Source: Actinomadura sp. DC4 (GTDB taxonomy: Bacteria > Actinomycetota > Actinomycetes > Streptosporangiales > Streptosporangiaceae). Taken from it: a stretch of 64,000 nt of DNA. Below the pieces are notes generated by a model. It made no database searches and was not told where the DNA came from. It saw only the letters and a list, made by a program, of their open reading frames with translations. The stretch is from assembly GCF_030406325.1 (NCBI RefSeq), contig NZ_JAUEQY010000011.1, positions 234,278 to 298,277 on the forward strand. The letters run 5' to 3'. This document shows positions 1-64,000 of this stretch, piece by piece; the first letter of the stretch is position 1, and each line of letters opens with the position of its first letter. Made by a program: the position numbers and the translations under genes.

Positions 1-30
1 CACGATGATGAGGAACAGGAACAGTGCCAT
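1..30 (-). CDS. partial small hydrophobic protein, 5' end only
   Basis: Only the first ten codons are inside the window. Read leftwards from the ATG at 28-30 they give MALFLFLIIV, an uninterrupted hydrophobic stretch. A strong Shine-Dalgarno sequence (AAGGAGT on the minus strand, 38-44) sits 7 nt upstream, which supports a real start. The gene begins 33 nt after the PRC-barrel gene ends, on the same strand, so the two are probably co-transcribed. The start suggests a small membrane-embedded protein, but the product cannot be named from ten residues. Confidence 0.5.
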   Translation of the reverse strand, partial: MALFLFLIIV

Positions 31-63
31 GGCGAGGACTCCTTGTCGGACCGGACGGCGTGA

Positions 64-417
64 TCAGCGGCGCGCGAGCCGTCGCTGGTTCGTGGTGGCC
101 TGGTAGGGCAGCTCGTAGTGGGCGAAGACGGCCTCTTCGTCGCGCGCGATCAGCTCTCCGTCCGTCTCGATCGAGGGAGAATCCTTCACCTGCTTCTTCG
201 GGTAGGCGACCCGTACGTGGCCGGGGCCGACCGTCGCGTCGGTCAGTGGTGTGAAGACCAGCCGGTAGCGGGTCGGCAGGCCGACCTTGACGGTGGCGAA
301 GGACGGCTGGTCGGTCTCGGTGTCGACGTAGATGGCCTCCAGCTCGCCGATCTTGTTTCCGTCGACGTCGATCACGTCGTGGCCGCGCCACTCGCGGATG
401 TCCTCGATCTTGAACAT
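64..417 (-). CDS. PRC-barrel domain protein
   Basis: A 117-residue soluble protein whose first ~80 residues read as a PRC-barrel: MFKIEDIREWRGHDVID followed by a G-K-I-G-E-L-E strand and a D-x-x-T-D-x-P-S-F-A turn. PRC-barrels are small beta-barrels found in RimM and in the photosynthetic reaction-centre H subunit. Stand-alone actinobacterial copies are common and mostly uncharacterised. The C-terminal ~35 residues are charged and end in RRLARR. The minus-strand Shine-Dalgarno GGGGAG lies 5 nt before the ATG. The gene probably leads a two-gene unit with the hydrophobic peptide gene ending at the window edge. Family assignment is good; the role is unknown. Confidence 0.8.
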   Translation of the reverse strand: MFKIEDIREWRGHDVIDVDGNKIGELEAIYVDTETDQPSFATVKVGLPTRYRLVFTPLTDATVGPGHVRVAYPKKQVKDSPSIETDGELIARDEEAVFAHYELPYQATTNQRRLARR

Positions 418-535
418 GCATTCTCCCCAGGGCGCTGCTTTCTCTCCTCAGCTCTACCCCCTGCCAGGGAACTACGCGTCGGCGGACACGGCGGGGTCAT
501 TGGAACGCGCCATTTCTTTCGGAGCGGGGCAATCC

Positions 536-563
536 GCAGGTGGGGCGGCTTCGAACCACCTGC
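536..563. repeat. perfect 8-bp inverted repeat, tRNA T-arm-like on the minus strand
   Basis: GCAGGTGG (536-543) and CCACCTGC (556-563) are perfect inverted arms around a 12-nt loop, immediately before the ATG at 564. Read on the minus strand, the loop and inner flank also fit a tRNA T-arm (GGTGG-TTCGAAG-CCGCC, with the expected G53/TTCGA/C61 pattern). No D-arm or anticodon arm follows, so this is not a tRNA gene. It may be a leader hairpin, a chance match, or a scar of a tRNA-targeted insertion beside the decayed gene that follows. Confidence 0.35.
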
Positions 564-767
564 ATGAGCATGTGCATTGACGTGGTCCTGCCGTGTCTGA
601 ACGAGGCCGACGCACTGCCCACGGCGATAGGTGCGCTTCCGGCCGGTTTCACCGCCCTGATGGCCGACAACGGCATCGCCCGGATCGCCATCCTGGACGC
701 GGACGCCAATGCCGACGCGGCCGCGCTGCGCGCCGTACGCGACATGGCACGGGTGATCTGCCGGTGA
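564..767 (+). pseudogene. truncated family 2 glycosyltransferase remnant
   Basis: The 67-residue frame opens with MSMCIDVVLPCLNEADALP, the nucleotide-sugar binding start of a GT-A (family 2) glycosyltransferase. Intact members are usually over 200 residues. Here the segment after MADNG jumps directly to IAILDADANAD, which resembles the later DxD metal-binding region, and the protein stops soon after. About 35-40 residues between the motifs and the whole acceptor half are missing. The stop overlaps the GTG of the next gene (GTGA, 764-767), so coupling has survived. In actinomycetes such a glycosyltransferase is often paired with a DUF2064 protein, which fits this context. Probably non-functional. 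Confidence 0.7.
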
Positions 768-1450
768 CGCAGGAAACCGCCCCCGCACTGGAACTGGTCG
801 TCCTGATCCTGGCAAGGGCGCCGGTCGCCGGCCGGGTGAAGACCCGGCTGTGCCCACCGGCGACTCCGGCGCAGGCCGCCGACATCGCGGCGGCCGCGCT
901 GCTGGACACCCTGGAGGTCGTCCGCCTGCTGCCCGGCGGCCGGCCCGTGGTCGCGCTGACCGGGGGCCTGGCGCACGCCGAGCGTGCGGCCGAGCTGGCG
1001 TCGGCACTCCGGGACGTACCGGTGATCGAACAGCGCGGCGAGAAGCTGGGTGAGCGGATCGCCGCGGCGTACGAGGACACGGCGGCGTTAGTCCCCGGCC
1101 TGCCGATTCTGCTGATGGGCATGGACACACCGCAGCTCAACCACTATCTGCTGGACATCTGCCGAAGCCGGCTGTGGCAGCCGGAGGTGGACGTCGTGCT
1201 GGGGCCGGCCAGCGACGGCGGCTGCTGGGCACTCGGGCTCCGCGACCCGTCGGCGGCGTACGCGATCGCCGCCGTGGAGACGTCACGGCCCGACACCTGC
1301 GTGCGCGTCGTCCAGGCGCTGCGCCACAAGGGGTTCCGGATCGCCACCCTGCCGGTGCTGTCCGACGTGGACACGATGGAGGACGCGATCCGCGTCGCGG
1401 CCCTCGCGCCCCGTACGAGGTTCGCCTCCGTGGTCAGCCGGCTGCTGTGA
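764..1450 (+). CDS. DUF2064 / TIGR04282-type nucleotidyltransferase-like glycosyltransferase
   Basis: A 228-residue protein with a GT-A/CofC-like fold signature: an N-terminal ARAPVAGRVKTRL nucleotide-binding loop, a GMDTPQL metal-site segment, PASDGGCWALGL, and SDVDTMEDA near the end. The family (DUF2064, TIGR04282) is related to MobA/CofC-type nucleotidyltransferases; its substrate is unknown. The GTG at 764 is preferred because it overlaps the upstream stop and places the first motif near residue 20. Its partner glycosyltransferase gene is decayed, so this gene may now act alone or be on the way to loss. It ends 12 nt from the convergent sigma-factor gene. Confidence 0.8.
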   Translation: MTQETAPALELVVLILARAPVAGRVKTRLCPPATPAQAADIAAAALLDTLEVVRLLPGGRPVVALTGGLAHAERAAELASALRDVPVIEQRGEKLGERIAAAYEDTAALVPGLPILLMGMDTPQLNHYLLDICRSRLWQPEVDVVLGPASDGGCWALGLRDPSAAYAIAAVETSRPDTCVRVVQALRHKGFRIATLPVLSDVDTMEDAIRVAALAPRTRFASVVSRLL

Positions 1451-1462
1451 CCGCCGGACGGC

Positions 1463-2002
1463 TCACGGCGCGGCCGAACGGAGGGAGTCCAGCGCGTCCG
1501 CCATGAGCGTCGCGACCTGCTCGGCCGGGAGGTTCAGCACCGCCGCGATCTGGCGGTAGGTGAACCCGTCCCAGTAGGCGAGGTCCATTGTGCGGCGCTG
1601 CGTCTCGCTCAGGCCGCCGGGCGCCTCGGCGGGCGGCCGTGGCCGCTCGGCGGGCGTACGGGTGGCGCGGACCATCCCCACGGCGTGGCGGTGTGCCCGT
1701 GCCACGATCCAGCAGAGCGGGTCGGTGCCCGGCGGGTAGTCGCCGGCGTCGTGCCAGAGCTGTGTGAAGACCTCGCCCGTCATCGCGTCGGCGAGCGCGG
1801 GGTCTCCGGCGATGCGGAGGACCAGTCCGTAGACGGGTGCGCTCACCCGCGTGTAGATCTGCTCGAACGCCCGCAGGTCTCTTCGCCGCGTACGGGCCAG
1901 CAGCTCTTCCAGCCCTGGGCCGTCCGCGCGGCGTGCGGCCTCGATCTCGGATGTGGGTTCGATGGCGAGCTCCGGAATCTCGGTTGCCGGGTGGGAGGAC
2001 AT
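1463..2002 (-). CDS. ECF-type RNA polymerase sigma factor
   Basis: A 179-residue sigma-70 family protein. Region 2 covers roughly residues 33-105 (RAFEQIYTRVSAPVYGLV and a C-W-I-V-A-R-A-H-R-H segment, as in SigK-like ECF factors). Region 4 covers about 130-178, with the helix-turn-helix DGFTYRQIAAVLNLPAEQV. A poorly conserved, acidic N-terminal extension of about 30 residues precedes region 2. ECF factors direct RNA polymerase to stress or envelope promoters and are usually held by an anti-sigma factor, but none is adjacent. The downstream gene on this strand lies beyond a convergent junction, so the factor stands alone. The SigK-like placement is tentative. Confidence 0.85.
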   Translation of the reverse strand: MSSHPATEIPELAIEPTSEIEAARRADGPGLEELLARTRRRDLRAFEQIYTRVSAPVYGLVLRIAGDPALADAMTGEVFTQLWHDAGDYPPGTDPLCWIVARAHRHAVGMVRATRTPAERPRPPAEAPGGLSETQRRTMDLAYWDGFTYRQIAAVLNLPAEQVATLMADALDSLRSAAP

Positions 2003-2059
2003 CCGTTTCCCCGAGGGAAGGAAATCACACCCGGCCGAGATGACGCGGTGGCTTGCCGG

Positions 2060-3097
2060 TCAATAGTGGTTTTCCAGTGCGACAATGCCCGGCTTGCACG
2101 ATTCGCGCAGTTCGGCCAGCTCATCCGGGGCCAGTTGCAGCGCGGCGCCCTGTTTGCTGTCGTCCAGCAGTGCGGCGCCGGCCCGGAGCCATTCCGGATC
2201 GGGATGAACGCCGATGAATTCCGCGAGGCGCGTGAGTTCGGAATGCCGCGAGGAAAGCAGCTCTTCGTACTTGACGGACATCTGGTATTCCGTCGGAATC
2301 CTGGCGAGATGCTCGACCCCTTCGACGATCATCTCCGACCACAGCGCGCCGAACCGCGCGACCGGGACGGCGCGGTCGCGTACCGCGTCGAAGTTGAAGC
2401 CGCCCAAGAGGGCCGCCAGGTCCGGCGGCAGGTTCTGGAGACGCTCGGGGGTCAGTTCGAGCACCGACTCGACTCCGGCGCTCTCCAGGATCTCGCGGAC
2501 GAGCGCCGAGCTGCGAAAGCCGAGATGACGGCTCATGGACAGCGCGCAGTCGGGACCGTCGCGGAACATGTGCAAGAACCTGGCCTGCGGGAACGTCTCC
2601 CGTAGCTGCGGAACCCACTCGAGGGAGTGTCCCGAGCGTTCGACGGCCACCCGCCCGCCGAACCGGGCGGCGAGAAGGTCGAACAGCGCCTCGTAGTGCC
2701 GCGCGACCGGGCGCGCCGGCCACGAGGTGACCTCGGGTTCGAGGGCGTCGAGCAGTTCGTCCGGATCGTCGGTGAGATGGGGCAGCACCATGAGGCTGAG
2801 CGCCGGGATGCCGGTGCCGTCCGCCGTGAACCGCCGGCTGGGAACCCGTGGGTAGAGGAACTCGGGCAACGGGGTCCCGTTGGCGGTCATCGCATCGAAG
2901 ATGACGTTGGGCGTGGCGAGGACGCGCCAGAAGCCGCCGCCGTCCAGTGGCTCTTTCGGAAGAGCGTTCGCCCCATCAACGGAGACGAAAAGTTCGTTGA
3001 TGCTGAGAATATCCGGATGTAGGGAGAATATTCTCGACAGCGCGGTGGATCCGGTTCGTCCAGTGCCGACGACAAAGACCAGAGGCCGGGGGGACAT
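2060..3097 (-). CDS. sulfotransferase family protein
   Basis: A 345-residue cytosolic sulfotransferase-fold protein. The PAPS 5'-phosphosulfate loop is GTGRTGSTALSR (residues 11-22), and the 3'-phosphate binding segment is HMFRDGPDCALSMSR (176-190). These enzymes transfer sulfate from PAPS to hydroxyl or amino groups of small molecules or glycans. The acceptor cannot be deduced, and no PAPS-synthesis or natural-product genes flank it. The ATG at 3097 puts the P-loop at the usual N-terminal position. It lies upstream of the ECF sigma gene on the same strand with a 57-nt gap, so co-transcription is possible. Confidence 0.85.
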   Translation of the reverse strand: MSPRPLVFVVGTGRTGSTALSRIFSLHPDILSINELFVSVDGANALPKEPLDGGGFWRVLATPNVIFDAMTANGTPLPEFLYPRVPSRRFTADGTGIPALSLMVLPHLTDDPDELLDALEPEVTSWPARPVARHYEALFDLLAARFGGRVAVERSGHSLEWVPQLRETFPQARFLHMFRDGPDCALSMSRHLGFRSSALVREILESAGVESVLELTPERLQNLPPDLAALLGGFNFDAVRDRAVPVARFGALWSEMIVEGVEHLARIPTEYQMSVKYEELLSSRHSELTRLAEFIGVHPDPEWLRAGAALLDDSKQGAALQLAPDELAELRESCKPGIVALENHY

Positions 3098-3239
3098 CGC
3101 TCCTCCTGCGGTGCAAGGGTTCTGTCAAGTCGAGGTCGGCCCCGACCCCTGTGCCAGGTTCCCCCGCATATCCGGCATTTGCAATCTGCACGAGTGATAA
3201 CACTTTTCCGGTAGGCTCGGTGGGAAAAGGGAGATTGTC

Positions 3240-3581
3240 TTGACTGTGACGAATCAGCAGGTCGTCGACCATGTGTTCTTGGAGGGGATGTACCAAGACG
3301 GGTACTTCCCGGATCGCGTCGTGGACAAGGGGAAGGCGATCCTGTTGAGACTGTGCGAGCGGATCGAGGCCGAGCGGCCGGGCGACCTGCCCGCGCTGTA
3401 CGCGCTCACCGAGGCCGCGACGGAGGAGTTCAACGCGCTCCAAGCGGACTTCGAGGAGGCCGACAGCGAGATCGAGACCGTCGCCCGTGAGGTGATCGCG
3501 GAGGACTTCTCGTTCGTCGCCTCGGCGTACGGCTTCCCGGAGGCGGACCACGAGGACCTGGTCGGGACCCGGGACTGGTAG
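3240..3581 (+). CDS. DUF5713 family protein
   Basis: A 113-residue acidic, helical protein matching the DUF5713 pattern: MYQDGYFPDRVVDKGKAIL near the N-terminus, a long central helix ending EEADSEIETVAREVIAEDF, and a C-terminal FPEADHEDLVGTRDW. No catalytic motif is known for the family. The TTG at 3240 is preferred over the in-frame GTG at 3246 because the Shine-Dalgarno AAGGGAG (3227-3233) is 6 nt from the TTG. It diverges from the sulfotransferase gene across a 142-nt promoter region. Family assignment rests on recalled sequence pattern; function unknown. Confidence 0.75.
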   Translation: MTVTNQQVVDHVFLEGMYQDGYFPDRVVDKGKAILLRLCERIEAERPGDLPALYALTEAATEEFNALQADFEEADSEIETVAREVIAEDFSFVASAYGFPEADHEDLVGTRDW

Positions 3582-3638
3582 CGGAGCCGGCGCCCCGAGC
3601 GGGTCGATCGGACAGCCGCGCGGGGCGTGCTCGATGAT

Positions 3639-4097
3639 ATGCGCATGCGTCTCGTCACGATCATCTCTATCGCCGCGCTCGCGGCCACATCGGCCTGCGG
3701 TTCGTCAGGCGACCACTCGACGGGCTCGTCCGGCGCCGCCAAGTCGAAGGCTCCGGCAGCGACCGCGAGCACGCCGGCGGCGGCCAAGGCCGACATCCCG
3801 GGCTTCTCCGGCCCGGTCGCGCACCTGTACGGCCGGTGCCTGCACTCCTGGTACACCAAGTCGAGCTCGGGCACGAACGTGCACATCGAGTATCCGGGCC
3901 CGGCGGCCGTCAGCGTCGACCTGACCATCACCGACGAGTCGGAGCCGCCGCCGGAGGCGCACAAGCAGTTCACCCTGGCCCAGGGCCAGCGGGTCCGCAG
4001 CCTGCACTTCCCTGCGATCCCGCACGCCGGCTACCCGCAGATCACCGCGACCTCGGGGCAGCAGGCGAAGACCTGCGAGGCGGTGGCCAAACACTGA
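3639..4097 (+). CDS. putative lipoprotein of unknown function
   Basis: A 152-residue exported protein. Starting at the ATG at 3639, a short basic n-region (MRMR) is followed by a hydrophobic core and a lipobox-like ATSAC with Cys at residue 20; threonine at -3 is unusual. A low-complexity Ser/Gly/Ala/Lys/Thr linker follows to about residue 50, then a compact domain with two cysteines (RCLHSW and KTCEAV near the end) that could form a disulfide. The architecture suggests a surface-tethered binding protein, but no family was recognised. An in-frame GTG at 3627 and an ATG at 3645 are alternative starts. It precedes the malonate operon by 57 nt and may share its transcript. Confidence 0.6.
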   Translation: MRMRLVTIISIAALAATSACGSSGDHSTGSSGAAKSKAPAATASTPAAAKADIPGFSGPVAHLYGRCLHSWYTKSSSGTNVHIEYPGPAAVSVDLTITDESEPPPEAHKQFTLAQGQRVRSLHFPAIPHAGYPQITATSGQQAKTCEAVAKH

Positions 4098-4154
4098 CGC
4101 GATGCTGCGGCGCCGTTGAGTTAACCGTCGGGCTCTTCGGAGCATGAGTGTCGG

Positions 4155-5807
4155 GTGACGGCAATGCCGCCTGCGAAGGCCGCCTGGAACCGGCGGCGGA
4201 CCGCGAAGCTCGAGCGGCTCGACGCGGTCCGGTCCTTCACCTCGGGCCGGGTGCTCGATGCCGGCCGGACGCGCGAGGCGCTGGAGGCCCTGCTGCGTCC
4301 GGGCGACCGGGTGGCGCTCGAAGGCGACAACCAGAAGCAGGCGGACTTCCTCGCCGAGGCACTGGCCGGCTGCGACCCGGACGTCGTGCACGACCTGCAC
4401 CTGCTGATCTCCTCGATCAGCCTGCCCGAGCATCTGGACGTGTTCGAGCGCGGCGTGGCCCGCCGCCTCGACTTCGCCTACGCCGGTCCGCAGAGCGTGC
4501 GCATGGCGCAGCTGCTCGCCGACGGCAAGGTCGAGGTCGGGGCGATCCACACCTACGTCGAGCTGTACGCGCGGATGTTCGTCGACCTCACGCCCGACGT
4601 CGTCCTGCTGTGCGCCGAGCAGGCCGACCGCGACGGCAACCTGTACACCGGTCCCGGCACCGAGGACACCCCGACCATCGCCGAGGCGGCGGCGTTCCGC
4701 AGCGGGCTGGTGCTGGTCCAGGTCAACGAACTGGTGGACACGGTCCGCCGCGTGGACATCCCCGGCGACTGGGTGGACCTCGTCGTGGAGAGCCCCCGCC
4801 CGTTCCTGCTGGAGCCGCTGTTCACCCGGGACCCCCGCCACATCGGCCGGGTGGAGATCGCGATGGCCATGCTGGCGCTGCGCGGGGTCTACGAGCGGCA
4901 CGGGGTGACGACGCTGAACCACGGGATCGGCTTCGACACCGCGGCGATCGAGCTCATCCTGCCCACGTACGGCGAGGAACTCGGCCTGCGCGGGAAGATC
5001 TGCAGGCACTGGACGCTCAACCCGCATCCGACCCTCATCCCGGCCATCGAGAGCGGCTGGGTCGAGTCGGTGCACTGCTTCGGGGGCGAACCCGGCACGG
5101 AGCGGTACGTCGCCGCCCGCCCGGACGTCTTCTTCACCGGCCACGACGGGTCGCTGCGGTCGAACCGGGTGCTGTGCCAGCTCGCCGGTCAGTACGCCGT
5201 CGACCTGTTCATCGGGTCGTCGCTGCAGATCGACGCCTGCGCGAACTCCTCGACGGTCACCGAGGGCCGGCTGACCGGTTTCGGCGGAGCGCCCAACATG
5301 GGACACGACCCCCACGGCCGGCGGCACGCCTCCCCGGCCTGGCTGAGCCTGCTGACCGGCGAGGCTCCCGCACTGCGGGGACGCAAGCTCGTCGTGCAGA
5401 TCACGCAGACGTTCCGTACGGGGGGCACGCCCGCCTTCGTCGAGTCGCTCGACGCGATCCAGGTGGGCGAGGACGCCGGCATGCCCATCCCGCCGATCAT
5501 GATCTACGGCGACGACGTCAGCCATGTGGTCACCGAGGAGGGCGTGGCCTACCTCTACAAGGCGACCGGCCTGGCCGACCGCCGCGAGGCGCTGGCCGCG
5601 GTCGCGGGGGCCACCCCGGTCGGCCGTGACATGGACGAGCGGCGTGTCGAAGGGCTGCGCCGCGACGGTCTGGTCGCGCTGCCCGAAGACCTCGGCGTGG
5701 ACGTCCGCCGGGCGGAACGCTCCCTGCTGGCGGCGCGTTGCATCGAGGACCTCATCGCCTGGTCCGGAGGCCTGTACGACCCGCCGGCCCGGTTCCGGAC
5801 GTGGTGA
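4155..5807 (+). CDS. mdcA: malonate decarboxylase subunit alpha (acetyl-S-ACP:malonate ACP transferase)
   Basis: A 550-residue cytoplasmic CoA-transferase-fold protein, the usual size for MdcA. It exchanges the acetyl group on the MdcC thiol for malonate, producing malonyl-S-ACP. Characteristic segments include WNRRRTAKLERLDAV at the N-terminus, VALEGDNQKQADFLAEAL, LNHGIGFDTAAIELILPTYG, HWTLNPHPTLIPAIESGW and FTGHDGSLRSNRVLCQLAGQ. The GTG at 4155 gives the MTAMPPAKAAW start; the ATG at 4164 is possible. It is the first gene of a seven-gene operon in which every later gene overlaps or abuts its predecessor; the mdcB ATG shares one base with this stop. Confidence 0.95.
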   Translation: MTAMPPAKAAWNRRRTAKLERLDAVRSFTSGRVLDAGRTREALEALLRPGDRVALEGDNQKQADFLAEALAGCDPDVVHDLHLLISSISLPEHLDVFERGVARRLDFAYAGPQSVRMAQLLADGKVEVGAIHTYVELYARMFVDLTPDVVLLCAEQADRDGNLYTGPGTEDTPTIAEAAAFRSGLVLVQVNELVDTVRRVDIPGDWVDLVVESPRPFLLEPLFTRDPRHIGRVEIAMAMLALRGVYERHGVTTLNHGIGFDTAAIELILPTYGEELGLRGKICRHWTLNPHPTLIPAIESGWVESVHCFGGEPGTERYVAARPDVFFTGHDGSLRSNRVLCQLAGQYAVDLFIGSSLQIDACANSSTVTEGRLTGFGGAPNMGHDPHGRRHASPAWLSLLTGEAPALRGRKLVVQITQTFRTGGTPAFVESLDAIQVGEDAGMPIPPIMIYGDDVSHVVTEEGVAYLYKATGLADRREALAAVAGATPVGRDMDERRVEGLRRDGLVALPEDLGVDVRRAERSLLAARCIEDLIAWSGGLYDPPARFRTW

Positions 5808-6691
5808 TGGCCGGCGGCGGACCTCGGACGGGGCGGTGCACGTCGGCGTCGCTCGCCGACCTGGCCGTACGGGCGCTGCGCGAGGAGGCGCTCCTGGGAC
5901 CCAAACCGGGCCTGGTCGACCCGCGGGGGAGCGGCGCGCACGACGACATGGACCTGCCGCTGCTCCTGGCCTCGGCCGAGGCGCTGCGCCCCGCCTTCTG
6001 TTCCATCGCCGACGCGGCGCGGCACACGGCCGTCGGGCTCGGCCTCCGGGAGGAGCTCGGCCGGCTCGGCCGCGCGGGCGATCACGCCATGCTGCGGGCG
6101 ACGCGAGGGGTGAACACCCATCGCGGGGCACTGTGGGCGCTCGGGCTGCTGGTCGCCGGCGCGTCCGGCGCCGGAGACGAACGGCGGGCCGTCCGCCGCG
6201 CGGCCCGGCTGGCCGCCCTTCCCGACCGGCACGCCCCTGCGGGGGCGGCCTCCCACGGCGAGCGCGTACGGCGGAGGTACGGGGTGCGCGGCGCCCGGGG
6301 GGAGGCCGAGGCGGGCTTCCCCCACGCCGTCGAGATCGCCCTGCCGCGGCTGCGCCGGGCCCGGGCGGCCGGGCTCACCGAGGAGATCGCCCGCCTCGAC
6401 GCGCTCATGGGGATCATGAGCCTCCTCGAGGACACCTGCGTACTGCACCGGGGCGGCACCGAGGGCCTGCGCACCGTACGGCTCGGCGCCACGCGGGTCC
6501 TGGCCGAGGGAGGGCCGGGCACGGAGCCCGGCCATGCCGCACTCCTCGACCTGGACGACCGGCTCCGCGTACGGCGGCTGTCGCCGGGCGGGAGCGGTGA
6601 CCTGCTGGCCGCCGCGCTCTTCCTCGACATGGTCCGGTGGCGGGCGTCCGGTGCCGGGTCCGTACGGGAGGCCGTCGCGTGCGGACGCTGA
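5807..6691 (+). CDS. mdcB: triphosphoribosyl-dephospho-CoA synthase
   Basis: A 294-residue enzyme that makes 2'-(5''-triphosphoribosyl)-3'-dephospho-CoA from dephospho-CoA and ATP, the precursor of the MdcC prosthetic group. CitG/MdcB family signatures are visible: LLGPKPGLVDPRGSGAHDDM near residue 31, GVNTHRGALWALG near 102, LEDTCVLHRGG in the middle and SPGGSGDLLA near the C-terminus. The ATG at 5807 overlaps the mdcA stop by one base and gives the normal length; upstream in-frame codons lie inside mdcA. Its C-terminal 13 nt overlap the start of mdcC. The product is handed to MdcG. Confidence 0.95.
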   Translation: MAGGGPRTGRCTSASLADLAVRALREEALLGPKPGLVDPRGSGAHDDMDLPLLLASAEALRPAFCSIADAARHTAVGLGLREELGRLGRAGDHAMLRATRGVNTHRGALWALGLLVAGASGAGDERRAVRRAARLAALPDRHAPAGAASHGERVRRRYGVRGARGEAEAGFPHAVEIALPRLRRARAAGLTEEIARLDALMGIMSLLEDTCVLHRGGTEGLRTVRLGATRVLAEGGPGTEPGHAALLDLDDRLRVRRLSPGGSGDLLAAALFLDMVRWRASGAGSVREAVACGR

Positions 6692-6972
6692 ACTATGAGT
6701 TCCCCGCCGGCGAGCCGCCGGCCCGGCGGGTCCATGTCGGGGTGGTCGGCTCGGGGGACCTGGAGATCCTGATGACCCCCGAGCCGGCCGGCGTCGCGCG
6801 GGTACGGGTGCGGACCAGCGTCGACGGGTTCGACACGGTGTGGCGCGTCGTGCTCGAACGCTTCTTCGCCCGCCACCGCGTGGCCGCGCGCTTCGAGCTG
6901 AACGACTTCGGCGCGACGCCCGGCGTGGTCACCCTGCGCCTGCGGCAGGCCATCGAGGAGAGTGCGTCGTGA
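6679..6972 (+). CDS. mdcC: malonate decarboxylase acyl carrier protein (delta subunit)
   Basis: A 97-residue carrier subunit. The GTG at 6679 is chosen because it gives MRTLNYEFPAG and places the conserved HVGVVGSGDLEILM segment so that Ser25 falls in the V-G-S-G-D loop. This is the serine that carries the phosphoribosyl-dephospho-CoA group in characterised MdcC proteins. The C-terminal signature NDFGATPGVVTLRLRQA is intact. Malonyl and acetyl groups ride on its thiol between MdcA and MdcDE. The reading frame begins 13 nt before the mdcB stop and ends in a GTGA overlap with mdcD. Confidence 0.95.
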   Translation: MRTLNYEFPAGEPPARRVHVGVVGSGDLEILMTPEPAGVARVRVRTSVDGFDTVWRVVLERFFARHRVAARFELNDFGATPGVVTLRLRQAIEESAS

Positions 6973-7826
6973 CTCCGGAAGAAGAGCACACCGACTGGGC
7001 CGCGCTGCTCGCCCGCAGGAGTTTCATCGAGCTGGACGCGCGGGCGCGTGCCGCCGGTCTGCTCGACGACGGCACCGGTCGTGAGCTGTGCGGGCCCTTC
7101 GACCGCATCGAGTCGCCCTGGCTGGAGCCGCAGGGCGTCGTCCCCGGGTCCGACGACGGCGTGGTCGTGGTCAAGGGGAGGCTCGGCGGACGGCCCACGG
7201 TCGTGATCGCCATCGAGCAGGCCTTCCAGGGCGGCGGCGTCGGCGAGGTCTCCGGCGTGAAGATCGCCACTGCCCTTTCCTTGGCCGCCCGTGACAGGGT
7301 CCCCGCCGCCGCGGTCCTGCTGCTGGAGACCGGAGGCGTACGCCTGCAGGAGGCCAACCTGGGCCTGGCGACGGTCGCCGAGGTGTGTTCCGCGCTGCTC
7401 GAACTGCGCGCCATCCAGCCCGTCGTCGGCGTCATCGCCGGGGCGCTGGGCTGTTTCGGCGGCATGAGCATCGCCGCGGGGCTCTGCACGACGTTGATCA
7501 TGACCAGGGAGGGCCGTCTCGGCCTCGACGGGCCGCAGGTGATCGAGTCCGAGGCCGGGGCGGCGGAGTTCGACGCCTCCGACCACACGCTGATCTGGTC
7601 GATCAACGGGGGCACGCAACGTACGAGCACCGGTCTCGCGGACGCGTTGGTCCTGGACGACGTCACCGCCGTACGCTCCGCGGTGATCGAGGCGGTGGGA
7701 CGCGGCGTGCCCCGCGAACACCGTTCCGGGCGGCTCGCCGAGCTGCGAGCCCGCCTGGAGGCCGTCGACCCGGCCGACCCGCCGGACCCGGCCGATCTCG
7801 CGGCCGTGTGGGCGCCGCCGCGATGA
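6969..7826 (+). CDS. mdcD: malonate decarboxylase subunit beta (MdcD)
   Basis: A 285-residue crotonase-fold subunit related to the biotin-independent carboxyltransferase beta chains. With MdcE it decarboxylates malonyl-S-MdcC to acetyl-S-MdcC and CO2. Visible family segments: ARRSFIELDARARAAGLLD, FQGGGVGEVSGVKIATALSL, LLLETGGVRLQEANLGL and IAGALGCFGGMSIAAGLCTT, where glycine-rich turns form the acyl-binding oxyanion site. The GTG at 6969 overlaps the mdcC stop (GTGA). The C-terminal ~20 residues are an Asp/Pro-rich tail. The mdcE ATG overlaps the stop as ATGA. Confidence 0.95.
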   Translation: MTPEEEHTDWAALLARRSFIELDARARAAGLLDDGTGRELCGPFDRIESPWLEPQGVVPGSDDGVVVVKGRLGGRPTVVIAIEQAFQGGGVGEVSGVKIATALSLAARDRVPAAAVLLLETGGVRLQEANLGLATVAEVCSALLELRAIQPVVGVIAGALGCFGGMSIAAGLCTTLIMTREGRLGLDGPQVIESEAGAAEFDASDHTLIWSINGGTQRTSTGLADALVLDDVTAVRSAVIEAVGRGVPREHRSGRLAELRARLEAVDPADPPDPADLAAVWAPPR

Positions 7827-8611
7827 GCCGCGGCCTGGCCTGGACGCGGGCACTCGCCGACGGCGAGGTGGAACACGTGGTCCCGTCCGTGATCACGGCC
7901 GACGCCACCCTGGGCGACGACGTCGCCCGCCTGGTCGCCGTCGTACCGGACCCCCACAGCCCCTACCACCGGGCCCGCCGGGGCGAGGTCGGCCTCCTTG
8001 AGGGACTCGGTCTCGCGGAGGCGGTGACCGCGGTCGTCTCCGAGGACGCGATGCGGCCGATCGTCGCGGTCGTCGACGTCCCCAGCCAGGCGTACGGGCG
8101 CGTCGAGGAGCTGCTCGGCCTCCACCACGCCCTGGCCGCCGCCGTCGACGCCTACGCCTCCGCCCGTACGGCCGGGCATCCGGTGATCACGCTCATCGTC
8201 GGTACCGCGCTGTCCGGCGGTTTCCTCGCCCACGGCTGCCAGGCGAACCAGATCCTGGCGCTCGACGATCCCGGCGTGGTGGTGCACGCCATGCACAAGG
8301 CGGCCGCGGCGCGGGTGACCCGCCGGACCGTCGACGAGCTCGACGAACTGGCCCGGCGCGTTCCTCCGCTCTCGTACGACGTCGGCGACTGGGCGGAGCT
8401 CGGCCTGTGCGACGAGCTCCTGGCGGTCGAGAACGCCGGTGACCCGACCGCCGAGGACGTACGGAAGGTGAAGGGCGCGCTGACCGCCGCCGTCGAACGG
8501 GCCCGCCGCGGTCCCCGCGACCTGAGCAACCGCCTCACCTCACCCGGTGCCCGGCGGACGCGGGCCGCCTCCCGCCGGGTCCACGAGGCGCTGGCGGCCC
8601 AGTGGGAGTGA
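7823..8611 (+). CDS. mdcE: malonate decarboxylase subunit gamma (MdcE)
   Basis: A 262-residue partner of MdcD in the decarboxylase heterodimer. The N-terminus reads MSRGLAWTRALADG; the crotonase core includes VVDVPSQAYGRVEELLG, LIVGTALSGGFLAHGCQANQ and VVVHAMHKAAAARVTRRT. The C-terminus is basic (SRRVHEALAAQWE). The ATG at 7823 overlaps the mdcD stop as ATGA, so the two subunits should be made in equal amounts. Length and motifs are those of the family. The stop is overlapped by the mdcG GTG. Confidence 0.93.
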   Translation: MSRGLAWTRALADGEVEHVVPSVITADATLGDDVARLVAVVPDPHSPYHRARRGEVGLLEGLGLAEAVTAVVSEDAMRPIVAVVDVPSQAYGRVEELLGLHHALAAAVDAYASARTAGHPVITLIVGTALSGGFLAHGCQANQILALDDPGVVVHAMHKAAAARVTRRTVDELDELARRVPPLSYDVGDWAELGLCDELLAVENAGDPTAEDVRKVKGALTAAVERARRGPRDLSNRLTSPGARRTRAASRRVHEALAAQWE

Positions 8612-9198
8612 CGGCGCGCCCCCACGACCTGTTGCGGATCGACGCGAGCGCCGCGCTCGGGACCGTGCCGCCCGGCTGGGCCTCCGCGTCGCTCGCCGCC
8701 TGCCCGTGGGGTGTCGTACGGCGGGCGCCCCACACGCCCGGGCTCATCTTGATCGGCGTACGGGGCCCGGAGCGGTGGCAGCGCCACGCGACCGTCGTCC
8801 ACGCCGGCGCGGTCGGCCGTCCGGTGCCGCCCGAAGAGCTGCGGGAACTCCGGCCCGGCCGTTCACGCCTGGCCGTGACCCTGACGGCCGTCGCCGCCGA
8901 GCTGAGGGGCGTCGCCTGGGGGCCGACCGGGAGCGTCGGCTTCGAACTGGCCAGCGCGCACCCGGTCACCCATCCCGAAAGCGACCTGGACCTGCTGATA
9001 CGGACTCCGCGCCGGCTGGAACGCGCGCGAGCGGCGCGGCTGGCGGCGGCCTTCGCCGGTCTTCCCGCCCGGGTCGACTGCCAGCTGGAGACGCCTCGCG
9101 GCGGGGTCGGCCTCACCGACTGGGCCGGCGGCGGCCCGGTCCTGGCCCGTACCGACCACGGCCCGGAACTCGTGGACGATCCGTGGGCCCCCGCGTGA
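8608..9198 (+). CDS. mdcG: malonate decarboxylase holo-ACP synthase (phosphoribosyl-dephospho-CoA transferase)
   Basis: A 196-residue nucleotidyltransferase that attaches the phosphoribosyl-dephospho-CoA group made by MdcB to the MdcC serine, releasing diphosphate. MdcG signatures: RPHDLLRIDASAAL at the N-terminus, WGPTGSVGFELASAHP in the middle and HPESDLDLLIRTP, whose aspartates are the likely metal ligands, followed by VDCQLETPRGG. The GTG at 8608 overlaps the mdcE stop; the GTG two codons upstream (8602) is an alternative. It ends in another GTGA overlap with mdcH. Confidence 0.92.
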   Translation: MTARPHDLLRIDASAALGTVPPGWASASLAACPWGVVRRAPHTPGLILIGVRGPERWQRHATVVHAGAVGRPVPPEELRELRPGRSRLAVTLTAVAAELRGVAWGPTGSVGFELASAHPVTHPESDLDLLIRTPRRLERARAARLAAAFAGLPARVDCQLETPRGGVGLTDWAGGGPVLARTDHGPELVDDPWAPA

Positions 9199-10148
9199 GA
9201 GTCGCGTTCCTGTACCCCGGTCAGGGCGCCCAGCGTCCCCGGATGCTCCACGACCTGCCCGACCACCCCGCCGTCGCCGCGACGCTGGCCGAGGCCGAGC
9301 GGATCCTGCCCGGCTTGTCCCGGCAGGACGGCGCGGAGGAGCTGAGATCGACCGTCACCGCGCAGGTCGCGCTGTGCGTCGCCGGGGTCGCCGCCACCCG
9401 GGCCCTCGCCGCCGAGGGCGCGGCTCCCGACGCCGTCGCCGGGCAGTCCGCGGGAGCGTTCCCCGCCGCCGTCGCGGCCGGGGCACTGACCTTCGCCGAA
9501 GCGCTCGTGGCCGTACGCCGTCGAGGCGAGCTCATGCGCGACGCGTTCCCCTCGGGGTACGGCATGGCCGCCGTCCTCGGGCTGAGCGTCCCGCAGGTCC
9601 GGCGCGCGGTCGAGTCGATCACCACCGGCGAGGATCCGGCGTACCTGGCCGTCGTCGACGCCGACCAGCAGACCGTCGTCGCCGGCAGTGTCCGCGCCCT
9701 GGACCGCCTGACCCCGGCCGCCGCGCGTGCCGGGGCCCGCCGCGTACGGCGCCTGGACGTCGCCGTCCCCTCGCACTGCCCGCTGCTCGACGGCGTCGCC
9801 GGCGCGATGGCGGACCACCTCGCCGCGATCCCGCGACGGCGCCTCGGAGTCCCCTGCGTCGGCGGCACGGGCCGTCTCCTCCGGGACGCCGGCGCCGTCC
9901 TCGACGACCTCGCCCGGAGCGTCGCGACCACGCTGCGGTGGCGCGACTCCCTCGCCCTCCTGGCCGAGCTCGGCACGTCGGTGTTCGTCCAGACGCCGCC
10001 CGGCCATGTCCTCACCCACCTCGCCCGGGGCGCCTATCCGCACGCCCGCGTCATCACGCTGGCCGACGCCGGCGTCGCGGACACCGCGTTCCGGGTCACG
10101 GGTTTTCGGGAGCCGGGATGTCGACCGTCAGCGTCGTACCGCCGCTGA
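9195..10148 (+). CDS. mdcH: malonate decarboxylase subunit epsilon (malonyl-CoA:ACP transacylase)
   Basis: A 317-residue FabD-like acyltransferase that charges holo-MdcC with malonyl from malonyl-CoA to start the cycle. It begins MRVAFLYPGQGAQRPRML; the nucleophile elbow is AGQSAGAF (Ser85), the family's glutamine/serine pattern; VPSHCPLL supplies the active-site histidine region. The GTG at 9195 overlaps the mdcG stop. The last ~18 codons run 53 nt into the 3' end of the convergent histidine-kinase gene, so the C-terminal tail (FREPGCRPSASYRR) is encoded opposite a coding region and may be non-conserved. Last gene of the operon; no MdcLM transporter or MdcR regulator follows. Confidence 0.93.
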   Translation: MRVAFLYPGQGAQRPRMLHDLPDHPAVAATLAEAERILPGLSRQDGAEELRSTVTAQVALCVAGVAATRALAAEGAAPDAVAGQSAGAFPAAVAAGALTFAEALVAVRRRGELMRDAFPSGYGMAAVLGLSVPQVRRAVESITTGEDPAYLAVVDADQQTVVAGSVRALDRLTPAAARAGARRVRRLDVAVPSHCPLLDGVAGAMADHLAAIPRRRLGVPCVGGTGRLLRDAGAVLDDLARSVATTLRWRDSLALLAELGTSVFVQTPPGHVLTHLARGAYPHARVITLADAGVADTAFRVTGFREPGCRPSASYRR

Positions 10149-11340
10149 CCGGGCTGGCCACCTCGATCGTGCCCCCGACGGCCTCCACGCGGTCCTTCAG
10201 ACCGATCAGGCCCGAGCCGCGCCGCAGGTCGGCGCCGCCGACGCCGTCGTCGCGGACGGTGAGCCGGACGGAGTCCTTCTCCGTGGCGATGGTCAGCTCG
10301 ATGTGCGCGGCGGAGGCGTGCGCGTGTTTGAGCACGTTCGCCAGCGCCTCGGAGACGACGTAGTAGACGGTGATCTCGATCGGCTCGGGCAGGCGGCGGT
10401 CGACGCCGAGGCACAGGTCGGTCCGTACGGGGCTCTGGCGGATGAGTGCCTTGATCGCCGATCTGAGCCCCTTCTGCGTCAGGATCGTGGGGTAGATCCC
10501 ACGGGAGATCTGCTGGATCTGGGTGACGACGTCCGACTGGCACCGGGTGGCGTCCGACAGTGACCGTCGCAGCGCCTCGTTCTCGCCGGAGGCGTTCGCC
10601 TCCGCCTCGCGCAGGTAGAGCCCGAGCGCGACGAGGCGCTGCTGCGCGCCATCGTGCAGGTCGCGCTCGATGCGGCGCCGCGCCGTGTCGGCCTCGGTGA
10701 CCAGGCGGGCGCGGGAGGCGATGAGCTCCGCGCGGTACTCCGCCTGCGCGATGGTGCAGGCGACGAGCTCGACGAAGTCCTGCATCCGCTCCTCGCAGTC
10801 CGGCGGCGGCGGCCGGGAGCCGAGGAACCGCAGTGCCATCTCACCCCAGAGCCGGCCGTGCACGATGACCGGGCAGGCAACCACCTGGCTGACGCCGTGC
10901 GCTCGTAGCCAGTCGCCGAGTTCGCTCGCGACGGACGTCGACATGCGCCGCGCCGACCGGCAGGTGTCGTACACCGCCGCGGCGGCCGTGTCTCCCATCG
11001 GCCAGCGCCCGCCGAAGGGCACGTCCATCGGGGGCACGTGCGGATCGTGCCACTCGGCCAGGTGACAGACCATTCGATCGTGCTCGAACCGGCCGATGGC
11101 GACATAGTCGGCGTCGAGGAGTCCGCCGGCCTCGCGGCAGACCGTCCAGAAGGTCTCCGACGGCGAGGCGCCGCGCGCGACGAGCGTCGCCACGCGCCGG
11201 AGCGCTTCCTGCTTCGTCAGGGCGGTACGGAGCCGGGTCCTGGCGGATACGGGGTGCCTCGCCCGTACGAGGGTCGCCGCGGCGTCCAGAACCCGCCGGA
11301 GTTCGCGCCGCACGCCGAGGCGCGGGGGCCGTGTTCCCAT
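10096..11340 (-). CDS. GAF-domain sensor histidine kinase (NarL/DesK class)
   Basis: A 414-residue cytoplasmic kinase with no membrane segment. Residues ~45-205 form a GAF sensor. The HisKA_3 dimerisation/phosphoacceptor helix is ARRRIERDLHDGAQQRLVAL with His229. The HATPase_c domain has an N-box SEALANVLKHA (~330-340) and a G-box DDGVGG (364-369) with GSGLIGLKDRVEAVGG. Such kinases phosphorylate LuxR/NarL response regulators, but none is adjacent. The divergent neighbour is an ATPase-LuxR protein without a receiver domain, so the kinase looks orphan. The GAF ligand is unknown. Its 3' end overlaps mdcH by 53 nt in the convergent direction. Confidence 0.9.
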   Translation of the reverse strand: MGTRPPRLGVRRELRRVLDAAATLVRARHPVSARTRLRTALTKQEALRRVATLVARGASPSETFWTVCREAGGLLDADYVAIGRFEHDRMVCHLAEWHDPHVPPMDVPFGGRWPMGDTAAAAVYDTCRSARRMSTSVASELGDWLRAHGVSQVVACPVIVHGRLWGEMALRFLGSRPPPPDCEERMQDFVELVACTIAQAEYRAELIASRARLVTEADTARRRIERDLHDGAQQRLVALGLYLREAEANASGENEALRRSLSDATRCQSDVVTQIQQISRGIYPTILTQKGLRSAIKALIRQSPVRTDLCLGVDRRLPEPIEITVYYVVSEALANVLKHAHASAAHIELTIATEKDSVRLTVRDDGVGGADLRRGSGLIGLKDRVEAVGGTIEVASPVSGGTTLTVDIPAPENP

Positions 11341-11365
11341 CAGAGGATCAAGGTGTCAGCCGAAA

Positions 11366-13750
11366 TTGGGATTAGGGACACTGTCACATTACCTCCGGGT
11401 GACGGCCGGGCCTGGGGATGTTCCTCTTGAGGCTGATGAGCAAGCCGGTCTCCGGGTGCGTCGCCAAGTCCACGCCAAGCCGGCGAACAGTCCGGGCCAA
11501 GCCGCGTGGCCGAGCCTGGAGCGCGTGGGGTACGAGGATGCGCTGGACTTCATCTCCGGCCGGCTGATCGGCCCGGACGGCTACATGGGTACGACACCGA
11601 CGGAACTCATCGGCCGCGCCCACGACCTGGAACGGCTCGACGCCGTGCTCGCGGCCCCCGACGCCCGGCTGGTGACGGTGACCGGCCCCGCCGGGGTGGG
11701 CAAGAGCCGCCTGGTGATGGAGTTCTTCCGCCGGTACGGGTCCGTGGCCGAGGTGTTCGACTTCGAGCGGATGGCGGACGTCGCCGCGTGCCGCCGGCTG
11801 CTGCGGCAGGCCGGCGAGCAGGTCGGCGAGGGCTCCCCGGCCGTACGGGCGGCCATCGAGCGGCTCGGGGCGGACCGGGAGATCGTCGTGCTCGACCACG
11901 TCGAGGACGTCGCCGCCGAGCTCGTGCCCCTGCTCGCCGAGTTCCGGCGGTGCTGCCCGCACGTACGGATCGTCTCCGTCGGAACCACCCGGCTCGGCAT
12001 GTACGGGGAGCGGGTCCTCCGTCTCCGGCCGCTGGCGACCGGAGACGCGGCGGACGTCGCCCGTATCCCGTCGGTGGAGCTGTTCGTGCGGTGCGCGCGG
12101 TCGGTACGGCCGGAGTTCACGCTGACCGCGGAGAACTCCTCCGCGGTGCTGGCGCTGTGCCACCTCGCCGGCGGCCTGCCGCTCGCGATCGAGCTGGCCG
12201 CCTCACAGGTCGAGCTGGCCGAGCCCGCGCTGATCCTGGAACGCTTCAAGGGTGAGTTCGGCGACCTGCGCGGAGTGGGGCACCACCCCTATTCACGGCA
12301 TTCCAGCATCGGCGACCTGGTCTCGTGGGTGTTCGCCCGCCTCCGCGCCGACGAGCGCACGCTGCTGGACCAGCTCGCGATCTTCGCCGGCCCGTTCACG
12401 ATGCGTGCGGCGGCCGACGTGGTGGGCCGGTTCGACGGCGGCGTCCACCGGACCGTGGAACGCCTGATCGACAAGAGCGCGCTGGTCCCCGAGCCGGGGC
12501 CCGGCGGCGAGCCGAGCGTGAGCGTTCCGGCGGTCCTGCGGCTCGCCGCGGCCCGGTCGCTCGCCCGGCTCCCGTGCCGCCCGGCCCTCCGGCGGGCGCA
12601 CGGCGACTACTTCCGTACGGTCGCGAGCCGGTCCTCCCCGGCCGTACGGCCGGACCTGCTGGCGGCCTTCGGCTACTGGCGGGAGGCCGGCGACGGCCCG
12701 GCCATGGCCGTGATCGCGAACGCCCTGCGGGAGCGGTGCGCCGGGACCGAACAGGCCCGGCAGTGCCTGCGGCTGACCGAGGAGGTGCTGCGGACCGGCG
12801 TCGCGGACCCGTCACTGCATGCTCAGGCGCTGGAGGCGGCGGGCGAGTTGGCGGTACGGCTGGGGTCTGCGGCGGCACGCGGCCACCTCGACGACGCGCG
12901 GGACGCCTACGCGGCGGCGCACGACGAGGACGGCGTGGCGCGGTGCCTGCGGCTGCTCGGCGACGAGGCGTACGCGGCCGGGGACCTCGGCCGGGCGCGG
13001 AGGCTTCTCGAGGAGGGCCTCACGGGGGCCGGCCGGGAGGAGGGCCTTCTCGAACGGCGGCTCGCGGTGGTGCTCCGGGACTCGGGCGAACCGAGCCGGG
13101 CCGGCGAACGGGCGCGGTCGGCCCTGGCGGTGTCGCTGGGCCGGGGGGACGCCGGCGGCGCGGTGCTCGCCAGGTACGTGCTCGCGACCGTCGGCTGGCT
13201 GGAGCAGGACACGGCGGAGGCGCGGGCGCTGTTCGCCGACGCCGCCACGCGGCTGGGCGGGCTTCCGGAGGCGGCGGAGTGCCTGGAGATGCTGGCGATC
13301 AGTTTGTGGAAGTGGCGCCGGATCACCGACTGGCCGGGGCTGACGGAGGTCTTGGGGCTGGCCGACCGGCTGCGCCGGCGGCTGGGGCCGCCACGGCCGA
13401 AGCCGCTGGACGCCTTGGTCACGCCGATCCTGGCCGCCGCGAGCGAGGCGCTCACGGCGGAGGAGTACGACGGTCACTGGCGGGCCGAGCCGTCCTGGGA
13501 GGCGGCGCTGCGGCTGGTGCCGGGCGCCGACCCGCCGGCGGACACCGACGCGCCGGCCGACGTCGCGGACCTGCTGACGAAGCGGGAGCTGGAGGTGGCC
13601 CTCCTGGTGTCCGAGGGGCTGACCAACCGGGTCATCGCACGCAGGCTCGGCATCGCCGAATGGACCGTGGTGAACCACCTCCGCAGGGTGATGCGCAAGC
13701 TCGACTGCCAGTCCCGCGTCCACGTGACCCGCCGCCTTGCCACCCGCTGA
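11366..13750 (+). CDS. LuxR-family regulator with N-terminal STAND-type ATPase
   Basis: Up to 794 residues. A P-loop ATPase region begins about residue 80 (TELIGRAHDLERLD), with Walker A TGPAGVGKSR near 106-115, LPLAIELAASQVELAE near 270 (sensor/winged-helix part of STAND ATPases), then TPR-like helices from ~400 to 700. The C-terminal LuxR helix-turn-helix starts at LTKRELEVALLVSEGLTNRV and ends near the stop. Such proteins switch on target operons when a ligand reaches the ATPase/TPR part. The TTG at 11366 is the longest frame; GTG 11399 or ATG 11585 are alternatives and none has a clear Shine-Dalgarno. It diverges from the histidine kinase within 25 nt. Confidence 0.88.
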   Translation: MGLGTLSHYLRVTAGPGDVPLEADEQAGLRVRRQVHAKPANSPGQAAWPSLERVGYEDALDFISGRLIGPDGYMGTTPTELIGRAHDLERLDAVLAAPDARLVTVTGPAGVGKSRLVMEFFRRYGSVAEVFDFERMADVAACRRLLRQAGEQVGEGSPAVRAAIERLGADREIVVLDHVEDVAAELVPLLAEFRRCCPHVRIVSVGTTRLGMYGERVLRLRPLATGDAADVARIPSVELFVRCARSVRPEFTLTAENSSAVLALCHLAGGLPLAIELAASQVELAEPALILERFKGEFGDLRGVGHHPYSRHSSIGDLVSWVFARLRADERTLLDQLAIFAGPFTMRAAADVVGRFDGGVHRTVERLIDKSALVPEPGPGGEPSVSVPAVLRLAAARSLARLPCRPALRRAHGDYFRTVASRSSPAVRPDLLAAFGYWREAGDGPAMAVIANALRERCAGTEQARQCLRLTEEVLRTGVADPSLHAQALEAAGELAVRLGSAAARGHLDDARDAYAAAHDEDGVARCLRLLGDEAYAAGDLGRARRLLEEGLTGAGREEGLLERRLAVVLRDSGEPSRAGERARSALAVSLGRGDAGGAVLARYVLATVGWLEQDTAEARALFADAATRLGGLPEAAECLEMLAISLWKWRRITDWPGLTEVLGLADRLRRRLGPPRPKPLDALVTPILAAASEALTAEEYDGHWRAEPSWEAALRLVPGADPPADTDAPADVADLLTKRELEVALLVSEGLTNRVIARRLGIAEWTVVNHLRRVMRKLDCQSRVHVTRRLATR

Positions 13751-13836
13751 CCGGGACCTGCCTGCGTTCGCGGCGGGGGCTGTTGCGGGGTGCCGGCCCA
13801 CGGTGGCGAGCGTCGGCTGTCGTTCGGCGCTGCGGG

Positions 13837-14994
13837 TCAGGCCACGGTGACCTGTGGTTTTCCGGTGGCGGTCCCGGCGTCGGTCTGCTCGGCGAGGCGC
13901 ATGGCCTCGTCGATGAGGGTTTCGACGATCTTGGACTCGGGGACGGTGGCGACGATCTCGCCCTTGACGAAGATCTGTCCCTTGCCGTTGCCCGAGGCGA
14001 CGCCCAGGTCGGCCTCGCGAGCCTCGCCCGGCCCGTTGACGACGCAGCCCATGACCGCGACCCGCAGCGGCACCTCCAGGCCGTCCAGGCCCGCGGTGAC
14101 CTCGTTCGCCAGCTTGTACACGTCCACCTGGGCCCGGCCGCACGACGGACACGAAACGATCTCCAGGCCCCGCTCCCGCAGTCCCAGGGCCTCCAGGATC
14201 GCGATCCCGACCTTGACCTCCTCGGCCGGTGGCGCCGACAGTGACACCCGGATCGTGTCCCCGATCCCCTCCGACAGCAGCGCGCCGAACGCGACCGCCG
14301 ACTTCACGGTCCCCTGGAACTCCGGGCCCGCCTCGGTCACCCCCAGGTGCAGCGGATAGTCGCACGCCGCCGCCAGCTTCCGGTACGCGGCGATCATCAC
14401 GACCGGGTCGTGGTGCTTGACCGAGATCTTCAGATCCTGGAAGCCGTGCTCCTCGAACAGCGAGCACTCCCACAGCGCCGACTCCACCAGCGCGTCCGGC
14501 GTCGCGCTGCCGTACTTGGCCAGCAACCGCTTGTCCAGGGACCCGGCGTTCACTCCGATCCGGATCGGCACCCCCGCCCCGGACGCGGCCTTCGCGATCT
14601 CGGCGACCTTGTCGTCGAACGCCTTGATGTTGCCCGGGTTCACCCGCACCGCCGCGCACCCCGCGTCGATCGCGGCGAACACGTACCGCGGCTGGAAGTG
14701 GATGTCCGCGATCACCGGGATCTGCGACTTACGGGCGATCTCGGGCAGCGCCTCCGCGTCATCGGCGGACGGCACCGCCACCCGTACGATCTGACATCCC
14801 GACGCCGTCAGCTGCGCGATCTGCTGCAACGTCGCGTTCACGTCCGCCGTCACCGTGGTCGTCATCGACTGGACGCTCACGGGCGCTCCACCGCCCGTCA
14901 GCACGGCCTTGTCACCCTGGCCCAGCCTCAGCTGCCGGCTCACCCGCCGCTTGGCGAGCGTCCGCGGAACCTTGGGCATGCCCAGATCCACCAT
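13837..14994 (-). CDS. ispG: 4-hydroxy-3-methylbut-2-enyl diphosphate synthase (IspG/GcpE)
   Basis: A 385-residue [4Fe-4S] enzyme of the MEP isoprenoid pathway that converts ME-cPP to HMBPP. Visible motifs: [19 protein letters not shown] near the N-terminus, [30 protein letters not shown], and the cluster ligands in SCPSCGR and [11 protein letters not shown]. Length is typical of actinobacterial IspG. It is the last gene of a leftward unit, 46 nt downstream of the IspH-prenyl synthase fusion gene. Actinomycetes normally carry a housekeeping ispG elsewhere, so this may be a dedicated second copy; that cannot be shown from the window. Confidence 0.95.
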
Positions 14995-15040
14995 CTGTGA
15001 TCATCCTCTCCGGTCGGTGCCAAACGATCAGGGCGCCCCG

Positions 15041-17029
15041 TCAGCGGTCGCGATAGGCCACCTGGGCCGCCATCTCGCCCAGGCGCTCCCGCCAGCCGTC
15101 CGCCAGCGGCGCCGTGGCGAGCGCCGTACGCGCGTCCGCGACGAGCCGGTCGATCCGCTGCTCGATCTCCTCCCGTACGCCGGAGGCGAGCAGCGCGGCG
15201 TGCAGCCGGGCCGGGTCCCAGTTCCGGCCGTCCTCCACCAGGCGGGCCACCCGGGCGTCTTCGGCGGCCGCCAGGGCGAGCAGCAGGGTCATCTTGTGCT
15301 CGCTGACGTCCAGGCCGGCCGGCTTGCCGGTCGCCGCGGAGTCGCCGAAGGCGTCGAGCAGGTCGTCGCGCAGCTGGAACGCCTCGCCCGCCGCGATTCC
15401 GTACGCCTCGAACGCCGCCTGCAGGTCCGGGCGCCCGGCGATCGCCGCGCCGAGGGCGAGGGGCCGGTGGATGGTGTAGCGGCCGGACTTGGAGACGGCG
15501 ACCCAGCGGCTGAGGTCCGGGTCCGGCACCAGCTCGGCGGCGAGGGCGATGTCGAGGTGCTGGCCGATGAGCATCTCGGTGCCCAGCTCCGTCCAGATCT
15601 CCATCGCGGCGCCGGTCAGCCCGCCGGCGAGGCGATTGGCGTAGCCGAAGGCCAGGTCGCCGACCAGGATGGCGACGCCCTCGCCGTACCGTCGCGGCTC
15701 ACCGGCCCAGCCCCGCGCCGCGTGGATGCCGGCGTGCCTGGCGTGTACGGTCGGCGCTCCGCGCCGGGTGGGGGAGTTGTCCAGGATGTCGTCGTGGATG
15801 AGGGCGAAGGCGTGCAGCAGTTCGAGGCCGGCGGCCGCGGCGACGACCGCGTCCTGGTCAGCCGTGCCACCCGCGGCGAGGTAACCGCTGACGCAGAACG
15901 CCGGGCGCAGCCGCTTGCCCCCGGCCGCGACGAGCTCCTCGATCGCCTCGATGGGTACGGCCGCGCGGGCGTCGACGGCGGCCCAGCGTGCGCGCTCGGT
16001 GCCGAGCAGGTCCTCGATGCGGGCGCCGGCCTGGTCGAGTAACGCGGTCCGGGCGTCGCCGCGTGGCGGCAGGCCTAGTCCTGACGGCGGCGAGAACACG
16101 ACGGTCTCGCTGGCGGCGACCTCGGTGTCGAGGCCGGTGTACCCGAGCGTCCCGAGCCGCTCGACGACCTGCTCGACCAGCTCCTCGGGCGCGCTCGCGC
16201 CGGCGCTCACCCCCACGGTGCGGACGCCGGTCAGCCAGCCGGGGTCCAGGTGGGCCGCGTCGGGCAGCAGCCGGGCCTGGGCCCCGCTGTCCCGCGCGAC
16301 CTCCACCATCCGGATCGTGTTGCTGGAGTTGGCCGACCCGATGACCAGTACGAGCTCGCTGCGCCCGGCGACCGCCTTGACCGCGTTCTGGCGGTTTTGG
16401 CTGGCGTAGCAGATGTCCTCGCTGCCGGGGCCGCTCAGCCCGGGGAACCGCTCGCGGAGAACGGACACGATCTCGGCCGTCTCGTCCACCGACAGCGTGG
16501 TCTGCGTGAGGTAGGCGGCGGGCGCGTCCGGCGGGAGCTCGAGCCGCCCGGCCTCCTCGACGTTCTGCACGATGACCGTACGGTCCGGCGCCTCCCCGTA
16601 CGTGCCCTCGATCTCCTCGTGGTCGGCATGGCCGATGAGGATCACGGTCCGCCCGTCGCGGGCGAACCGGCGGGCCTCCTGGTGCACCTTGGCGACGAGC
16701 GGGCAGGTTGCGTCGATGACCGCGAGGTGGCGCTCGGCGGCGTTGCGGCGCACCTGCGGCGACACTCCGTGCGCGGAGAAGATGCAGACGGCCCCGTCGG
16801 GTACCTCCGTCTCGGAGTCGACGAAAACGACGCCCCGCTCCTCGAACCCTCGCACCACGTGCTCGTTGTGCACGATCTCCTTGCGCACGTAGACCGGCGC
16901 GCCGTGGATCTCCAGTGCGCGTTCCACTATCTCGATGGCCCGGCGCACACCGGCACAGAAGCCGTGCGGTTCTGCCAGAACTATTCTCTTGCCACCCGAT
17001 TGCTGGCTATTTTTCAGCGCGGTCGCCAT
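15041..17029 (-). CDS. IspH (HMBPP reductase) fused to a polyprenyl diphosphate synthase
   Basis: A 662-residue two-domain enzyme. Residues 1 to ~320 are IspH: PHGFCAGVRR (Cys25), IDATCPLVAKVH (Cys109) and DICYASQNRQN (Cys207) are the three [4Fe-4S] ligands, with FSAHGVSP and the C-terminal SAGASAPEELV. Residues ~325-662 are a trans-isoprenyl diphosphate synthase: GGKRLRP (370-376), first aspartate-rich motif HDDILD (412-417), second DDLLDAFGD (555-563). One chain would make IPP/DMAPP and condense them to a C15-C20 diphosphate. The ATG at 17029 is preferred; the frame stays open to a TTG at 17146 that overlaps the SARP stop as TTGA, giving an N-terminal extension with no homology recognised. 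No frameshift separates the domains. Confidence 0.9.
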   Translation of the reverse strand: MATALKNSQQSGGKRIVLAEPHGFCAGVRRAIEIVERALEIHGAPVYVRKEIVHNEHVVRGFEERGVVFVDSETEVPDGAVCIFSAHGVSPQVRRNAAERHLAVIDATCPLVAKVHQEARRFARDGRTVILIGHADHEEIEGTYGEAPDRTVIVQNVEEAGRLELPPDAPAAYLTQTTLSVDETAEIVSVLRERFPGLSGPGSEDICYASQNRQNAVKAVAGRSELVLVIGSANSSNTIRMVEVARDSGAQARLLPDAAHLDPGWLTGVRTVGVSAGASAPEELVEQVVERLGTLGYTGLDTEVAASETVVFSPPSGLGLPPRGDARTALLDQAGARIEDLLGTERARWAAVDARAAVPIEAIEELVAAGGKRLRPAFCVSGYLAAGGTADQDAVVAAAAGLELLHAFALIHDDILDNSPTRRGAPTVHARHAGIHAARGWAGEPRRYGEGVAILVGDLAFGYANRLAGGLTGAAMEIWTELGTEMLIGQHLDIALAAELVPDPDLSRWVAVSKSGRYTIHRPLALGAAIAGRPDLQAAFEAYGIAAGEAFQLRDDLLDAFGDSAATGKPAGLDVSEHKMTLLLALAAAEDARVARLVEDGRNWDPARLHAALLASGVREEIEQRIDRLVADARTALATAPLADGWRERLGEMAAQVAYRDR

Positions 17030-17074
17030 ATCGGGAATGGTGGCTAATCGAAGAGACAAGGTCAAGAGAGGGTA

Positions 17075-17091
17075 ATGGGCAAGATATTGTC
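17075..17091 (-). promoter_or_regulatory. candidate operator upstream of the IspH-prenyl synthase gene
   Basis: In the AT-richer stretch before the fusion gene, the plus strand reads ATGGGCAAGATATTGTC. Fifteen of these 17 bases are identical to 18320-18336 in front of dxs. The element is loosely palindromic (GGGCAA against TTGTC). Its presence in front of two genes of the same pathway, on either side of the SARP gene, suggests a shared binding site, possibly for that regulator. Inference from sequence similarity only. Confidence 0.4.
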
Positions 17092-17142
17092 TACTCATCG
17101 CATGCCCGATTCCTGCTTTTTCGAGTACTTCGCGCCGGTAAA

Positions 17143-18123
17143 TCAACCGCCGCGCGGAGGTGGCCGCCAGTCAAGTGCCGGAGCGTGGTTGAGAATTCTG
17201 CTCTCGAGCTGTTGAAGTGCGGGCCTGGGGTCGATTCCCAGCTCTTCCGCCAGCCGCTTCTGATTGGTCCGCAGGACCGCCAGCGCGTCGGCCTGCCGCC
17301 CGCCTCGGTACAAGGCCAGGCTCAACAGCTCGCAGCCGTACTCACGTAGTGGATGGACCTTCGTGAAGGCCTCGAGTTCGGCCGCGGCGAGCTCGTGGGC
17401 GCCCGTGTCCAGCAACGCCGCGCAGCGCCCCTCGACCACCGACAGGCGCAGCTCCTCCAGCCGCGCCACCTCCGGCGCCACGAGCGTGGCGTCGGCGACC
17501 TCCGCGTAGGCCGGGCCCCGCCACAGCGCCAGTCCCCTCTCGAACTCGGCCAGCGCGCGCTGCGTGTCGCCGCGCTCCATCGCCCGCCAGCCCGCCGTGG
17601 TGCGCTCGTCGAAGCGCTGGGTGTCGACCTCGACGACCCGGCGGTCCAGCAGGTAGCCGCGGCCGCTGGTACGCAGCACCTTCGCCGGCGTCCGCGGCGC
17701 CCGGCAGGGTTCGAGCACCCTCCGCAGATTGGCCACGTACGCCTGCAGTGACGTCCTCGCCGACGGTGGCGGACTCCCGGCCCACAGCCCTTCCACGATC
17801 ACGTCGGCCGGCACCGGCCGGCCCGCCTGGCTGACCAGGAGCGCGAGCAGCGCACGCTGTTTGGGCGCTCCCAGGTCGAGGAGCCGGCCGCCGGCCACCG
17901 CCTCCAAGGGGCCCAGTGCCCGGAACTCCGCCGTGGGCCGCCGTCCGGCGGCGTCCGGGGGGTTTCGTTCTTTGACGAAATACAGTTTGAGTTCGTCGTT
18001 GGCGCGCCGGAGTTCCAGAACTTCACGTTCCAGTTCGGCGATGCGTCGCGCATCTGCGGTTCCCGGCCGGTGGATCCGGCGCCGTGCGGCTCGAAGGGCG
18101 GTTGGTCCGTCGACTGGTTCCAT
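17143..18123 (-). CDS. SARP-family transcriptional activator with N-terminal coiled coil
   Basis: A 326-residue SARP (AfsR/DnrI type). Residues ~65-150 form the OmpR-like winged helix (EFRALGPLEAVAGG, LGAPKQRALLALLVSQAGRP, TSLQAYVANLRRVLEP). Residues ~160-310 are the bacterial transcriptional activation domain (VEVDTQRFDERTTAG through HPLREYGCELLSLALYRGGR and ELGIDPRPALQQLE). SARPs bind direct repeats and activate secondary-metabolite operons. Before them, ~60 residues contain RRIAELEREVLELRRANDEL, a leucine-zipper-like helix closely resembling the C-terminal end of IS3-family OrfA transposases and not part of normal SARPs. The gene sits between dxs and the IspH fusion and is the likely local regulator. 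Confidence 0.85.
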   Translation of the reverse strand: MEPVDGPTALRAARRRIHRPGTADARRIAELEREVLELRRANDELKLYFVKERNPPDAAGRRPTAEFRALGPLEAVAGGRLLDLGAPKQRALLALLVSQAGRPVPADVIVEGLWAGSPPPSARTSLQAYVANLRRVLEPCRAPRTPAKVLRTSGRGYLLDRRVVEVDTQRFDERTTAGWRAMERGDTQRALAEFERGLALWRGPAYAEVADATLVAPEVARLEELRLSVVEGRCAALLDTGAHELAAAELEAFTKVHPLREYGCELLSLALYRGGRQADALAVLRTNQKRLAEELGIDPRPALQQLESRILNHAPALDWRPPPRGG

Positions 18124-18202
18124 TTCGCAAAGCCCCGTTGAATGCCACTCGATCTCATCGGAGTTTCGGCCGTACGGGCGGACAGCTAGTTGCTATCTCG
18201 CG

Positions 18203-18231
18203 ATTTGAACATCGTAGATGGATCTTGTCAA
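18203..18231 (-). promoter_or_regulatory. candidate sigma-70-type promoter for the SARP gene
   Basis: On the minus strand TTGACA (18231-18226) and TCAAAT (18208-18203) are separated by 17 nt, about 80 nt before the SARP ATG. The -35 box is a perfect consensus; the -10 matches only in part. The region 18124-18383 is clearly less GC-rich than its surroundings, as expected for a divergent promoter region. Confidence 0.4.
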
Positions 18232-18319
18232 TCGCTATCCCTTTAGCCTCGCTAATGTCTTGTACGCTGCGAGTCGGGACGCTCACGTGCGGTAGACGAG
18301 GCTGACAATCCATTTGACT

Positions 18320-18336
18320 ATGGGCAATATTTTGTC
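18320..18336 (+). promoter_or_regulatory. candidate operator upstream of dxs
   Basis: ATGGGCAATATTTTGTC lies 48 nt before the dxs ATG and matches the element at 17075-17091 in 15 of 17 positions. The core GGGCAA-N4-TTGTCCC is an imperfect inverted repeat. TTGACT directly precedes it (18314-18319) and could be part of a -35 region, though no good -10 is found at standard spacing, consistent with an activator-dependent promoter. Confidence 0.4.
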
Positions 18337-18383
18337 CCCGGCGCCTACTTGCCCCATTCGGCCGGGACCAGGAGCGTTGCCGT

Positions 18384-20291
18384 ATGACACTCCTTGATTC
18401 ACTCCGTGGCCCGCAGGATCTGAAGAACCTGGCGCCGGGTGACCTGGTCGCCCTGGCGGCGGAGATCCGGGAGCGGCTGATCTCGACGGTGTCGGCGAAC
18501 AGCGGCCACCTGGGGCCGAACCTCGGGGTGGTCGAGCTGACCATCGCCCTGCACCGTGTCTTCGACTCGCCACGCGATCCGTTCGTCTTCGACACGGGCC
18601 ATCAGTCGTACGTGCACAAGCTCCTGACCGGCCGGCAGGCCGAGTTCGCCACGCTGCGCCGGCCGGGTGGCATGTCGGGATACCCGAGCCGCGCCGAGTC
18701 GCCGCACGACCACGTGGAGAACTCCCACGCGTCGACGTCGTTGTCCTACGCGGACGGGCTGGCGAAGGCGTTCCGGCTGCGGGGGGAGCGGGACCGTACG
18801 GCGGTGGCCGTCATCGGCGACGGCGGGCTGACCGGGGGGATGGCGTGGGAGGCGCTGAACAACATCGCGGCGTCCAGGACGAACCGCGTCGTGGTCGTCG
18901 TCAACGACAACGGCCGTTCGTACTCGCCGACTCACGGGGCGATCGCCACGCACCTGGCCCAGGTACGGACGACGCAGCGGTACGAGAGCGTCCTCGACGC
19001 CATCAGGACGACACTGTCACCGGCCCCGTTGATCGGCGCGCCGCTGTACGAGGCGCTGCACGGGATCAAGAAGGGGCTGAAGGACATGCTCGCGCCGCAG
19101 ATGATGTTCGAGGACCTGGGCCTGAAGTACGTCGGCCCGATCGACGGCTGCGACGAGACCGCCGTGGAGCAGGCGCTCCGGCAGGCGCGGGGCTTCGGCG
19201 GCCCGGTGATCGTGCACGTACTGACCCGCAAGGGCCACGGGTACGCGCCGGCGGAGAACAATGACGAGGACCGCCTGCACCAGGTCGCGGCGGGTACGGA
19301 CCCGCTGACCGGGGCCCCGGTGAAGGCGCCCGCACGTACCTGGTCCCACGTGTTCGCCGACGAGCTCCTGCGGCTCGGCGGCCTGCAGGAGAACGTGGTC
19401 GCGATCACCGCGGCGATGCTGCACCCGACCGGCCTCGCGCCGTTCGCCGCGGCCCATCCGGACCGGGTCTTCGACGTGGGCATCGCGGAGCAGCACGCGG
19501 TGACGAGCGCCGCCGGGATGGCGATGGGCGGCCTGCACCCGGTGGTGGCGCTGTACTCCACCTTCCTGAACCGCGCGTTCGACCAGATGCTGATGGACGT
19601 GGCCCTGCACCGGCTGCCGGTGACGTTCGTACTGGACCGCGCGGGAGTGACCGGCCCGGACGGCGCGAGCCACCACGGCATGTGGGACGGCTCGATCAGC
19701 CAGCTCGTCCCGGGCCTGCGGGTCGCCGCCCCGAGGGACGCCACGCGCCTGGCCGAGCTCCTCGCCGAGGCGCTGGCCGACTCCACCGGCCCGACGATGC
19801 TCCGCTACCCGAAGGCACCGGCCGGCGACGAGATCCCGGGCGTCGGGAGACTCGGCGAAATGGACGTGGTGGCCTCGCCCCGCGAGGACCTGCCGGTGGA
19901 CGTACTCCTGGTCGGCGCGGGCGTGATGGCGGGTGTGTGCGTGGACGCGGCGTCCCGCCTGGCCGACCAGGGCATCGGCGCCCTCGCCGTCGACCCCAGG
20001 TGGGTGAAACCGGTGGACCCGGCGTTGGCCTCGGCGGCGAGCGGCGTACGGCTGGTGGTGACGGTCGAGGACAACGGCATCGCGGGCGGCTTCGGCGAGG
20101 CGGTCACCCGAGCGCTACGCGAGGCCGGAGTCCGTACCCCCGTACTGCCCTTCGGTCTCGCCCAGGAGTTCCTGACCCACGACACGAGGTCCGGCATCCT
20201 GGAAGACGCCGGACTGACCGGCCGGCACATCGCCAGATCGGTGACCGAAGCCGTCTCCGACCGAGGCCGCCAGAGCCCGGCGATCGCCTGA
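18384..20291 (+). CDS. dxs: 1-deoxy-D-xylulose-5-phosphate synthase
   Basis: A 635-residue thiamine-diphosphate enzyme making DXP from pyruvate and glyceraldehyde-3-phosphate, the entry step of the MEP pathway. Features: [20 protein letters not shown] near residue 40, the TPP/Mg site [16 protein letters not shown] (~150-165), [15 protein letters not shown], the transketolase pyrimidine domain with [17 protein letters not shown], and [15 protein letters not shown]. Length is as expected. The ATG at 18384 follows a CAGGAG Shine-Dalgarno (18369-18374). Together with the leftward ispG/IspH-synthase unit it would raise isoprenoid precursor supply; no terpene cyclase is nearby. Confidence 0.95.
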
Positions 20292-20298
20292 CCCGTCG

Positions 20299-21180
20299 TC
20301 AGGCCGCGCGAGCGGGCGCACGAAACACCTCACGCGCGTGCCAGGCGATGTGCGCGTCGTCGAGCCCGGGGAACGCGGCCTGCGGCGAGAAGACCCGCCG
20401 ACCGGCGAGCGTGTGAACCTGGTCGCGAGCGGCCGGCCCGCGGCCGACGTAGTGCGCCGAGACGTTCACCCGCCGGTCACCGGTCATCCCGAGTACACCC
20501 TTGTCGAAGAGCTTGTGGTGCAGCGCACACAGACAGATGCCGTTCGTGACCTCATCGGGCCCCTCGAACGCCCACCACCGCACGTGCGCGGCGTCGAGCC
20601 CGACCGCGCTCCCGTTCAGCCAGCCGTCGTACCCGCAGAACGCGCACTGGTACTCATAGGCGACCATCACCTGCGCACGGAAGGCGGGGTCGCGCCGACG
20701 CGGGAACCGCGCTCCGGCGAGCTCGACCGCCTCCAGATCGAGCCCGGCCGCCGTGCAGATGTCCTCATGCAGGGACGGTTCGAAGTTGACGTCGAGAATG
20801 GCGCGGCCGAGCTGCGACAACAGGTGTGGATCGTGGCGCAGCGCCGCGACCAGCTCAGTCGTCAGGCGGCCCCGCGCGGCCTGACTCCGCAGCGCCCCGA
20901 CGCGAGGTCCGGGGCTCTCCCCTCCAGCGGCGGTGCGCACCTCCCACAGCCCGTCACTGGTGAGGTGGTGGAAGGGATAGGCGGGGCTGGTCGTACGGGG
21001 CGGCCCGAACTCTCGCAGCAGGCCGGCGAGATGTTCCTCGGCCTCGCTGTAGAGAATCGAAGAGTCGCCGTTCCGCTGGAAGTGCCCGAGCGCGTACAGC
21101 AGGAGGAGGGGCTTGTGCGACGCCCGCTCCCCACCACGCGACCATTGCCGGACGTGCGTGACGCGCTCGACCCACTCCAC
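20299..21180 (-). CDS. probable phosphorothioate-DNA-binding HNH restriction endonuclease
   Basis: A 293-residue type IV restriction protein. Residues 1 to ~155 resemble the sulfur-binding domain of ScoMcrA/SprMcrA-like enzymes: WSRGGERASHKPLLLLYALG and SPAYPFHHLTSDGLWEVRT. Residues ~165-240 form a Cys-coordinated HNH domain: CAFCGYDG (C179, C182), LDAAHVRWW (H199), NGICLCALHHKLFDKG (N213, C216, H221, H222). Such enzymes cut DNA carrying dnd-type phosphorothioate modification and so exclude modified foreign DNA. The GTG at 21180 is chosen because longer in-frame starts would intrude into the preceding MFS gene. No dnd modification genes are in the window, as expected for a restriction enzyme attacking modified DNA. 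Confidence 0.75.
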   Translation of the reverse strand: MEWVERVTHVRQWSRGGERASHKPLLLLYALGHFQRNGDSSILYSEAEEHLAGLLREFGPPRTTSPAYPFHHLTSDGLWEVRTAAGGESPGPRVGALRSQAARGRLTTELVAALRHDPHLLSQLGRAILDVNFEPSLHEDICTAAGLDLEAVELAGARFPRRRDPAFRAQVMVAYEYQCAFCGYDGWLNGSAVGLDAAHVRWWAFEGPDEVTNGICLCALHHKLFDKGVLGMTGDRRVNVSAHYVGRGPAARDQVHTLAGRRVFSPQAAFPGLDDAHIAWHAREVFRAPARAA

Positions 21181-21208
21181 GCCGGCAGCGTACGGGAGCG
21201 GGCGATTG

Positions 21209-22483
21209 TCATCGACTGCTCGTCGCCTTCGCGTTCGGGGGATCGGCGGGCTCATAAGAAAGGTCGCGCTTCGCCTCTTTTCTCGGGATCAAGGCATATG
21301 TGGCCAACGCGGAGAGCAGGGACGTGGCGGCCGCCACCACGAAGGCGGCGGACAGGGACCAGCTGACGAGCAGGCCGCCGATGGCCGAGCCGATGGGCAG
21401 GCCGGCCATGTTCAGGCTGAACGACACGGCGAGGATGCGGCCCAGCCAGCCCGGGTCGGCGCGGCGTTGCCGCAGCGTGAGCACCCCCACGTCGAGAGGC
21501 CCTTCGAGAAGCCCGACCACCGCCAGCCCTGCCGCCAGACCGGCCACCCCGAACGCGGCGCTCACCGGAAAGATCACGACGCCGGTGGCCAGCGCGCTCG
21601 CGCCGATCACCAGGCGTTCGCGGCCCAGGGTCCGTACGCGGCCCGTCACCAGGGCGCCGACCACCCCGGCCAGTCCCGCAGAGGCCCACAGCAGGCCGGT
21701 GACCGCGTCGGTGGACGCCCCGCCGACCGGGTGCCTGACCACGTAGACCGGTACGGCGACGACCAGCACCCCCCAGCTCGCCTGGTACAGGGAGTACGCG
21801 ACGGCCAGGCCGCGCAGCGTACGGTGGCGTACCAGGTACCCCAGCCCCGCCGCCGCCTCGCGCAGCAGCGTCCCGGACGGCGCGGAGACGGCGGGCCACG
21901 TCAGGCTCCCCACCGCGAGCAGGCTCAGCGCGCCGGCCCCGTACAGCGCGGCGATGACCACCATGGTCGGGTCCGCCCCGGTCAGCGCGAACAACGGGCC
22001 GACCAGGAACGGCCCCAGCACGTTGATCAGCGCGTAGCTGCCCGTGTCGAGGGCGTTGGCCTGGTCGAGGGCGTTGGCGGGCACCAGCCGCGGGATGAGC
22101 GCGCGGATGCCCGCGGCGCTCAGCGGGCTCGTCAGGGAGTACGCGACCGTCAGCGTCAGCAGCAGCGGCGCGCCCATCACTCCCATCCGGCTGAACACGA
22201 CCAGCAAGGACAGCAGCATCGCGCTCGCCGCCAGGTCGATCGTGATCGCCACCGCCTCGCCCGTACGGTCGAGCAAGGCTCCCGCGATGGGGCTGATGGC
22301 GAAGCCCGGGGCGATCGAGGCGAACGCCACCCAGCCGGCCAGGACCGCCGAGTGAAAGTGGGCGAGGACGTACAGGACGATCGCCAGTCCGAACATCCGC
22401 CCGGCCAGCCGCGCGACGCAGGCCGACAGCAGCAGGCCGGGCAGACGTGGAACGGCCATGACCTCCCGGTACGTGAGGCTCAC
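21209..22483 (-). CDS. MFS transporter, probable exporter
   Basis: A 424-residue major facilitator superfamily protein with about 12 hydrophobic segments. It begins MSLTYREVMAVPRLPGLLLS and has a conserved loop GALLDRTGEAVAI after TM2 and a LGRERLVIG loop in the second half. The family includes drug and metabolite exporters, and the context suggests export of the neighbouring NRPS product or self-resistance. The GTG at 22483 overlaps the aminotransferase stop (GTGA), so it is translationally coupled to that gene. The open frame extends further upstream but would lie inside the aminotransferase gene. Confidence 0.88.
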   Translation of the reverse strand: MSLTYREVMAVPRLPGLLLSACVARLAGRMFGLAIVLYVLAHFHSAVLAGWVAFASIAPGFAISPIAGALLDRTGEAVAITIDLAASAMLLSLLVVFSRMGVMGAPLLLTLTVAYSLTSPLSAAGIRALIPRLVPANALDQANALDTGSYALINVLGPFLVGPLFALTGADPTMVVIAALYGAGALSLLAVGSLTWPAVSAPSGTLLREAAAGLGYLVRHRTLRGLAVAYSLYQASWGVLVVAVPVYVVRHPVGGASTDAVTGLLWASAGLAGVVGALVTGRVRTLGRERLVIGASALATGVVIFPVSAAFGVAGLAAGLAVVGLLEGPLDVGVLTLRQRRADPGWLGRILAVSFSLNMAGLPIGSAIGGLLVSWSLSAAFVVAAATSLLSALATYALIPRKEAKRDLSYEPADPPNAKATSSR

Positions 22484-23799
22484 TCCGCGCCCCTCGTGAG
22501 CGCGGTGAACGCCTCCCGCAGGCGCGCGAGCTGCCCGGCGACATGCGGCAGCCCCGTCGGGTCCGCGGAACGCAGCGAGGCCCACTGCTCGTCCGCGGTG
22601 AGCCCGTAGAGCTGGCTGGTCGCGGCGCGAAACCGCAGGCCGCCGGGCTCGTCGCCGAAGTGGTGCCCGCCCAGGACCCCGATCCCCCAGCGGTCGAGAA
22701 GGTAGGACTGCAGGCCCGCCGCGTCGACGATGCCCTTGGCCGCCAGGACCGCGCGGACCGGCTCGAAGTCCGGATAGACGTAGAAACCACCCTGCGGCGG
22801 GTTGCAGCGGGCACCGGCCGCGACGACCGCGCGGTGTACGGCGGCGGCCACCGTTCCGTGCAGGCGGGCGCTCGCCTCCAGGTGCTCGACGATCTCCGGT
22901 GGCTCGGAGAACGCGTACGCCGCGACCTCCTGCATGGGCGCGGCGACCGTCGACCACACCTCGCTGCCGACCGCGAGCACCTTGGCGCGAAGATCATGAC
23001 CCCACGCGCCCGGGGGGAACCGCGCCACCCCGATGCGCCAGCCGCCCAGCGCGAGGTTCTTGCTCAGCCCGGTCACGACGACCGTACGGGCGGGCAGCAC
23101 CTCGGCCGCGCTGAGGTACGGGACCGCCGGGTCGTGCCTGATGTCGCGGTAGATCTCGTCGGACAGGACGACCAGGCCCTCGGCCTCGGCCACCGCGCAG
23201 ACGCGGCGTACCGTCTCCGGCGCGGCCGTCGTACCGGTCGGGTTGTCCGGCACGGTCAGGATGACGATCCTCGGGTCTTCGCCGCGCCGGCGGGCCTCGG
23301 TGATCCTCTCGCGGAGAAGCGACGGGTCGGGGACGCCGCCGCAGTCGGCCGGTACGGGTACGCCGATCACCCGGCGCCCGGCGAAGAGCGTCTGTGCCGC
23401 GTAGCTCACCCAGCACGGCTGCGGCAGGACCACGTCACCGGGCAGGGCGGCGATCAGCGCGAACAGCGCGGCCTTGCTCCCGGGCGCGATCACGATCTGG
23501 TCCGGCGCGGTGGGCAGCCGGCGGCGGCCGAAGTATCCGGCGCCCGCCCGCAGCACGCTCTCCCCGCCCGCGACGGGCCCGTACGAATGGGCCTCCGCCG
23601 CGGTGGCCAGCCGGTCGACCAGCGCGGGGTGCACCGGAAGCCGCGACTCCCCGAGCCCGAGGTGCACGACGCGTTCCCCGGCGGCGATCCGGCGGGACAG
23701 CCGCTGGTCCAGTGCGAGGTTGGGCGACACCCCGCGCGGCAGGACCATCACGGGGGCACGCGAGAGGCTTTCCCGCAGGCAGATATCAACGATCGACAT
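22480..23799 (-). CDS. PLP-dependent class I/II aminotransferase
   Basis: A 439-residue fold-type I aminotransferase. VPDNPTGT (183-190) is the substrate-side asparagine region, SDEIYRDI (213-220) holds the PLP-binding Asp/Tyr, and GLSKNLALGGWRIG has the Schiff-base Lys247. The start lies 15 nt after the NRPS stop behind an AGGGGAAAA Shine-Dalgarno; the stop overlaps the MFS start. Its position between NRPS and exporter suggests it supplies or modifies a non-standard amino acid for the peptide. The substrate cannot be told from sequence. Confidence 0.88.
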   Translation of the reverse strand: MSIVDICLRESLSRAPVMVLPRGVSPNLALDQRLSRRIAAGERVVHLGLGESRLPVHPALVDRLATAAEAHSYGPVAGGESVLRAGAGYFGRRRLPTAPDQIVIAPGSKAALFALIAALPGDVVLPQPCWVSYAAQTLFAGRRVIGVPVPADCGGVPDPSLLRERITEARRRGEDPRIVILTVPDNPTGTTAAPETVRRVCAVAEAEGLVVLSDEIYRDIRHDPAVPYLSAAEVLPARTVVVTGLSKNLALGGWRIGVARFPPGAWGHDLRAKVLAVGSEVWSTVAAPMQEVAAYAFSEPPEIVEHLEASARLHGTVAAAVHRAVVAAGARCNPPQGGFYVYPDFEPVRAVLAAKGIVDAAGLQSYLLDRWGIGVLGGHHFGDEPGGLRFRAATSQLYGLTADEQWASLRSADPTGLPHVAGQLARLREAFTALTRGAE

Positions 23800-23814
23800 G
23801 AGTTTTCCCCTACG

Positions 23815-26800
23815 TCAGAGCCCGAGGCGCCGGGCGAGAACACGTCCGATTTCCCGCAGCGGACCGGGGTCCGTCATCGACGCGTGCCGAGCGTTGACGT
23901 CGTGCCGGACGACCTCTCCGGTGATGTACGGACGCGTCGCCGCGACCCGCGGCTCCTGTTCTTCTTCGAGCTCCGCGACGAACAGCAGAGCGTCGCCGTG
24001 GAAAGGCCGCGGAACATGGTCGAACGCCATACGCGACAAGTGGGTGTACGTATCGAGAATCGCCTCGGCGGTGGGCCGGTCGAAATGCGCCAGCGACCCG
24101 CCGGTCGCCTTGAGAATGGCGTCGCGGTCCGGTTCCGTACCGGACAGGCCGAATTGCTCGGCGAACTGCGCGAGGATCTCCTCTTCGCTCCTCGCCTGCC
24201 CCGGCCGGTGGCCGGGAAAGGCGTCGAGCAGACCGAGCAGAGAGACCTGCTCGCCGAGTTCCTGGAGTTCGGCCGCGATCTCATGGACGAGCAGCCCGCC
24301 GATCGACCAGCCGAGCAGGGCGTACGGGCCGGTCGGCTGGATCGCCCGGATCCGCTCCAGGTGCTCCGCCGCCAGCCGCCGTACCGACAGGTCCGGGCCG
24401 CCGTTCACGCTGGGCGCCTGCAGCCCGACGATGGGCTGGTCGGCGCCGAGGTGCTGGATGAGGCCCGCGTAGCCCCAGCTCAGGCCACCCGCCGGATGGA
24501 CGCAGAAGAGCGGGGGGCGGGTGCCGCGCGACTGCAGCGGGAGGACGGCGCCCAGCGCCTCCTTGGACCCCGTGTCTGACAGGTTGCGGGCGAGGCCGGC
24601 GATGGTCGGGGTCTCGAACAGCGCGCGTATCGGGAGGTCGATGCCGAGAGTGGCGCGGATCCGGCTGATGAGGCGGGTGGCCAGGAGCGAGTGGCCGCCG
24701 AGGTCGAAGAAGTCGTCGTCGATGCCGATGCGGTCGAGGTGGAGCGCCTCGGCGAAGAGGTGGGCGAGGGTCTCCTCGTGCGGAGTGCGTGAGTGCCGGT
24801 CGGTGACCGCGAACTCCGGTGCGGGCAGCGCCGTGCGGTCGATCTTCCCGTTGGGGGTGAGCGGAAAGGCGTCGAGGACCACGACGGCGGCGGGCGTCAT
24901 GTAGTCGGGGAGCAGCCGCGAGAGCTCTTGGCGCAGCCGTACCGGGTCGGCGGTGACGTTCTCGTCGGGGACGACGTACGCGGTGAGCCGCTGGTCGCCG
25001 GGCTGGTCCTCGCGGACGACCACCACGGCCTGGGCGACGCTCGGCTGGGCGGTGAGCGCGGTCTGGATCTCGCCGAGCTCGATACGGTAACCGCGGACCT
25101 TGACCTGGTGGTCCGTACGCCCGACGAACTCCAGGTTCGCCCCGGCGTTCCACCGGGCGAGGTCGCCCGTACGGTACATGCGCTCGCCGGGCCCGCCGTA
25201 CGGGCAGGCGACGAACCGTTCCGCGGACAGCGCGGGGCGGCCGAAGTAGCCGCGGGCGAGCCCGGCACCGGCGATGTACAGCTCACCGGCCACGCCGGGC
25301 GGCACGGGCCGCAGACGATCGTCCAGTACGTAGACCCGCGTGTTGTCCAGCGGCCGCCCGATCGGCAGCGCGCCGCGCAGGTAGTCGGTGTGGCGTACGC
25401 GGTGGCGCGTGGCGAACGCCGTGATCTCCGTCGGCCCGTACACGTCGACGATCGTCGTGTCCGGGCACGCGTCCATCACCCGGCGCACGGTCGGGGGCGG
25501 CACGACGTCGCCGCCGATCCACGCCTCCCGTACGCCCGCGAGGCACTCGGGCCGCTCGGCCATGAGCATGAACAGCCCGGCGGTCAGCCACAGCGCCGTC
25601 ACTCCGTGCCGCCGGACGACGCGCGCCAGCGTCGCCGGCTCCAGGTCGCCCGGCGGCGCGACGACGACCTGCCCGCCCGACAGCAGCGGCACCCACAGCT
25701 CGTACGTCGAGGCGTCGAAGTTGAGCGGGGAGTGCAGCAGGATCCGCTCGTGGGCTCCGTTGCGCCAGGACCGGTCGGCGGCCAGGGCGACCACGTCGGC
25801 GTGCGTCGCCGCGACCCCCTTCGGCGCGCCCGTCGACCCCGACGTGAACACCACGTAGGCCAGCTGGTCGCCGTGGACGGTGACGCCGGGGTCGGACTCC
25901 GCGCCCGCGCCGGGCTCGTCGACCAGAACCGCCTCGGCGCGGTCGGTCGGCACGCGCGCGATGGTGTCCCGGTCGGTCACCAGCAACCGCGCGTCGGTCT
26001 GCTCCATGACCAGCCGCATCCGGGCCTCCGGATACCGCAGGTCGATCGGGAGGTACGCGGCGCCGGTCTTGGTGATCGCGAGTACGGCGACGACGAGCTC
26101 GGCCGAGCGGGGAAGCGCGAGGGCGACGACCTTCTCGGGGCCCGCGCCGCGTTCGATCAGGTGGTGGGCGAGCCGGTTGGCGCGGGCGCTCAGCTCGGCG
26201 TACGTCAGGGTGACGTCGTCGGAGACGACGGCGGGGGCGTCCGGCGTACGAGCGGCCTGGGCTTCGAACAGGCGGGGAAGGGCGGCGTTCGCGACGGGCC
26301 GGGTGGTGTCGTTCCACTCGTGGAGGAGCCGGTGGCGCTCGGGCGGGGTGAGCACGTCGAGGTCGCCGATCGGGACGTCGGGGTCGGCGACGACCTGCTC
26401 CAGTATCCGTTCCAGCCGCTCGGCCACGGCCTCGACGGTGCTGCGGTCGAACAGGTCCGTGGCGTACTCGATCACGCCGCCGATCCCGGCCGGGGACCCG
26501 TCACGACGCGGCTCTTCGGTGAGGTTGAGGAACAGGTCGAACTTGGCGATGCCGAGGTCCACCCGCTCTTCGGCGACGCGGAGACCGGGCAGCTCGAAGC
26601 GCGCGGCCGCGTTGTTGTCCAGGGCGATCATCACCTGGAACAGCGGGTTGTAGGCGGCCGACCGGGCCGGGCCGACCGCCTCGACGAGCCGTTCGAAGGG
26701 AAGGTCCTGGTTCTGGTACGCGCGGAGCGTGGTCTCGCGGGTGCGGTGGACGAGCCGGGCGAAGGTGGGGTTTCCGGCGGTGCTGGTGCGCAGGACCAGG

Positions 26801-29475
26801 GTGTTGACGAAGAAGCCGACGAGGTGGTCGAGGGCCTCGTCGGTGCGCCCGGCGATGGGAGTGCCGACGGGGAGGTCGGTCCCCGCGCCGAGGCGGGTGA
26901 GCAGGGCCGCGTAGGCGGCGTGCAGGACCATGAACACGGTGGCGTTGCAGCCCCGGGCCAGCTTGAGGAGCCGGTCGTGCAGGTGCGGTGAGATGGCGAA
27001 GGGCACGGTCGCGCCGCGGTGGGTCGCGACGGCCGGGCGCGGGCGGTCGGCCGGCAGCTGGAGCTGGTCGGGGATGCCGTCGAGGGCGGCCGTCCAGTGG
27101 CCGAGCTGCTCGCTGAGAACGCTGGCCGGGTCGGCCCGGTAGCCGAGGAGGCGGCGCTGCCAGAGCGTGTAGTCGGCGTAGTGGACCGGGAGCGGGTCCC
27201 ACCCGGGCGCGCGGCCCATGAGGCGTGCGCCGTACGCGGTGGTGAGATCGCGGGTGAGCGGGGTCATCGACCAGCCGTCGGCGGCGATGTGGTGGAGGAC
27301 GAGCAGCAGGACGTACTCCGGTTCGCCTTCGGTGGTGAGCGTCAGCAGGTGTGCGCGCAGCGGCGGCTCGCGGGTCAGGTCGAACCCCTGCGCGGCGGCC
27401 TCGGCCAGCGCCGTGGACAGCTCGGCCTCGGCGACGCAGGCCCGGTGCAGCCGGGGGCGGGCCATCTCCGGAGGCAGGACGACCTGACGCGGGGCGCCGC
27501 CCGTCTCGGGGAACACCGTACGCAGGGTCTCGTGCCGTCCGGCCACGTCGGCCAGCGCCGCGGTGAGCGCGTCGACGTCGAGGTCGCCGCCGAGCCGCAG
27601 CGCGACGGGCATGTTGTACGTGGCGCCCGGCCCTTCCAGCCGGTTGAGGAACCATAGCCGTCGCTGCGCCGAGGACAGCGGGACGACGTCCGGCCGGTCA
27701 CCGGCGGACAGTACGGGGCGGGCGGCGCCGTGGCGGCCGAGGTCGCGGGCGAGGCCGGCGACCGTGGGCGTCTCGAAGAGCGCGCGTATCGGGAGCTCGA
27801 CGCCGAGGGTCGTACGGATCCGGCTGATGAGGCGGGTGGCCAGGAGCGAGTGGCCGCCGAGGTCGAAGAAGTCGTCGTCGATGCCGACGCGGCCGAGGTG
27901 GAGCGTCTCGGCGAACAGCCGGGCAAGGATCTCTTCGACCGGCGTACGCGAGGAGCGGTCGGTCGTGGCGAACTCGGGCTCGGGGAGCGCCGCGCGGTCG
28001 AGCTTGCCGTTCGGCGTCAGCGGAAAGGCGTCCAGGACCACGACGGCGGCGGGCGTCATGTGGTCGGGCAGCGTCTGGGCGAGGGCCTGCCGTAGCCGCG
28101 CCGGGTCGGCGTCTCTGTTGGCGACGGCATAGGCGACGAGCCGCCGGTCGCCGGGGTGGTCCTCGCGGACGACGACCGCGGCCCGGGCGACGCCAGGCTG
28201 GTCGGTCAGCGCGGTCTCGATCTCGCGGAGCTCGACCCGGTAGCCGCGGATCTTGACCTGGTGGTCGGTACGCCCGATGTATTCCAGGTTGCCGGCGGCG
28301 CTCCGCCGTACGAGGTCGCCCGTACGGTACATGCGTTCGCCGGGTCCTTCGCAGGGGCAGGCGACGAACCGCTCGGCGGTCAGGGCGGGGCGGTCGAGGT
28401 AGCCGCGGGCGAGCCCGGCGCCGGCGACGTACAGCTCGCCGGCCGCCCCGGGCCGCACCGGCCGCAGACGGTCGTCCAGCACGTACACGCGCGTGCCCCA
28501 GACGGGCCGGCCGATCGGCACACGAGGACCGTCGCCGGGCGTGCACCGCCACGACGTGACGTCCACCACCGTTTCGGTCAGGCCGTACAGGTGGTGGAGC
28601 TCGGCGTCCGACACGGCGCGGAACCGGTCCGCGAGCTCACCCGGCAGGGACTCGCCGCCGCACAGGACGCGGCGGAGGCTGCGGCATCCGGCGATCTCGG
28701 GCGTCCTGACGAAGACCTCCAGCATGGAGGGGACGAAGTGGGCCGTCGTCACGCGTTTCTCGCGGATGAGGGAGGCGAGGTAGACGGGGTCCTTGTGCCC
28801 TCCGGGTTCGGCGACCACGACGGCGGCGCCGGTCAGCAGTGGCCAGAAGATCTCCCAGACCGCGACGTCCACGCTGATGGAGGCCTTGTGCAGGACGCGA
28901 TCACTGGGACGGAGCGCGTACTCGCCCTGCATCCACGACAGCCGGCTCACGATCGCGTCGTGCGGCACCATGACGCCCTTGGGCCGCCCTGTGGAGCCGG
29001 AGGTGTAGACGACGTACGCCGGGTGCTGGGGCGGCAGGTGCCGCCCGGCGACGTCCGCCTGCGGGCACGCGTCCAGCGTCCGGACGACGCGGGGATCGTC
29101 GAGGAGCAGCAACGGTGTCCCGGCCGGTGCCTCGACGGTACCTTCCACGCTGACCAGCAGCGCGCAGGCGCCGTCGATCATCTGCGCGACCCGGCCGGCA
29201 GGGTGGTCGAGGTCGACCGGGAGGTACGCCGCGCCGGTCTTGGCGACGGCGAGCACGGCGGTGACGAGCTCGATCGAACGGGGGAGCGCGAGGGCGACGA
29301 TCTTCTCCGCGCCGACGCCGAGCCCGATGAGGTGGTGCGCGAGCCGGTTGGCGCGGACGTTGAGCTCGGCGTACGTCAGGATCGTGTCACCGGAGATGAC
29401 GGCCTCGGCACCGGGCGTGGCGCCGGCCTGCCGCTCGAACAGCTCGGGCAGCGTGCCCTCGACTTCGCCGCTCAC
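23815..29475 (-). CDS. bimodular non-ribosomal peptide synthetase A-PCP-C-A-PCP-TE
   Basis: An 1886-residue NRPS. A1 ~10-495 ([12 protein letters not shown]10 PNGKLDR at 489); PCP1 with LGGHSLL, Ser543; C ~595-1035 with HHIAADG (728-734); A2 ~1060-1550; PCP2 Ser1595; thioesterase ~1655-1886 with GWSIGG (Ser1724), Asp1751 and His1864. It starts with an adenylation domain, so it self-loads, makes one peptide bond and releases the product: a dipeptide, or a multimer if the TE iterates. Pocket residues read by alignment to GrsA give DVWHLGLVDK for A1, close to serine codes, and DAYWWGVAFK for A2, close to small branched amino acids such as valine; both are tentative. No epimerase or methyltransferase domain. 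The GTG start overlaps the MbtH stop. Confidence 0.95.
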
Positions 29476-29684
29476 GCGCCACGCTCCATGGCCTCACGCA
29501 GGCTCTGCGGACGCATGTCGCCCCAGTGCCGGTCGATGTAGTCCAGACACGCCGCGCGCGTACTCTCATCGACCGCGATCGACCAGCCGTCGGGAACTTC
29601 TATCGAGGCGGGCCACAGCGAGTACTGGCGTTCGTCGTTGATGAGTACGCGGTAGGTGCTTTTCTCGTCCTCGAACGGATTCAC
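29472..29684 (-). CDS. MbtH-like NRPS chaperone
   Basis: A 70-residue MbtH-family protein: [33 protein letters not shown] with the conserved tryptophans, and the C-terminal [17 protein letters not shown]. These proteins bind A domains and are often needed for their folding or activity. The GTG at 29684 is chosen because NPFED is the family's normal start and AGGGGG lies ~10 nt upstream. Its stop overlaps the NRPS start (GTGA), so chaperone and synthetase are coupled. First gene of the NRPS operon. Confidence 0.95.
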
Positions 29685-29712
29685 CGCTGACCTGCCCCCT
29701 GGCTGAAGATCC

Positions 29713-29767
29713 GGCGCCGTTCTCGGTGACCGGCGCCTCACTCAGGAGGCGTTCCATGGCGTTCCAC
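29713..29767 (-). promoter_or_regulatory. NRPS operon leader: hairpin and tandem repeat
   Basis: The 103-nt gap before mbtH holds an inverted repeat GGCGCCG (29713-29719) / CGGCGCC (29731-29737) and a tandem direct repeat in which GGCGTTCCA occurs twice at exact 10-bp spacing (29748-29756, 29758-29766). The hairpin could be a terminator of the upstream sigma gene or an attenuator, and the repeat a regulator site. No clear -10/-35 pair was found. Confidence 0.3.
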
Positions 29768-29787
29768 GGAGTGCCGCAGGCCCGGCC

Positions 29788-30690
29788 CTAGGAGAGGCCG
29801 CGTGAGCGGGCGAACGTCTGGAGTTTCGCCGGGTTCATGAACCACAGGAGCGTGCCGATGCCCTGGGCCGCGGCCTCGATGGTCAGCAGTGCGAGGTCGG
29901 TGCCGTCGCGGGAGATCAGTACGCCGGGGCGGCCGTTCGCCTCCACCCATTCGAGATGTGTGCCCGGCCAGAAGCGTGGTCCGAAGGCGACGATGAACTT
30001 CGCCACGCGCGTGTCGCCCTCGACGGGGATCCTCGCGGCGCCCCTGATGCCGTCGCCGTCGGTGTAGCTGACGACGTCCTCGGCGAAGAGGTCCTCCAGG
30101 GCGCCGACGTCGCCGGCGCGGGCGGCGGCGAGGAACACCTCCAGGAGCCGCCGGTGCTCGGCCACGTCCACGGCCTCGCGTCGCCCGGCGGACAGGCGTT
30201 TGCGGGCGCGGCTGACCATCTGGCGGGTGTTGACGGCGCTGACCTGCAGGATGTCGGCGATCTCGCCGTACGGATAGTCGAACGCCTCGCGGAGGACGTA
30301 CGCGGCGCGTTCGGCCGGGCCGAGTTTCTCCAGCAGGAGCAGGACGGCGAGTTCCAGCGCCTCTCCGCGCTCGGCCCCCACCGCCGGGTCGGCGCCGGTG
30401 TCGACGGGCTCGGGCAGCCAGGGCCCGACGTACGTCTCGCGCCGGGCCCGGGCGGACCGGCTGACGTTGATGGCCAGGCGGGTGGTGGTCCGCGCGAGGA
30501 AGGCCGGGGGGTCGGTCACGACGCTGCGGTCGGTCTTCTGCCAGCGCAGCCAGACCTCCTGGAGGAGGTCCTCGGCCTCGGCCACGCTGCCGAGCATGCG
30601 GTAGCCGATGCCGAAGAGGCGGGGACGCAACGCCAGGAAGGCAGAGGCGGCCTGGTCCAGTCCGCCGTCTTTTCCCTGTTCCGCGTGCAT
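29788..30690 (-). CDS. ECF41-group (SigJ-type) sigma factor with fused SnoaL-like domain
   Basis: A 300-residue sigma factor. Region 2 lies at about 14-82 (LRPRLFGIGYRMLGSVAEAE, DLLQEVWLRWQK), region 4 at about 110-168 (YPYGEIADILQVSAVNTRQM). A C-terminal SnoaL-like extension (~178-300) carries the two ECF41 hallmarks, a DGDG motif (211-214, usual form DGGGK) and NPAKL (286-290, usual form NPDKL). In ECF41 factors this extension replaces an anti-sigma factor and modulates activity. The ATG at 30690 is favoured over an upstream in-frame start. It diverges from the oxidoreductase operon, whose promoter carries an ECF41-type -35 box. Confidence 0.9.
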   Translation of the reverse strand: MHAEQGKDGGLDQAASAFLALRPRLFGIGYRMLGSVAEAEDLLQEVWLRWQKTDRSVVTDPPAFLARTTTRLAINVSRSARARRETYVGPWLPEPVDTGADPAVGAERGEALELAVLLLLEKLGPAERAAYVLREAFDYPYGEIADILQVSAVNTRQMVSRARKRLSAGRREAVDVAEHRRLLEVFLAAARAGDVGALEDLFAEDVVSYTDGDGIRGAARIPVEGDTRVAKFIVAFGPRFWPGTHLEWVEANGRPGVLISRDGTDLALLTIEAAAQGIGTLLWFMNPAKLQTFARSRGLS

Positions 30691-30744
30691 ACACCGCCGT
30701 CTCGTCGCTGGCCCTCTCAGCTTACCGAGGCCGTTTTCGGGGAC

Positions 30745-30771
30745 TGTCACAGATCGGGGGGCTGCCTTGTC
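30745..30771 (+). promoter_or_regulatory. ECF41-type promoter of the oxidoreductase operon
   Basis: TGTCACA at 30745-30751 is an exact match to the -35 element described for ECF41 promoters. After a 16-nt spacer TGTC (30768-30771) matches the CGTC -10 element in three of four bases. It lies 54 nt upstream of the ATG of the divergent oxidoreductase gene and 55 nt from the sigma-factor start. ECF41 factors typically control one adjacent redox gene set, which fits exactly. Confidence 0.65.
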
Positions 30772-30824
30772 CTAGCTGGTGACCGGTGGCGAGCGAGGCC
30801 CCGGCGTCAACAGGAAGGCATGGC

Positions 30825-31580
30825 ATGAAGTTCGTGGTCATCGGGGGTACCGGCCTCATCGGGTCCAAGCTCGTGGCGATTCTGTCCGCGCGCGGCCACG
30901 AGGCGGTGGCGGCGGCGCCGAGCACCGGCGTCGACACCCTCACCGGGGAAGGGCTGGCCGGCGTTCTGGCCGGCGCGTCCGTGGTGGTCGACGTGTCGAA
31001 CTCCCCGTCGTTCGAGGACGGTCCGGTGCTGGAGTTCTTCGAGACCTCCACCCGCAATCTGCTGACCGCCGAGGCGGCGGCCGGCGTCGGGCACCACGTC
31101 GCGCTGTCGGTGGTGGGGGCCGAGCGGCTGCCCGACAGCGGCTACCTGCGGGCCAAGGTCGCGCAGGAGAAGCTGATCGAGGGCTCGTCGATCCCCTTCT
31201 CGATCGTGCACGCGACGCAGTTCTTCGAGTTCGTCCGCGGAATCGCCGACACGGGCACCGAGAACGGCACGTTCCGGGTGGCCCCGGTGGCCTTCCAGCC
31301 CATCGCGAGCGACGACGTTGCCGCGGAGGTCGGCAAGGTCGCCGTGGGGGCGCCGCTGAACGGCCGGGTGGAGATCGGCGGCCCGGACCGGTACCGGATG
31401 GACGAGTTCTTCCGGAACGCCCTGGCCGCCTGGAACGACCCGCGCGAGGTCGTCACCGACCCGCGCGCCCGCTACTTCGGCACCGAGCTGACCGAGCGCT
31501 CCCTGGTACCGGACGAGGGCGCGCTCCTCGGCACGATCTCGTACGGCGACTGGCCGGATCGTGTCCCCGCAGGCAGCTGA
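30825..31580 (+). CDS. NmrA-like NAD(P)-binding oxidoreductase/epimerase family protein
   Basis: A 251-residue atypical SDR. The Rossmann nucleotide loop GGTGLIGSK (8-16) starts right after MKFVVI. There is no canonical YxxxK near residue 150; the conserved parts are VALSVVGAERLP, GYLRAKVAQEKLIEGS and HATQFFEFV, as in NmrA/ycf39-type proteins. The ATG at 30825 follows AGGAAGG (30812-30818) at 6 nt. ECF41 factors are known to sit beside genes for carboxymuconolactone decarboxylases, oxidoreductases or epimerases, and this gene takes that role. Substrate unknown. Confidence 0.88.
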   Translation: MKFVVIGGTGLIGSKLVAILSARGHEAVAAAPSTGVDTLTGEGLAGVLAGASVVVDVSNSPSFEDGPVLEFFETSTRNLLTAEAAAGVGHHVALSVVGAERLPDSGYLRAKVAQEKLIEGSSIPFSIVHATQFFEFVRGIADTGTENGTFRVAPVAFQPIASDDVAAEVGKVAVGAPLNGRVEIGGPDRYRMDEFFRNALAAWNDPREVVTDPRARYFGTELTERSLVPDEGALLGTISYGDWPDRVPAGS

Positions 31581-31599
31581 CGTCACGGAGGGACCTCTC

Positions 31600-32019
31600 A
31601 TGGCAGGCAGCGGATCGACCGCATGGCAGACGGCCCTCACCACACTGCAGGAGGTCGTGCCACCGTTCATCCCGGCAGGGGCGCACGCGATGACCGTGGT
31701 CATCGAGTACCCGCCCGGCGACCCCGGCACGCCGCCGCACCGCCACTCCGGCCCGGCCTTCGGGTACGTGCTGGAGGGCGAGATGCTGCTGGAACTCGAA
31801 GGCGAGCCGGAGCGGGTCGTACGCGCGGGTGAGGCGTTCTGGGAGACGGGCGGCGACGTCATCCACTACCAGGACGGCAACAACCGCGACGACGTCCCGC
31901 TCCGTTTCACCGTCACGATGCTGTGCGAGCCCGGAACGCCGATGCTCACCCTGGTGAGCGACGAGGAGCTCACCCGGCTCGCGGACCGCCGCGCTCCCCG
32001 GCCGGAGGGACGCCGGTGA
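31600..32019 (+). CDS. cupin-domain protein
   Basis: A 139-residue single-domain cupin. Motif 1 is GTPPHRHSGPAFGYVLEGE (two His and Glu as metal ligands) and motif 2 follows RAGEAFWETGGDVIHY. Single-domain cupins bind a metal and act as small oxygenases, isomerases or ligand sensors. The ATG at 31600 follows a GGAGG Shine-Dalgarno (31587-31591), 20 nt after the oxidoreductase stop. It should be part of the ECF41-controlled operon and is overlapped at its stop by the next small gene. Confidence 0.85.
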   Translation: MAGSGSTAWQTALTTLQEVVPPFIPAGAHAMTVVIEYPPGDPGTPPHRHSGPAFGYVLEGEMLLELEGEPERVVRAGEAFWETGGDVIHYQDGNNRDDVPLRFTVTMLCEPGTPMLTLVSDEELTRLADRRAPRPEGRR

Positions 32020-32213
32020 AGGGCGAGGACGGATTCCTGTACGAGCTGGAGGTCGAGGTCAGGGAGGAGCTGACCCTGACCGAGTCCAGCGGCGTGGAGG
32101 AGGCCGCCGGCCTGCCGGTCGGAGAGTGGCTGTTCGACCCGGCGGACGCCGAGCGTGAGCGGACCGGGCTGCGGAGTCTGCTCGGTGCCGTGCGGCGGCT
32201 CGAGGACGACTGA
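32016..32213 (+). CDS. small acidic protein of unknown function
   Basis: A 65-residue protein read from the GTG at 32016, which overlaps the cupin stop (GTGA) behind a GGAGGGA Shine-Dalgarno. It is strongly acidic (LYELEVEVREELTL, a WLFDPADAERER segment) and has no signal peptide. The tight coupling to the cupin argues that it is translated, but no family was recognised. Third gene of the ECF41 operon; a 17-nt gap separates it from the convergent aldehyde dehydrogenase gene. Confidence 0.55.
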   Translation: MKGEDGFLYELEVEVREELTLTESSGVEEAAGLPVGEWLFDPADAERERTGLRSLLGAVRRLEDD

Positions 32214-32230
32214 CGGCGGCTCGCGTGCCG

Positions 32231-33646
32231 TCAGCGCTGGATGGCCTTGGTCTCCAGGAACTCCTGGAGACCAAGGCGGCCGAACTCCCGGCCGTTGCCG
32301 GACTGCCGGTAGCCGCCGAACGGGGCGAGCGGGTTCCACTCGCCGCCGTTCACGTCGACCTGGCCGGCGCGCAGCCGCCGGGCGACCGCCAGCGCGTGCT
32401 CGGGCTCTCCGAAGACGCCGCCGGTGAGGCCGTAGATCGTTCCGTTGGCGAGGCGGACCGCCTCGTCCTCGTCCCCGTACGGGATGATCGTCAGGACCGG
32501 GCCGAAGATCTCCTCCTGCGCGATCGCGGAGTCCGGGTCGACCTCGGTGAAGATCGTCGGGCGGGCGTACGCGCCGATCTTCAGGCCCTCCGGCCGTCCC
32601 GGGCCGCCGGACACCGGTTTCGCGCCGTCGGCGATGCCGCGCCTGATGAAGCCGTCGACCCTCTGCCGGTGGGCCTCGGAGGCCAGCGGGCCGATCCGGG
32701 TGGTCGCGTCGCGCGGATCGCCCACGGTGTACGCGGCGGCGCCCGCGACCGCCATCTCCACGATCTCCTCGTGCCGCGCCGCCGGGACGAGCATCCGCGG
32801 CCACGCGCCGCAGACCTGCCCGCCGTTGATGAAGACCCGCGCCAACCCCGCCTCGACCGCCGAAGGCAGGTCGGCGTCGTCGAGGATCACGTTGGCGCCC
32901 TTGCCGCCGAGTTCGAGCGCCACGCGCTTCACCGTCCCGGCGGCGACCGCGAAGATCCGCCGGCCGGCCCGGGTGGAGCCGGTGAAGGAGATCATGTCGA
33001 TGTCCGGATGGGCGGACATCGCCTCACCGGCGACCGGGCCGGTGCCGTACACGACGTTGAAGACGCCCGCCGGCAGGCCCGCCTCGGCGGTGACCTCGGC
33101 GAGGATCCGTGCCGTCAGCGGCGCTACCTCGGACGGCTTCAGCACCACGGCGTTGCCCGCGACGAGGGCGGGGGCCAGCTTCGACATGATCTGCTGAAGC
33201 GGGAAGTTCCACGGAGTGATCGCGCCGACCACTCCGATCGGTTCGTGGACGACCAGGGAGGGGCCGATCTCCTCGGTCCAGTCGACGGCGAGCCCCGCGA
33301 AGGACCGCGTGACGACGATCGGCAGTGTGGCCTGGGCGGCGCGGGACAGGGTGAGCGGGGCGCCCATCTCGGCGGTGATCACGTCGGCGATCTCCTCCAC
33401 CCGGGCCTGCAGGCCGTCGGCGATGCGCCCCACGACGGCGGCGCGGTCGGCCGGCGGCGTCGCGGCCCAGCCGGGGAAGGCGGCCCGCGCGGCGGCGACG
33501 GCGCGGTCGACGTCCGCGGCGGTGCCCGCCGGCGTCGCGGCGACGACCTTCTCGTTCGCGGGGTTCACGACGGCGATGGTCTCGGGGGATTCGGCGGAAG
33601 CGACCTCGCCGTCGATCCAATGTCCAGAAGGTGTGTGTTCGGTCAT
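32231..33646 (-). CDS. NAD(P)-dependent aldehyde dehydrogenase
   Basis: A 471-residue ALDH-superfamily enzyme oxidising an aldehyde to its acid. Catalytic and cofactor residues are in place: TPWNFPLQQ (Asn147), KPSEVAPLT, FTGSTRAGRR, LELGGKGANVI (Glu245), and NGGQVCG with the nucleophile Cys279. The ATG at 33646 gives MTEHTPSGHWIDGE; the frame continues upstream but would run antisense through the regulator gene. It diverges from an XRE-type regulator across a 123-nt region with a long inverted repeat, so it is probably that regulator's target. Substrate unknown. Confidence 0.92.
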   Translation of the reverse strand: MTEHTPSGHWIDGEVASAESPETIAVVNPANEKVVAATPAGTAADVDRAVAAARAAFPGWAATPPADRAAVVGRIADGLQARVEEIADVITAEMGAPLTLSRAAQATLPIVVTRSFAGLAVDWTEEIGPSLVVHEPIGVVGAITPWNFPLQQIMSKLAPALVAGNAVVLKPSEVAPLTARILAEVTAEAGLPAGVFNVVYGTGPVAGEAMSAHPDIDMISFTGSTRAGRRIFAVAAGTVKRVALELGGKGANVILDDADLPSAVEAGLARVFINGGQVCGAWPRMLVPAARHEEIVEMAVAGAAAYTVGDPRDATTRIGPLASEAHRQRVDGFIRRGIADGAKPVSGGPGRPEGLKIGAYARPTIFTEVDPDSAIAQEEIFGPVLTIIPYGDEDEAVRLANGTIYGLTGGVFGEPEHALAVARRLRAGQVDVNGGEWNPLAPFGGYRQSGNGREFGRLGLQEFLETKAIQR

Positions 33647-33663
33647 GCTCTGAAGTCTTGGAG

Positions 33664-33700
33664 CCGCGGATCGGCGTAACCAGGGACGGTCGATCCGCGG
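33664..33700. promoter_or_regulatory. 10-bp perfect inverted repeat between ALDH and XRE genes
   Basis: CCGCGGATCG (33664-33673) and CGATCCGCGG (33691-33700) are perfect inverted arms separated by 17 nt, in the short gap between two divergent genes. Position and symmetry fit an operator for the adjacent XRE regulator acting on both promoters. A hairpin in the aldehyde dehydrogenase leader RNA is the alternative. Confidence 0.55.
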
Positions 33701-33769
33701 ATACGCCCGTCGGGAAGCAGCGCTGACCAGCGTGTTGTTCACCTCTATGCCCGAGATGAAAGGAATGTC

Positions 33770-34603
33770 ATGGACCGCGCTCGTCTCGCCGCGTTCCTCC
33801 GGACCCGCCGGGAGGCACTGCAGCCCGAGGACGTCGGGCTGCCGCGGGGCCGCCGGCGGCGTACGGCGGGGCTGCGCCGCGAGGAGGTCGCCGCGATCAG
33901 CGACATGTCGACCGACTACTACAGCCGGATCGAGCAGCGGCGCGGGCCGCGCCCGTCCGAGCAGATGCTCGCCGCGATCGCCCGCGGCCTCCGGCTCACC
34001 CTCGAGGAACGGGACCACCTGTTCCGGCTGGGCGGGTACCCCACTCCGCGGAGGGCGGTACGTGCCGATCACCTCGACCCGGGTTTGATGCGCATCTTCG
34101 ACGGCCTGGAGGAGGCGGCCGCCCAGGTCGTGAGCGACCTCGGCGAGACGCTGAGGCAGACCCGGCTCGCGAGCGCCCTGCTGGGCGACGAAACCGCCCA
34201 CACCGGAATGGCGCGCAGCCTGCACTATCGCTGGTTCACCGATCCGGGCGCACGGCGCGTCTATCCCGAGGACGACCATCCCCGGCACAGCCGCCTCATC
34301 GCGGCGGACCTGCACCGGACGTACACCCGCGACGGAAGGGACTCCCGCGCCGGAACCATCGTCGACGCCCTCCTCGCCGGCAGTCCGGAGTTCGCCGGCA
34401 TCTGGCGCGAACATCCCGTGACCGGGCCGTACTGCGCGCCGAAGCGCATTCAGCATCCGCACCTCGGGCTGCTCGAACTCCACTGCCAGGTCCTCCTCGA
34501 CCCCGGCCGGTCCCAGTCGCTGCAGGTCTTCACCGCCGAGCCCGGCAGCGAGAGCGACGAGAAACTCCGGCTCCTCGCGGTGACCGCCGGCCAGAGGGTC
34601 TGA
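33770..34603 (+). CDS. XRE-family regulator with MmyB-like ligand-binding domain
   Basis: A 277-residue regulator. Residues ~1-90 are the helix-turn-helix part (LAAFLRTRREALQPEDVGLP, GLRREEVAAISDMSTDYYSR, IEQRRGPRPSEQMLAAIARG). Residues ~100-270 form the MmyB-like ligand-binding domain with the characteristic NW/WF region here as HYRWFTDPGARRVYP. This family, common in actinomycetes, represses neighbouring dehydrogenase genes until a small lipid- or antibiotic-like ligand binds. The ATG at 33770 follows AAAGGAA at 6 nt. It diverges from the aldehyde dehydrogenase gene. Confidence 0.9.
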   Translation: MDRARLAAFLRTRREALQPEDVGLPRGRRRRTAGLRREEVAAISDMSTDYYSRIEQRRGPRPSEQMLAAIARGLRLTLEERDHLFRLGGYPTPRRAVRADHLDPGLMRIFDGLEEAAAQVVSDLGETLRQTRLASALLGDETAHTGMARSLHYRWFTDPGARRVYPEDDHPRHSRLIAADLHRTYTRDGRDSRAGTIVDALLAGSPEFAGIWREHPVTGPYCAPKRIQHPHLGLLELHCQVLLDPGRSQSLQVFTAEPGSESDEKLRLLAVTAGQRV

Positions 34604-34654
34604 CGCGGCGCTCCGGGCTACCCTCGACGGTGTTCGCGGACGGAGGCGGTCGGT

Positions 34655-36427
34655 GTGAGCGGAGCCCGTACGGTCCTGCCCGTCCCGATCGTACGGGCGA
34701 GCGTCGACCTGGGGCTCGGGTCGGGCATCGCGGCCGCCTACGGCATGTGGCGGCTCAGCTCGCCGGAGAGCAGGGCCTCGTGGCAGGCCCCGGCCGGGGT
34801 GGCGTTCATCGGGTCCGGGCTGACGGCGCTGATCATCGGCGCCGTCGGGGCGGTGCTGGTCCTGGCCGCGGCCGCCACCGCGGAAAAGAGCGTGTGGTGG
34901 CGGTCGGGGGCCGTCGTCGGCGTGATCGTCCTGCTGTTCGGGTTATTCGTCCCGGGGTCCTCGGCGATCGGCGCCCTCTTCGCGCGATATGTGCTGCCCG
35001 TCGTATCGGTGCTGCTGTTCGGCCTGTGGCTCTGCCTGCTGACGCGGTCGCGGGGGGAGATCGTCCGGTGGCCGCGCTACGCGGCCGACCTCCTCGTCGT
35101 CGGCGTGGTCGCGGCCGCGCTCGTCGTGGTCTTCCGGACCGAACGGCTCGCGGCGGCCGGCCTGCTGTTCCCGCCCGGCGTCGCGCCGGTCCTCCGGCTG
35201 TGGCGGGCGATGGGCCGTTCCACGCGCCTGACGGTACGCGCGGGAGCCGACGTCGTGTTCTCGGTCCTCTTGGGCACGGGTCTGCTGCTGCTGTTCGTCT
35301 GGGCGGCCGACCTGTTCCACCTGTCGCCACGCGAGGTGTCGGCGCTGCGCGGGGTCCTGGCGGCGGTGGGGTCGGCCTCCGGATTCCCGTGGTGGTCGTG
35401 GGCCGCGCTGTACGCGCTGCTGGCCGTGGCCGGTGTGGCGCTCGCCGTCTGGCCCGTACGGCCGGCCCGGCTCGGCCGGGTCGCGCACCGCCTGCGGGTC
35501 GTCCCGGTCGTGGGCGCGGCCCGCCGGCTGCTCACCGTCGCGCACCTCGCCCTGCTGATCGCCGTGCTCATCGGGCTGGCCGCACCCGCCGCGCTGCGCG
35601 CGACCATCGAGGGCCGGACACGGTCGGAGTACACGGTCGCCCTGCGGAACGAGCTGGAGGCGGCCGGCGAGCGGGCCGCGTACGAGCGGATCCACGACCT
35701 GCCCCCGCCACGGTCGAGCATCCGTCCACTGGCCGACATGCTCACCAAGATCCACACCGTCGGCCCGCCGCCGCGGGGCTCCGATGACGCCACGGAGACC
35801 GAACGACATCTCGCCGCGCGCCTCGGCGGCCTCCAGGCCCGTACGCAGTCGTTCGGCGACGCGCGGGGATGGCGGGCGAGCCGTCCGGCCGACCACATCC
35901 TGTTCGGCTTCAGCCGCGAGACCGGGCTGCGCCGGCGTCTGCGCGGGCTCGCCACGATGCGGCAGAACGCCGAGCGGGCCGGGCACCGCGCGAGCCGGGC
36001 CGGCGAACTGGCCGCGGTCGCGGTCGCGAACCTCCTGCAGGCACCGGACCTGGGTAGGACCGAGGTCGTCCAGCTCCTCACCGAGTACCTGGGCGGGCTC
36101 GTCGAGAACGGCCCGATCAAGGACTTCTTCACCTCCTGGGCCGAGCGGGCCGCCGGCGAGCCACCGGCCACCGAACGGCTGGTCGTACCCAACCCGCAGG
36201 GCCTGGAGCTGGCCGCGTCGCTCACCCTGAACGAAGAACGCAGGAAACAACTGCTGCCCATCACGTCCCCGCCGGAGGAATCGCCCATCGACGCGTCGGT
36301 GGACCTGGCCAACCAGGCGCGCTACCTCCAGGAGGGGACCGGCCCCTGCGCGGGCTGCCAGCGCCCCGTCCGCCCTCGCGACGACCCGCACGAGGTTCCC
36401 CCCGAACACCCGATCATCCGTCCCTGA
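34655..36427 (+). CDS. multi-pass membrane protein of unknown function
   Basis: A 590-residue protein. The first ~330 residues contain about seven to eight hydrophobic segments (for example ALIIGAVGAVLVLAAAATA, YVLPVVSVLLFGLWLCLL, LLVVGVVAAALVVVF). The remaining ~260 residues are hydrophilic and helical, with a single CAGC motif near the end. No family was recognised. The GTG at 34655 follows GGAGGCGG. It ends 3 nt from the convergent P-loop repeat protein. The topology suggests a membrane anchor with a large cytoplasmic helical domain. Confidence 0.7.
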   Translation: MSGARTVLPVPIVRASVDLGLGSGIAAAYGMWRLSSPESRASWQAPAGVAFIGSGLTALIIGAVGAVLVLAAAATAEKSVWWRSGAVVGVIVLLFGLFVPGSSAIGALFARYVLPVVSVLLFGLWLCLLTRSRGEIVRWPRYAADLLVVGVVAAALVVVFRTERLAAAGLLFPPGVAPVLRLWRAMGRSTRLTVRAGADVVFSVLLGTGLLLLFVWAADLFHLSPREVSALRGVLAAVGSASGFPWWSWAALYALLAVAGVALAVWPVRPARLGRVAHRLRVVPVVGAARRLLTVAHLALLIAVLIGLAAPAALRATIEGRTRSEYTVALRNELEAAGERAAYERIHDLPPPRSSIRPLADMLTKIHTVGPPPRGSDDATETERHLAARLGGLQARTQSFGDARGWRASRPADHILFGFSRETGLRRRLRGLATMRQNAERAGHRASRAGELAAVAVANLLQAPDLGRTEVVQLLTEYLGGLVENGPIKDFFTSWAERAAGEPPATERLVVPNPQGLELAASLTLNEERRKQLLPITSPPEESPIDASVDLANQARYLQEGTGPCAGCQRPVRPRDDPHEVPPEHPIIRP

Positions 36428-36430
36428 CCG

Positions 36431-39400
36431 TCAGTCCAGGTCGTCCCAGCCCCAGGGGGCGGCGGGAGTCCCGTCCCGCTCCCGCCCGAAACGGAACCGC
36501 TCCGGGTCCTCGACGACCTCGACGAAGTCGTAGAAGCGGCCCGCGGCGGGCAGGCGTTCGAGCAGCGCGGCGACCTGGTCGTTCGCCCCGGCCTTCGCGA
36601 GCCGGCGCAGCAGTCGCCGTACGCCGTCCGAGACGGGGTACGGGCGGTCATCCGGATCATCGTCGAACCGGTCGTCGAGATCGACGTGCGCGGCGGGGTC
36701 GCGGTCCAGGAGTACGGTGGCCGCCGCCCCCAGGCAGTCGAGGAGCTCGGCGACGGCACCGGAGTCGGTGAGCGGGAGGCTCGCGGCGGCCCGCCCGGCC
36801 AGTACGTCCGCCTGGTCATTCGCTCCGCCGCTCCACAGGAGCCGGAGGAGCCCGATGACCGGGCGAGGACTGTCGAGGGGGATGCGGGCGGCGGCCCGCC
36901 CGGCGAGCGCGGAGAACTGATCGCCTGCCCCGGCGGTCTCCAGCTCGGCCAGCAGGCGTGCCACGGCGCGGGGATCGGAGAACGTGACGTGGGCGGCGAG
37001 GTCGCGGTCCAGCAGCGCCGCCATCAGGCGCTCCTCCAACGTGCCTCTCCCTCGGAGCACCTCCAGCAGGTGTGCGACGGTGCCCGCGTCGGCCGAGGCG
37101 ATGCGATCCAGCAGCACCGGAACCTGTTCACCCGCGCCCGGCACCCCCATCCGGCCCAGCAGATCGAGTTCGTGGAGCAGTTCGGACAGGTCGCGCCCGT
37201 CGCGGAGGCGGACGTGAGCGCCGGCCCGCCGGGCCAGGGCGGAGAGCTGAGCCTCCAGCGCGGCGGACAGCCCGGCCGGTGCCTTGACCTCCCGCAGGGC
37301 GAACAGCAGGCCGGCCACGTCGTAGGGCTTGTCGAGAGAGACGTGGGCGGCGGGGTCGCGGTCCAGCAGCGCCGTGAGCTGCTCATGCGCCTCCGCGGAC
37401 CCCAGCTCGAACAGCAGCATCGTCACGCCGAACGCGTCGGCGGGCGGCGCGTCATGCGCGATCCGCGCAGCCGGATCGCGGCGCAGCAGCGCGGTGACCT
37501 GGTCGTCGGCTCCGGCCTGCCGCAGAGTCGCCAGAAGGTCCGCCACGGCCGCGAGGTCGCCGATGCCGGCGTGGGCCGCGGGGTCGCGGTCCAGCAGGGC
37601 ACCGACCTGCTCGTGCGCCCCGGCTCTCCGTAGCTCGTTCAGCAGACGGACCACGGCCTTCGGGTCGTCGAGCGCGACGCGGGCGGCCGGATCGCGATCC
37701 AGCAGGGCGGCGACCTGGTCGTTCGCCCTGATCCTCGCCAGCTCGTACAGCAGGGTGGCCACCGCGTCCGGGTCGTCGAGGGCGACGTGGGCGGCGGGGC
37801 CGCGGTCCAGCAGGAGGCCGATCTCCTCCCGCCTTCCGGCCAGTTCCAGATCGCCCAGCAGCCTCGCCACGGCACGCGGATCGTCGAGAGGCAGGCGGAT
37901 CGCGGCACGCTCGGCCACGACGCCGACCTGCTCGCGTGTGCCCGTCCCGTACTGCATCAGGAGAGTCAGGGCGGACACGTCGTGACGGGCGACGCGGTCC
38001 AGCAGTGTGGTGATGTGGTCCCGCCCGCCGATCTCCCACAGCTGCTTCAGCAGCCCGTCCAGGCCGAGCGAGACGTGGTCGAAGGGAAGGAAGGCGGCTC
38101 GCGCGGCGAATGCGGCGGCGTGCTCGTGCTCGCCGGCCTTCCGCAGCTGTTCGAGCAGCCTCGCCATCGCGACCGGCCAAGCCGAGGGATGCTCGGCGGC
38201 GGCATGGGCGGCGGCCCACAGAGCCGGGCGACGGTCGGCCGGGCGCAGTTCCCGCAGGTGCTCGACGAGAGACCCTGCGGCCCAGAGGTCCCCGTGGGCG
38301 GTGGCCTTCCTGTCGAGCCGGGCGGCGTCGCGGTACAGGCCGTACCTCCACGCGGCGCCGCCGAGCTCGCCCACGTCGTCGGGATGACCGTGGTCGGCGA
38401 TCGCGGCCCAGAAGGAGGGCGGGGGGATCCGTTCCTTCCGGTGGGTACGGCCGTACTGGTCCAGGTAGTCGGTGAGGCGGTACCCGGCCACGCCGATGCC
38501 GCGCTCGGGCGGGACCGGCTCCAGCGCGCGGACCGCGCCCCTGAGGACGCGCGTGGCGTGGTCCCACGCACGCTCCATCGCCCGCCGCCACGCCTCGGCG
38601 GGCAGGGCCCGGTCGCGGTCGGCCAGGTAGCCCACGGCCGCGTCCTGCAGGAGTTCGCGGCCGAGCGGGTGGTCGTGGCCGAGCCGGACCGCGTCCATGG
38701 CCGCCGTGATCAGGGCATGCCCGTACGGGTCGGCGCCGGGCCCGTCGTACTGCGCGAGCAGCGCCGGAACGCCGGCGAGGTACTGCGCCACCTGCCCGGG
38801 AGACCCGGCGCGTTCGGCCGCCGCCATGGCCTCGTGCAGCAGCGGGTCGCCGTGGCGCCGGGCCCGGCCCAGGTCGTCGTAGGTGAACGCCTCGGGCACG
38901 TCGACGACCCCGCCCAGCGCCGGGTCCACGTCGATCCCGGTCAGCTCGGGCAGCGCGGTGAGCAGGGCGCGGGAGGCGCGGGCCGGGTCGGGGGCGCCCG
39001 GGCCGGAGTCCGGGTCGACGGTGTAGGCGGCCCAGTACTCCGGCCACACGCTGGTGATGACCACCTGGCGATCGCGGCCGGGCAGCAGCCCGGCCAGCTT
39101 CGCCAGCACCGCCTGCCCGCCGGAGTCGTCGGCGTAGTGCCGCAACTCGTTCAGCCACAGCACCGACCGGGCCGGTATCCCCTCGCCGAGCAGCGCGTCC
39201 AGGGCGGCGGCGGTCGGCGGGTAGAACACGGGTACGCGCGGCAGCCGCGCCCGTACCGCCTCATAGGCCGCGCGGGACTTGCCGGTCGAGGAGCCCCCGC
39301 GCAGCACGACCAGCCGGTTGGCCGCGACCTGCGGGTCCAGCACCGCGTACAGGAGATGGTCGTGCGCCCGGCGCGTGTACGCCGGGAGCGGTCCGCCCCT

Positions 39401-39751
39401 GACCACCTGGTGCACGCCGAGGCGCAGCGGCCCCCACTGCTCGATCGTCCGCGCGACCGGCCGCTCCGCCTCACCGTCACGGGTCTGCTTGGCCTCGGCC
39501 AGCAGCTCCAGCCATCCGTCCACGTCGCCCGGCGCGTCGCCCAGGTCGTCGCCGGCGCGTTCGAGGCACAGCTCCACCACCCGTACGAGAGGGCCGGTCT
39601 CGTTGGGCAGGTGCTCGCCGTTCTTCCAGTCGTAGAGCACGCTGCGGGCCACCAGGCCGGGCAGCGCCCGCCTTACGCCGTCGGGGTTCGTGCCGGCCGC
39701 GCGCAGCAGCGCGGTGAACGCCTTCCCGAAATCGCCGGGACCTCGCGCCAC
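36431..39751 (-). CDS. large P-loop (STAND-like) protein with C-terminal helical repeats
   Basis: A 1106-residue cytoplasmic protein. Residues ~7-50 look like a small helix-turn-helix (FGKAFTALLRAAGTNPDGVR then VARSVLYDWKNGEHLP). The Walker A is VLRGGSSTGKSRAAYEAV (Lys158), with a likely Walker B RSVLWLNELRHYAD. From ~600 to ~1030 the chain is built of about ten degenerate ~36-residue helical units of the form DRDPAA-x-V-x-LDDP-x-AV-x-x-LL-x-EL. The layout (nucleotide switch plus repeat sensor) is that of STAND proteins, which include anti-phage sensors, but no effector domain is recognisable. The GTG at 39751 follows AAGGGGG. Confidence 0.75.
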   Translation of the reverse strand: MARGPGDFGKAFTALLRAAGTNPDGVRRALPGLVARSVLYDWKNGEHLPNETGPLVRVVELCLERAGDDLGDAPGDVDGWLELLAEAKQTRDGEAERPVARTIEQWGPLRLGVHQVVRGGPLPAYTRRAHDHLLYAVLDPQVAANRLVVLRGGSSTGKSRAAYEAVRARLPRVPVFYPPTAAALDALLGEGIPARSVLWLNELRHYADDSGGQAVLAKLAGLLPGRDRQVVITSVWPEYWAAYTVDPDSGPGAPDPARASRALLTALPELTGIDVDPALGGVVDVPEAFTYDDLGRARRHGDPLLHEAMAAAERAGSPGQVAQYLAGVPALLAQYDGPGADPYGHALITAAMDAVRLGHDHPLGRELLQDAAVGYLADRDRALPAEAWRRAMERAWDHATRVLRGAVRALEPVPPERGIGVAGYRLTDYLDQYGRTHRKERIPPPSFWAAIADHGHPDDVGELGGAAWRYGLYRDAARLDRKATAHGDLWAAGSLVEHLRELRPADRRPALWAAAHAAAEHPSAWPVAMARLLEQLRKAGEHEHAAAFAARAAFLPFDHVSLGLDGLLKQLWEIGGRDHITTLLDRVARHDVSALTLLMQYGTGTREQVGVVAERAAIRLPLDDPRAVARLLGDLELAGRREEIGLLLDRGPAAHVALDDPDAVATLLYELARIRANDQVAALLDRDPAARVALDDPKAVVRLLNELRRAGAHEQVGALLDRDPAAHAGIGDLAAVADLLATLRQAGADDQVTALLRRDPAARIAHDAPPADAFGVTMLLFELGSAEAHEQLTALLDRDPAAHVSLDKPYDVAGLLFALREVKAPAGLSAALEAQLSALARRAGAHVRLRDGRDLSELLHELDLLGRMGVPGAGEQVPVLLDRIASADAGTVAHLLEVLRGRGTLEERLMAALLDRDLAAHVTFSDPRAVARLLAELETAGAGDQFSALAGRAAARIPLDSPRPVIGLLRLLWSGGANDQADVLAGRAAASLPLTDSGAVAELLDCLGAAATVLLDRDPAAHVDLDDRFDDDPDDRPYPVSDGVRRLLRRLAKAGANDQVAALLERLPAAGRFYDFVEVVEDPERFRFGRERDGTPAAPWGWDDLD

Positions 39752-39890
39752 CCCGCCCCCTTCGCCGTCCGAACCCTCCCGATCCTTTCGTCTTCGGACA
39801 CCACACGCGGCCGGCTGGCCAGAACCGGTACAAGTCCGATCTTGTCCGGCCCCGTACCGGACAGCGTTTCTCCTACGGCACCGTGCGGGC

Positions 39891-40130
39891 ATGGCGCTCG
39901 AACCTCGTTACCACCGGACGGCCTGGACCACGGTCGGCCTGATGCACACCGGCATGTGGCTGACCGCCCCGACTCTGGCCGTAGTGATCACGCTGCTGGA
40001 GGCCGTCCTGACGGTCACCGTCGTCGTCACCGCGTTGTACGCCCCGCCCCGAGCCAGCACCCGCGCCTTCCGCCTGCTCCCCTGGACGGCGCCCGGCCGG
40101 TCCCGAGACCGCAGGGAGACACACCGGTAG
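39891..40130 (+). CDS. small single-pass membrane protein, hypothetical
   Basis: A 79-residue frame from the ATG at 39891 with one strong hydrophobic segment (GMWLTAPTLAVVITLLEAVL) and a basic C-terminus (PGRSRDRRETHR). It diverges from the large P-loop protein across 139 nt and its stop abuts the convergent oxidoreductase gene, so it fills an otherwise empty stretch. No family recognised and no clear Shine-Dalgarno; it may not be a gene. Confidence 0.45.
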   Translation: MALEPRYHRTAWTTVGLMHTGMWLTAPTLAVVITLLEAVLTVTVVVTALYAPPRASTRAFRLLPWTAPGRSRDRRETHR

Positions 40131-40131
40131 A

Positions 40132-41085
40132 TCAGTGCACCAGGACGATCTTTCCTCGGGCGTGGCGGGTCTCGCTCAGTTCGTGTGCGGCCGCGGCCTC
40201 GGCCAGGGGGAACGCCGCCGCGACCGGTATCCGCAGCCGTCCCTCGGCGGCCAGAGTGACCGCGGTCGCCAGGCCGTGCAGCGCCAGCGGATCGGCGGAG
40301 GCACCCACGGCCGCGCCCGTCTCGTCGGCCGGTGCTCCGTGCGACAGGTGCACGCCGAGGGCCGCCGCGGTGAGGTCGGGGGCGATCGTGACCACGCGCG
40401 CCGGGTCGCCGGCGAGGGCGACGAGGTCCGGCAGCGCGCCACCGGCGCAGTCGAACACCGCGTCCACGCCGGCCGGTGCCAGCGCGCGCACCCGTTCGGC
40501 CAGTCCGGGCCCGTATGTCGTCGGCTCCGCGCCGAGAGAACGCAGGAAGTCGTGGTTGCGCTCGCTCGCCGTGCCGATGACGGTGGCGCCGCGGGCGACC
40601 GCGAACTGGACCGCGATCGTGCCCGCCCCACCGGCCGCGCCCTGGAGGAGCACGGTCTGCCCGGCGCCGACCTTGAGCCGGTCGAGGACCCGGGTGGCCG
40701 TCTCGACGCCACCCGCGGCACCGCCGGCCTCCTCCCAGCTCCACGCGGCCGGCTTGGGCGCCCAGGCGGACAGGACCGCGAAGTCGGCGTTGGCGCCGCG
40801 CGCGTACATGTCGGTCATGCCGAACACCTCGTCACCCACGCCCACACCCGTGACGCCGTCGCCGACCTCGTCCACCACGCCCGCGGCGTCGAACCCGGTC
40901 CGGTACGGGAACGCGACGGGCACCACGTCCCGCATCCTCCCCGAGCGGATGTAGGTCTCGCCGGGCGACAGCCCGGAGGCGCGTACGGCGACGCGGATCC
41001 GGCCTGGGCCGGCGTGCGGGGCCTCGACCTCGGCGACGTGCAGGACGCCGGGCGGGCCGTACTCGGTGAACTCGATCGCTCTCAT
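40132..41085 (-). CDS. zinc-independent MDR-family NADPH:quinone oxidoreductase
   Basis: A 317-residue medium-chain dehydrogenase/reductase. It starts MRAIEFTEYGPPGVLHVAE; the GroES-like half holds SGLSPGETYIRSG and VGDGVTGVGVGDEVFG; the Rossmann half has LLQGAAGGAGTIAVQFA and DAVFDCAGGALPDLV. No zinc-ligand Cys/His pattern is seen, so it belongs to the quinone oxidoreductase branch, acting on quinones or enones with NADPH. The ATG at 41085 faces the TetR gene across a 49-nt gap with a palindromic operator, so its expression is probably repressed by that regulator. Confidence 0.9.
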   Translation of the reverse strand: MRAIEFTEYGPPGVLHVAEVEAPHAGPGRIRVAVRASGLSPGETYIRSGRMRDVVPVAFPYRTGFDAAGVVDEVGDGVTGVGVGDEVFGMTDMYARGANADFAVLSAWAPKPAAWSWEEAGGAAGGVETATRVLDRLKVGAGQTVLLQGAAGGAGTIAVQFAVARGATVIGTASERNHDFLRSLGAEPTTYGPGLAERVRALAPAGVDAVFDCAGGALPDLVALAGDPARVVTIAPDLTAAALGVHLSHGAPADETGAAVGASADPLALHGLATAVTLAAEGRLRIPVAAAFPLAEAAAAHELSETRHARGKIVLVH

Positions 41086-41097
41086 GCGCCGGACCGT

Positions 41098-41117
41098 AAC
41101 GGAACACCCCGTCCGTT
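41098..41117. promoter_or_regulatory. candidate TetR operator
   Basis: AACGGA (41098-41103) and TCCGTT (41112-41117) are perfect inverted arms with an 8-bp spacer, midway between the divergent oxidoreductase and TetR genes. A 20-bp palindrome in a gap this short is the usual layout for a TetR repressor controlling itself and the divergent gene. Confidence 0.55.
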
Positions 41118-41134
41118 TGGTTAAAGTGAGAGTG

Positions 41135-41797
41135 GTGACGGCCGAAGTGGGAGCGAAGCTGCGTTCGGACGCCCGCGACAACCGCGGGCGCATCCTGGAG
41201 GTCGCCCGCGCGGCCTTCGCCGCCGAGGGTCTCGACGTGCCGATCCGGGAGATCGCGCGGCGCGCGGAGCTCGGCGTCGCGACCGTCTACCGCCACTTCC
41301 CGACCAAGGAAGCGCTGCTGGCCGACGCCTTCGCGGAGCAGATGGTCTCGTGCTCGGTGATCGTGGAGGAGGGACTGGCGGCGAGCGACCCGTGGCGCGG
41401 ATTCCGGCTGGTGATCGAGAAGCTCATGGAGGTGCACGCCCTCGACAGGGGCTTCGCCCGCGCGTTCACCTCGCACCGTCCCCAGGTGGCCGCCTTCGCT
41501 GCGGAACGCGACCGTACGTTGCGCCTGCTGCTCGAACTCGTGCGACGCGCGAAGGTGACCGGCTCCCTGCGGAGAGACTTCGTGCTGGAGGACATCAGCC
41601 TGGTACTGATGGCGAACGAGGGCATCCGCGCCGAGTCGCCCGAGATGAGAGTGGCGGCGTCGCGCCGCTTCGCCGCCCTGCTGATCCAGTCGTTCGAGGC
41701 GAACCCCGTCCCGGCGCCGCTTCCGCCGGCCGTCCGGCTGCCGCTCTCCCGCGCGGAGCTCCGTGCGGCGGAGGACGGCTACGAGGGCCCCGGATAG
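41135..41797 (+). CDS. TetR-family transcriptional repressor
   Basis: A 220-residue regulator. The helix-turn-helix spans about residues 15-60: GRILEVARAAFAAEG, IREIARRAELGVATVYRHF, PTKEALLADAF. The C-terminal ligand domain is mostly helical and contains RGFARAFTSHRPQVAAFAAE. The GTG at 41135 is chosen; a GTG one codon upstream and one at 41126 are in frame. It likely represses the divergent quinone oxidoreductase gene through the palindrome between them. Its 3' end overlaps the convergent DUF5954 gene by 19 nt. Confidence 0.92.
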   Translation: MTAEVGAKLRSDARDNRGRILEVARAAFAAEGLDVPIREIARRAELGVATVYRHFPTKEALLADAFAEQMVSCSVIVEEGLAASDPWRGFRLVIEKLMEVHALDRGFARAFTSHRPQVAAFAAERDRTLRLLLELVRRAKVTGSLRRDFVLEDISLVLMANEGIRAESPEMRVAASRRFAALLIQSFEANPVPAPLPPAVRLPLSRAELRAAEDGYEGPG

Positions 41798-42756
41798 CCG
41801 CAGATGTCCTGGTCGCACGGGCGCTGGCTCTCCGGTCCGTCCCGGCCGAGGCGCAGCATCCGGGAGAAGCGGACGATGCCGTACTTGTGCCCCAGCACCT
41901 CGAAGTCCGGCCCGGGGGAGGCCGTGACCTGCTCGGCGGCCCTGTTCCATTCGGCGAGTTCGGCGGCCGTGGCCGGGTCGTCCGCGAATTCGCGCATCCG
42001 AGGCAGGTACTCGGTGAAGTGAAACGCCAGATTGGCCTTGGCCTTACGAGGACCGTCCGCGCCCGTGATCGAGCGGAAGGACTCGCCGTCGAACTGCACC
42101 ACCTCGAAGGTGGGCGGGAGCAGGGTCACTCCCGGGTGAGTGCGGACCGCGTGTTCGGCCTGCGTCACCGCCGCCTGCGGCACGGGCCGGTAGAACGGCG
42201 GGATCCAGCCGGCGAGGTTCAGCCGCATCTGCGTCTCCCACTGCCCCGCCGGCGCGAGCGGGTCGATGGGGTGGTCGCGCAGGAGAGCGGCGTCGAAGGA
42301 GGGCGGATCGGTGTCGGTGGGCCGGGGTGGTTCCATGACGCGGTCGCCGATGAGGACGAACTTCTCGACGCGGATGACCCGGTAGCGGTGGTCTCCGATC
42401 TCCCACTCGTCCTTGGTGAGCTGCTCGCCCTCTTCGGGGTCGAGGCGGGCGGCCGCCGCCACCAGCGCGCGCTGGAGCTCCGGCTCGGCGTCGTGGCCGC
42501 GCGCCTTTGTGCGTAAGTGACTGGCCAGGCTGATCCGGGTCGACCGGGGATCGCCTCGCCCCGCGACGCCGATCTTCCACGTGGACCCGGTCTGGATCGC
42601 GAACCCGAAGTCGGGCGTGCCGCCGGTGATGATCCGGGGATAGGCCCGCATCCGGTCGCCGAGATCCTTGTCCCGCAGTGCCGCGACCGGGTCCAGCTCG
42701 GCCGACAGATTGATGCGGTCGTACCCGCGCATCAAAGGAAAACCCATGCGGCCCAT
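41779..42756 (-). CDS. DUF5954 family protein
   Basis: A 325-residue soluble protein matching the actinobacterial DUF5954 pattern, with two related segments: RYRVIRVEKFVLIGDRVMEP then PRPTDTDPP in the middle, and HKYGIVRFSRMLRLGRDGPE then SQRPCDQD at the end. AVRTHPGVTLLPPTFEVV lies between. The repeated pattern suggests an internal duplication. No catalytic residues are known. ATGs at 42756 and 42747 are both possible. The function of the family is unknown. Confidence 0.75.
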   Translation of the reverse strand: MGRMGFPLMRGYDRINLSAELDPVAALRDKDLGDRMRAYPRIITGGTPDFGFAIQTGSTWKIGVAGRGDPRSTRISLASHLRTKARGHDAEPELQRALVAAAARLDPEEGEQLTKDEWEIGDHRYRVIRVEKFVLIGDRVMEPPRPTDTDPPSFDAALLRDHPIDPLAPAGQWETQMRLNLAGWIPPFYRPVPQAAVTQAEHAVRTHPGVTLLPPTFEVVQFDGESFRSITGADGPRKAKANLAFHFTEYLPRMREFADDPATAAELAEWNRAAEQVTASPGPDFEVLGHKYGIVRFSRMLRLGRDGPESQRPCDQDICGYPGPS

Positions 42757-42837
42757 TCTGTCCGTGGTCGTACGGTTACACAGTGAAATCGCGGTGACTC
42801 GTCCAGGTCCGCGACGGGCCTGGACGAGTCTCGACGA

Positions 42838-44367
42838 TCAGCGGCAGTGGACGTCCTGGCGCGGCATCGTCCCGTCGAGCAGGAAGGCGTCCGCCGCCTT
42901 GGTGGCGCACGCCTGCGGGCCCTGCATGCCGTAGACGCCGTGGCCGCCCGCGTCGACCGTGACGAGCGCCGACCGCGCGCCGAGGGCCTTGTGCATGCCC
43001 CGGCCCGAGTCCAGCGCGGTCGACGGGTCGCGCTCGTTCTGCAGGATCAAGATGTCGCGCGGGCCGTGGCCGGAGATCGTCACGGCGGGCTCGACGGGCG
43101 CGGTGGGCCAGAAGGCACAGGGCCAGATGTTCGCCGGGGCGCCGGCCGACAGCGGGAACGACGCGCGGTCCTCGGCCACATTGTGGGCGTATTCGCGCAC
43201 GTCGCGCGGCCAGCGGACGTCGTCGCAGGCGATCGCGTACGCCGCCGCGACGGCGTTGTCCGCCGGGACGCCCGGCGAGGTACCGCCACTCGGATCGACC
43301 ATGGCGAGGGTCTGCTGGAGCGCGCCCGCCTCCTCGGCCCTGGCGTGGCCTGCGGCCAGGTCGGCCACGGCGTGCCACGTCTGAGCCAGCTGCGGAAACG
43401 CCGCGTCCTGGCTGAGCAGGGCGGTGGTCAGGTAGCGGAACAGGTTGCCGGACAGCACGGTCGAGGTACCCGGGATGGTCGCGGGCCGGGCGTCGAGGCG
43501 TGCCGCCAGCGCGAGGTAGGACGTGGTGACGGCCTTGGGCGTGGATCCGAAACCGACCTCGCCGTCGCGGTCCGCGGCGTACCGCGCGGCGTCCGGGAAA
43601 CGGATCGCGATGCCCTTGCTCTGCAGCCGGAACTCGCCGTACCAGACTCGTGCGGGATCGACGGCGCTGTCGAGCACCATCCGGTCGGTACGCCGCGGGA
43701 ACAGCGAGGCGTACGCCGCGCCGAGGTACGTGCCGTAGGAACCGCCCCAGTACGAGATCCGCCGCTCGCCGAGCGCCTGCCGGATCCGGTCCATGTCGCG
43801 CGCCGTGTTGGCGGTCGTGATGAACGGCAGCACGTCACCGGAGGCGGCGGTGCAGCGGGCCGCGGCACTTCGCGCGAACGCGACGTCGCCCTCGATCGAA
43901 CCGTCGGCCGCCGGGTACGGGTAGGGAGGCATGATCTCCGAGGCCGAGAGACCGCAGGTCACCGGGTTGCTCCGGCCGACACCGCGCGGGTCGACGCCGA
44001 TCCTGTCGTACGCGGCGAGCACGGGTTCGCTCGCGAGACCGCCGAAGGCGCTCGGGGTGTTCAGCCCCTCGCCGCCCGGGCCGCCGGGGTTGAGCAGCAT
44101 GACGCCGCGCCGCTTCGCCGGATCGGCCGCCGGGATACGCGACACGGCGAGCGTGATCTGCCGTCCGCCGGGATGCCGGTAGTCCAGCGGGACACTGAGC
44201 GTGCCACAGGTCTGCCGCGGATCGACCTGGGTACCGGCCGGCGGCGCGGGACAGGCGCCCCAGACGATCGCCCGCGTTCGGTCGGCCGCCGTCGCCATGT
44301 GGGGCAGCGCGCTCACCAGTCCGGCGCTCGCGGCGACCGCCGCGGCCGACCACAGCAGCTTCTTCAT
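42838..44367 (-). CDS. secreted alpha/beta-hydrolase (tripeptidyl aminopeptidase-like)
   Basis: A 509-residue exported serine hydrolase of the SlpD/SlpE tripeptidyl-aminopeptidase type. A signal peptide (MKKLLWSAAAVAASAGLVSA, cleavage near residue 27) is followed by the hydrolase core: oxyanion segment LLNPGGPGGEG (~91-101), nucleophile elbow WGGSYGTYLG (Ser210), acid residue in LQNERDPST (Asp447) and catalytic histidine in DAGGHGVYG (His476). These enzymes remove tripeptides from the N-termini of extracellular proteins. The Shine-Dalgarno GAGGAGA before the ATG lies within a 9-bp hairpin, a possible translation control. Confidence 0.88.
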   Translation of the reverse strand: MKKLLWSAAAVAASAGLVSALPHMATAADRTRAIVWGACPAPPAGTQVDPRQTCGTLSVPLDYRHPGGRQITLAVSRIPAADPAKRRGVMLLNPGGPGGEGLNTPSAFGGLASEPVLAAYDRIGVDPRGVGRSNPVTCGLSASEIMPPYPYPAADGSIEGDVAFARSAAARCTAASGDVLPFITTANTARDMDRIRQALGERRISYWGGSYGTYLGAAYASLFPRRTDRMVLDSAVDPARVWYGEFRLQSKGIAIRFPDAARYAADRDGEVGFGSTPKAVTTSYLALAARLDARPATIPGTSTVLSGNLFRYLTTALLSQDAAFPQLAQTWHAVADLAAGHARAEEAGALQQTLAMVDPSGGTSPGVPADNAVAAAYAIACDDVRWPRDVREYAHNVAEDRASFPLSAGAPANIWPCAFWPTAPVEPAVTISGHGPRDILILQNERDPSTALDSGRGMHKALGARSALVTVDAGGHGVYGMQGPQACATKAADAFLLDGTMPRQDVHCR

Positions 44368-44404
44368 CGTTTCTCCTCGGTAGACCCGGTGCGTGGGAGA
44401 AACG
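44368..44404 (-). promoter_or_regulatory. 5'-leader hairpin occluding the hydrolase Shine-Dalgarno
   Basis: In the minus-strand transcript CGTTTCTCC (44404-44396) can pair perfectly with GGAGAAACG (44376-44368) over 9 bp with a 19-nt loop. The 3' arm contains the GGAGA Shine-Dalgarno core and ends immediately before the ATG, so the folded form would block ribosome binding. No known riboswitch class was recognised. Confidence 0.5.
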
Positions 44405-44484
44405 CTAGAAAGAGCAGGCCCCGGGCACGATGAGGTACCCGGGAGGATTCAGGGTGTCACTGGCACCACCCCATCGGCGGGGGC

Positions 44485-47256
44485 TCAGTCCGGGCGGGTC
44501 GCCGGGTGGAAGTCCTCCGGGCGGTGGGGGCGCAGGTCGCGGAGTTGCCGGCGGGAGGTCAGTCCCAGCTTCTGGAAAATGTTGCGCAGGTGCGCGTCGA
44601 CCGTACGCGGGCTCAGGAACAGCTGGGCGGCCGCCTCCTTCGACGTGGCCCCGTCCGCGACGAGCAGCGCGATCTGGCGTTCCTGCGCGGTGAGCAGGTC
44701 GAGTGGGGTCGACGCGGGCTTGCGGGCGCGTTCGCCGCAGGCCGACAGCTCTCGCGCCGCCCGGGCCGCGAACGCCTCGGCGCCGATCGCGGTCAGCTGC
44801 TCGTGGGCCGTGCGGAGATGGGTCCGTGCGTCGGCGCGCCGGGCCTCCCGGCGCAGCCATTCACCGTAGATGAGGTGCGCGCGGGCGACCTGGGCCACGG
44901 CCCGGGTGCGCTGCAGCCGGTCGATCGCCTCCCGGTAGAGGTCCTCGGTTCCGGGGCCTTCGCTCAGCAGGGCGCGGGAGCGCAGCTGGACGCCCAGGGC
45001 CCAGTCCGTGCCGCACGCCTCGGTCCGTTCGATGAGCTTTTCCAGCACCGGTTCGGCAAGCTCCGGCCGGCCGCTGCGGGCGGCCGCCTCCACCAGCTCC
45101 GGCGAGAGGACGGAGGAGGTGCCCGGTTCGTCGTGGTCGTACGCGGTACGGGCGGCGCGCAGGGCGACGTCGTAGCGGCCGGTGCCGTTGTGCAGGACGG
45201 CGTTCGCGTAGTCGACCATCGACAGCACCCGGCCGTGGTCGCGGTCGCGCGCCGTACGGGTGCTCATGGCGGTCAGCTCGGAGAGGCGTTCGGGCTCGCC
45301 GCGCCACGCGGCGAGCAGCGTGCCGGCCCACGCCGCGGGGCTTCCGAGGATCGCGGACGCGTCGTCGATCAGCATCTCCGCCTCGGCGAACTCACCGGTG
45401 TGGATCCGCGCGAGCGCGAGGTAGCACAGGGCGCTCGGCAGCGCGTCGAGCGCGCCCGACCGGCGGGCGCACCGCACGTGCCGCTGGGCGAGCGTGAGCC
45501 ACCCGTCCTCGTCCCACGCGTCGGTCGCCGCGCCGCTGACGAGCCAGAGGCTCTGGCCGTCGTACTCGTCGTCGGTGCCGTCCAGGAAGGCGCGGATCGC
45601 CGTACGGATCAGCGGCACCGCCGCCGTGTGGCCGTCCGTGACCTGCGCGGTGAGCGCGTCCAGCAGCAGGTCGACGGGGCGCACCGGGGACACGGTCAGA
45701 GCGGCGCGTACGGTGCGGGCGGTCTCGGCGAGGAGTCCGCGGTCGCCGCACCGGCCGGCCCGCGCGGCCGCCGCGAACGCCTCGAGGTAGGTCGTGAGGG
45801 CGCGCGGCCGATCGTGCGGTTCGAGCCCCTTCGCCGCGGCGAGCAGCACCGACGGGGCCGCGCTGCCCGCCCCGGTACGCGCGGCGATCTGGGCGGACAC
45901 CAGCTCGGCCAGCGCGCGCTGCCGCGCGTCCAGCGGACCCGCACGAGCGGTGGCCAGCAGGCCGGTCGCCGCCTCCGGCGCGCCCGCCCGATGCTTGAAC
46001 TCCGCCGCCGCCAGGGCGCGTGCCGCCCGGCGCGCGGGGTCGGGGGTCAGGGCCGTGGCCCGTTCGAGAAAGACGGCGGCGGCGGCCATGCCGCCGCGCG
46101 CGCACACCCGGTCCGCCGAGCGTTCGAGCTCCTCCGCGACGGCCTCGTCCGGGACGAACACCGACTGGGCGCGATGCCAGGCGCGGCGGTCCGGGTCGAC
46201 CTGCGGGTCGGTCACCTCCGCCAGCGCGCGGTGTACGGCGCGGCGCTCCTCCCGGGACGCGGCCTGGTAGACGGCGGACCGTACGAGCGGATGACGGAAG
46301 CGCACCCGGACGCCGAGGTCCAGCAGGCCCGCGGCCTCCGCCGGCGCCGCCGCCTCGGCCCCGATGCCGAGGCGCTCGGCCGCGCGCCACAGCAGCACCG
46401 GCTCGCCGAGTGGTTCGGCCGCCGCGACCAGGACCAGCCGCTGGGTCTGCGACGGAAGGCCGGCCAGCCGCTCGCGATAACCGGCCTCGATGCGTTCGGG
46501 CACCGGCGGCGAGTCCGGCAGGCCGAACCCGCCGGCGAGATCGGCCGGTCCGACGCGCCTCGGCAGTTCGAGCAGTGCCAGCGGGTTGCCGCGAGCCTCG
46601 GCGATGATCTGGTCACGGATCCGCTCGTCGAGGGGGGCACGGAACCGGGAGGACAGCAGCGCGAGCGCGTCCTCGTTGCGGAGGCCGGCGAGCGATTGTG
46701 CGGGCAGCCCGTCGAAGAGCCCGGGCTCGGCGGGCTCACGCAGCGCGAACAGGAACGCCACCGGCTCGCCCTCGACACGGCGCGCGACGAAGGCGAGGAT
46801 CTGGGCCGAGGCGTCGTCCAGCCACTGCGCGTCGTCGACGACGCAGACGACCGGCCGCTGCCGGGCCGACCTGGTGAGCAGCCCGAGGACGGCGAGCCCC
46901 ACGCGGAACCGGTCCGGCACCGTCCCCTCGCGTTGGGCGAAGACGACCTCGAGAGCGGCCCGCTGCGGATCCGGCAGCGACCGGAGGTCGCCCAGCATCG
47001 GCTCGCACAGCTCGTGCAGGGCCGTGAACGGGAGGCGGCTCTCGAACTCCTTGCCGATGGCGCGCCGTCGTTGCAGGTCCGGGACCCGGTCCAGCGCGTG
47101 CTCCAGCAGGTGGGTCTTGCCGATGCCGGCCTCACCGCGGACGACGATCGTTCCGCCCTGGCCGGTCAAGGTGGCGCGCAGCAGGTGCTCGACCGTCGCG
47201 AGATCGGCGGTCCTCAACAGGTGCTCGCGCCGGACCGGTGACGGACTGTCGGCCAT
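44485..47256 (-). CDS. LAL-family LuxR regulator with AAA/STAND ATPase
   Basis: A 923-residue large ATP-binding LuxR regulator. Walker A RGEAGIGKTHL (residues 40-50), Walker B VVCVVDDAQWLDDAS (~120-135), AEARGNPLALLELP, a long TPR-like middle from ~380 to 830, and a C-terminal LuxR helix-turn-helix: LTAQERQIALLVADGATSKE then RTVDAHLRNIFQKLG. MalT-like proteins of this type activate target operons when ATP and an inducer bind. The ATG at 47256 follows GGGAG at 8 nt and is preferred over the ATG at 47295. Its target is not evident; the hydrolase gene lies 117 nt downstream. Confidence 0.9.
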   Translation of the reverse strand: MADSPSPVRREHLLRTADLATVEHLLRATLTGQGGTIVVRGEAGIGKTHLLEHALDRVPDLQRRRAIGKEFESRLPFTALHELCEPMLGDLRSLPDPQRAALEVVFAQREGTVPDRFRVGLAVLGLLTRSARQRPVVCVVDDAQWLDDASAQILAFVARRVEGEPVAFLFALREPAEPGLFDGLPAQSLAGLRNEDALALLSSRFRAPLDERIRDQIIAEARGNPLALLELPRRVGPADLAGGFGLPDSPPVPERIEAGYRERLAGLPSQTQRLVLVAAAEPLGEPVLLWRAAERLGIGAEAAAPAEAAGLLDLGVRVRFRHPLVRSAVYQAASREERRAVHRALAEVTDPQVDPDRRAWHRAQSVFVPDEAVAEELERSADRVCARGGMAAAAVFLERATALTPDPARRAARALAAAEFKHRAGAPEAATGLLATARAGPLDARQRALAELVSAQIAARTGAGSAAPSVLLAAAKGLEPHDRPRALTTYLEAFAAAARAGRCGDRGLLAETARTVRAALTVSPVRPVDLLLDALTAQVTDGHTAAVPLIRTAIRAFLDGTDDEYDGQSLWLVSGAATDAWDEDGWLTLAQRHVRCARRSGALDALPSALCYLALARIHTGEFAEAEMLIDDASAILGSPAAWAGTLLAAWRGEPERLSELTAMSTRTARDRDHGRVLSMVDYANAVLHNGTGRYDVALRAARTAYDHDEPGTSSVLSPELVEAAARSGRPELAEPVLEKLIERTEACGTDWALGVQLRSRALLSEGPGTEDLYREAIDRLQRTRAVAQVARAHLIYGEWLRREARRADARTHLRTAHEQLTAIGAEAFAARAARELSACGERARKPASTPLDLLTAQERQIALLVADGATSKEAAAQLFLSPRTVDAHLRNIFQKLGLTSRRQLRDLRPHRPEDFHPATRPD

Positions 47257-47702
47257 GATCACCGCTCCCGGCGCCCTGTGCGGAGTGTCGATCATCGTAC
47301 CGTGATCAACTGGTCGTCTCCAAACATGAAAGCGCGTGACTCGGGTGCGATGCCCACATGAACCAACATCATGCGAAGACGTCGAAATGGGAAAGATAGG
47401 TAATTCTCGCCGATACGGGCGGGGACAGAGGGACGTGAAACTCGGGCAGTGGGTGTGACCCGCCTCGTCAAAGCTTGCATTGACCAGGTGTCGGAAGGGC
47501 GGCAGTCGCCATCTTCCGGCGAACGCGGGTCATCCCGGCAGGTACGGCACCTGGCCCGGTCGCCGTCCTCGGTGGCGACTCGTGCGGAGTCGGCGGCCGA
47601 TCGGCGGACCGCGAGACGCGACGCGTGTGGAGTGCCCGGCGTGACCGAGCGGCCGACCGCAGGCCGGCTCTGAGGACTGAACTTCTGAGAGAGGCGGCCG
47701 TC
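47257..47702. other. non-coding region upstream of the ESX locus
   Basis: This 446-nt divergent gap between the LAL regulator and the first WXG100 gene is the only stretch over 300 nt without a supported gene. Its left third (about 47300-47420) is less GC-rich and should hold the promoters. A short inverted repeat GTCGCC/GGCGAC is present near 47560-47580. No convincing -10/-35 pair and no convincing small gene was found. Confidence 0.5.
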
Positions 47703-48056
47703 ATGGCGAACGATCCGACCGTGACCGCGGGCGGCGTGACCTACCGGGTGACGCCTGAGTACCTGGCGGGCGCGGCGAGCGACACGACGAACACCGCGAC
47801 CGAGATCGCGGACCAGCTGGCCGCGCTCAAGACGTACGTCACCAGCCTCGAGGCGAGCTGGCAGGGCGTGGCGCACAACCGCTTCGTGGCGCTGATGGCC
47901 GAGTACGACATTCTCGCCCGCATGCTGAACGACGCGCTGACGGGCATCGCCGGCGGACTGCACGGAAACTACGTCAACTACAAGCAGTCCGAAGAACAGA
48001 ACCTCAGCAACCTCGCCAAGATCGAGGCGGGCATGCCGAGCGCCAACCTGACCTGA
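47703..48056 (+). CDS. WXG100 family ESX protein
   Basis: A 117-residue helical-hairpin protein. The turn carries SWQGVAHNRF, a canonical W-x-G, between two predicted helices (about 20-55 and 65-100). It has a beta-rich N-terminal lead (GGVTYRVTPEYL), longer than in classic EsxB. The C-terminal helix has YKQSEEQNLSNL, a possible YxxxD/E secretion signal region. The ATG at 47703 follows GAGAGAGG. First gene of the ESX locus, 22 nt before the next WXG-like gene, with which it probably forms a secreted heterodimer. Confidence 0.9.
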   Translation: MANDPTVTAGGVTYRVTPEYLAGAASDTTNTATEIADQLAALKTYVTSLEASWQGVAHNRFVALMAEYDILARMLNDALTGIAGGLHGNYVNYKQSEEQNLSNLAKIEAGMPSANLT

Positions 48057-48078
48057 ACCGCGACGTACGGGAGACACC

Positions 48079-48393
48079 ATGGCTGACATCGACGGCACCC
48101 CGATCTACGTCGGCGAGGGGCTGGGCGCGGCCGGCGGCCGGATCAACGCGCAGGCCGGGGAGATCGCGGGCGAGCTGGAGACGCTGAAGGCCAAGCTCGC
48201 GCCGCTGCAGGAGGCGTGGACGCTGAGCCAGGCGGCCACCTACTACCAGGACATGCAGACCGAGTGGGACGTCGCCGCCGAGGGCCTGTTCGGGCCCGGC
48301 GGTGTGCTCGCCGAGATCGCCCAGGCGATGAACGTCAACTGGGGTAACTACTCCGACGCCGAGTGGTCGAACGTCTCCACCTGGAAGCACTGA
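48079..48393 (+). CDS. WXG100-like ESX partner protein
   Basis: A 104-residue helical protein in the position of the second ESX subunit. The turn reads EAWTLSQAATYYQDMQTEWD: the tryptophan is kept but the W-x-G glycine is replaced. Start MADIDGTPIYVGEGLGAAGG, end VNWGNYSDAEWSNVSTWKH. The ATG at 48079 follows ACGGGAG. Partner of the preceding WXG100 protein and upstream of eccD by 36 nt. The missing glycine is tolerated in several ESX families. Confidence 0.82.
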   Translation: MADIDGTPIYVGEGLGAAGGRINAQAGEIAGELETLKAKLAPLQEAWTLSQAATYYQDMQTEWDVAAEGLFGPGGVLAEIAQAMNVNWGNYSDAEWSNVSTWKH

Positions 48394-48429
48394 GAATGGG
48401 CGTGCGCCCGAGGAAGCGAGGCCCCGCCG

Positions 48430-49770
48430 GTGTCCGATGAGCGGTGCCGGATCACGGTCGTGGGCGAGCGCGGGCGAGTCGATCTCGCCGTGCCCGCACG
48501 GGCCCCGATCGCCGAATACGTCCCCATGCTGGCCGGCATGTGCGGTCAGGCCGACTCCGACGCGATGCCCGCGGCATGGTCGCTGGCGCCCGCCGGCGGG
48601 CGGCCGTTCGAGCCCGAGACCTCACTCGAAGCCGTAGGCGTGCTCGACGGCGACACGCTGTACCTCCGTGACGTTCTCGAAGGTGGGTTCGACGGGCCGG
48701 TCGTCGCCGACGTCGACGAGCGGGTCGCCGAGATCGACGACGACGGAGTCACGTGGAACGCGCGTGCACGCGCGCGTACGACGCTCGGTCTCGGGCTGCT
48801 CATCGTCCTGGTCGGGGCCGTGGCCCTGAGCACCGGCGCGGACGGCGCCGCGGGGCCGGGCCCGCTGCTGTTCGCCACCGGCCTCGTCTTCGCGGTGGTC
48901 GCCTGGGTCGCGGGCGCCCAGAGCTGGCCGGTACCCGCGGTGCTGCGCCTGGCGCTGGCCATCGCGACCTGCCCGATCCTGGGTCTCGCGGCGCTTGCGC
49001 TGCCGCTGTCCGGTGTCACCGCCCAGCTCGTCGCGGTCTCGATCACCGCCTCGATCGGCGCGTTCGCCGCGTACCTCGCCGCCCCGGCCATCGCGACGAT
49101 GGTGCTCCAGATCGCCTGCGGTCTCGCGATGGTGCTCGTCGTGCCGCTCGCCGCGCTGCGGGCCGACCCGGTCGAGGCGTCGGCGGTCGTCGGCGTGGTC
49201 CTCTTTCTGATCCTCACCGTACTGCCGAGGACCGCGGCGCAGGTCGCCGCCCTGCCGCCGGGCCCCGTCGAGGCGGATGACGTCGAGGCGGCGGTGGTGC
49301 GCGTCCGGCGCCTGCTGGGCTTCCTCACGGCCGTGTGCTGCGTCGTACTCGGGGCCTGCCTCGTGGTGCTGAGCACCTCGCGCGACTGGTTCGCGCTCGG
49401 CCTCGCGCTGTGCCTGAGCCTGGCCCTGCTGTGCCGCGCGGGCGCGTGGCGGCCGCGGACCGTCGTCGGAGCGCTCCTGCTGACCGGCGCCGCCGGCCTC
49501 GTGGCACTGGCACTCCGGGCACCCGGGCTGATCGAGGCCGTGGACGTGCCCGGCTGGGCCGGCCCGCTCGCGGTGCTCGTAGCCGGTGCCATCGTGGTCT
49601 GGAGCGGGCTGGTCATGTGTTTCCGCAGCTCTCTGCAGCAGGCCGACTTCGACGAGCGGTGGAGCTGGCCGGGTGGGGTCGCCACCTTCCTGAGCGCGGT
49701 CAGCGTGCCGCTGGCCGCGGGCGTCTTCGGAGTGTTCGGCGACCTGATGCGGGCCGGCGGAAAGCTGTGA
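48430..49770 (+). CDS. eccD: type VII secretion integral membrane protein EccD
   Basis: A 446-residue channel component. Residues ~5-80 are the ubiquitin-like cytoplasmic domain (RITVVGERGRVDLAVPARAP, AEYVPMLAGMC, SLEAVGVLDGDTLYLRD). From ~115 about eleven hydrophobic helices follow (for example TTLGLGLLIVLVGAVALS). EccD dimers form the inner-membrane pore vestibule of ESX machines. The GTG at 48430 starts MSDERCRI. It precedes the AAA gene by only 4 nt, so the two are co-translated. A complete machine also needs EccB and EccE, which are not seen here. Confidence 0.93.
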   Translation: MSDERCRITVVGERGRVDLAVPARAPIAEYVPMLAGMCGQADSDAMPAAWSLAPAGGRPFEPETSLEAVGVLDGDTLYLRDVLEGGFDGPVVADVDERVAEIDDDGVTWNARARARTTLGLGLLIVLVGAVALSTGADGAAGPGPLLFATGLVFAVVAWVAGAQSWPVPAVLRLALAIATCPILGLAALALPLSGVTAQLVAVSITASIGAFAAYLAAPAIATMVLQIACGLAMVLVVPLAALRADPVEASAVVGVVLFLILTVLPRTAAQVAALPPGPVEADDVEAAVVRVRRLLGFLTAVCCVVLGACLVVLSTSRDWFALGLALCLSLALLCRAGAWRPRTVVGALLLTGAAGLVALALRAPGLIEAVDVPGWAGPLAVLVAGAIVVWSGLVMCFRSSLQQADFDERWSWPGGVATFLSAVSVPLAAGVFGVFGDLMRAGGKL

Positions 49771-49774
49771 CGCC

Positions 49775-52468
49775 GTGCTGACCAAGAAGTCCCACCGCGA
49801 GCGCGTCGCGCCCGGGAGCTGGGGCGCGCACGCCACCATCGGCGACGCCGTACGGGCCGCCGGGCCCGGTGCCGTCGTGTCGGTGCAGCCCGGGGTCTAC
49901 CGGGAGTCCCTGGTGATCGACCGGGACGTCACGATCGTGGCGGAGAAGGGCGCGGGCACGGTGCGCGTCGTCCCGGTACGCGGCCCGGCGCTGACCGTGC
50001 ACGGCGGCGAGGCGACCGTACGGGAGCTCACCTTCGAGGCCGCCGAGCCGGCCGAGCCGGCCGTGCTCATCCGCGCGGGAAGCCCGGCGCTGCGGGACTG
50101 TGAGATCACGGACGGCGGCGTCGAGGTCACCGGTGACGCGGTCGCGGTCCTGGCGAACTGCTCGGTCACCGGCGCCCAGCGCGCGGCCTTCCGCCTGACG
50201 GGCACCAGCCGTACGGTGCTGAACGACTGCACGGCACGGTCCGCCGGCGAGGACGGGATCGTCGCGGACGACGAGGCGCGCGCCGAGTGCACCGGGACCG
50301 TCGTCCACGGCGCCGGCGCCCGTGGCGTCCACATCTCCGGCGCGGCGCGCGGGCGGTTCACGCGGTGCGAGATGCGCGACACCCGGGCCGCGGCCGTGCA
50401 CGCCGAGGGCGGGTCCGGACTGGTGCTCACCGAGTGCCGCCTGCACGACGCCGGCGCCCAGGGCGTACGGCTCGGCGGCGGCGCCGGCCGCCGTACGGCC
50501 GAAGACCGCGAACGCCGTCGCGACGCCGCCTCCGCCGAGGAGCCCGAGACATCACGGTCGCACGCGATCCTGCTCGCCCGCTGCGAGATCTTCGACACCG
50601 GCGCGGCCGGCGTCCTCGCGGAGGAGCAGGCGGCCGCCGTCCTGGACGGATGCCACATCCACGACACCGGCCGCGCGGCGATCATCGCCGCCGGGTCGAG
50701 CGCGCTGGAGCTGGAGGGCGTGCGGGCCGTCGACATCGCCGACAGCGGCCTGGCCGTCTCCGGTACGGCCTCGGTGCGCGCGCGTGAGACCACGTTCGCC
50801 CGCGTCGCCGGGAACGGCGTGTACGTGGCGGGCGACGCGGAGATCGCGCTGACCGCCTGCGAGGTGCGGGACACCGTCTACACCGCGGTCCACCTGGCCG
50901 GGGGAGCCCGCCTGACGCTGACCGGCTGCCGCGTACACGACACGCCGGAGCACGGCGTCCGGGTGTGCGACCAGGCGGAGCTGACCGCGCGGGACACCCA
51001 CGTGAACGACACCGCGATGACCGGGGTGTTCGTGGACGGCGGGGACGCGACCCTGCACGGCTGCCGGATCGCCCGCGCGCGGTGCGGGGTGGCGCTGCGC
51101 ACGACGCACCGGCCGCTGCTGGCCGACTGTGAGATCTCCGACGTGAGCGGCGTCGGCCTGGAGGCCGGCCCGGACACCGGTGGTCTCGTCGAGAGCTGCC
51201 GCATCCGGCGTACCGGCTCGACCGGGATCTTCCTCGACACCGGCAGCACCGTACGCGTCGACGAGTGCGAGGTCAGCGAGGTCGAGGGCAGCGCGCTGTC
51301 CGTGGGCGCCGGGGCGCGGCCGCGCGTCCGCGGGCTGAGCGTGGACAAGGCGGGGCGCAACGGAGTGTTCGTCGCCGGCCGGGCGAAAGGCCTGTTCGAG
51401 GACTGCCGGATCTCCGGCTCCGGATTCCCTGGCATCTACGTCGAGGCGGAGGCCGCCCCGGTCCTGCGCCGCTGCGTCGTCTCCGGCACCGACCACGACG
51501 TCGTCGTCTGCGACGGCGCCGAGCCGGTCATCGAGGACTGCCGCTCGGAGGGCGTGCGCGAGAGCGTCCTCCCGGCCGAGGGCAAGGCCGCCGCGGCCTC
51601 CCGCGGCGCCGTACGCGGCCCGCGCGACGACGGCGCCGAGACGGTCGAGGACCGGCTCGCGGAACTGCGTGCCGAGCTCGACCGGCTGGTGGGCCTGGAC
51701 AGCGTCAAACGCGACGTCGTCGGCCTGACGAAGCTGATGCGGATGGTGAAGGCCCGCGAGGAGGCGGGACTCGCGCCCCCGCCGCTGAACCGGCATCTGG
51801 TGTTCGCCGGCAATCCGGGCACCGGCAAGACCACCGTCGCCCGGCTCTACGGCGGCTTCCTGCACACGCTCGGCCTGCTGGAGCGCGGCCACCTCGTCGA
51901 GGCCGACCGGGGTGACCTGGTCGGGGAGTACGTCGGCCACACGGCGCCCAAGACCCAGGCGGTGTTCCGCCGCGCGCTCGGCGGCGTGCTGTTCATCGAC
52001 GAGGCGTACGCCCTGGTGCCGCACGGCCAGAGCAACGACTTCGGCCAGGAGGCCATCTCCACGCTGATGAAGCTGATGGAGGACCACCGCGACGAGGTCG
52101 TGGTGATCGTCGCCGGCTATCCGGTCGAGATGCGGCGTTTCCTGGACTCCAACGCGGGGCTCGCTTCAAGGTTCAGCCGCACGCTGACCTTCGACGACTA
52201 CGCGACCGAGGAGCTCGTGCGGATCGTGCGGCACCTCGGTGACCGGCACCAGTACGAGTGCCCTCCCGAGACCGTCGAGGAGCTGCGCCGGTTCTTCGAC
52301 GAGCTGCCGAAGGGGGAGCGGTTCGGGAACGGCCGCACCGCCCGGCAGGTGTTCCAGCTGATGACCGAACGGCACGCGCAGCGGATCGCCGACCAGCTCG
52401 CGACGGCGGGCCCCGGCGATCTGACCGATCTTCTGCCTGGAGACCTGCCGTCGCCGGAGGCCATATGA
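49775..52468 (+). CDS. EccA-type AAA ATPase with an N-terminal right-handed beta-helix
   Basis: An 897-residue fusion. Residues ~20-610 form a long right-handed parallel beta-helix of about 22-24-residue coils, each with a C-E/D-I or C-R-I turn, such as LRDCEITDGGVEVTGDAVAV and LEDCRISGSGFPGIYVEAEA-like units. Residues ~640-897 are a CbxX/CfqX-type AAA module: Walker A GNPGTGKT (679-686), Walker B GGVLFIDEAYAL (~735-746), arginine region LASRFSRTLTF. Mycobacterial EccA has a TPR-like N-terminus instead. EccA is a cytoplasmic ATPase acting on ESX substrates; the helix probably binds a substrate or partner. The GTG at 49775 is 4 nt after eccD. Confidence 0.9.
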   Translation: MLTKKSHRERVAPGSWGAHATIGDAVRAAGPGAVVSVQPGVYRESLVIDRDVTIVAEKGAGTVRVVPVRGPALTVHGGEATVRELTFEAAEPAEPAVLIRAGSPALRDCEITDGGVEVTGDAVAVLANCSVTGAQRAAFRLTGTSRTVLNDCTARSAGEDGIVADDEARAECTGTVVHGAGARGVHISGAARGRFTRCEMRDTRAAAVHAEGGSGLVLTECRLHDAGAQGVRLGGGAGRRTAEDRERRRDAASAEEPETSRSHAILLARCEIFDTGAAGVLAEEQAAAVLDGCHIHDTGRAAIIAAGSSALELEGVRAVDIADSGLAVSGTASVRARETTFARVAGNGVYVAGDAEIALTACEVRDTVYTAVHLAGGARLTLTGCRVHDTPEHGVRVCDQAELTARDTHVNDTAMTGVFVDGGDATLHGCRIARARCGVALRTTHRPLLADCEISDVSGVGLEAGPDTGGLVESCRIRRTGSTGIFLDTGSTVRVDECEVSEVEGSALSVGAGARPRVRGLSVDKAGRNGVFVAGRAKGLFEDCRISGSGFPGIYVEAEAAPVLRRCVVSGTDHDVVVCDGAEPVIEDCRSEGVRESVLPAEGKAAAASRGAVRGPRDDGAETVEDRLAELRAELDRLVGLDSVKRDVVGLTKLMRMVKAREEAGLAPPPLNRHLVFAGNPGTGKTTVARLYGGFLHTLGLLERGHLVEADRGDLVGEYVGHTAPKTQAVFRRALGGVLFIDEAYALVPHGQSNDFGQEAISTLMKLMEDHRDEVVVIVAGYPVEMRRFLDSNAGLASRFSRTLTFDDYATEELVRIVRHLGDRHQYECPPETVEELRRFFDELPKGERFGNGRTARQVFQLMTERHAQRIADQLATAGPGDLTDLLPGDLPSPEAI

Positions 52469-52469
52469 G

Positions 52470-53096
52470 CTAACCGAGGACGCCCTTGGAAGGCGGCGCG
52501 GGGAAAATAGACTGCCGGTCGGTCTGCGCATATACCTGACCCGAATGGTTCACCAGAGCGATGTACTCACCGACACGCTCAAGGGTGTTACCAATGTTTT
52601 GTAGCGCCTTTTCCTGGGCCGGATTCATCGTCGTCGCGAATTTCTGCGCCGGCTCCGCCCAAACGGTCGGCTGGGGAGTCGAGTCCGCAGGAGGGGTGTA
52701 CACGCCATCAGAGAAGTCGAAGAATCCTTCGTCCGGGTCTTCCAGCGACTTTTGGCCGAAGACCGTCCCTTCCGACGCGAGGACCTTGGACCGGAGGGCC
52801 TCGTACTGGCTCACGAGACCGCGAGCCGTGGTCAACATGCTCTCCACCTGCGTTCCAACGGACTGCAGGTCGATGCTGAACTCCTGCGCGTCGGTCGCCG
52901 GGCTGTTGTTGGCCGCGCCTGAGTCGGGGCCCTCGTCGATGTCGCGAGGATCGTTGTTGAACGACGGATGCTTGGTCCAGGCGACGTTGAGCTCAGGAGA
53001 CTGGGTATTTCCCAGATCGACCTTGTCGTCGTCGTGGCTGTGGTCATTCGGGTCCAGTGGATGCTGGTCGTATTGGGACTTGATCGGGTCGGACAT
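52470..53096 (-). CDS. protein of unknown function inside the ESX locus
   Basis: A 208-residue protein encoded opposite to the ESX genes. The first ~70 residues are acidic and low complexity (HPLDPNDHSHDDDKVDLGN); the rest is helical: QEFSIDLQSVGTQVESMLTT, ARGLVSQYEALRSKVL, then MNPAQEKALQNIGNTLERVG and EYIALVNHSGQVYAQTDRQS. The spacing of the two helical blocks resembles a long WXG/ESX-type four-helix protein without a W-x-G. The ATG at 53096 follows AGGAGAG. It is less GC-rich than all neighbours, and its stop lies 1 nt from that of the AAA gene. Possibly a secreted ESX substrate or a regulator; not recognised. Confidence 0.7.
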   Translation of the reverse strand: MSDPIKSQYDQHPLDPNDHSHDDDKVDLGNTQSPELNVAWTKHPSFNNDPRDIDEGPDSGAANNSPATDAQEFSIDLQSVGTQVESMLTTARGLVSQYEALRSKVLASEGTVFGQKSLEDPDEGFFDFSDGVYTPPADSTPQPTVWAEPAQKFATTMNPAQEKALQNIGNTLERVGEYIALVNHSGQVYAQTDRQSIFPAPPSKGVLG

Positions 53097-53157
53097 TTCT
53101 CTCCTGACCTGTCGCCGGGACTCGATGACAGGGACATCTTCGTTTCTGCGGTCCGTG

Positions 53158-53185
53158 TTGACAATACCTAGGCTGACGGTATCTT
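53158..53185 (+). promoter_or_regulatory. sigma-70 (HrdB-type) promoter of the second ESX operon
   Basis: TTGACA (53158-53163) and TATCTT (53180-53185) with a 16-nt spacer form the best consensus promoter in the window, 56 nt before the GTG at 53241. The gap between the two divergent genes is AT-richer than the surroundings. Confidence 0.65.
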
Positions 53186-53196
53186 TACCTAGCTGA
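53165..53196. promoter_or_regulatory. direct repeat TACCTAG(G)CTGA overlapping the -10
   Basis: TACCTAGGCTGA (53165-53176) and TACCTAGCTGA (53186-53196) are near-identical direct repeats spaced 21 bp apart, about two helical turns, straddling the -10 box. This is a likely binding site for a regulator acting on the promoter and possibly also on the divergent 208-residue gene. Confidence 0.5.
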
Positions 53197-53240
53197 GCTA
53201 CTTCGGCCGGAACTGTTTCGGTGTCGGGTGGAGGAGGTGC

Positions 53241-53606
53241 GTGGTGGAGGACTTCAAGATAGACCTGAACGCTCTGTCGAACGCCATTGACAGCGTCACC
53301 CGCGAGTCCGGCGGCATCTCGAGTTCGCTGGACCAGCTCGATACGAAGATGCGGCACCTGTCCGCCTACTGGCACAGTCCCGCCTACGACAGCTTCGACG
53401 ACGTCCGCAACTGGTTCAGACAGGCGTCGGACGACCTGACGGACATGCTCGACGAGATCATCAACCGACTGCAGAAGGCGTACGACAACTACCACGAGGC
53501 CGAGTCCACGAACTACGCCAACGTGGACCACCACCTGCCCGTCACGGGACAGGTGGTCGAGCGGCCGGTGGCGCCGGCCGGTCAGGGCGGTGCTCAGAAT
53601 GCCTGA
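53241..53606 (+). CDS. WXG100-like ESX protein
   Basis: A 121-residue two-helix protein. The central turn is SAYWHSPAYDSFDDVRNWF: tryptophan present, glycine replaced by serine (W-H-S). The second helix ends in YDNYHEAESTNY, a Y-x-x-x-E type secretion signal region, and a Pro/Gly-rich tail follows. The GTG at 53241 follows GGAGGAGG; the GTG at 53244 is equally possible. Its stop overlaps the ATG of the next gene by 8 nt. First gene of the operon reading into eccC. Confidence 0.88.
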   Translation: MVEDFKIDLNALSNAIDSVTRESGGISSSLDQLDTKMRHLSAYWHSPAYDSFDDVRNWFRQASDDLTDMLDEIINRLQKAYDNYHEAESTNYANVDHHLPVTGQVVERPVAPAGQGGAQNA

Positions 53607-54102
53607 CAACCTGACCGACGACGGCGGCAACCGTACGGAGCCCACCTCCCCGCTCCGCATCGCGCCCTTCGCGGACTACGACGGCCTGCAGACGCTCGCC
53701 ATCTCGCCGTGGGGGCTGCACGACACCGCGAAGACGATCGTGCAGCTCGCACAGGACATCGCCGACTCCCTCGGCCGCATCTCCGACACCTTGGGCTCTC
53801 TGACCTTCGACAGCTGGAAGGGCGAGACGCAGCAAGAGGTGGACGACATGGCGGACCGGTGGCTCGACGTCTCCTACAACCTGTTCGGCAGCGAGGACAC
53901 GCCGAACGACGGCGTGCTGAACGCCGTGGCGGACGGCATCGGCATCGCGGGCGACAACTACAACAAGGCCGAGATCGGCCTGGTCAACATCTGGCACAAG
54001 TTCGCCGCCAACGTGGGCACGGGTGACGGCAGCGACGAGCAGAAGGACAAGCCCGCGGACCAGATGGACACGAACAAGACCGCGATCACGGCCGACTACT
54101 GA
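53599..54102 (+). CDS. WXG100 family ESX protein
   Basis: A 167-residue protein with an intact W-x-G (FDSWKGETQQEVDDMADRWL) in the turn between two long helices, a 40-residue N-terminal lead (SPLRIAPFADYDGLQTLAIS) and an acidic C-terminal tail. The sequence NYNKAEIGL fits the Y-x-x-x-D/E export signal. The ATG at 53599 lies inside the end of the previous gene. Together the two proteins should form the second ESX heterodimer of this locus. Confidence 0.88.
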   Translation: MPDNLTDDGGNRTEPTSPLRIAPFADYDGLQTLAISPWGLHDTAKTIVQLAQDIADSLGRISDTLGSLTFDSWKGETQQEVDDMADRWLDVSYNLFGSEDTPNDGVLNAVADGIGIAGDNYNKAEIGLVNIWHKFAANVGTGDGSDEQKDKPADQMDTNKTAITADY

Positions 54103-54187
54103 CGCGGGACCGGGATCGCGGACGCGGCGGCGGACCCCGTTGTCGGGCCGCCGCCGAGGGACTTCACATCCTTAGGCAGGGAAACCG

Positions 54188-57100
54188 TTGAGCAGGACCG
54201 CTTTTCACCGTCCCGCCCGGATGGCGCCACCACCGGTGCCGGCGGAGAAGATCTCCCTGGCCTCACCGCCGCAGCTGCCGTCCCAGAACGGTCAGTACGG
54301 CATGGCCATGATGGTCCTGCCGCTCCTGACGAGCGTCAGCATGGCGGCGTACCTCATGTCCACCGGCCGGCCGTGGATGTTCGTGCTCGGCGTGGTGTTC
54401 GTGCTGTCGTCGACGGGGTTCACGATCGGCATCCGGGTGCAGATGCGCAACAAGAACCGCCGGCAGCAGGAGAAGCACCGCGAGAGGTACCTCGACTACC
54501 TGGCCGGCATCCGCAAGCAGGCGCGGCAGATCGCCCAGATCCAGCGGTTCGCCGCCGCCTGGGTGCACCCGAGCCCGCAGCGGCTGTGGGCGATCGCGAC
54601 CCGCCGGCGCCGCGTGTGGGAGCGCCGTCCCGCCGACATCGACTTCCTGCGCGTACGGGTCGGCAGTGGCGACGGCCCTCTCGCCAGCAGCCTCACGGTC
54701 TCCCGGCGCACCGACCCGGCGGTGGACTACGACCCGCGCTCCGTGCACGCGTCGGAGGAACTCGTCCGCGTGCACGGCACCGTGGAGGACCAGCCGGCCT
54801 GGGTCGACGTCGGCCGGGCCGGGGTCGTGAGCCTCCTGGGGCCGGACGAGGAGACGCGGGCGGCCGGCACCGCGCTGCTGTGCCAGCTCGCCGTCCTGCA
54901 CGCCCCGGACGACGTACGGGTCGCGGTGGTCACCGGCGGGCACCAGGAGTGGGAGTGGGCCAAGTGGCTGCCCCACACGCACGAACCGGACACGCGCGAA
55001 CGTGGCGTCGAGGTGGTGCCGCTGGTCGCGGCCAAGCTCGACGACCTCTCCGACCATCTGGAGGACGAGCTCGAACGCGCCGTGACGGCCCGTACCGAGC
55101 GCGGCACCCGTCTCGTGGCCACGCTCGCTCAAGAGGCGTCACGGCAGCGGCTCGTGGTGATCCTCGACGGCTACGACCCGGGGGAGAACTGGGCCAGGTC
55201 GGCCCTCGTCCTGCGCCTGCTGTCCGAGGCGGGGCCGGCGCTCGGCATCACGGTGATCTGCCTCGTCACCGAGGAGGCCCACGAGCCGGGACGCGTGGAC
55301 GTACGGGTCCGCGTCGACGCCCGCGGCGGGCTGTCGCTGGAGGGACCCGACGTCTCCCTCCGCAGCGTCGTGGAGAACGCGACCATGGACCGTACGCCGG
55401 CCGCTCTCCAGGAGCGGATCGCGCGTTCGCTCGCGCCGCTGCGCCTGTCGGGCGAGCGCGACCAGGTCCTCGCCGAAGCGGTGTCGCTGCCGGGCATGCT
55501 CGGCATGGCCGACCTGACGACGCTCGACCCGAGCACCCTGTGGCGGGCGCCGGACGACGAGGCCATGCTGCGGGCGCCGGTCGGCGTGGGTGGCGGCGGA
55601 GAGACGCTCGTCCTGGACCTGAAGGAGTCCGCGCAGGGCGGCATCGGCCCGCACGGGCTCATCGTCGGCGCGACCGGCTCCGGCAAGAGCGAGCTGCTGC
55701 GCACCCTGGTCACCGGCCTGGCGCTGACCCACTCGCCGGAGCACCTCGGCTTCGTCCTCGTCGACTTCAAGGGCGGCGCGACCTTCGCGGGCGTGACCCG
55801 CCTGCCGCACGTCGCCGGTCTGATCACCAACCTCGCCGACGACCTGTCCCTGGTCGAGCGCGTACGGGTCGCACTCGTGGGCGAGCAGCAGCGGCGGCAG
55901 CAACTGCTGCGCCAGGCGGGCAACGTCGACTCGATCCGTGAGTACCAGTTGAAGCAGGCGGCCGGCGGCACCGACGTCGACGGCGCGCCGTTGCCGCCGC
56001 TGCCGTACCTCATGATCGTGGTCGACGAGTTCGGCGAGCTGCTGTCCCAGCGTTCGGACTTCATCGACCTGTTCGTGCAGATCGGGCGGGTGGGCCGGTC
56101 CCTGGGCATGCATCTGCTACTGGCCACGCAGCGGCTGGAGGAAGGCCGGCTACGGGGCCTGGAGTCCCACCTGTCCTACCGCATCTGCCTGCGGACCTTC
56201 AGCGCCGCCGAGAGCCGTGCGGTGATCGGCACGCAAGACGCGTACATGCTGCCGGCGATCCCCGGCTCGGCGTACCTCAAGGTCGACGAGTCGGTCTACG
56301 AGCGGTTCCGGGTGGCGCACGTCTCGCGGCTGTACGAACGGGCGTCGGACGAGGACGCCGCGGACGAGCCGATCGCGCCGAGCCCGTTCACGCTCCGCAC
56401 CCGGCCGGAGCCGGTGGACCTCGTACCGGCCGGTCCTCGCAGGTGGGCGCCGGAGACCGACACGACCGAGCTGCAGATCGTCGTCGAACGCCTCGCCCAG
56501 AGCAGCGCGCCGACCCACCAGGTCTGGCTCGCGCCGCTGCCGGGGGGCTTCTCGCTCGACCTGCTGCTGGCGCCCCTGGCGGAGACGGAGGGGCGGGGCC
56601 TGCAGAGCGCGGGCTGGCCCTCGTACGGAGAGCTGAAGTTCCCTGTCGCGGTGGCGGACCTGCCCGCCCGGCAGGAGCAGCGCCCGCTCATCCTGGACCT
56701 TGCCGGAATCCACGGGCACCTGGCCCTGGTCGGCGCCCCGCAGACCGGCAAGAGCATCTTCCTGCGTACGGCCCTGATCAGCGCGATGCTCACCCACACC
56801 CCGGAGGAGCTGCAGTTCTACTGCATCGACCACGGGGGCGGCGCGCTGTACGGCCTGGAGGGCGCCCCGCACGTGGCCGGGGTGGCCGGCCGGCGGGACA
56901 CCGAACGTGTCCAGCGCGTGCTGGCCGAGGTGACCCGCCTGGTGGCGATACGCGAGCGGATGTTCCGTGATCTGGGCATCCAGTCCGCCGCCGACTTCCG
57001 CAGGCTGCGTGAGAGCGGAGAGCTGCCGCCGGGCGTACGCGCCGCCGACGTCGTCCTGGTCGTCGACAACTGGGGCGCGCTGCACGCCGAGATGGAGGAC

Positions 57101-58303
57101 GCCACCGCGATCGCCACCGACATCGCCACCCGCGGTCTCGGCGTCGGCGTGCACCTGATGCTGACGGCCAACCGCTGGGCCGAGGTACGGATGGGGCTGC
57201 GCGACAACATCGGCGGCCGTCTCGAACTCCGGCTGAACGATCCCGCCGAATCGGAGATCAACCGGCAGGAGGCCCGCCGGCTCGGCCGGATACCGGCCGG
57301 TCGCGGCCTGATGTCCCCGGGGCTCGCGTTTCACGTGGCCCTGCCGCGGCTGGACGGCGGCGACGGCCTCGACGACCTCACCGAGGCCCAGAAGAACCTC
57401 GTCACCGCCGTCGCCGAGGCCTGGCACGGGCCGGCGGCCCCGCCGCTGAAGGTGCTGCCGCAGCGGCTCACCGCGTCGGAGCTCGACGCGGTCCTCGCCG
57501 GGGGAGCGGGCACACCGGACCCCTGGGATCGCGACGGCGGCGACCTGTCCGGGACCGAGGTTCCCATCGGCCTGGCCCAGACCGATCTGCGGCCGGTCGG
57601 CCTGGACCTGAACCAGGGGCAGCCGCATTTCCTCGTCTTCGGCGACTCGGGCGCGGGCAAGACCGTCTTCCTGCGCGCCTGGATGCGCGGGCTGGCCCGC
57701 CGCCACTCGCCGTGGGACGTACGCCTGATCGTCATCGACTACCGGCGCAGCCTCCTCGACGTGCTGCCCACGCCGTACATCGGCGCCGAGGCCGGCAACC
57801 CGGAGCTGGCCGCCACCTTCGTCGCCCAGGTCGCCGAGAAACTGAAGGAGAGGATGCCGCCGGCCGGCATCACCTCCAGCCGCCTGCGCGACCGCGACTG
57901 GTGGGAGGGACCGGAGTTCTACGTCGTCATCGACGACTACGACCTGGTGGCGAACGGCCCGGACCGCGGACCGCTCGCGCCCCTCGCCCCGTTCATCACC
58001 CAGGGCGAGGAGCTCGGGTTCCACATCGTGCTGGCACGCCGGGTCGGCGGAGCATCGCGGGCACTGATGGCCGACCCGCTGCTCGGCCGCCTGCGCGAGT
58101 TCGGCGCCGACGGGCTGATCCTGTCCGGCGACCACCGCGAAGGGGTGCTCGTCGGCGACCAGCGCGCGGCGCAGCGCGTCCCGGGCCGCGGCGTGCTCGT
58201 CCGCAGGAGACAGGATCCGGAGCTGATCCACACCGCGCTCGACGAGGAGACGGAGCAGCTGACGTACGAGCCTCGTCCACCCGCGGAACCGGCGCGGCCA
58301 TGA
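54188..58303 (+). CDS. eccC: type VII secretion motor ATPase EccC (EccCa-EccCb in one chain)
   Basis: A 1371-residue FtsK/SpoIIIE-type motor. Two transmembrane helices near residues 38-80 (MAMMVLPLLTSVSMAAYLMS, FVLGVVFVLSSTGFTIGI) are followed by a DUF-type stalk and three P-loop domains: D1 GATGSGKSELL (~494) with Walker B LMIVVDEFGELL, D2 GAPQTGKSIFL (~849) with a degenerate Walker B VVLVVDNWG, and D3 GDSGAGKTVFL (~1152) with YVVIDDYDLV. Intact catalytic residues in D1 and weaker sites in D2/D3 match known EccC. It drives WXG substrates through the ESX pore. The TTG start at 54188 lies 85 nt after the WXG pair; its stop overlaps the giant WXG gene (ATGA). Confidence 0.95.
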   Translation: MSRTAFHRPARMAPPPVPAEKISLASPPQLPSQNGQYGMAMMVLPLLTSVSMAAYLMSTGRPWMFVLGVVFVLSSTGFTIGIRVQMRNKNRRQQEKHRERYLDYLAGIRKQARQIAQIQRFAAAWVHPSPQRLWAIATRRRRVWERRPADIDFLRVRVGSGDGPLASSLTVSRRTDPAVDYDPRSVHASEELVRVHGTVEDQPAWVDVGRAGVVSLLGPDEETRAAGTALLCQLAVLHAPDDVRVAVVTGGHQEWEWAKWLPHTHEPDTRERGVEVVPLVAAKLDDLSDHLEDELERAVTARTERGTRLVATLAQEASRQRLVVILDGYDPGENWARSALVLRLLSEAGPALGITVICLVTEEAHEPGRVDVRVRVDARGGLSLEGPDVSLRSVVENATMDRTPAALQERIARSLAPLRLSGERDQVLAEAVSLPGMLGMADLTTLDPSTLWRAPDDEAMLRAPVGVGGGGETLVLDLKESAQGGIGPHGLIVGATGSGKSELLRTLVTGLALTHSPEHLGFVLVDFKGGATFAGVTRLPHVAGLITNLADDLSLVERVRVALVGEQQRRQQLLRQAGNVDSIREYQLKQAAGGTDVDGAPLPPLPYLMIVVDEFGELLSQRSDFIDLFVQIGRVGRSLGMHLLLATQRLEEGRLRGLESHLSYRICLRTFSAAESRAVIGTQDAYMLPAIPGSAYLKVDESVYERFRVAHVSRLYERASDEDAADEPIAPSPFTLRTRPEPVDLVPAGPRRWAPETDTTELQIVVERLAQSSAPTHQVWLAPLPGGFSLDLLLAPLAETEGRGLQSAGWPSYGELKFPVAVADLPARQEQRPLILDLAGIHGHLALVGAPQTGKSIFLRTALISAMLTHTPEELQFYCIDHGGGALYGLEGAPHVAGVAGRRDTERVQRVLAEVTRLVAIRERMFRDLGIQSAADFRRLRESGELPPGVRAADVVLVVDNWGALHAEMEDATAIATDIATRGLGVGVHLMLTANRWAEVRMGLRDNIGGRLELRLNDPAESEINRQEARRLGRIPAGRGLMSPGLAFHVALPRLDGGDGLDDLTEAQKNLVTAVAEAWHGPAAPPLKVLPQRLTASELDAVLAGGAGTPDPWDRDGGDLSGTEVPIGLAQTDLRPVGLDLNQGQPHFLVFGDSGAGKTVFLRAWMRGLARRHSPWDVRLIVIDYRRSLLDVLPTPYIGAEAGNPELAATFVAQVAEKLKERMPPAGITSSRLRDRDWWEGPEFYVVIDDYDLVANGPDRGPLAPLAPFITQGEELGFHIVLARRVGGASRALMADPLLGRLREFGADGLILSGDHREGVLVGDQRAAQRVPGRGVLVRRRQDPELIHTALDEETEQLTYEPRPPAEPARP

Positions 58304-61300
58304 GCGGTCCCGGCGGTACTCTCACCACCTGGCAGGACTATCTCGGCAACCTGGACATCAACGCCATCTACGACCTGGGCAACCAGTGGATCCGGATGGG
58401 CGACTCGCTCTACTCCGAGCAGGAGACGCTCGACGACAAGGTCGCGAGCCTCGGGTGGAACGGCGAGGCCGGCACCGCCGCGTGGGACACCTGGGCCAAC
58501 AACATCGCCAAGGTGATGTTCAACGCCGCCGACACGGCGTGGAAGGTCGGCGAGGCCATAAACGCCTACGCCGACGGCATCAAGGACCAGGCCCAGAAGA
58601 TGGCCAAGCAGGACAACGCGCAGACCCTCGCGACGATCTTCGGCTTCATCCTGGGCGCCTTCACCGCCATCTTCAGCGAGCTCGCGTCTCTCATCCCCCT
58701 CCTCGCCCGGATCATCGGCAGCCTCGTCAACGTCATGAGCGCCATCGCGACCCGGGTCGGCACGCTGGGCGCGTCGCTCTTCGGGTTCACCGCCGGGGCG
58801 GCCACCGGGGCCGCCGCGTCCCTCGGCTTCGACATGGTGGCCATGGGCCTGGGCGACCTGGCGGCGCACAACCCCTTCCACGTCGACTGGAAGTCCGAGG
58901 CCGGCAACATGGGGCTCGGCGCCGCCCTCGGCGGAATCTTCGGAGCGGTCGGCACGGCCGACGCGGCCAAGCCGCAGCCCGGTCCCGACGCTCCCTTCGC
59001 GACGGGCACTCCCGGCGGTCCCCCCACTCCCAAGGGGGGTTCTCCGCGAGACTCGGCCCTCCCTGGCGCCGCCCCCGGCGCACGGCCGGGCGCGGTCACG
59101 CCGAAGGGCTCGACGTTCGCGCCGACGGGGGAGCCGAACGGCCGCCCGGCGGGAGGCGACCCGGGCAAGCCCGAGGTGGTGGGGGCCGCACCCGTCGTGA
59201 CCGGCGAAGGCCTGCCGCACAGCGGGACGGGGGAGCCCCGTCCGAACTCCGCCCAGGGCGAGCGCCCGAACGGTGTCACCGGCGAGGCGCCCGCGCCCGC
59301 GGCCACACCGAAGCCCGCCCCGGCTCCGCCTGCGGGCGCGCAGGGGGTGGGCAACGGTCCTCGCGGTGACGCGACGAACCCGCGGCCACCGGCAGCCGAA
59401 CCTCGTGCCGACGCGGAGGCGATGGGCGACGGTCCTTCGGCTCGAGCGAACCCGCCCCTGAGCGAGGGTACGGCCGCGGCGCCGGGCGGCGGGCCTCGCG
59501 GCGACGGCGCGAACACCAAGCCGCCTCCTGCCGAGAACGCGAAGCCGAACGCCGCGGTGGGCGCCCCGCCGCCGAACGAGCGGACACCACCGGCGGCCCA
59601 GCCGACGCCGGGGCGCGAGACGCCGGTGCCGGACACGGGTTCGGGGGCCCGGCCGGGCCCGGACACGACCCCGCCGACCTCCTCGGGACCGACCGCCGCC
59701 CGGCCGGAAGGCCGACCGGCCGAGGGCCCGTCGCAACGCGTCGGCGCGCCGGCCGCCGCCGACCCGCGGCCTGTCGCCACGCCGCAGCAGGGGACTCCCG
59801 ACACACCCAGGCCACAGCCGGAGGTACCCAAGCCCGACCCCGGCGGTGCGGTGACACCTGCGCCGGGAACCCCCAATCCTGAGGCGGTACGACCGGCGGC
59901 GCCGAGGCCTGAGCCCGGCGGCGCGGCGGCACCCGCGCCTGACGCCGTGCGGCCGGAGGCGCCCAAGCCCGATCCCGGCGGCGCGGCGGCGCCTACGCCT
60001 GACGCGGTGCGGCCGGGGGCGGCCAGGCCCGATCCTGGCGGGGCCGAACCGCCGAAGGCCGACGCGCCGTTGGCCGGCGCGCCCGCGCCTGACGCGGTAC
60101 GGCCGGGAGCGGCCAGGCCCGAGCCCGGGAGGGCCGAGCCGCCCAAGCCCGAAGCGCCAAGGCCCGAGACGACGGCGCGGCCCGAGGTGTCCAGGTCCGG
60201 GCCCGGCAGAGCCGAGCCGCCCAAGCCCGAGCCGGGAAGGCCGGAGAACGTCAGGGCCGACCCAGGCGACGGGACGGTGGCGCCGGTGGGCGCCGCTCCC
60301 ACCGCGCAGGGTGGCGGTGAGCCTCGCACCCTGGTCCCCAGCGGGGAGGGGCAGTCCTCACCGGTGCCCGGCCCGGAGCCCGGACGTACGAACACCGGCC
60401 CCCAGCCCGGGGCCCAGACGCCAGGCCGGCCGCATCAGGACACGGGAGCCAGGCCCGGTGCGGCCGAGCCCTCGGGCGGCAAGGAGCCCGCCCCGCCGTC
60501 CGGCGCGGCGAAGCCCCCGGCGAACGGCCACCCCGCGACACCCGGCGCCAAGACCGCCGAGCCGTCACCGGCCTCATCGGCGGGCGGGCCACGTCCCGGC
60601 GACGTGAGCAGGAGCCCTGAGACCAAGGCGTACGCGGATGCGGCCGAGGCGCGGTTGAAGGATTCCGGTAGCGCTCCGGCGGATGTTCCTCTCAAGCCCG
60701 CCGCCGGGCCTCCGAAGGCGCGTTCGGGGTCGGAGACGCCGACGACCGGGGTCTCCTCCGCGGAGGCCAAACCGCGTCCCGGTGACGTGAGCAGGACCCT
60801 CGAGACCAAGACGTACGCCGACGCCGCCGAGGCCCGGATGAAGGAATCCGGCAGTACGCCGGAAGGGCCTTCTCCCAAGCCGGCCGCCGAGTCCCCCAAG
60901 GCGCACCCGGAGACCGACCCTCCCGTTTCGCAGGGCAACGGGTCGGAGGAGCCGAGGACCGGGGTCTCCTCCTCCGAGAGCAAGCCGCCTGAGACGAAAC
61001 CGGCTCCAGCCAAGCCGGACGACCCCAAGGCCACCGACGAACCTCCGGCGAACCACCCGGCGGACACCCCGGCGGCGACCGGCCCCGCAGAGCCGCGGAC
61101 CAAGGAGCCCACCGACCCGAAACCGGAGGCCGCCGAGCCGGTACGGCCCCAGCGGACGGTGCCGGGCGACGTGCCGCCCGCGGGAGAGACGCGGCAGGTC
61201 TTCCGTACGGACGAGAGAACCGGTGACTCGGAACTGGTCGAGCTCGCCACGCGAGGCGGCCGGCGGCTGGGCGGACCTCCCGCGGGAGAGCCGCCCCCGA

Positions 61301-64000
61301 GCCTCAGGCCCGCGCCGGACCGGGCGGGCGCCGGCGAGCCGGCAGCCGCCGACCATTACAGCTACCACGAGGTCGACCCGGGCACCGGCGTCAGGACCGA
61401 GACGCATGTCGGTCCCGACGAAGTGGTGGTGAGCGCCAAGCCCGCCGGCGGGGAGGTGCCGACGCAGTCGTCGGCGTTCAAGGGCGGCAAGCGGATCCCG
61501 GTCGGCGAGCCGCAGCGGCGGCTGCCCGTCTACGACCATGGCAAGGGCCGATGGGACGTCGAGACCGTCGGCGTCAGGCCGGACGCGCCGCACGAAGCCC
61601 CCCCGGGCCGCCCGCCCGCGTCATCCGAGGGTAAGCCCGAGTCGTACCAGGTGCTCCGGAAGGATGGCGACGGCAACGTCGACCTGCTGACCTTCGAAGG
61701 CCGCCCGGCGGACGTACCGGGACCGAAGGGGGGCGGGAACGACGGTTACAAGTACCACTCTCTCGACGGGGGCGACCCGCAAGGCTGGCACGACGGGAAT
61801 CCCTTCGGGACTCCGAAGACCGTCGACCGGGTCAGCAGCGCGCCCGGCGGGTCCCGGCTGGACGGCAAGCCGGTCGAGAACACCGAACCGCCCGCGATCC
61901 TCGTACGCGACCAGCACACCGGCCTGTACGAGAAGGTCACGCCGGTCTCGTCCGGCGGCAGGCCCGAGACGGGCGGCAAGCCCGCCCCCGGAGGACGAAG
62001 CTACTTCCAGTTCGGTTCCGACGGCGACCTGCGGCCGGTCGGGGTCCGCAGCGAGAAGATCCAGGTCATCGGGGTGTCCCCCGGCGGCAAGGTCGCGCGT
62101 ACGAACTTCTCTCCTTCGGGCGAAGGCAGCCCGACCCTGGTCATCGGGAGGAACGGAATACTCACCCCGTCCTCACGGCCGAAGATCTCGGCGAGCGACC
62201 TGCGTTATGACAAGGACACCGGCCGGCTCACCTTCGAGGAGCCGGACTCGGCGGGGCCCGGGGGCGGCGGCGGTCCCGGTCATGATCCGGGTACGTCGGG
62301 CGGCGGAGCGGGGGGTACGGAGACCCGCCCCAAGGGTGGCGGCTCTCAGACCCAGACACAGACACAGACCACGACCAGGACGTTCACCGACGACAGCGTG
62401 ACGGACGCCGCCAAGCCCTCGCCCCGGTCGCCGGAAGGCGACGGTCCAGAGCAGCCCGGGAAGAAGGGTCCGCCCGAGGGCGAGGGCGCCGACGACGCGC
62501 CCGCCCAGGCGTCTCCACCCAAGGAGCAGCCGGCCGGCAGCGCCGGCTCGGGGACGTCTCCCGCCGGGAGCACGGGCACCCGTACGCGTGGCGACGGCGG
62601 TTCGAGGACGGTGACCGAGACACCGAGGCCCGTACGGACCGAGCTCTCCGAGGGCGGCACGCGGAACTCCGGCGAAGGTCCACCCACGCCCGGCGAGACG
62701 GCGTCGCCGGCGGCCGGTGCGCGGGGTTCCGGTGAGGCCGTGCCGGCGCCGAAGCAGACGTCGCGCCCGTCGGGCGGCGAACGTCCGTCGGCCGGTTCCC
62801 AAGACGGCGCGGCCCCGCGAGGCGGTCAGAAGAAGCCGGCCGAGCGGGTCGACCCGCTCGGTGAGGCCGACCGCGTCATCGACCAGGCGACCAGACTGGG
62901 CGGCACGCACGAGGTGCCGTCCAACACGAACTACGTCTCCATTCGTAGCCAGATCGCGCGGACGATCCGTACGGACGGCCTGGAGGCCGGGCGAGCCAAG
63001 GCGCACGAACTGTTGCAGCCGCGTCCGCCGCGCCCGGCGCCCAAACCGGCAGCCAAGAACGACAGCTCCAACTCGATCACCCAGGCCGACCAGGTCATCG
63101 ACAAGGCCACCAGGCTGGACGGCACCCATCAGCCGCCGTCGAACACGAACTACATCTCCGTTCGCAATCAGATCGCGCGGACGATCCGTACGGACGGTTT
63201 GGAGGCCGGGCGGGCCAAGGCGCACGAGCTGTTGCAGCCGCGTCCGGCGCATGCGGCGCCCAAGCCGGCCGCCAGGAACGGACGCCCTGACCCGCTCACC
63301 CAGGCGGACCAGGTCATCGACAAGGCGACCGGTCTGGGAGGCACGCGCCGGCCGCCGTCGAACACGGACTACGTCTCGGTCCGTAACGAGATCGCGCGGA
63401 CGATCCGCTCCGATGGTCTGGAGGCCGGGGGGGCGAAGGCGCAGGAGCTGTTGCAGCCGCGTCCGCCGCGCCCGGCGCCCAAGCCCGCCCCGAAGGAAGA
63501 ACATCCTGACCCGATCGCCCAGGCCGACCGGGTCATCGATCAGGCGACGAGGTTGGACGGCACGCATCAGCCGCCGTCGAACACGGACTACGTCTCGGTG
63601 CGCAATGAGATCGCGCGGACGATCCGTACGGACGGTTTGAAGGCGGCGCAGGCGAAGGCGCACGAGCTGTTGCAGCCGCGTCCGTCGCGTCCGGCGCCCA
63701 AGCCCGCCGCCAAGGAAGGCCACTCTGACCCGCTGACTCAGGCGGACCAGGTCATCGACAGGGCGACCGGTCCTGAGGGCACGCGTCGGCCGCCGTCGAA
63801 CACGGACTACGTCTCGGTGCGCAATGAGATCGCGCGGACGATCCGTACGGATGGTCTGAAGGCGGCGCGGGCCAAGGCGCACGAGCTGTTGCAGCCGCGT
63901 CCGTCGCGTCCGGCGCCCAAGCCCGCCGCCAAGGAAGGCCACTCTGACCCGCTGACTCAGGCGGACCAGGTCATCGACAGGGCGACCGGTCCTGAGGGCA
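58300..64000 (+). CDS. giant WXG-type ESX-associated protein with tandem repeats, 3' end outside the window
   Basis: An uninterrupted frame of 1900 codons from the ATG at 58300 to the right edge. Residues 1-125 form a WXG100-like domain (W-N-G at 53-55, WDTWANNIAKVM, DTAWKVGEAINAYADGIKDQ). Residues ~107-185 are hydrophobic and Gly/Ala-rich (TLATIFGFILGAFTAIF, LIPLLARIIGSLVNVM, ASLFGFTAGAATGAAASLGF), as in the pore-like regions of ESX polymorphic toxins. A Pro/Ala/Gly-rich linker runs to ~960, a beta-rich region to ~1330, another linker to ~1515, then 73-residue tandem repeats to the edge. Its start overlaps the eccC stop. Probably a secreted effector or surface protein; any C-terminal toxin or anchor domain would lie beyond the window. 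Confidence 0.85.
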   Translation, partial: MSGPGGTLTTWQDYLGNLDINAIYDLGNQWIRMGDSLYSEQETLDDKVASLGWNGEAGTAAWDTWANNIAKVMFNAADTAWKVGEAINAYADGIKDQAQKMAKQDNAQTLATIFGFILGAFTAIFSELASLIPLLARIIGSLVNVMSAIATRVGTLGASLFGFTAGAATGAAASLGFDMVAMGLGDLAAHNPFHVDWKSEAGNMGLGAALGGIFGAVGTADAAKPQPGPDAPFATGTPGGPPTPKGGSPRDSALPGAAPGARPGAVTPKGSTFAPTGEPNGRPAGGDPGKPEVVGAAPVVTGEGLPHSGTGEPRPNSAQGERPNGVTGEAPAPAATPKPAPAPPAGAQGVGNGPRGDATNPRPPAAEPRADAEAMGDGPSARANPPLSEGTAAAPGGGPRGDGANTKPPPAENAKPNAAVGAPPPNERTPPAAQPTPGRETPVPDTGSGARPGPDTTPPTSSGPTAARPEGRPAEGPSQRVGAPAAADPRPVATPQQGTPDTPRPQPEVPKPDPGGAVTPAPGTPNPEAVRPAAPRPEPGGAAAPAPDAVRPEAPKPDPGGAAAPTPDAVRPGAARPDPGGAEPPKADAPLAGAPAPDAVRPGAARPEPGRAEPPKPEAPRPETTARPEVSRSGPGRAEPPKPEPGRPENVRADPGDGTVAPVGAAPTAQGGGEPRTLVPSGEGQSSPVPGPEPGRTNTGPQPGAQTPGRPHQDTGARPGAAEPSGGKEPAPPSGAAKPPANGHPATPGAKTAEPSPASSAGGPRPGDVSRSPETKAYADAAEARLKDSGSAPADVPLKPAAGPPKARSGSETPTTGVSSAEAKPRPGDVSRTLETKTYADAAEARMKESGSTPEGPSPKPAAESPKAHPETDPPVSQGNGSEEPRTGVSSSESKPPETKPAPAKPDDPKATDEPPANHPADTPAATGPAEPRTKEPTDPKPEAAEPVRPQRTVPGDVPPAGETRQVFRTDERTGDSELVELATRGGRRLGGPPAGEPPPSLRPAPDRAGAGEPAAADHYSYHEVDPGTGVRTETHVGPDEVVVSAKPAGGEVPTQSSAFKGGKRIPVGEPQRRLPVYDHGKGRWDVETVGVRPDAPHEAPPGRPPASSEGKPESYQVLRKDGDGNVDLLTFEGRPADVPGPKGGGNDGYKYHSLDGGDPQGWHDGNPFGTPKTVDRVSSAPGGSRLDGKPVENTEPPAILVRDQHTGLYEKVTPVSSGGRPETGGKPAPGGRSYFQFGSDGDLRPVGVRSEKIQVIGVSPGGKVARTNFSPSGEGSPTLVIGRNGILTPSSRPKISASDLRYDKDTGRLTFEEPDSAGPGGGGGPGHDPGTSGGGAGGTETRPKGGGSQTQTQTQTTTRTFTDDSVTDAAKPSPRSPEGDGPEQPGKKGPPEGEGADDAPAQASPPKEQPAGSAGSGTSPAGSTGTRTRGDGGSRTVTETPRPVRTELSEGGTRNSGEGPPTPGETASPAAGARGSGEAVPAPKQTSRPSGGERPSAGSQDGAAPRGGQKKPAERVDPLGEADRVIDQATRLGGTHEVPSNTNYVSIRSQIARTIRTDGLEAGRAKAHELLQPRPPRPAPKPAAKNDSSNSITQADQVIDKATRLDGTHQPPSNTNYISVRNQIARTIRTDGLEAGRAKAHELLQPRPAHAAPKPAARNGRPDPLTQADQVIDKATGLGGTRRPPSNTDYVSVRNEIARTIRSDGLEAGGAKAQELLQPRPPRPAPKPAPKEEHPDPIAQADRVIDQATRLDGTHQPPSNTDYVSVRNEIARTIRTDGLKAAQAKAHELLQPRPSRPAPKPAAKEGHSDPLTQADQVIDRATGPEGTRRPPSNTDYVSVRNEIARTIRTDGLKAARAKAHELLQPRPSRPAPKPAAKEGHSDPLTQADQVIDRATGPEG
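59881..60120 (+). repeat. 60-bp repeats in the Pro/Ala-rich linker
   Basis: Within the giant protein a 20-residue unit (D/E-A-V-R-P-x-A-x-R/K-P-D/E-P-G-G-A) recurs at 59881, 59941 and 60001, with a fourth start at 60091 after a 30-nt insertion. The units encode a flexible charged Pro-rich linker and look like a recent in-frame expansion. Confidence 0.7.
60592..60986 (+). repeat. two-copy internal duplication in the giant protein
   Basis: RPGDVSRSPETKAYADAAEA at 60592 is repeated as RPGDVSRTLETKTYADAAEA at 60775. Each copy continues with E-A-R-x-K-x-S-G-S and ends with T-G-V-S-S. The second copy is about 30 nt longer. The unit is predicted to contain one helix flanked by linker. Confidence 0.7.
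62851..64000 (+). repeat. tandem 219-bp (73-residue) protein repeats, at least five full copies
   Basis: Units begin at 62851, 63070, 63289, 63508, 63727 and 63946, each exactly 219 bp after the last, and run off the window. The unit reads DPLTQADQVIDKATRLDGTH, then PSNTDYVSVRNEIARTIR, TDGLEAGRAKAHELLQPR and a Pro/Lys/Ala linker. The core looks like two or three helices. Copies from 63508 on are far more alike than the first two, so the array has grown recently by in-frame duplication. Confidence 0.95.

What the first reader, a model, noticed from the sequence alone, without database searches (positions are those of the whole stretch)
58300..64000. Giant WXG protein with a growing array of exact 73-residue repeats beside an ESX motor
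The frame is open for 1900 codons and still open at the edge. It combines a WXG100 N-terminus, a Gly/Ala-rich hydrophobic segment, long Pro-rich linkers and at least five repeats of exactly 219 bp. The later copies are nearly identical, showing recent expansion under length constraint. It is coupled to eccC by ATGA, so it is very likely an ESX substrate or component. I know no named family with this repeat. Possibilities are a surface fibre or adhesin or a polymorphic toxin stalk with variable repeat number.
Basis: partly seen in the sequence, partly recalled or inferred. Interest (0 to 1): 0.8.

Follow-up and report, generated by a model that had tools for sequence, protein, structure and literature searches.

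The report
Giant ESX effector with protease array
An actinomycete of the genus Actinoallomurus carries a gene, overlapping that of a secretion motor, that likely runs on across a contig break to about 9,800 codons and would make a giant exported protein with eleven protease-like domains, of which only three keep the full set of catalytic residues.

Summary
From the ATG at 58300 the frame is open to the window edge, overlaps the eccC stop by ATGA, and carries five complete 219-bp units plus 55 bp of a sixth. The edge is a contig end inside the repeats. A second contig of the same genome starts in the same repeat, in frame, and runs 7,940 more codons to a stop. In two relatives (Actinoallomurus iriomotensis, A. 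bryophytorum) the matching gene lies on one contig. Length is 9,813 residues if no unit is missing; copy number is unresolved.

The 73-residue units are a lineage-specific spacer, found in 2 of 8 genus genomes. The substance lies beyond the window: eleven domains predicted to fold like Pro-Pro endopeptidases, three with the full catalytic set and eight without, nine of them forming an (active, dead A, dead B) module repeated three times, then a conserved core shared with giant actinobacterial polymorphic toxins. A WXG100 pair lies upstream of this N-terminus in 8 of 8 loci examined, recalling esxF-esxE-cpnT.

Best reading: a giant ESX-exported polymorphic protease effector, a new variant of a known kind. 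Export, proteolysis and target are untested.

The parts
47706..48053 (+). WXG100 protein (EsxA/EsxB type)
   Evidence: PF06013 E 3.6e-15
48079..48390 (+). WXG100 protein (EsxA/EsxB type)
   Evidence: PF06013 E 6.6e-8
48430..49767 (+). EccD-like membrane protein with YukD domain
   Evidence: PF08817 E 3.9e-21 and PF19053 EccD E 1.9e-12
49775..52465 (+). Right-handed beta-helix plus AAA ATPase (EccA-like, label recalled)
   Evidence: PF13229 E 4.5e-55, PF00004 E 4.2e-17; matched in 5 of 7 relatives' stretches, one of them (L022) over 27 residues only
53241..53603 (+). WXG100 protein, first of the pair that accompanies the giant gene
   Evidence: PF06013 E 2.6e-10; matched in 7 of 7 other loci examined
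53602..54099 (+). WXG100-like protein, second of the pair
   Evidence: PF06013 E 6.5e-6, just under the cut-off; matched in 7 of 7 other loci examined
54188..58303 (+). EccC with FtsK/SpoIIIE domains
   Evidence: PF01580 E 1.1e-96, 3 stretches; 62-77% identical relatives in the gene row of 4 of 7 other loci
58300..64000 (+). 5' part of the giant gene, open at the contig end; inferred to continue on contig C27 (bases 2-23824, 7,940 codons)
58300..58995 (+). N-terminal WXG-like domain followed by a hydrophobic stretch
   Evidence: Alignment A6: W53 invariant in 7 of 7; PF25547 in 2 of 7 members, not in this copy
58996..61329 (+). Pro-rich linker (residues 233-1010, 22.9% Pro)
61189..62253 (+). 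Conserved block of unknown fold (residues about 964-1318)
   Evidence: 42-43% identical in A. iriomotensis and two further giant ORFs; no Pfam match for 61330-62272
62254..62850 (+). Second Pro/Gly-rich linker
   Evidence: 13.4% Pro over residues 1331-1517
62851..63945 (+). Five complete 219-bp (73-residue) repeat units
63946..64000 (+). First 55 bp of a sixth unit, cut by the contig end

Best explanation
The window holds the 5' part of a reading frame that likely continues on a second contig to about 9,813 codons, and the protein would be exported by the adjoining ESX (type VII) system as a giant polymorphic effector whose proline-specific proteases are predicted to cut target proteins outside the cell. 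Anatomy shown by sequence: a WXG-like N-terminal domain with a hydrophobic stretch; Pro-rich linkers; 73-residue units (six if the two contigs abut, more if units are missing); seven units of another, 58-residue domain; eleven protease-like domains; a separate HExxHxxGxxDEY segment; a conserved core of about 2,100-2,300 residues; and a conserved tail. Predicted by structure: the protease-like domain has the fold of Pro-Pro endopeptidases (PPEP), to which the anthrax-lethal-factor-like metallopeptidases are the next most similar. Shown by residues: only domains 3, 6 and 9 keep HExxH, the catalytic Tyr and the third zinc ligand Glu seven residues later; each of the other eight lacks an intact HExxH, that Tyr and that Glu. 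Domains 3-11 are one three-domain module (active, dead A, dead B) present three times. Inferred: the WXG100 pair and EccC recognise and export the N-terminus as EsxE-EsxF do for CpnT; the dead copies keep the fold to hold substrate or to space the active copies; the 73-residue array is a spacer whose length drifts by unequal recombination.
Against: No export, cleavage or toxicity was tested. The N-terminus of this copy matches no WXG100 model and profile comparison with the window's own WXG100 proteins failed. No EccB lies in the window; the nearest of six copies ends about 147 kb before the window starts, so this cluster alone is not a complete ESX. In the other three of seven loci no eccC was seen in the 1.2-8 kb upstream that I held. 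The N-terminal family is not tied to the protease array: four other ORFs with this N-terminus showed no such domain in the frames scanned. Identity to PPEPs is only 13-16% in the structural alignment, so specificity is open; Pro-Pro dipeptides in the protein's own main linker are fewer than chance (23 against 40.2 +- 4.9). The model was made on an A. purpureus domain (L036), not on this protein's own copies. I saw no immunity gene, but made no systematic search for one. The link across the contig break is inferred.
Confidence: 0.66

Rival explanations
1. A surface fibre or adhesin: the repeats and Pro-rich linkers form a stalk through the cell wall that displays binding domains, and the protease-like domains are mainly non-catalytic ligands.
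For: Long Pro-rich linkers and tandem repeats; 8 of 11 protease-like domains lack the catalytic set; a gene for a protein with a hydrophobic N-terminal segment and a ricin-type lectin domain follows on C27, and its N-terminal part recurs after the gene in both relatives.
Against: Pfam on all pieces and NCBIfam on three of four gave no adhesin or wall-anchor family; signal peptides were not predicted with a tool. Three domains keep all five catalytic residues, and in the set scanned 25 of 42 domains do (after merging three split hits by hand). The core is shared with multi-toxin proteins.
Confidence: 0.15
2. Self-processing machine: the intact Pro-Pro endopeptidase-like domains cut the protein's own Pro-rich linkers after export and release the segments as separate effectors.
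For: PPEP fold and catalytic residues in three domains; about 35 Pro-Pro dipeptides in residues 233-1899 (sum over the segments).
Against: Pro-Pro dipeptides in the main linker are depleted against shuffles, 23 against 40.2 +- 4.9, and near or below chance in the other ten segments. Depletion may also reflect ribosome stalling at Pro-Pro (recalled), so it is not decisive.
Confidence: 0.12
3. Assembly artefact: C10 and C27 are not neighbours and the window's frame ends soon after the edge.
For: Contig ends lie in a repeat and the copy number is not resolved.
Against: The unit scored only at these two contig ends, the 83-bp overlap is in frame, and two relatives carry N-terminus and core in one ORF on one contig.
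Confidence: 0.04

Closest known systems
Giant actinobacterial multi-toxin proteins of Zhang et al. 2012 (SACTE_5178, 13,652 aa; PMC3482391)
   Same: Actinobacterial, about 10,000 residues or more, several enzyme domains in one chain including anthrax-lethal-factor-like metallopeptidases (passages read).
   Different: Here eleven metallopeptidase-like domains, nine in a fixed one-active/two-dead module, against 'two' described there; direct overlap with eccC; N-terminal family so far seen only in Actinoallomurus. No caspase or ART family matched in Pfam at E 0.01; MCF1-SHE was not tested by a model of its own.
CpnT with EsxE-EsxF of Mycobacterium (PMC7810871)
   Same: A WXG100 gene pair upstream of a large toxin gene (passages read).
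   Different: About ten times larger (CpnT size recalled), different effector domains, eccC in the same gene row and lying between the pair and the giant gene; no TNT-like match and no immunity gene seen.
Pro-Pro endopeptidases PPEP-1, PPEP-2, PPEP-3
   Same: Predicted fold and HExxH, Tyr, Glu +7 in three domains (PMC12828418, passages read).
   Different: Those are secreted or wall-attached enzymes of which the solved chains have about 190-215 residues; here the domain is a unit of an array, mostly without the catalytic set, and substrate residues were not tested.
Database proteins named 'toxin glutamine deamidase domain', 'scabin-related ADP-ribosyltransferase', 'WXG100-like domain-containing'
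   Same: Share the conserved core at 36-58% identity, 30 proteins. A 'Lonely Cys domain-containing' protein (P0005) shares the protease-like domain instead.
   Different: Of the 30, 12 carry PF15644, 7 PF22596, 2 PF04488 and 10 PF25547; none of these matched here.

Membership tests
Giant actinobacterial polymorphic toxins | Chain of thousands of residues joining several enzyme domains in actinobacteria | tested here: met
   1,899 + 7,940 codons on two contigs, eleven protease-like domains; the single-gene link is inferred
Giant actinobacterial polymorphic toxins | Homology to members outside the genus | tested here: met
   Core shared with Streptomyces, Micromonospora, Lentzea and Streptacidiphilus proteins
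Giant actinobacterial polymorphic toxins | Toxic activity | not testable with these tools
WXG100 / WXG100_2 (PF06013 / PF25547) | Profile match of the N-terminus of this copy | tested here: not met
   No match for the window copy; 2 of 7 family members match PF25547, best 6.7e-5
WXG100 / WXG100_2 (PF06013 / PF25547) | W-x-G turn | tested here: met
   W53 invariant in 7 of 7; this copy reads W-N-G, one relative W-N-S
Type VII (ESX) substrates | Genetic linkage to ESX motor and WXG100 pair | tested here: met
   WXG100 pair upstream in 8 of 8 loci, eccC in the gene row in 5 of 8, window included; one further locus (G001) was not examined
Type VII (ESX) substrates | Secretion dependent on EccC | not testable with these tools
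   Needs a mutant and a secretome
Pro-Pro endopeptidases (ATLF/PPEP fold) | Fold | tested here: met
Pro-Pro endopeptidases (ATLF/PPEP fold) | HExxH, catalytic Tyr and Glu at +7 | tested here: met
   Met in domains 3, 6, 9; not met in the other 8 of 11
Pro-Pro endopeptidases (ATLF/PPEP fold) | Cleavage between two prolines | not testable with these tools
   Needs an assay
Beta-barrel pore-forming proteins (for the core) | Pore fold with amphipathic membrane hairpins | tested here: inconclusive

The most novel reading that the evidence does not exclude
A one-megadalton, single-chain ESX weapon built as a protease assembly line: each of three modules pairs one working Pro-Pro endopeptidase with two dead copies that hold the substrate, behind an export head handled by its own WXG100 pair and EccC, with the conserved core serving as its own membrane-inserting delivery device and the 73-residue array setting reach.
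Probability: 0.15. Interest if true: 0.85.

Novelty: new variant of a known kind. Interest (0 to 1): 0.57.

Why it matters
It ties giant actinobacterial toxins directly to an ESX motor gene and asks how a type VII system could pass a chain of nearly 10,000 residues. It offers a natural experiment in pseudoenzymes: eight protease domains lost an intact zinc motif, the catalytic Tyr and the ligand Glu, six of them at fixed positions of a repeated module, while three kept the whole set. It also points to a large reservoir of uncharacterised Pro-Pro-endopeptidase-like domains.

Tried and rejected
Tried without result: Pfam on all pieces and NCBIfam on three of four gave nothing above cut-off; weak RasGAP_C and MgtE_N matches were under cut-off and ignored. 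The 73-residue and 58-residue units are not detectably related to each other (hhalign probability 0.5), although I first thought so by eye. The 73-residue unit has no PDB relative by sequence. The profile of the eleven protease-like domains gave only four weak PDB rows, best E 0.047, none a protease; the fold search found the relation. Rfam: none in 44000-64000 at gathering score. The tail domain looked to me like a degenerate OTU/lonely-Cys domain (recalled pattern), but no profile supported it, so I do not claim it. The HExxHxxGxxDEY segment at C27 residue 4803 gave only a sub-threshold Peptidase_M6 match and no PDB match. A pore-forming reading of the core was tested and left inconclusive. 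Self-cleavage of Pro-rich linkers was tested by Pro-Pro counts and not supported.

Limits: one search scored only 4 candidates per genome and did not show an 18,762-codon frame of the same genome that one search found and that holds the core, so its counts are lower bounds; itself scored 7 per genome and matched 4 of 296 class genomes, this one included. One search found 4 and one search found 2 proteins; both depend on shared 5-residue words and a length window. Papers: searches; no listed title or abstract treats these Actinoallomurus genes; the library holds only open-licence papers.

Full report
What was checked. The frame opens with ATG at 58300 inside the eccC stop (ATGA) and is open for 1,899 codons. 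Five complete units of 219 bp and 55 bp of a sixth end the window. The window is bases 234278-298277 of contig C10, which is 298,277 bp long: the open edge is a contig end. DNA identity among the six full units held (five here, one on C27) is 78-90%, highest between neighbours 4-5 and 5-6; dN is below dS in 15 of 15 pairs.

Beyond the edge. Contig C27 starts in the same repeat and the same frame. The last 83 bases of C10 equal the first 83 of C27, and the same stretch also starts at 63699, at the end of unit 4 and running into unit 5; this explains the break and leaves the copy number open at six or more. The C27 frame runs to a stop at base 23824, 7,940 codons. If no unit is missing the protein has 9,813 residues (5,618 + 23,824 bases; arithmetic, the contigs were not joined). 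Within the 8 genus genomes the unit profile matched only this one, at these two contig ends, and A. bryophytorum, with two diverged copies inside the matching gene.

Who it is. The search for the protease domain in named genomes returned 11 loci, 8 in Streptomyces and 3 in Actinoallomurus. The same-genus genome G003 has a contig of 361,297 bp, equal to that of A. iriomotensis NBRC 103681; G006 has the 7,845,254-bp contig named for A. bryophytorum. In both, the gene lies on one contig downstream of eccC, in open frames of 7,128 and 6,245 codons, and shares N-terminus (53% and 47%) and core (51% and 53% over about 2,340 residues) with this protein.

N-terminus and operon. In 60 genomes the N-terminal domain matched this genome and 5 of 7 other genus members, and 0 of 52 outside the genus. 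Its W53 is invariant in 7 of 7 aligned copies. The window copy matches no Pfam WXG100 model; 2 of 7 members match PF25547. Of nine loci with this N-terminus I examined the window and seven others (the ninth, in G001, lies near a contig edge and was not fetched further). All eight have both WXG100 genes upstream. In the window and three of the seven, eccC lies between the pair and the giant gene; in A. bryophytorum eccC comes first and the pair directly precedes the giant gene; in the other three the pair directly precedes it and no eccC was seen in the 1.2-8 kb upstream that I held. The layout recalls esxF-esxE-cpnT, where EsxE-EsxF are needed for CpnT export (PMC7810871, passages read). EccB has six copies in the genome, none in the window.

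Wider set. Of 42 giant proteins or ORFs scanned, 14 have such domains; the 28 without include four other ORFs with this N-terminal family. The raw count is 45 scored hits, 22 with all five residues, and 5 short fragments set aside; three domains of P0003 were split in two, so by hand 42 domains, 25 with all five. P0008 is a fragment of the A. bryophytorum gene and repeats its two; P0011 is a close relative of the A. iriomotensis gene. This protein has the most copies of the 14 (11, 3 with the full set); next is P0003 (6, all with it). A second giant frame on C10 (93012-149297, 18,762 codons) has 8, 7 of them with both motifs, and the same core, but no match to this N-terminus and no eccC match in the 60 kb held. 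In an even sample of the class, 4 of 296 genomes matched the domain profile, this one included.

The 73-residue array reads as a lineage-specific spacer between export head and effector part (inference). Pro-Pro dipeptides are depleted in the main linker (23 against 40.2 +- 4.9) and at chance in the array (6 against 5.3), so self-cleavage gains no support. Next downstream on C27 lies a protein with a hydrophobic N-terminal segment and a ricin-type lectin domain (PF14200 E 6.5e-22). Its N-terminal part recurs right after the gene in both relatives: 36 residues in A. iriomotensis, two longer matches in A. bryophytorum. I saw no immunity gene, without a systematic search.

Verdict. Zhang et al. 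2012 describe gigantic actinobacterial proteins of over 10,000 residues with lethal-factor-like metallopeptidases and other toxin domains, the longest 13,652 residues (PMC3482391, passages read). This is a new variant of that kind: coupled to eccC, with its own N-terminal family and a triplicated one-active/two-dead protease module. Shown: frame, repeats, gene order, residue loss, homology. Predicted: fold. Inferred: the link across the break, export, cleavage of Pro-rich targets, role of dead copies, target organism.

Noticed in passing
G000:C10:93012-149297 (L056-L058), about 85 kb before the window: A second open frame of 18,762 codons with eight Pro-Pro-endopeptidase-like domains (seven with both motifs) and the same core.
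   Followed up: partly
G003:C14, G001:C2, G007:C6, G006:C1 near 2.87 Mb: Open frames of 25,518, 21,284, 16,792 and 15,442 codons with core matches in other Actinoallomurus genomes; among the longest bacterial frames I know of (recalled).
   Followed up: no
C27:23914-25026 (L006:4914-6026): Ricin-type lectin protein with a hydrophobic N-terminal segment after the giant gene; N-terminal part recurs after the gene in A. iriomotensis (36 residues) and twice in A. bryophytorum.
   Followed up: partly
G000:C27:81932-92914 (L024): Paralogous frame of 3,661 codons with the same N-terminal family, preceded by its own WXG100 pair; no eccC in the 8 kb upstream held.
   Followed up: partly
window 52470-53096, minus strand: Uncharacterised 208-codon frame between the AAA gene and the WXG100 pair on the opposite strand.
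   Followed up: no
C27 residues 135-703 (L005:404-2110): Seven copies of a second, 58-residue unit, 55-71% identical to the first; related repeats (45-49%) in the A. bryophytorum paralogue at 7.04 Mb.
   Followed up: partly
p1 residues 233-1010 (window 58996-61329): Pro-Pro dipeptides are clearly fewer than in shuffles of the same linker.
   Followed up: partly
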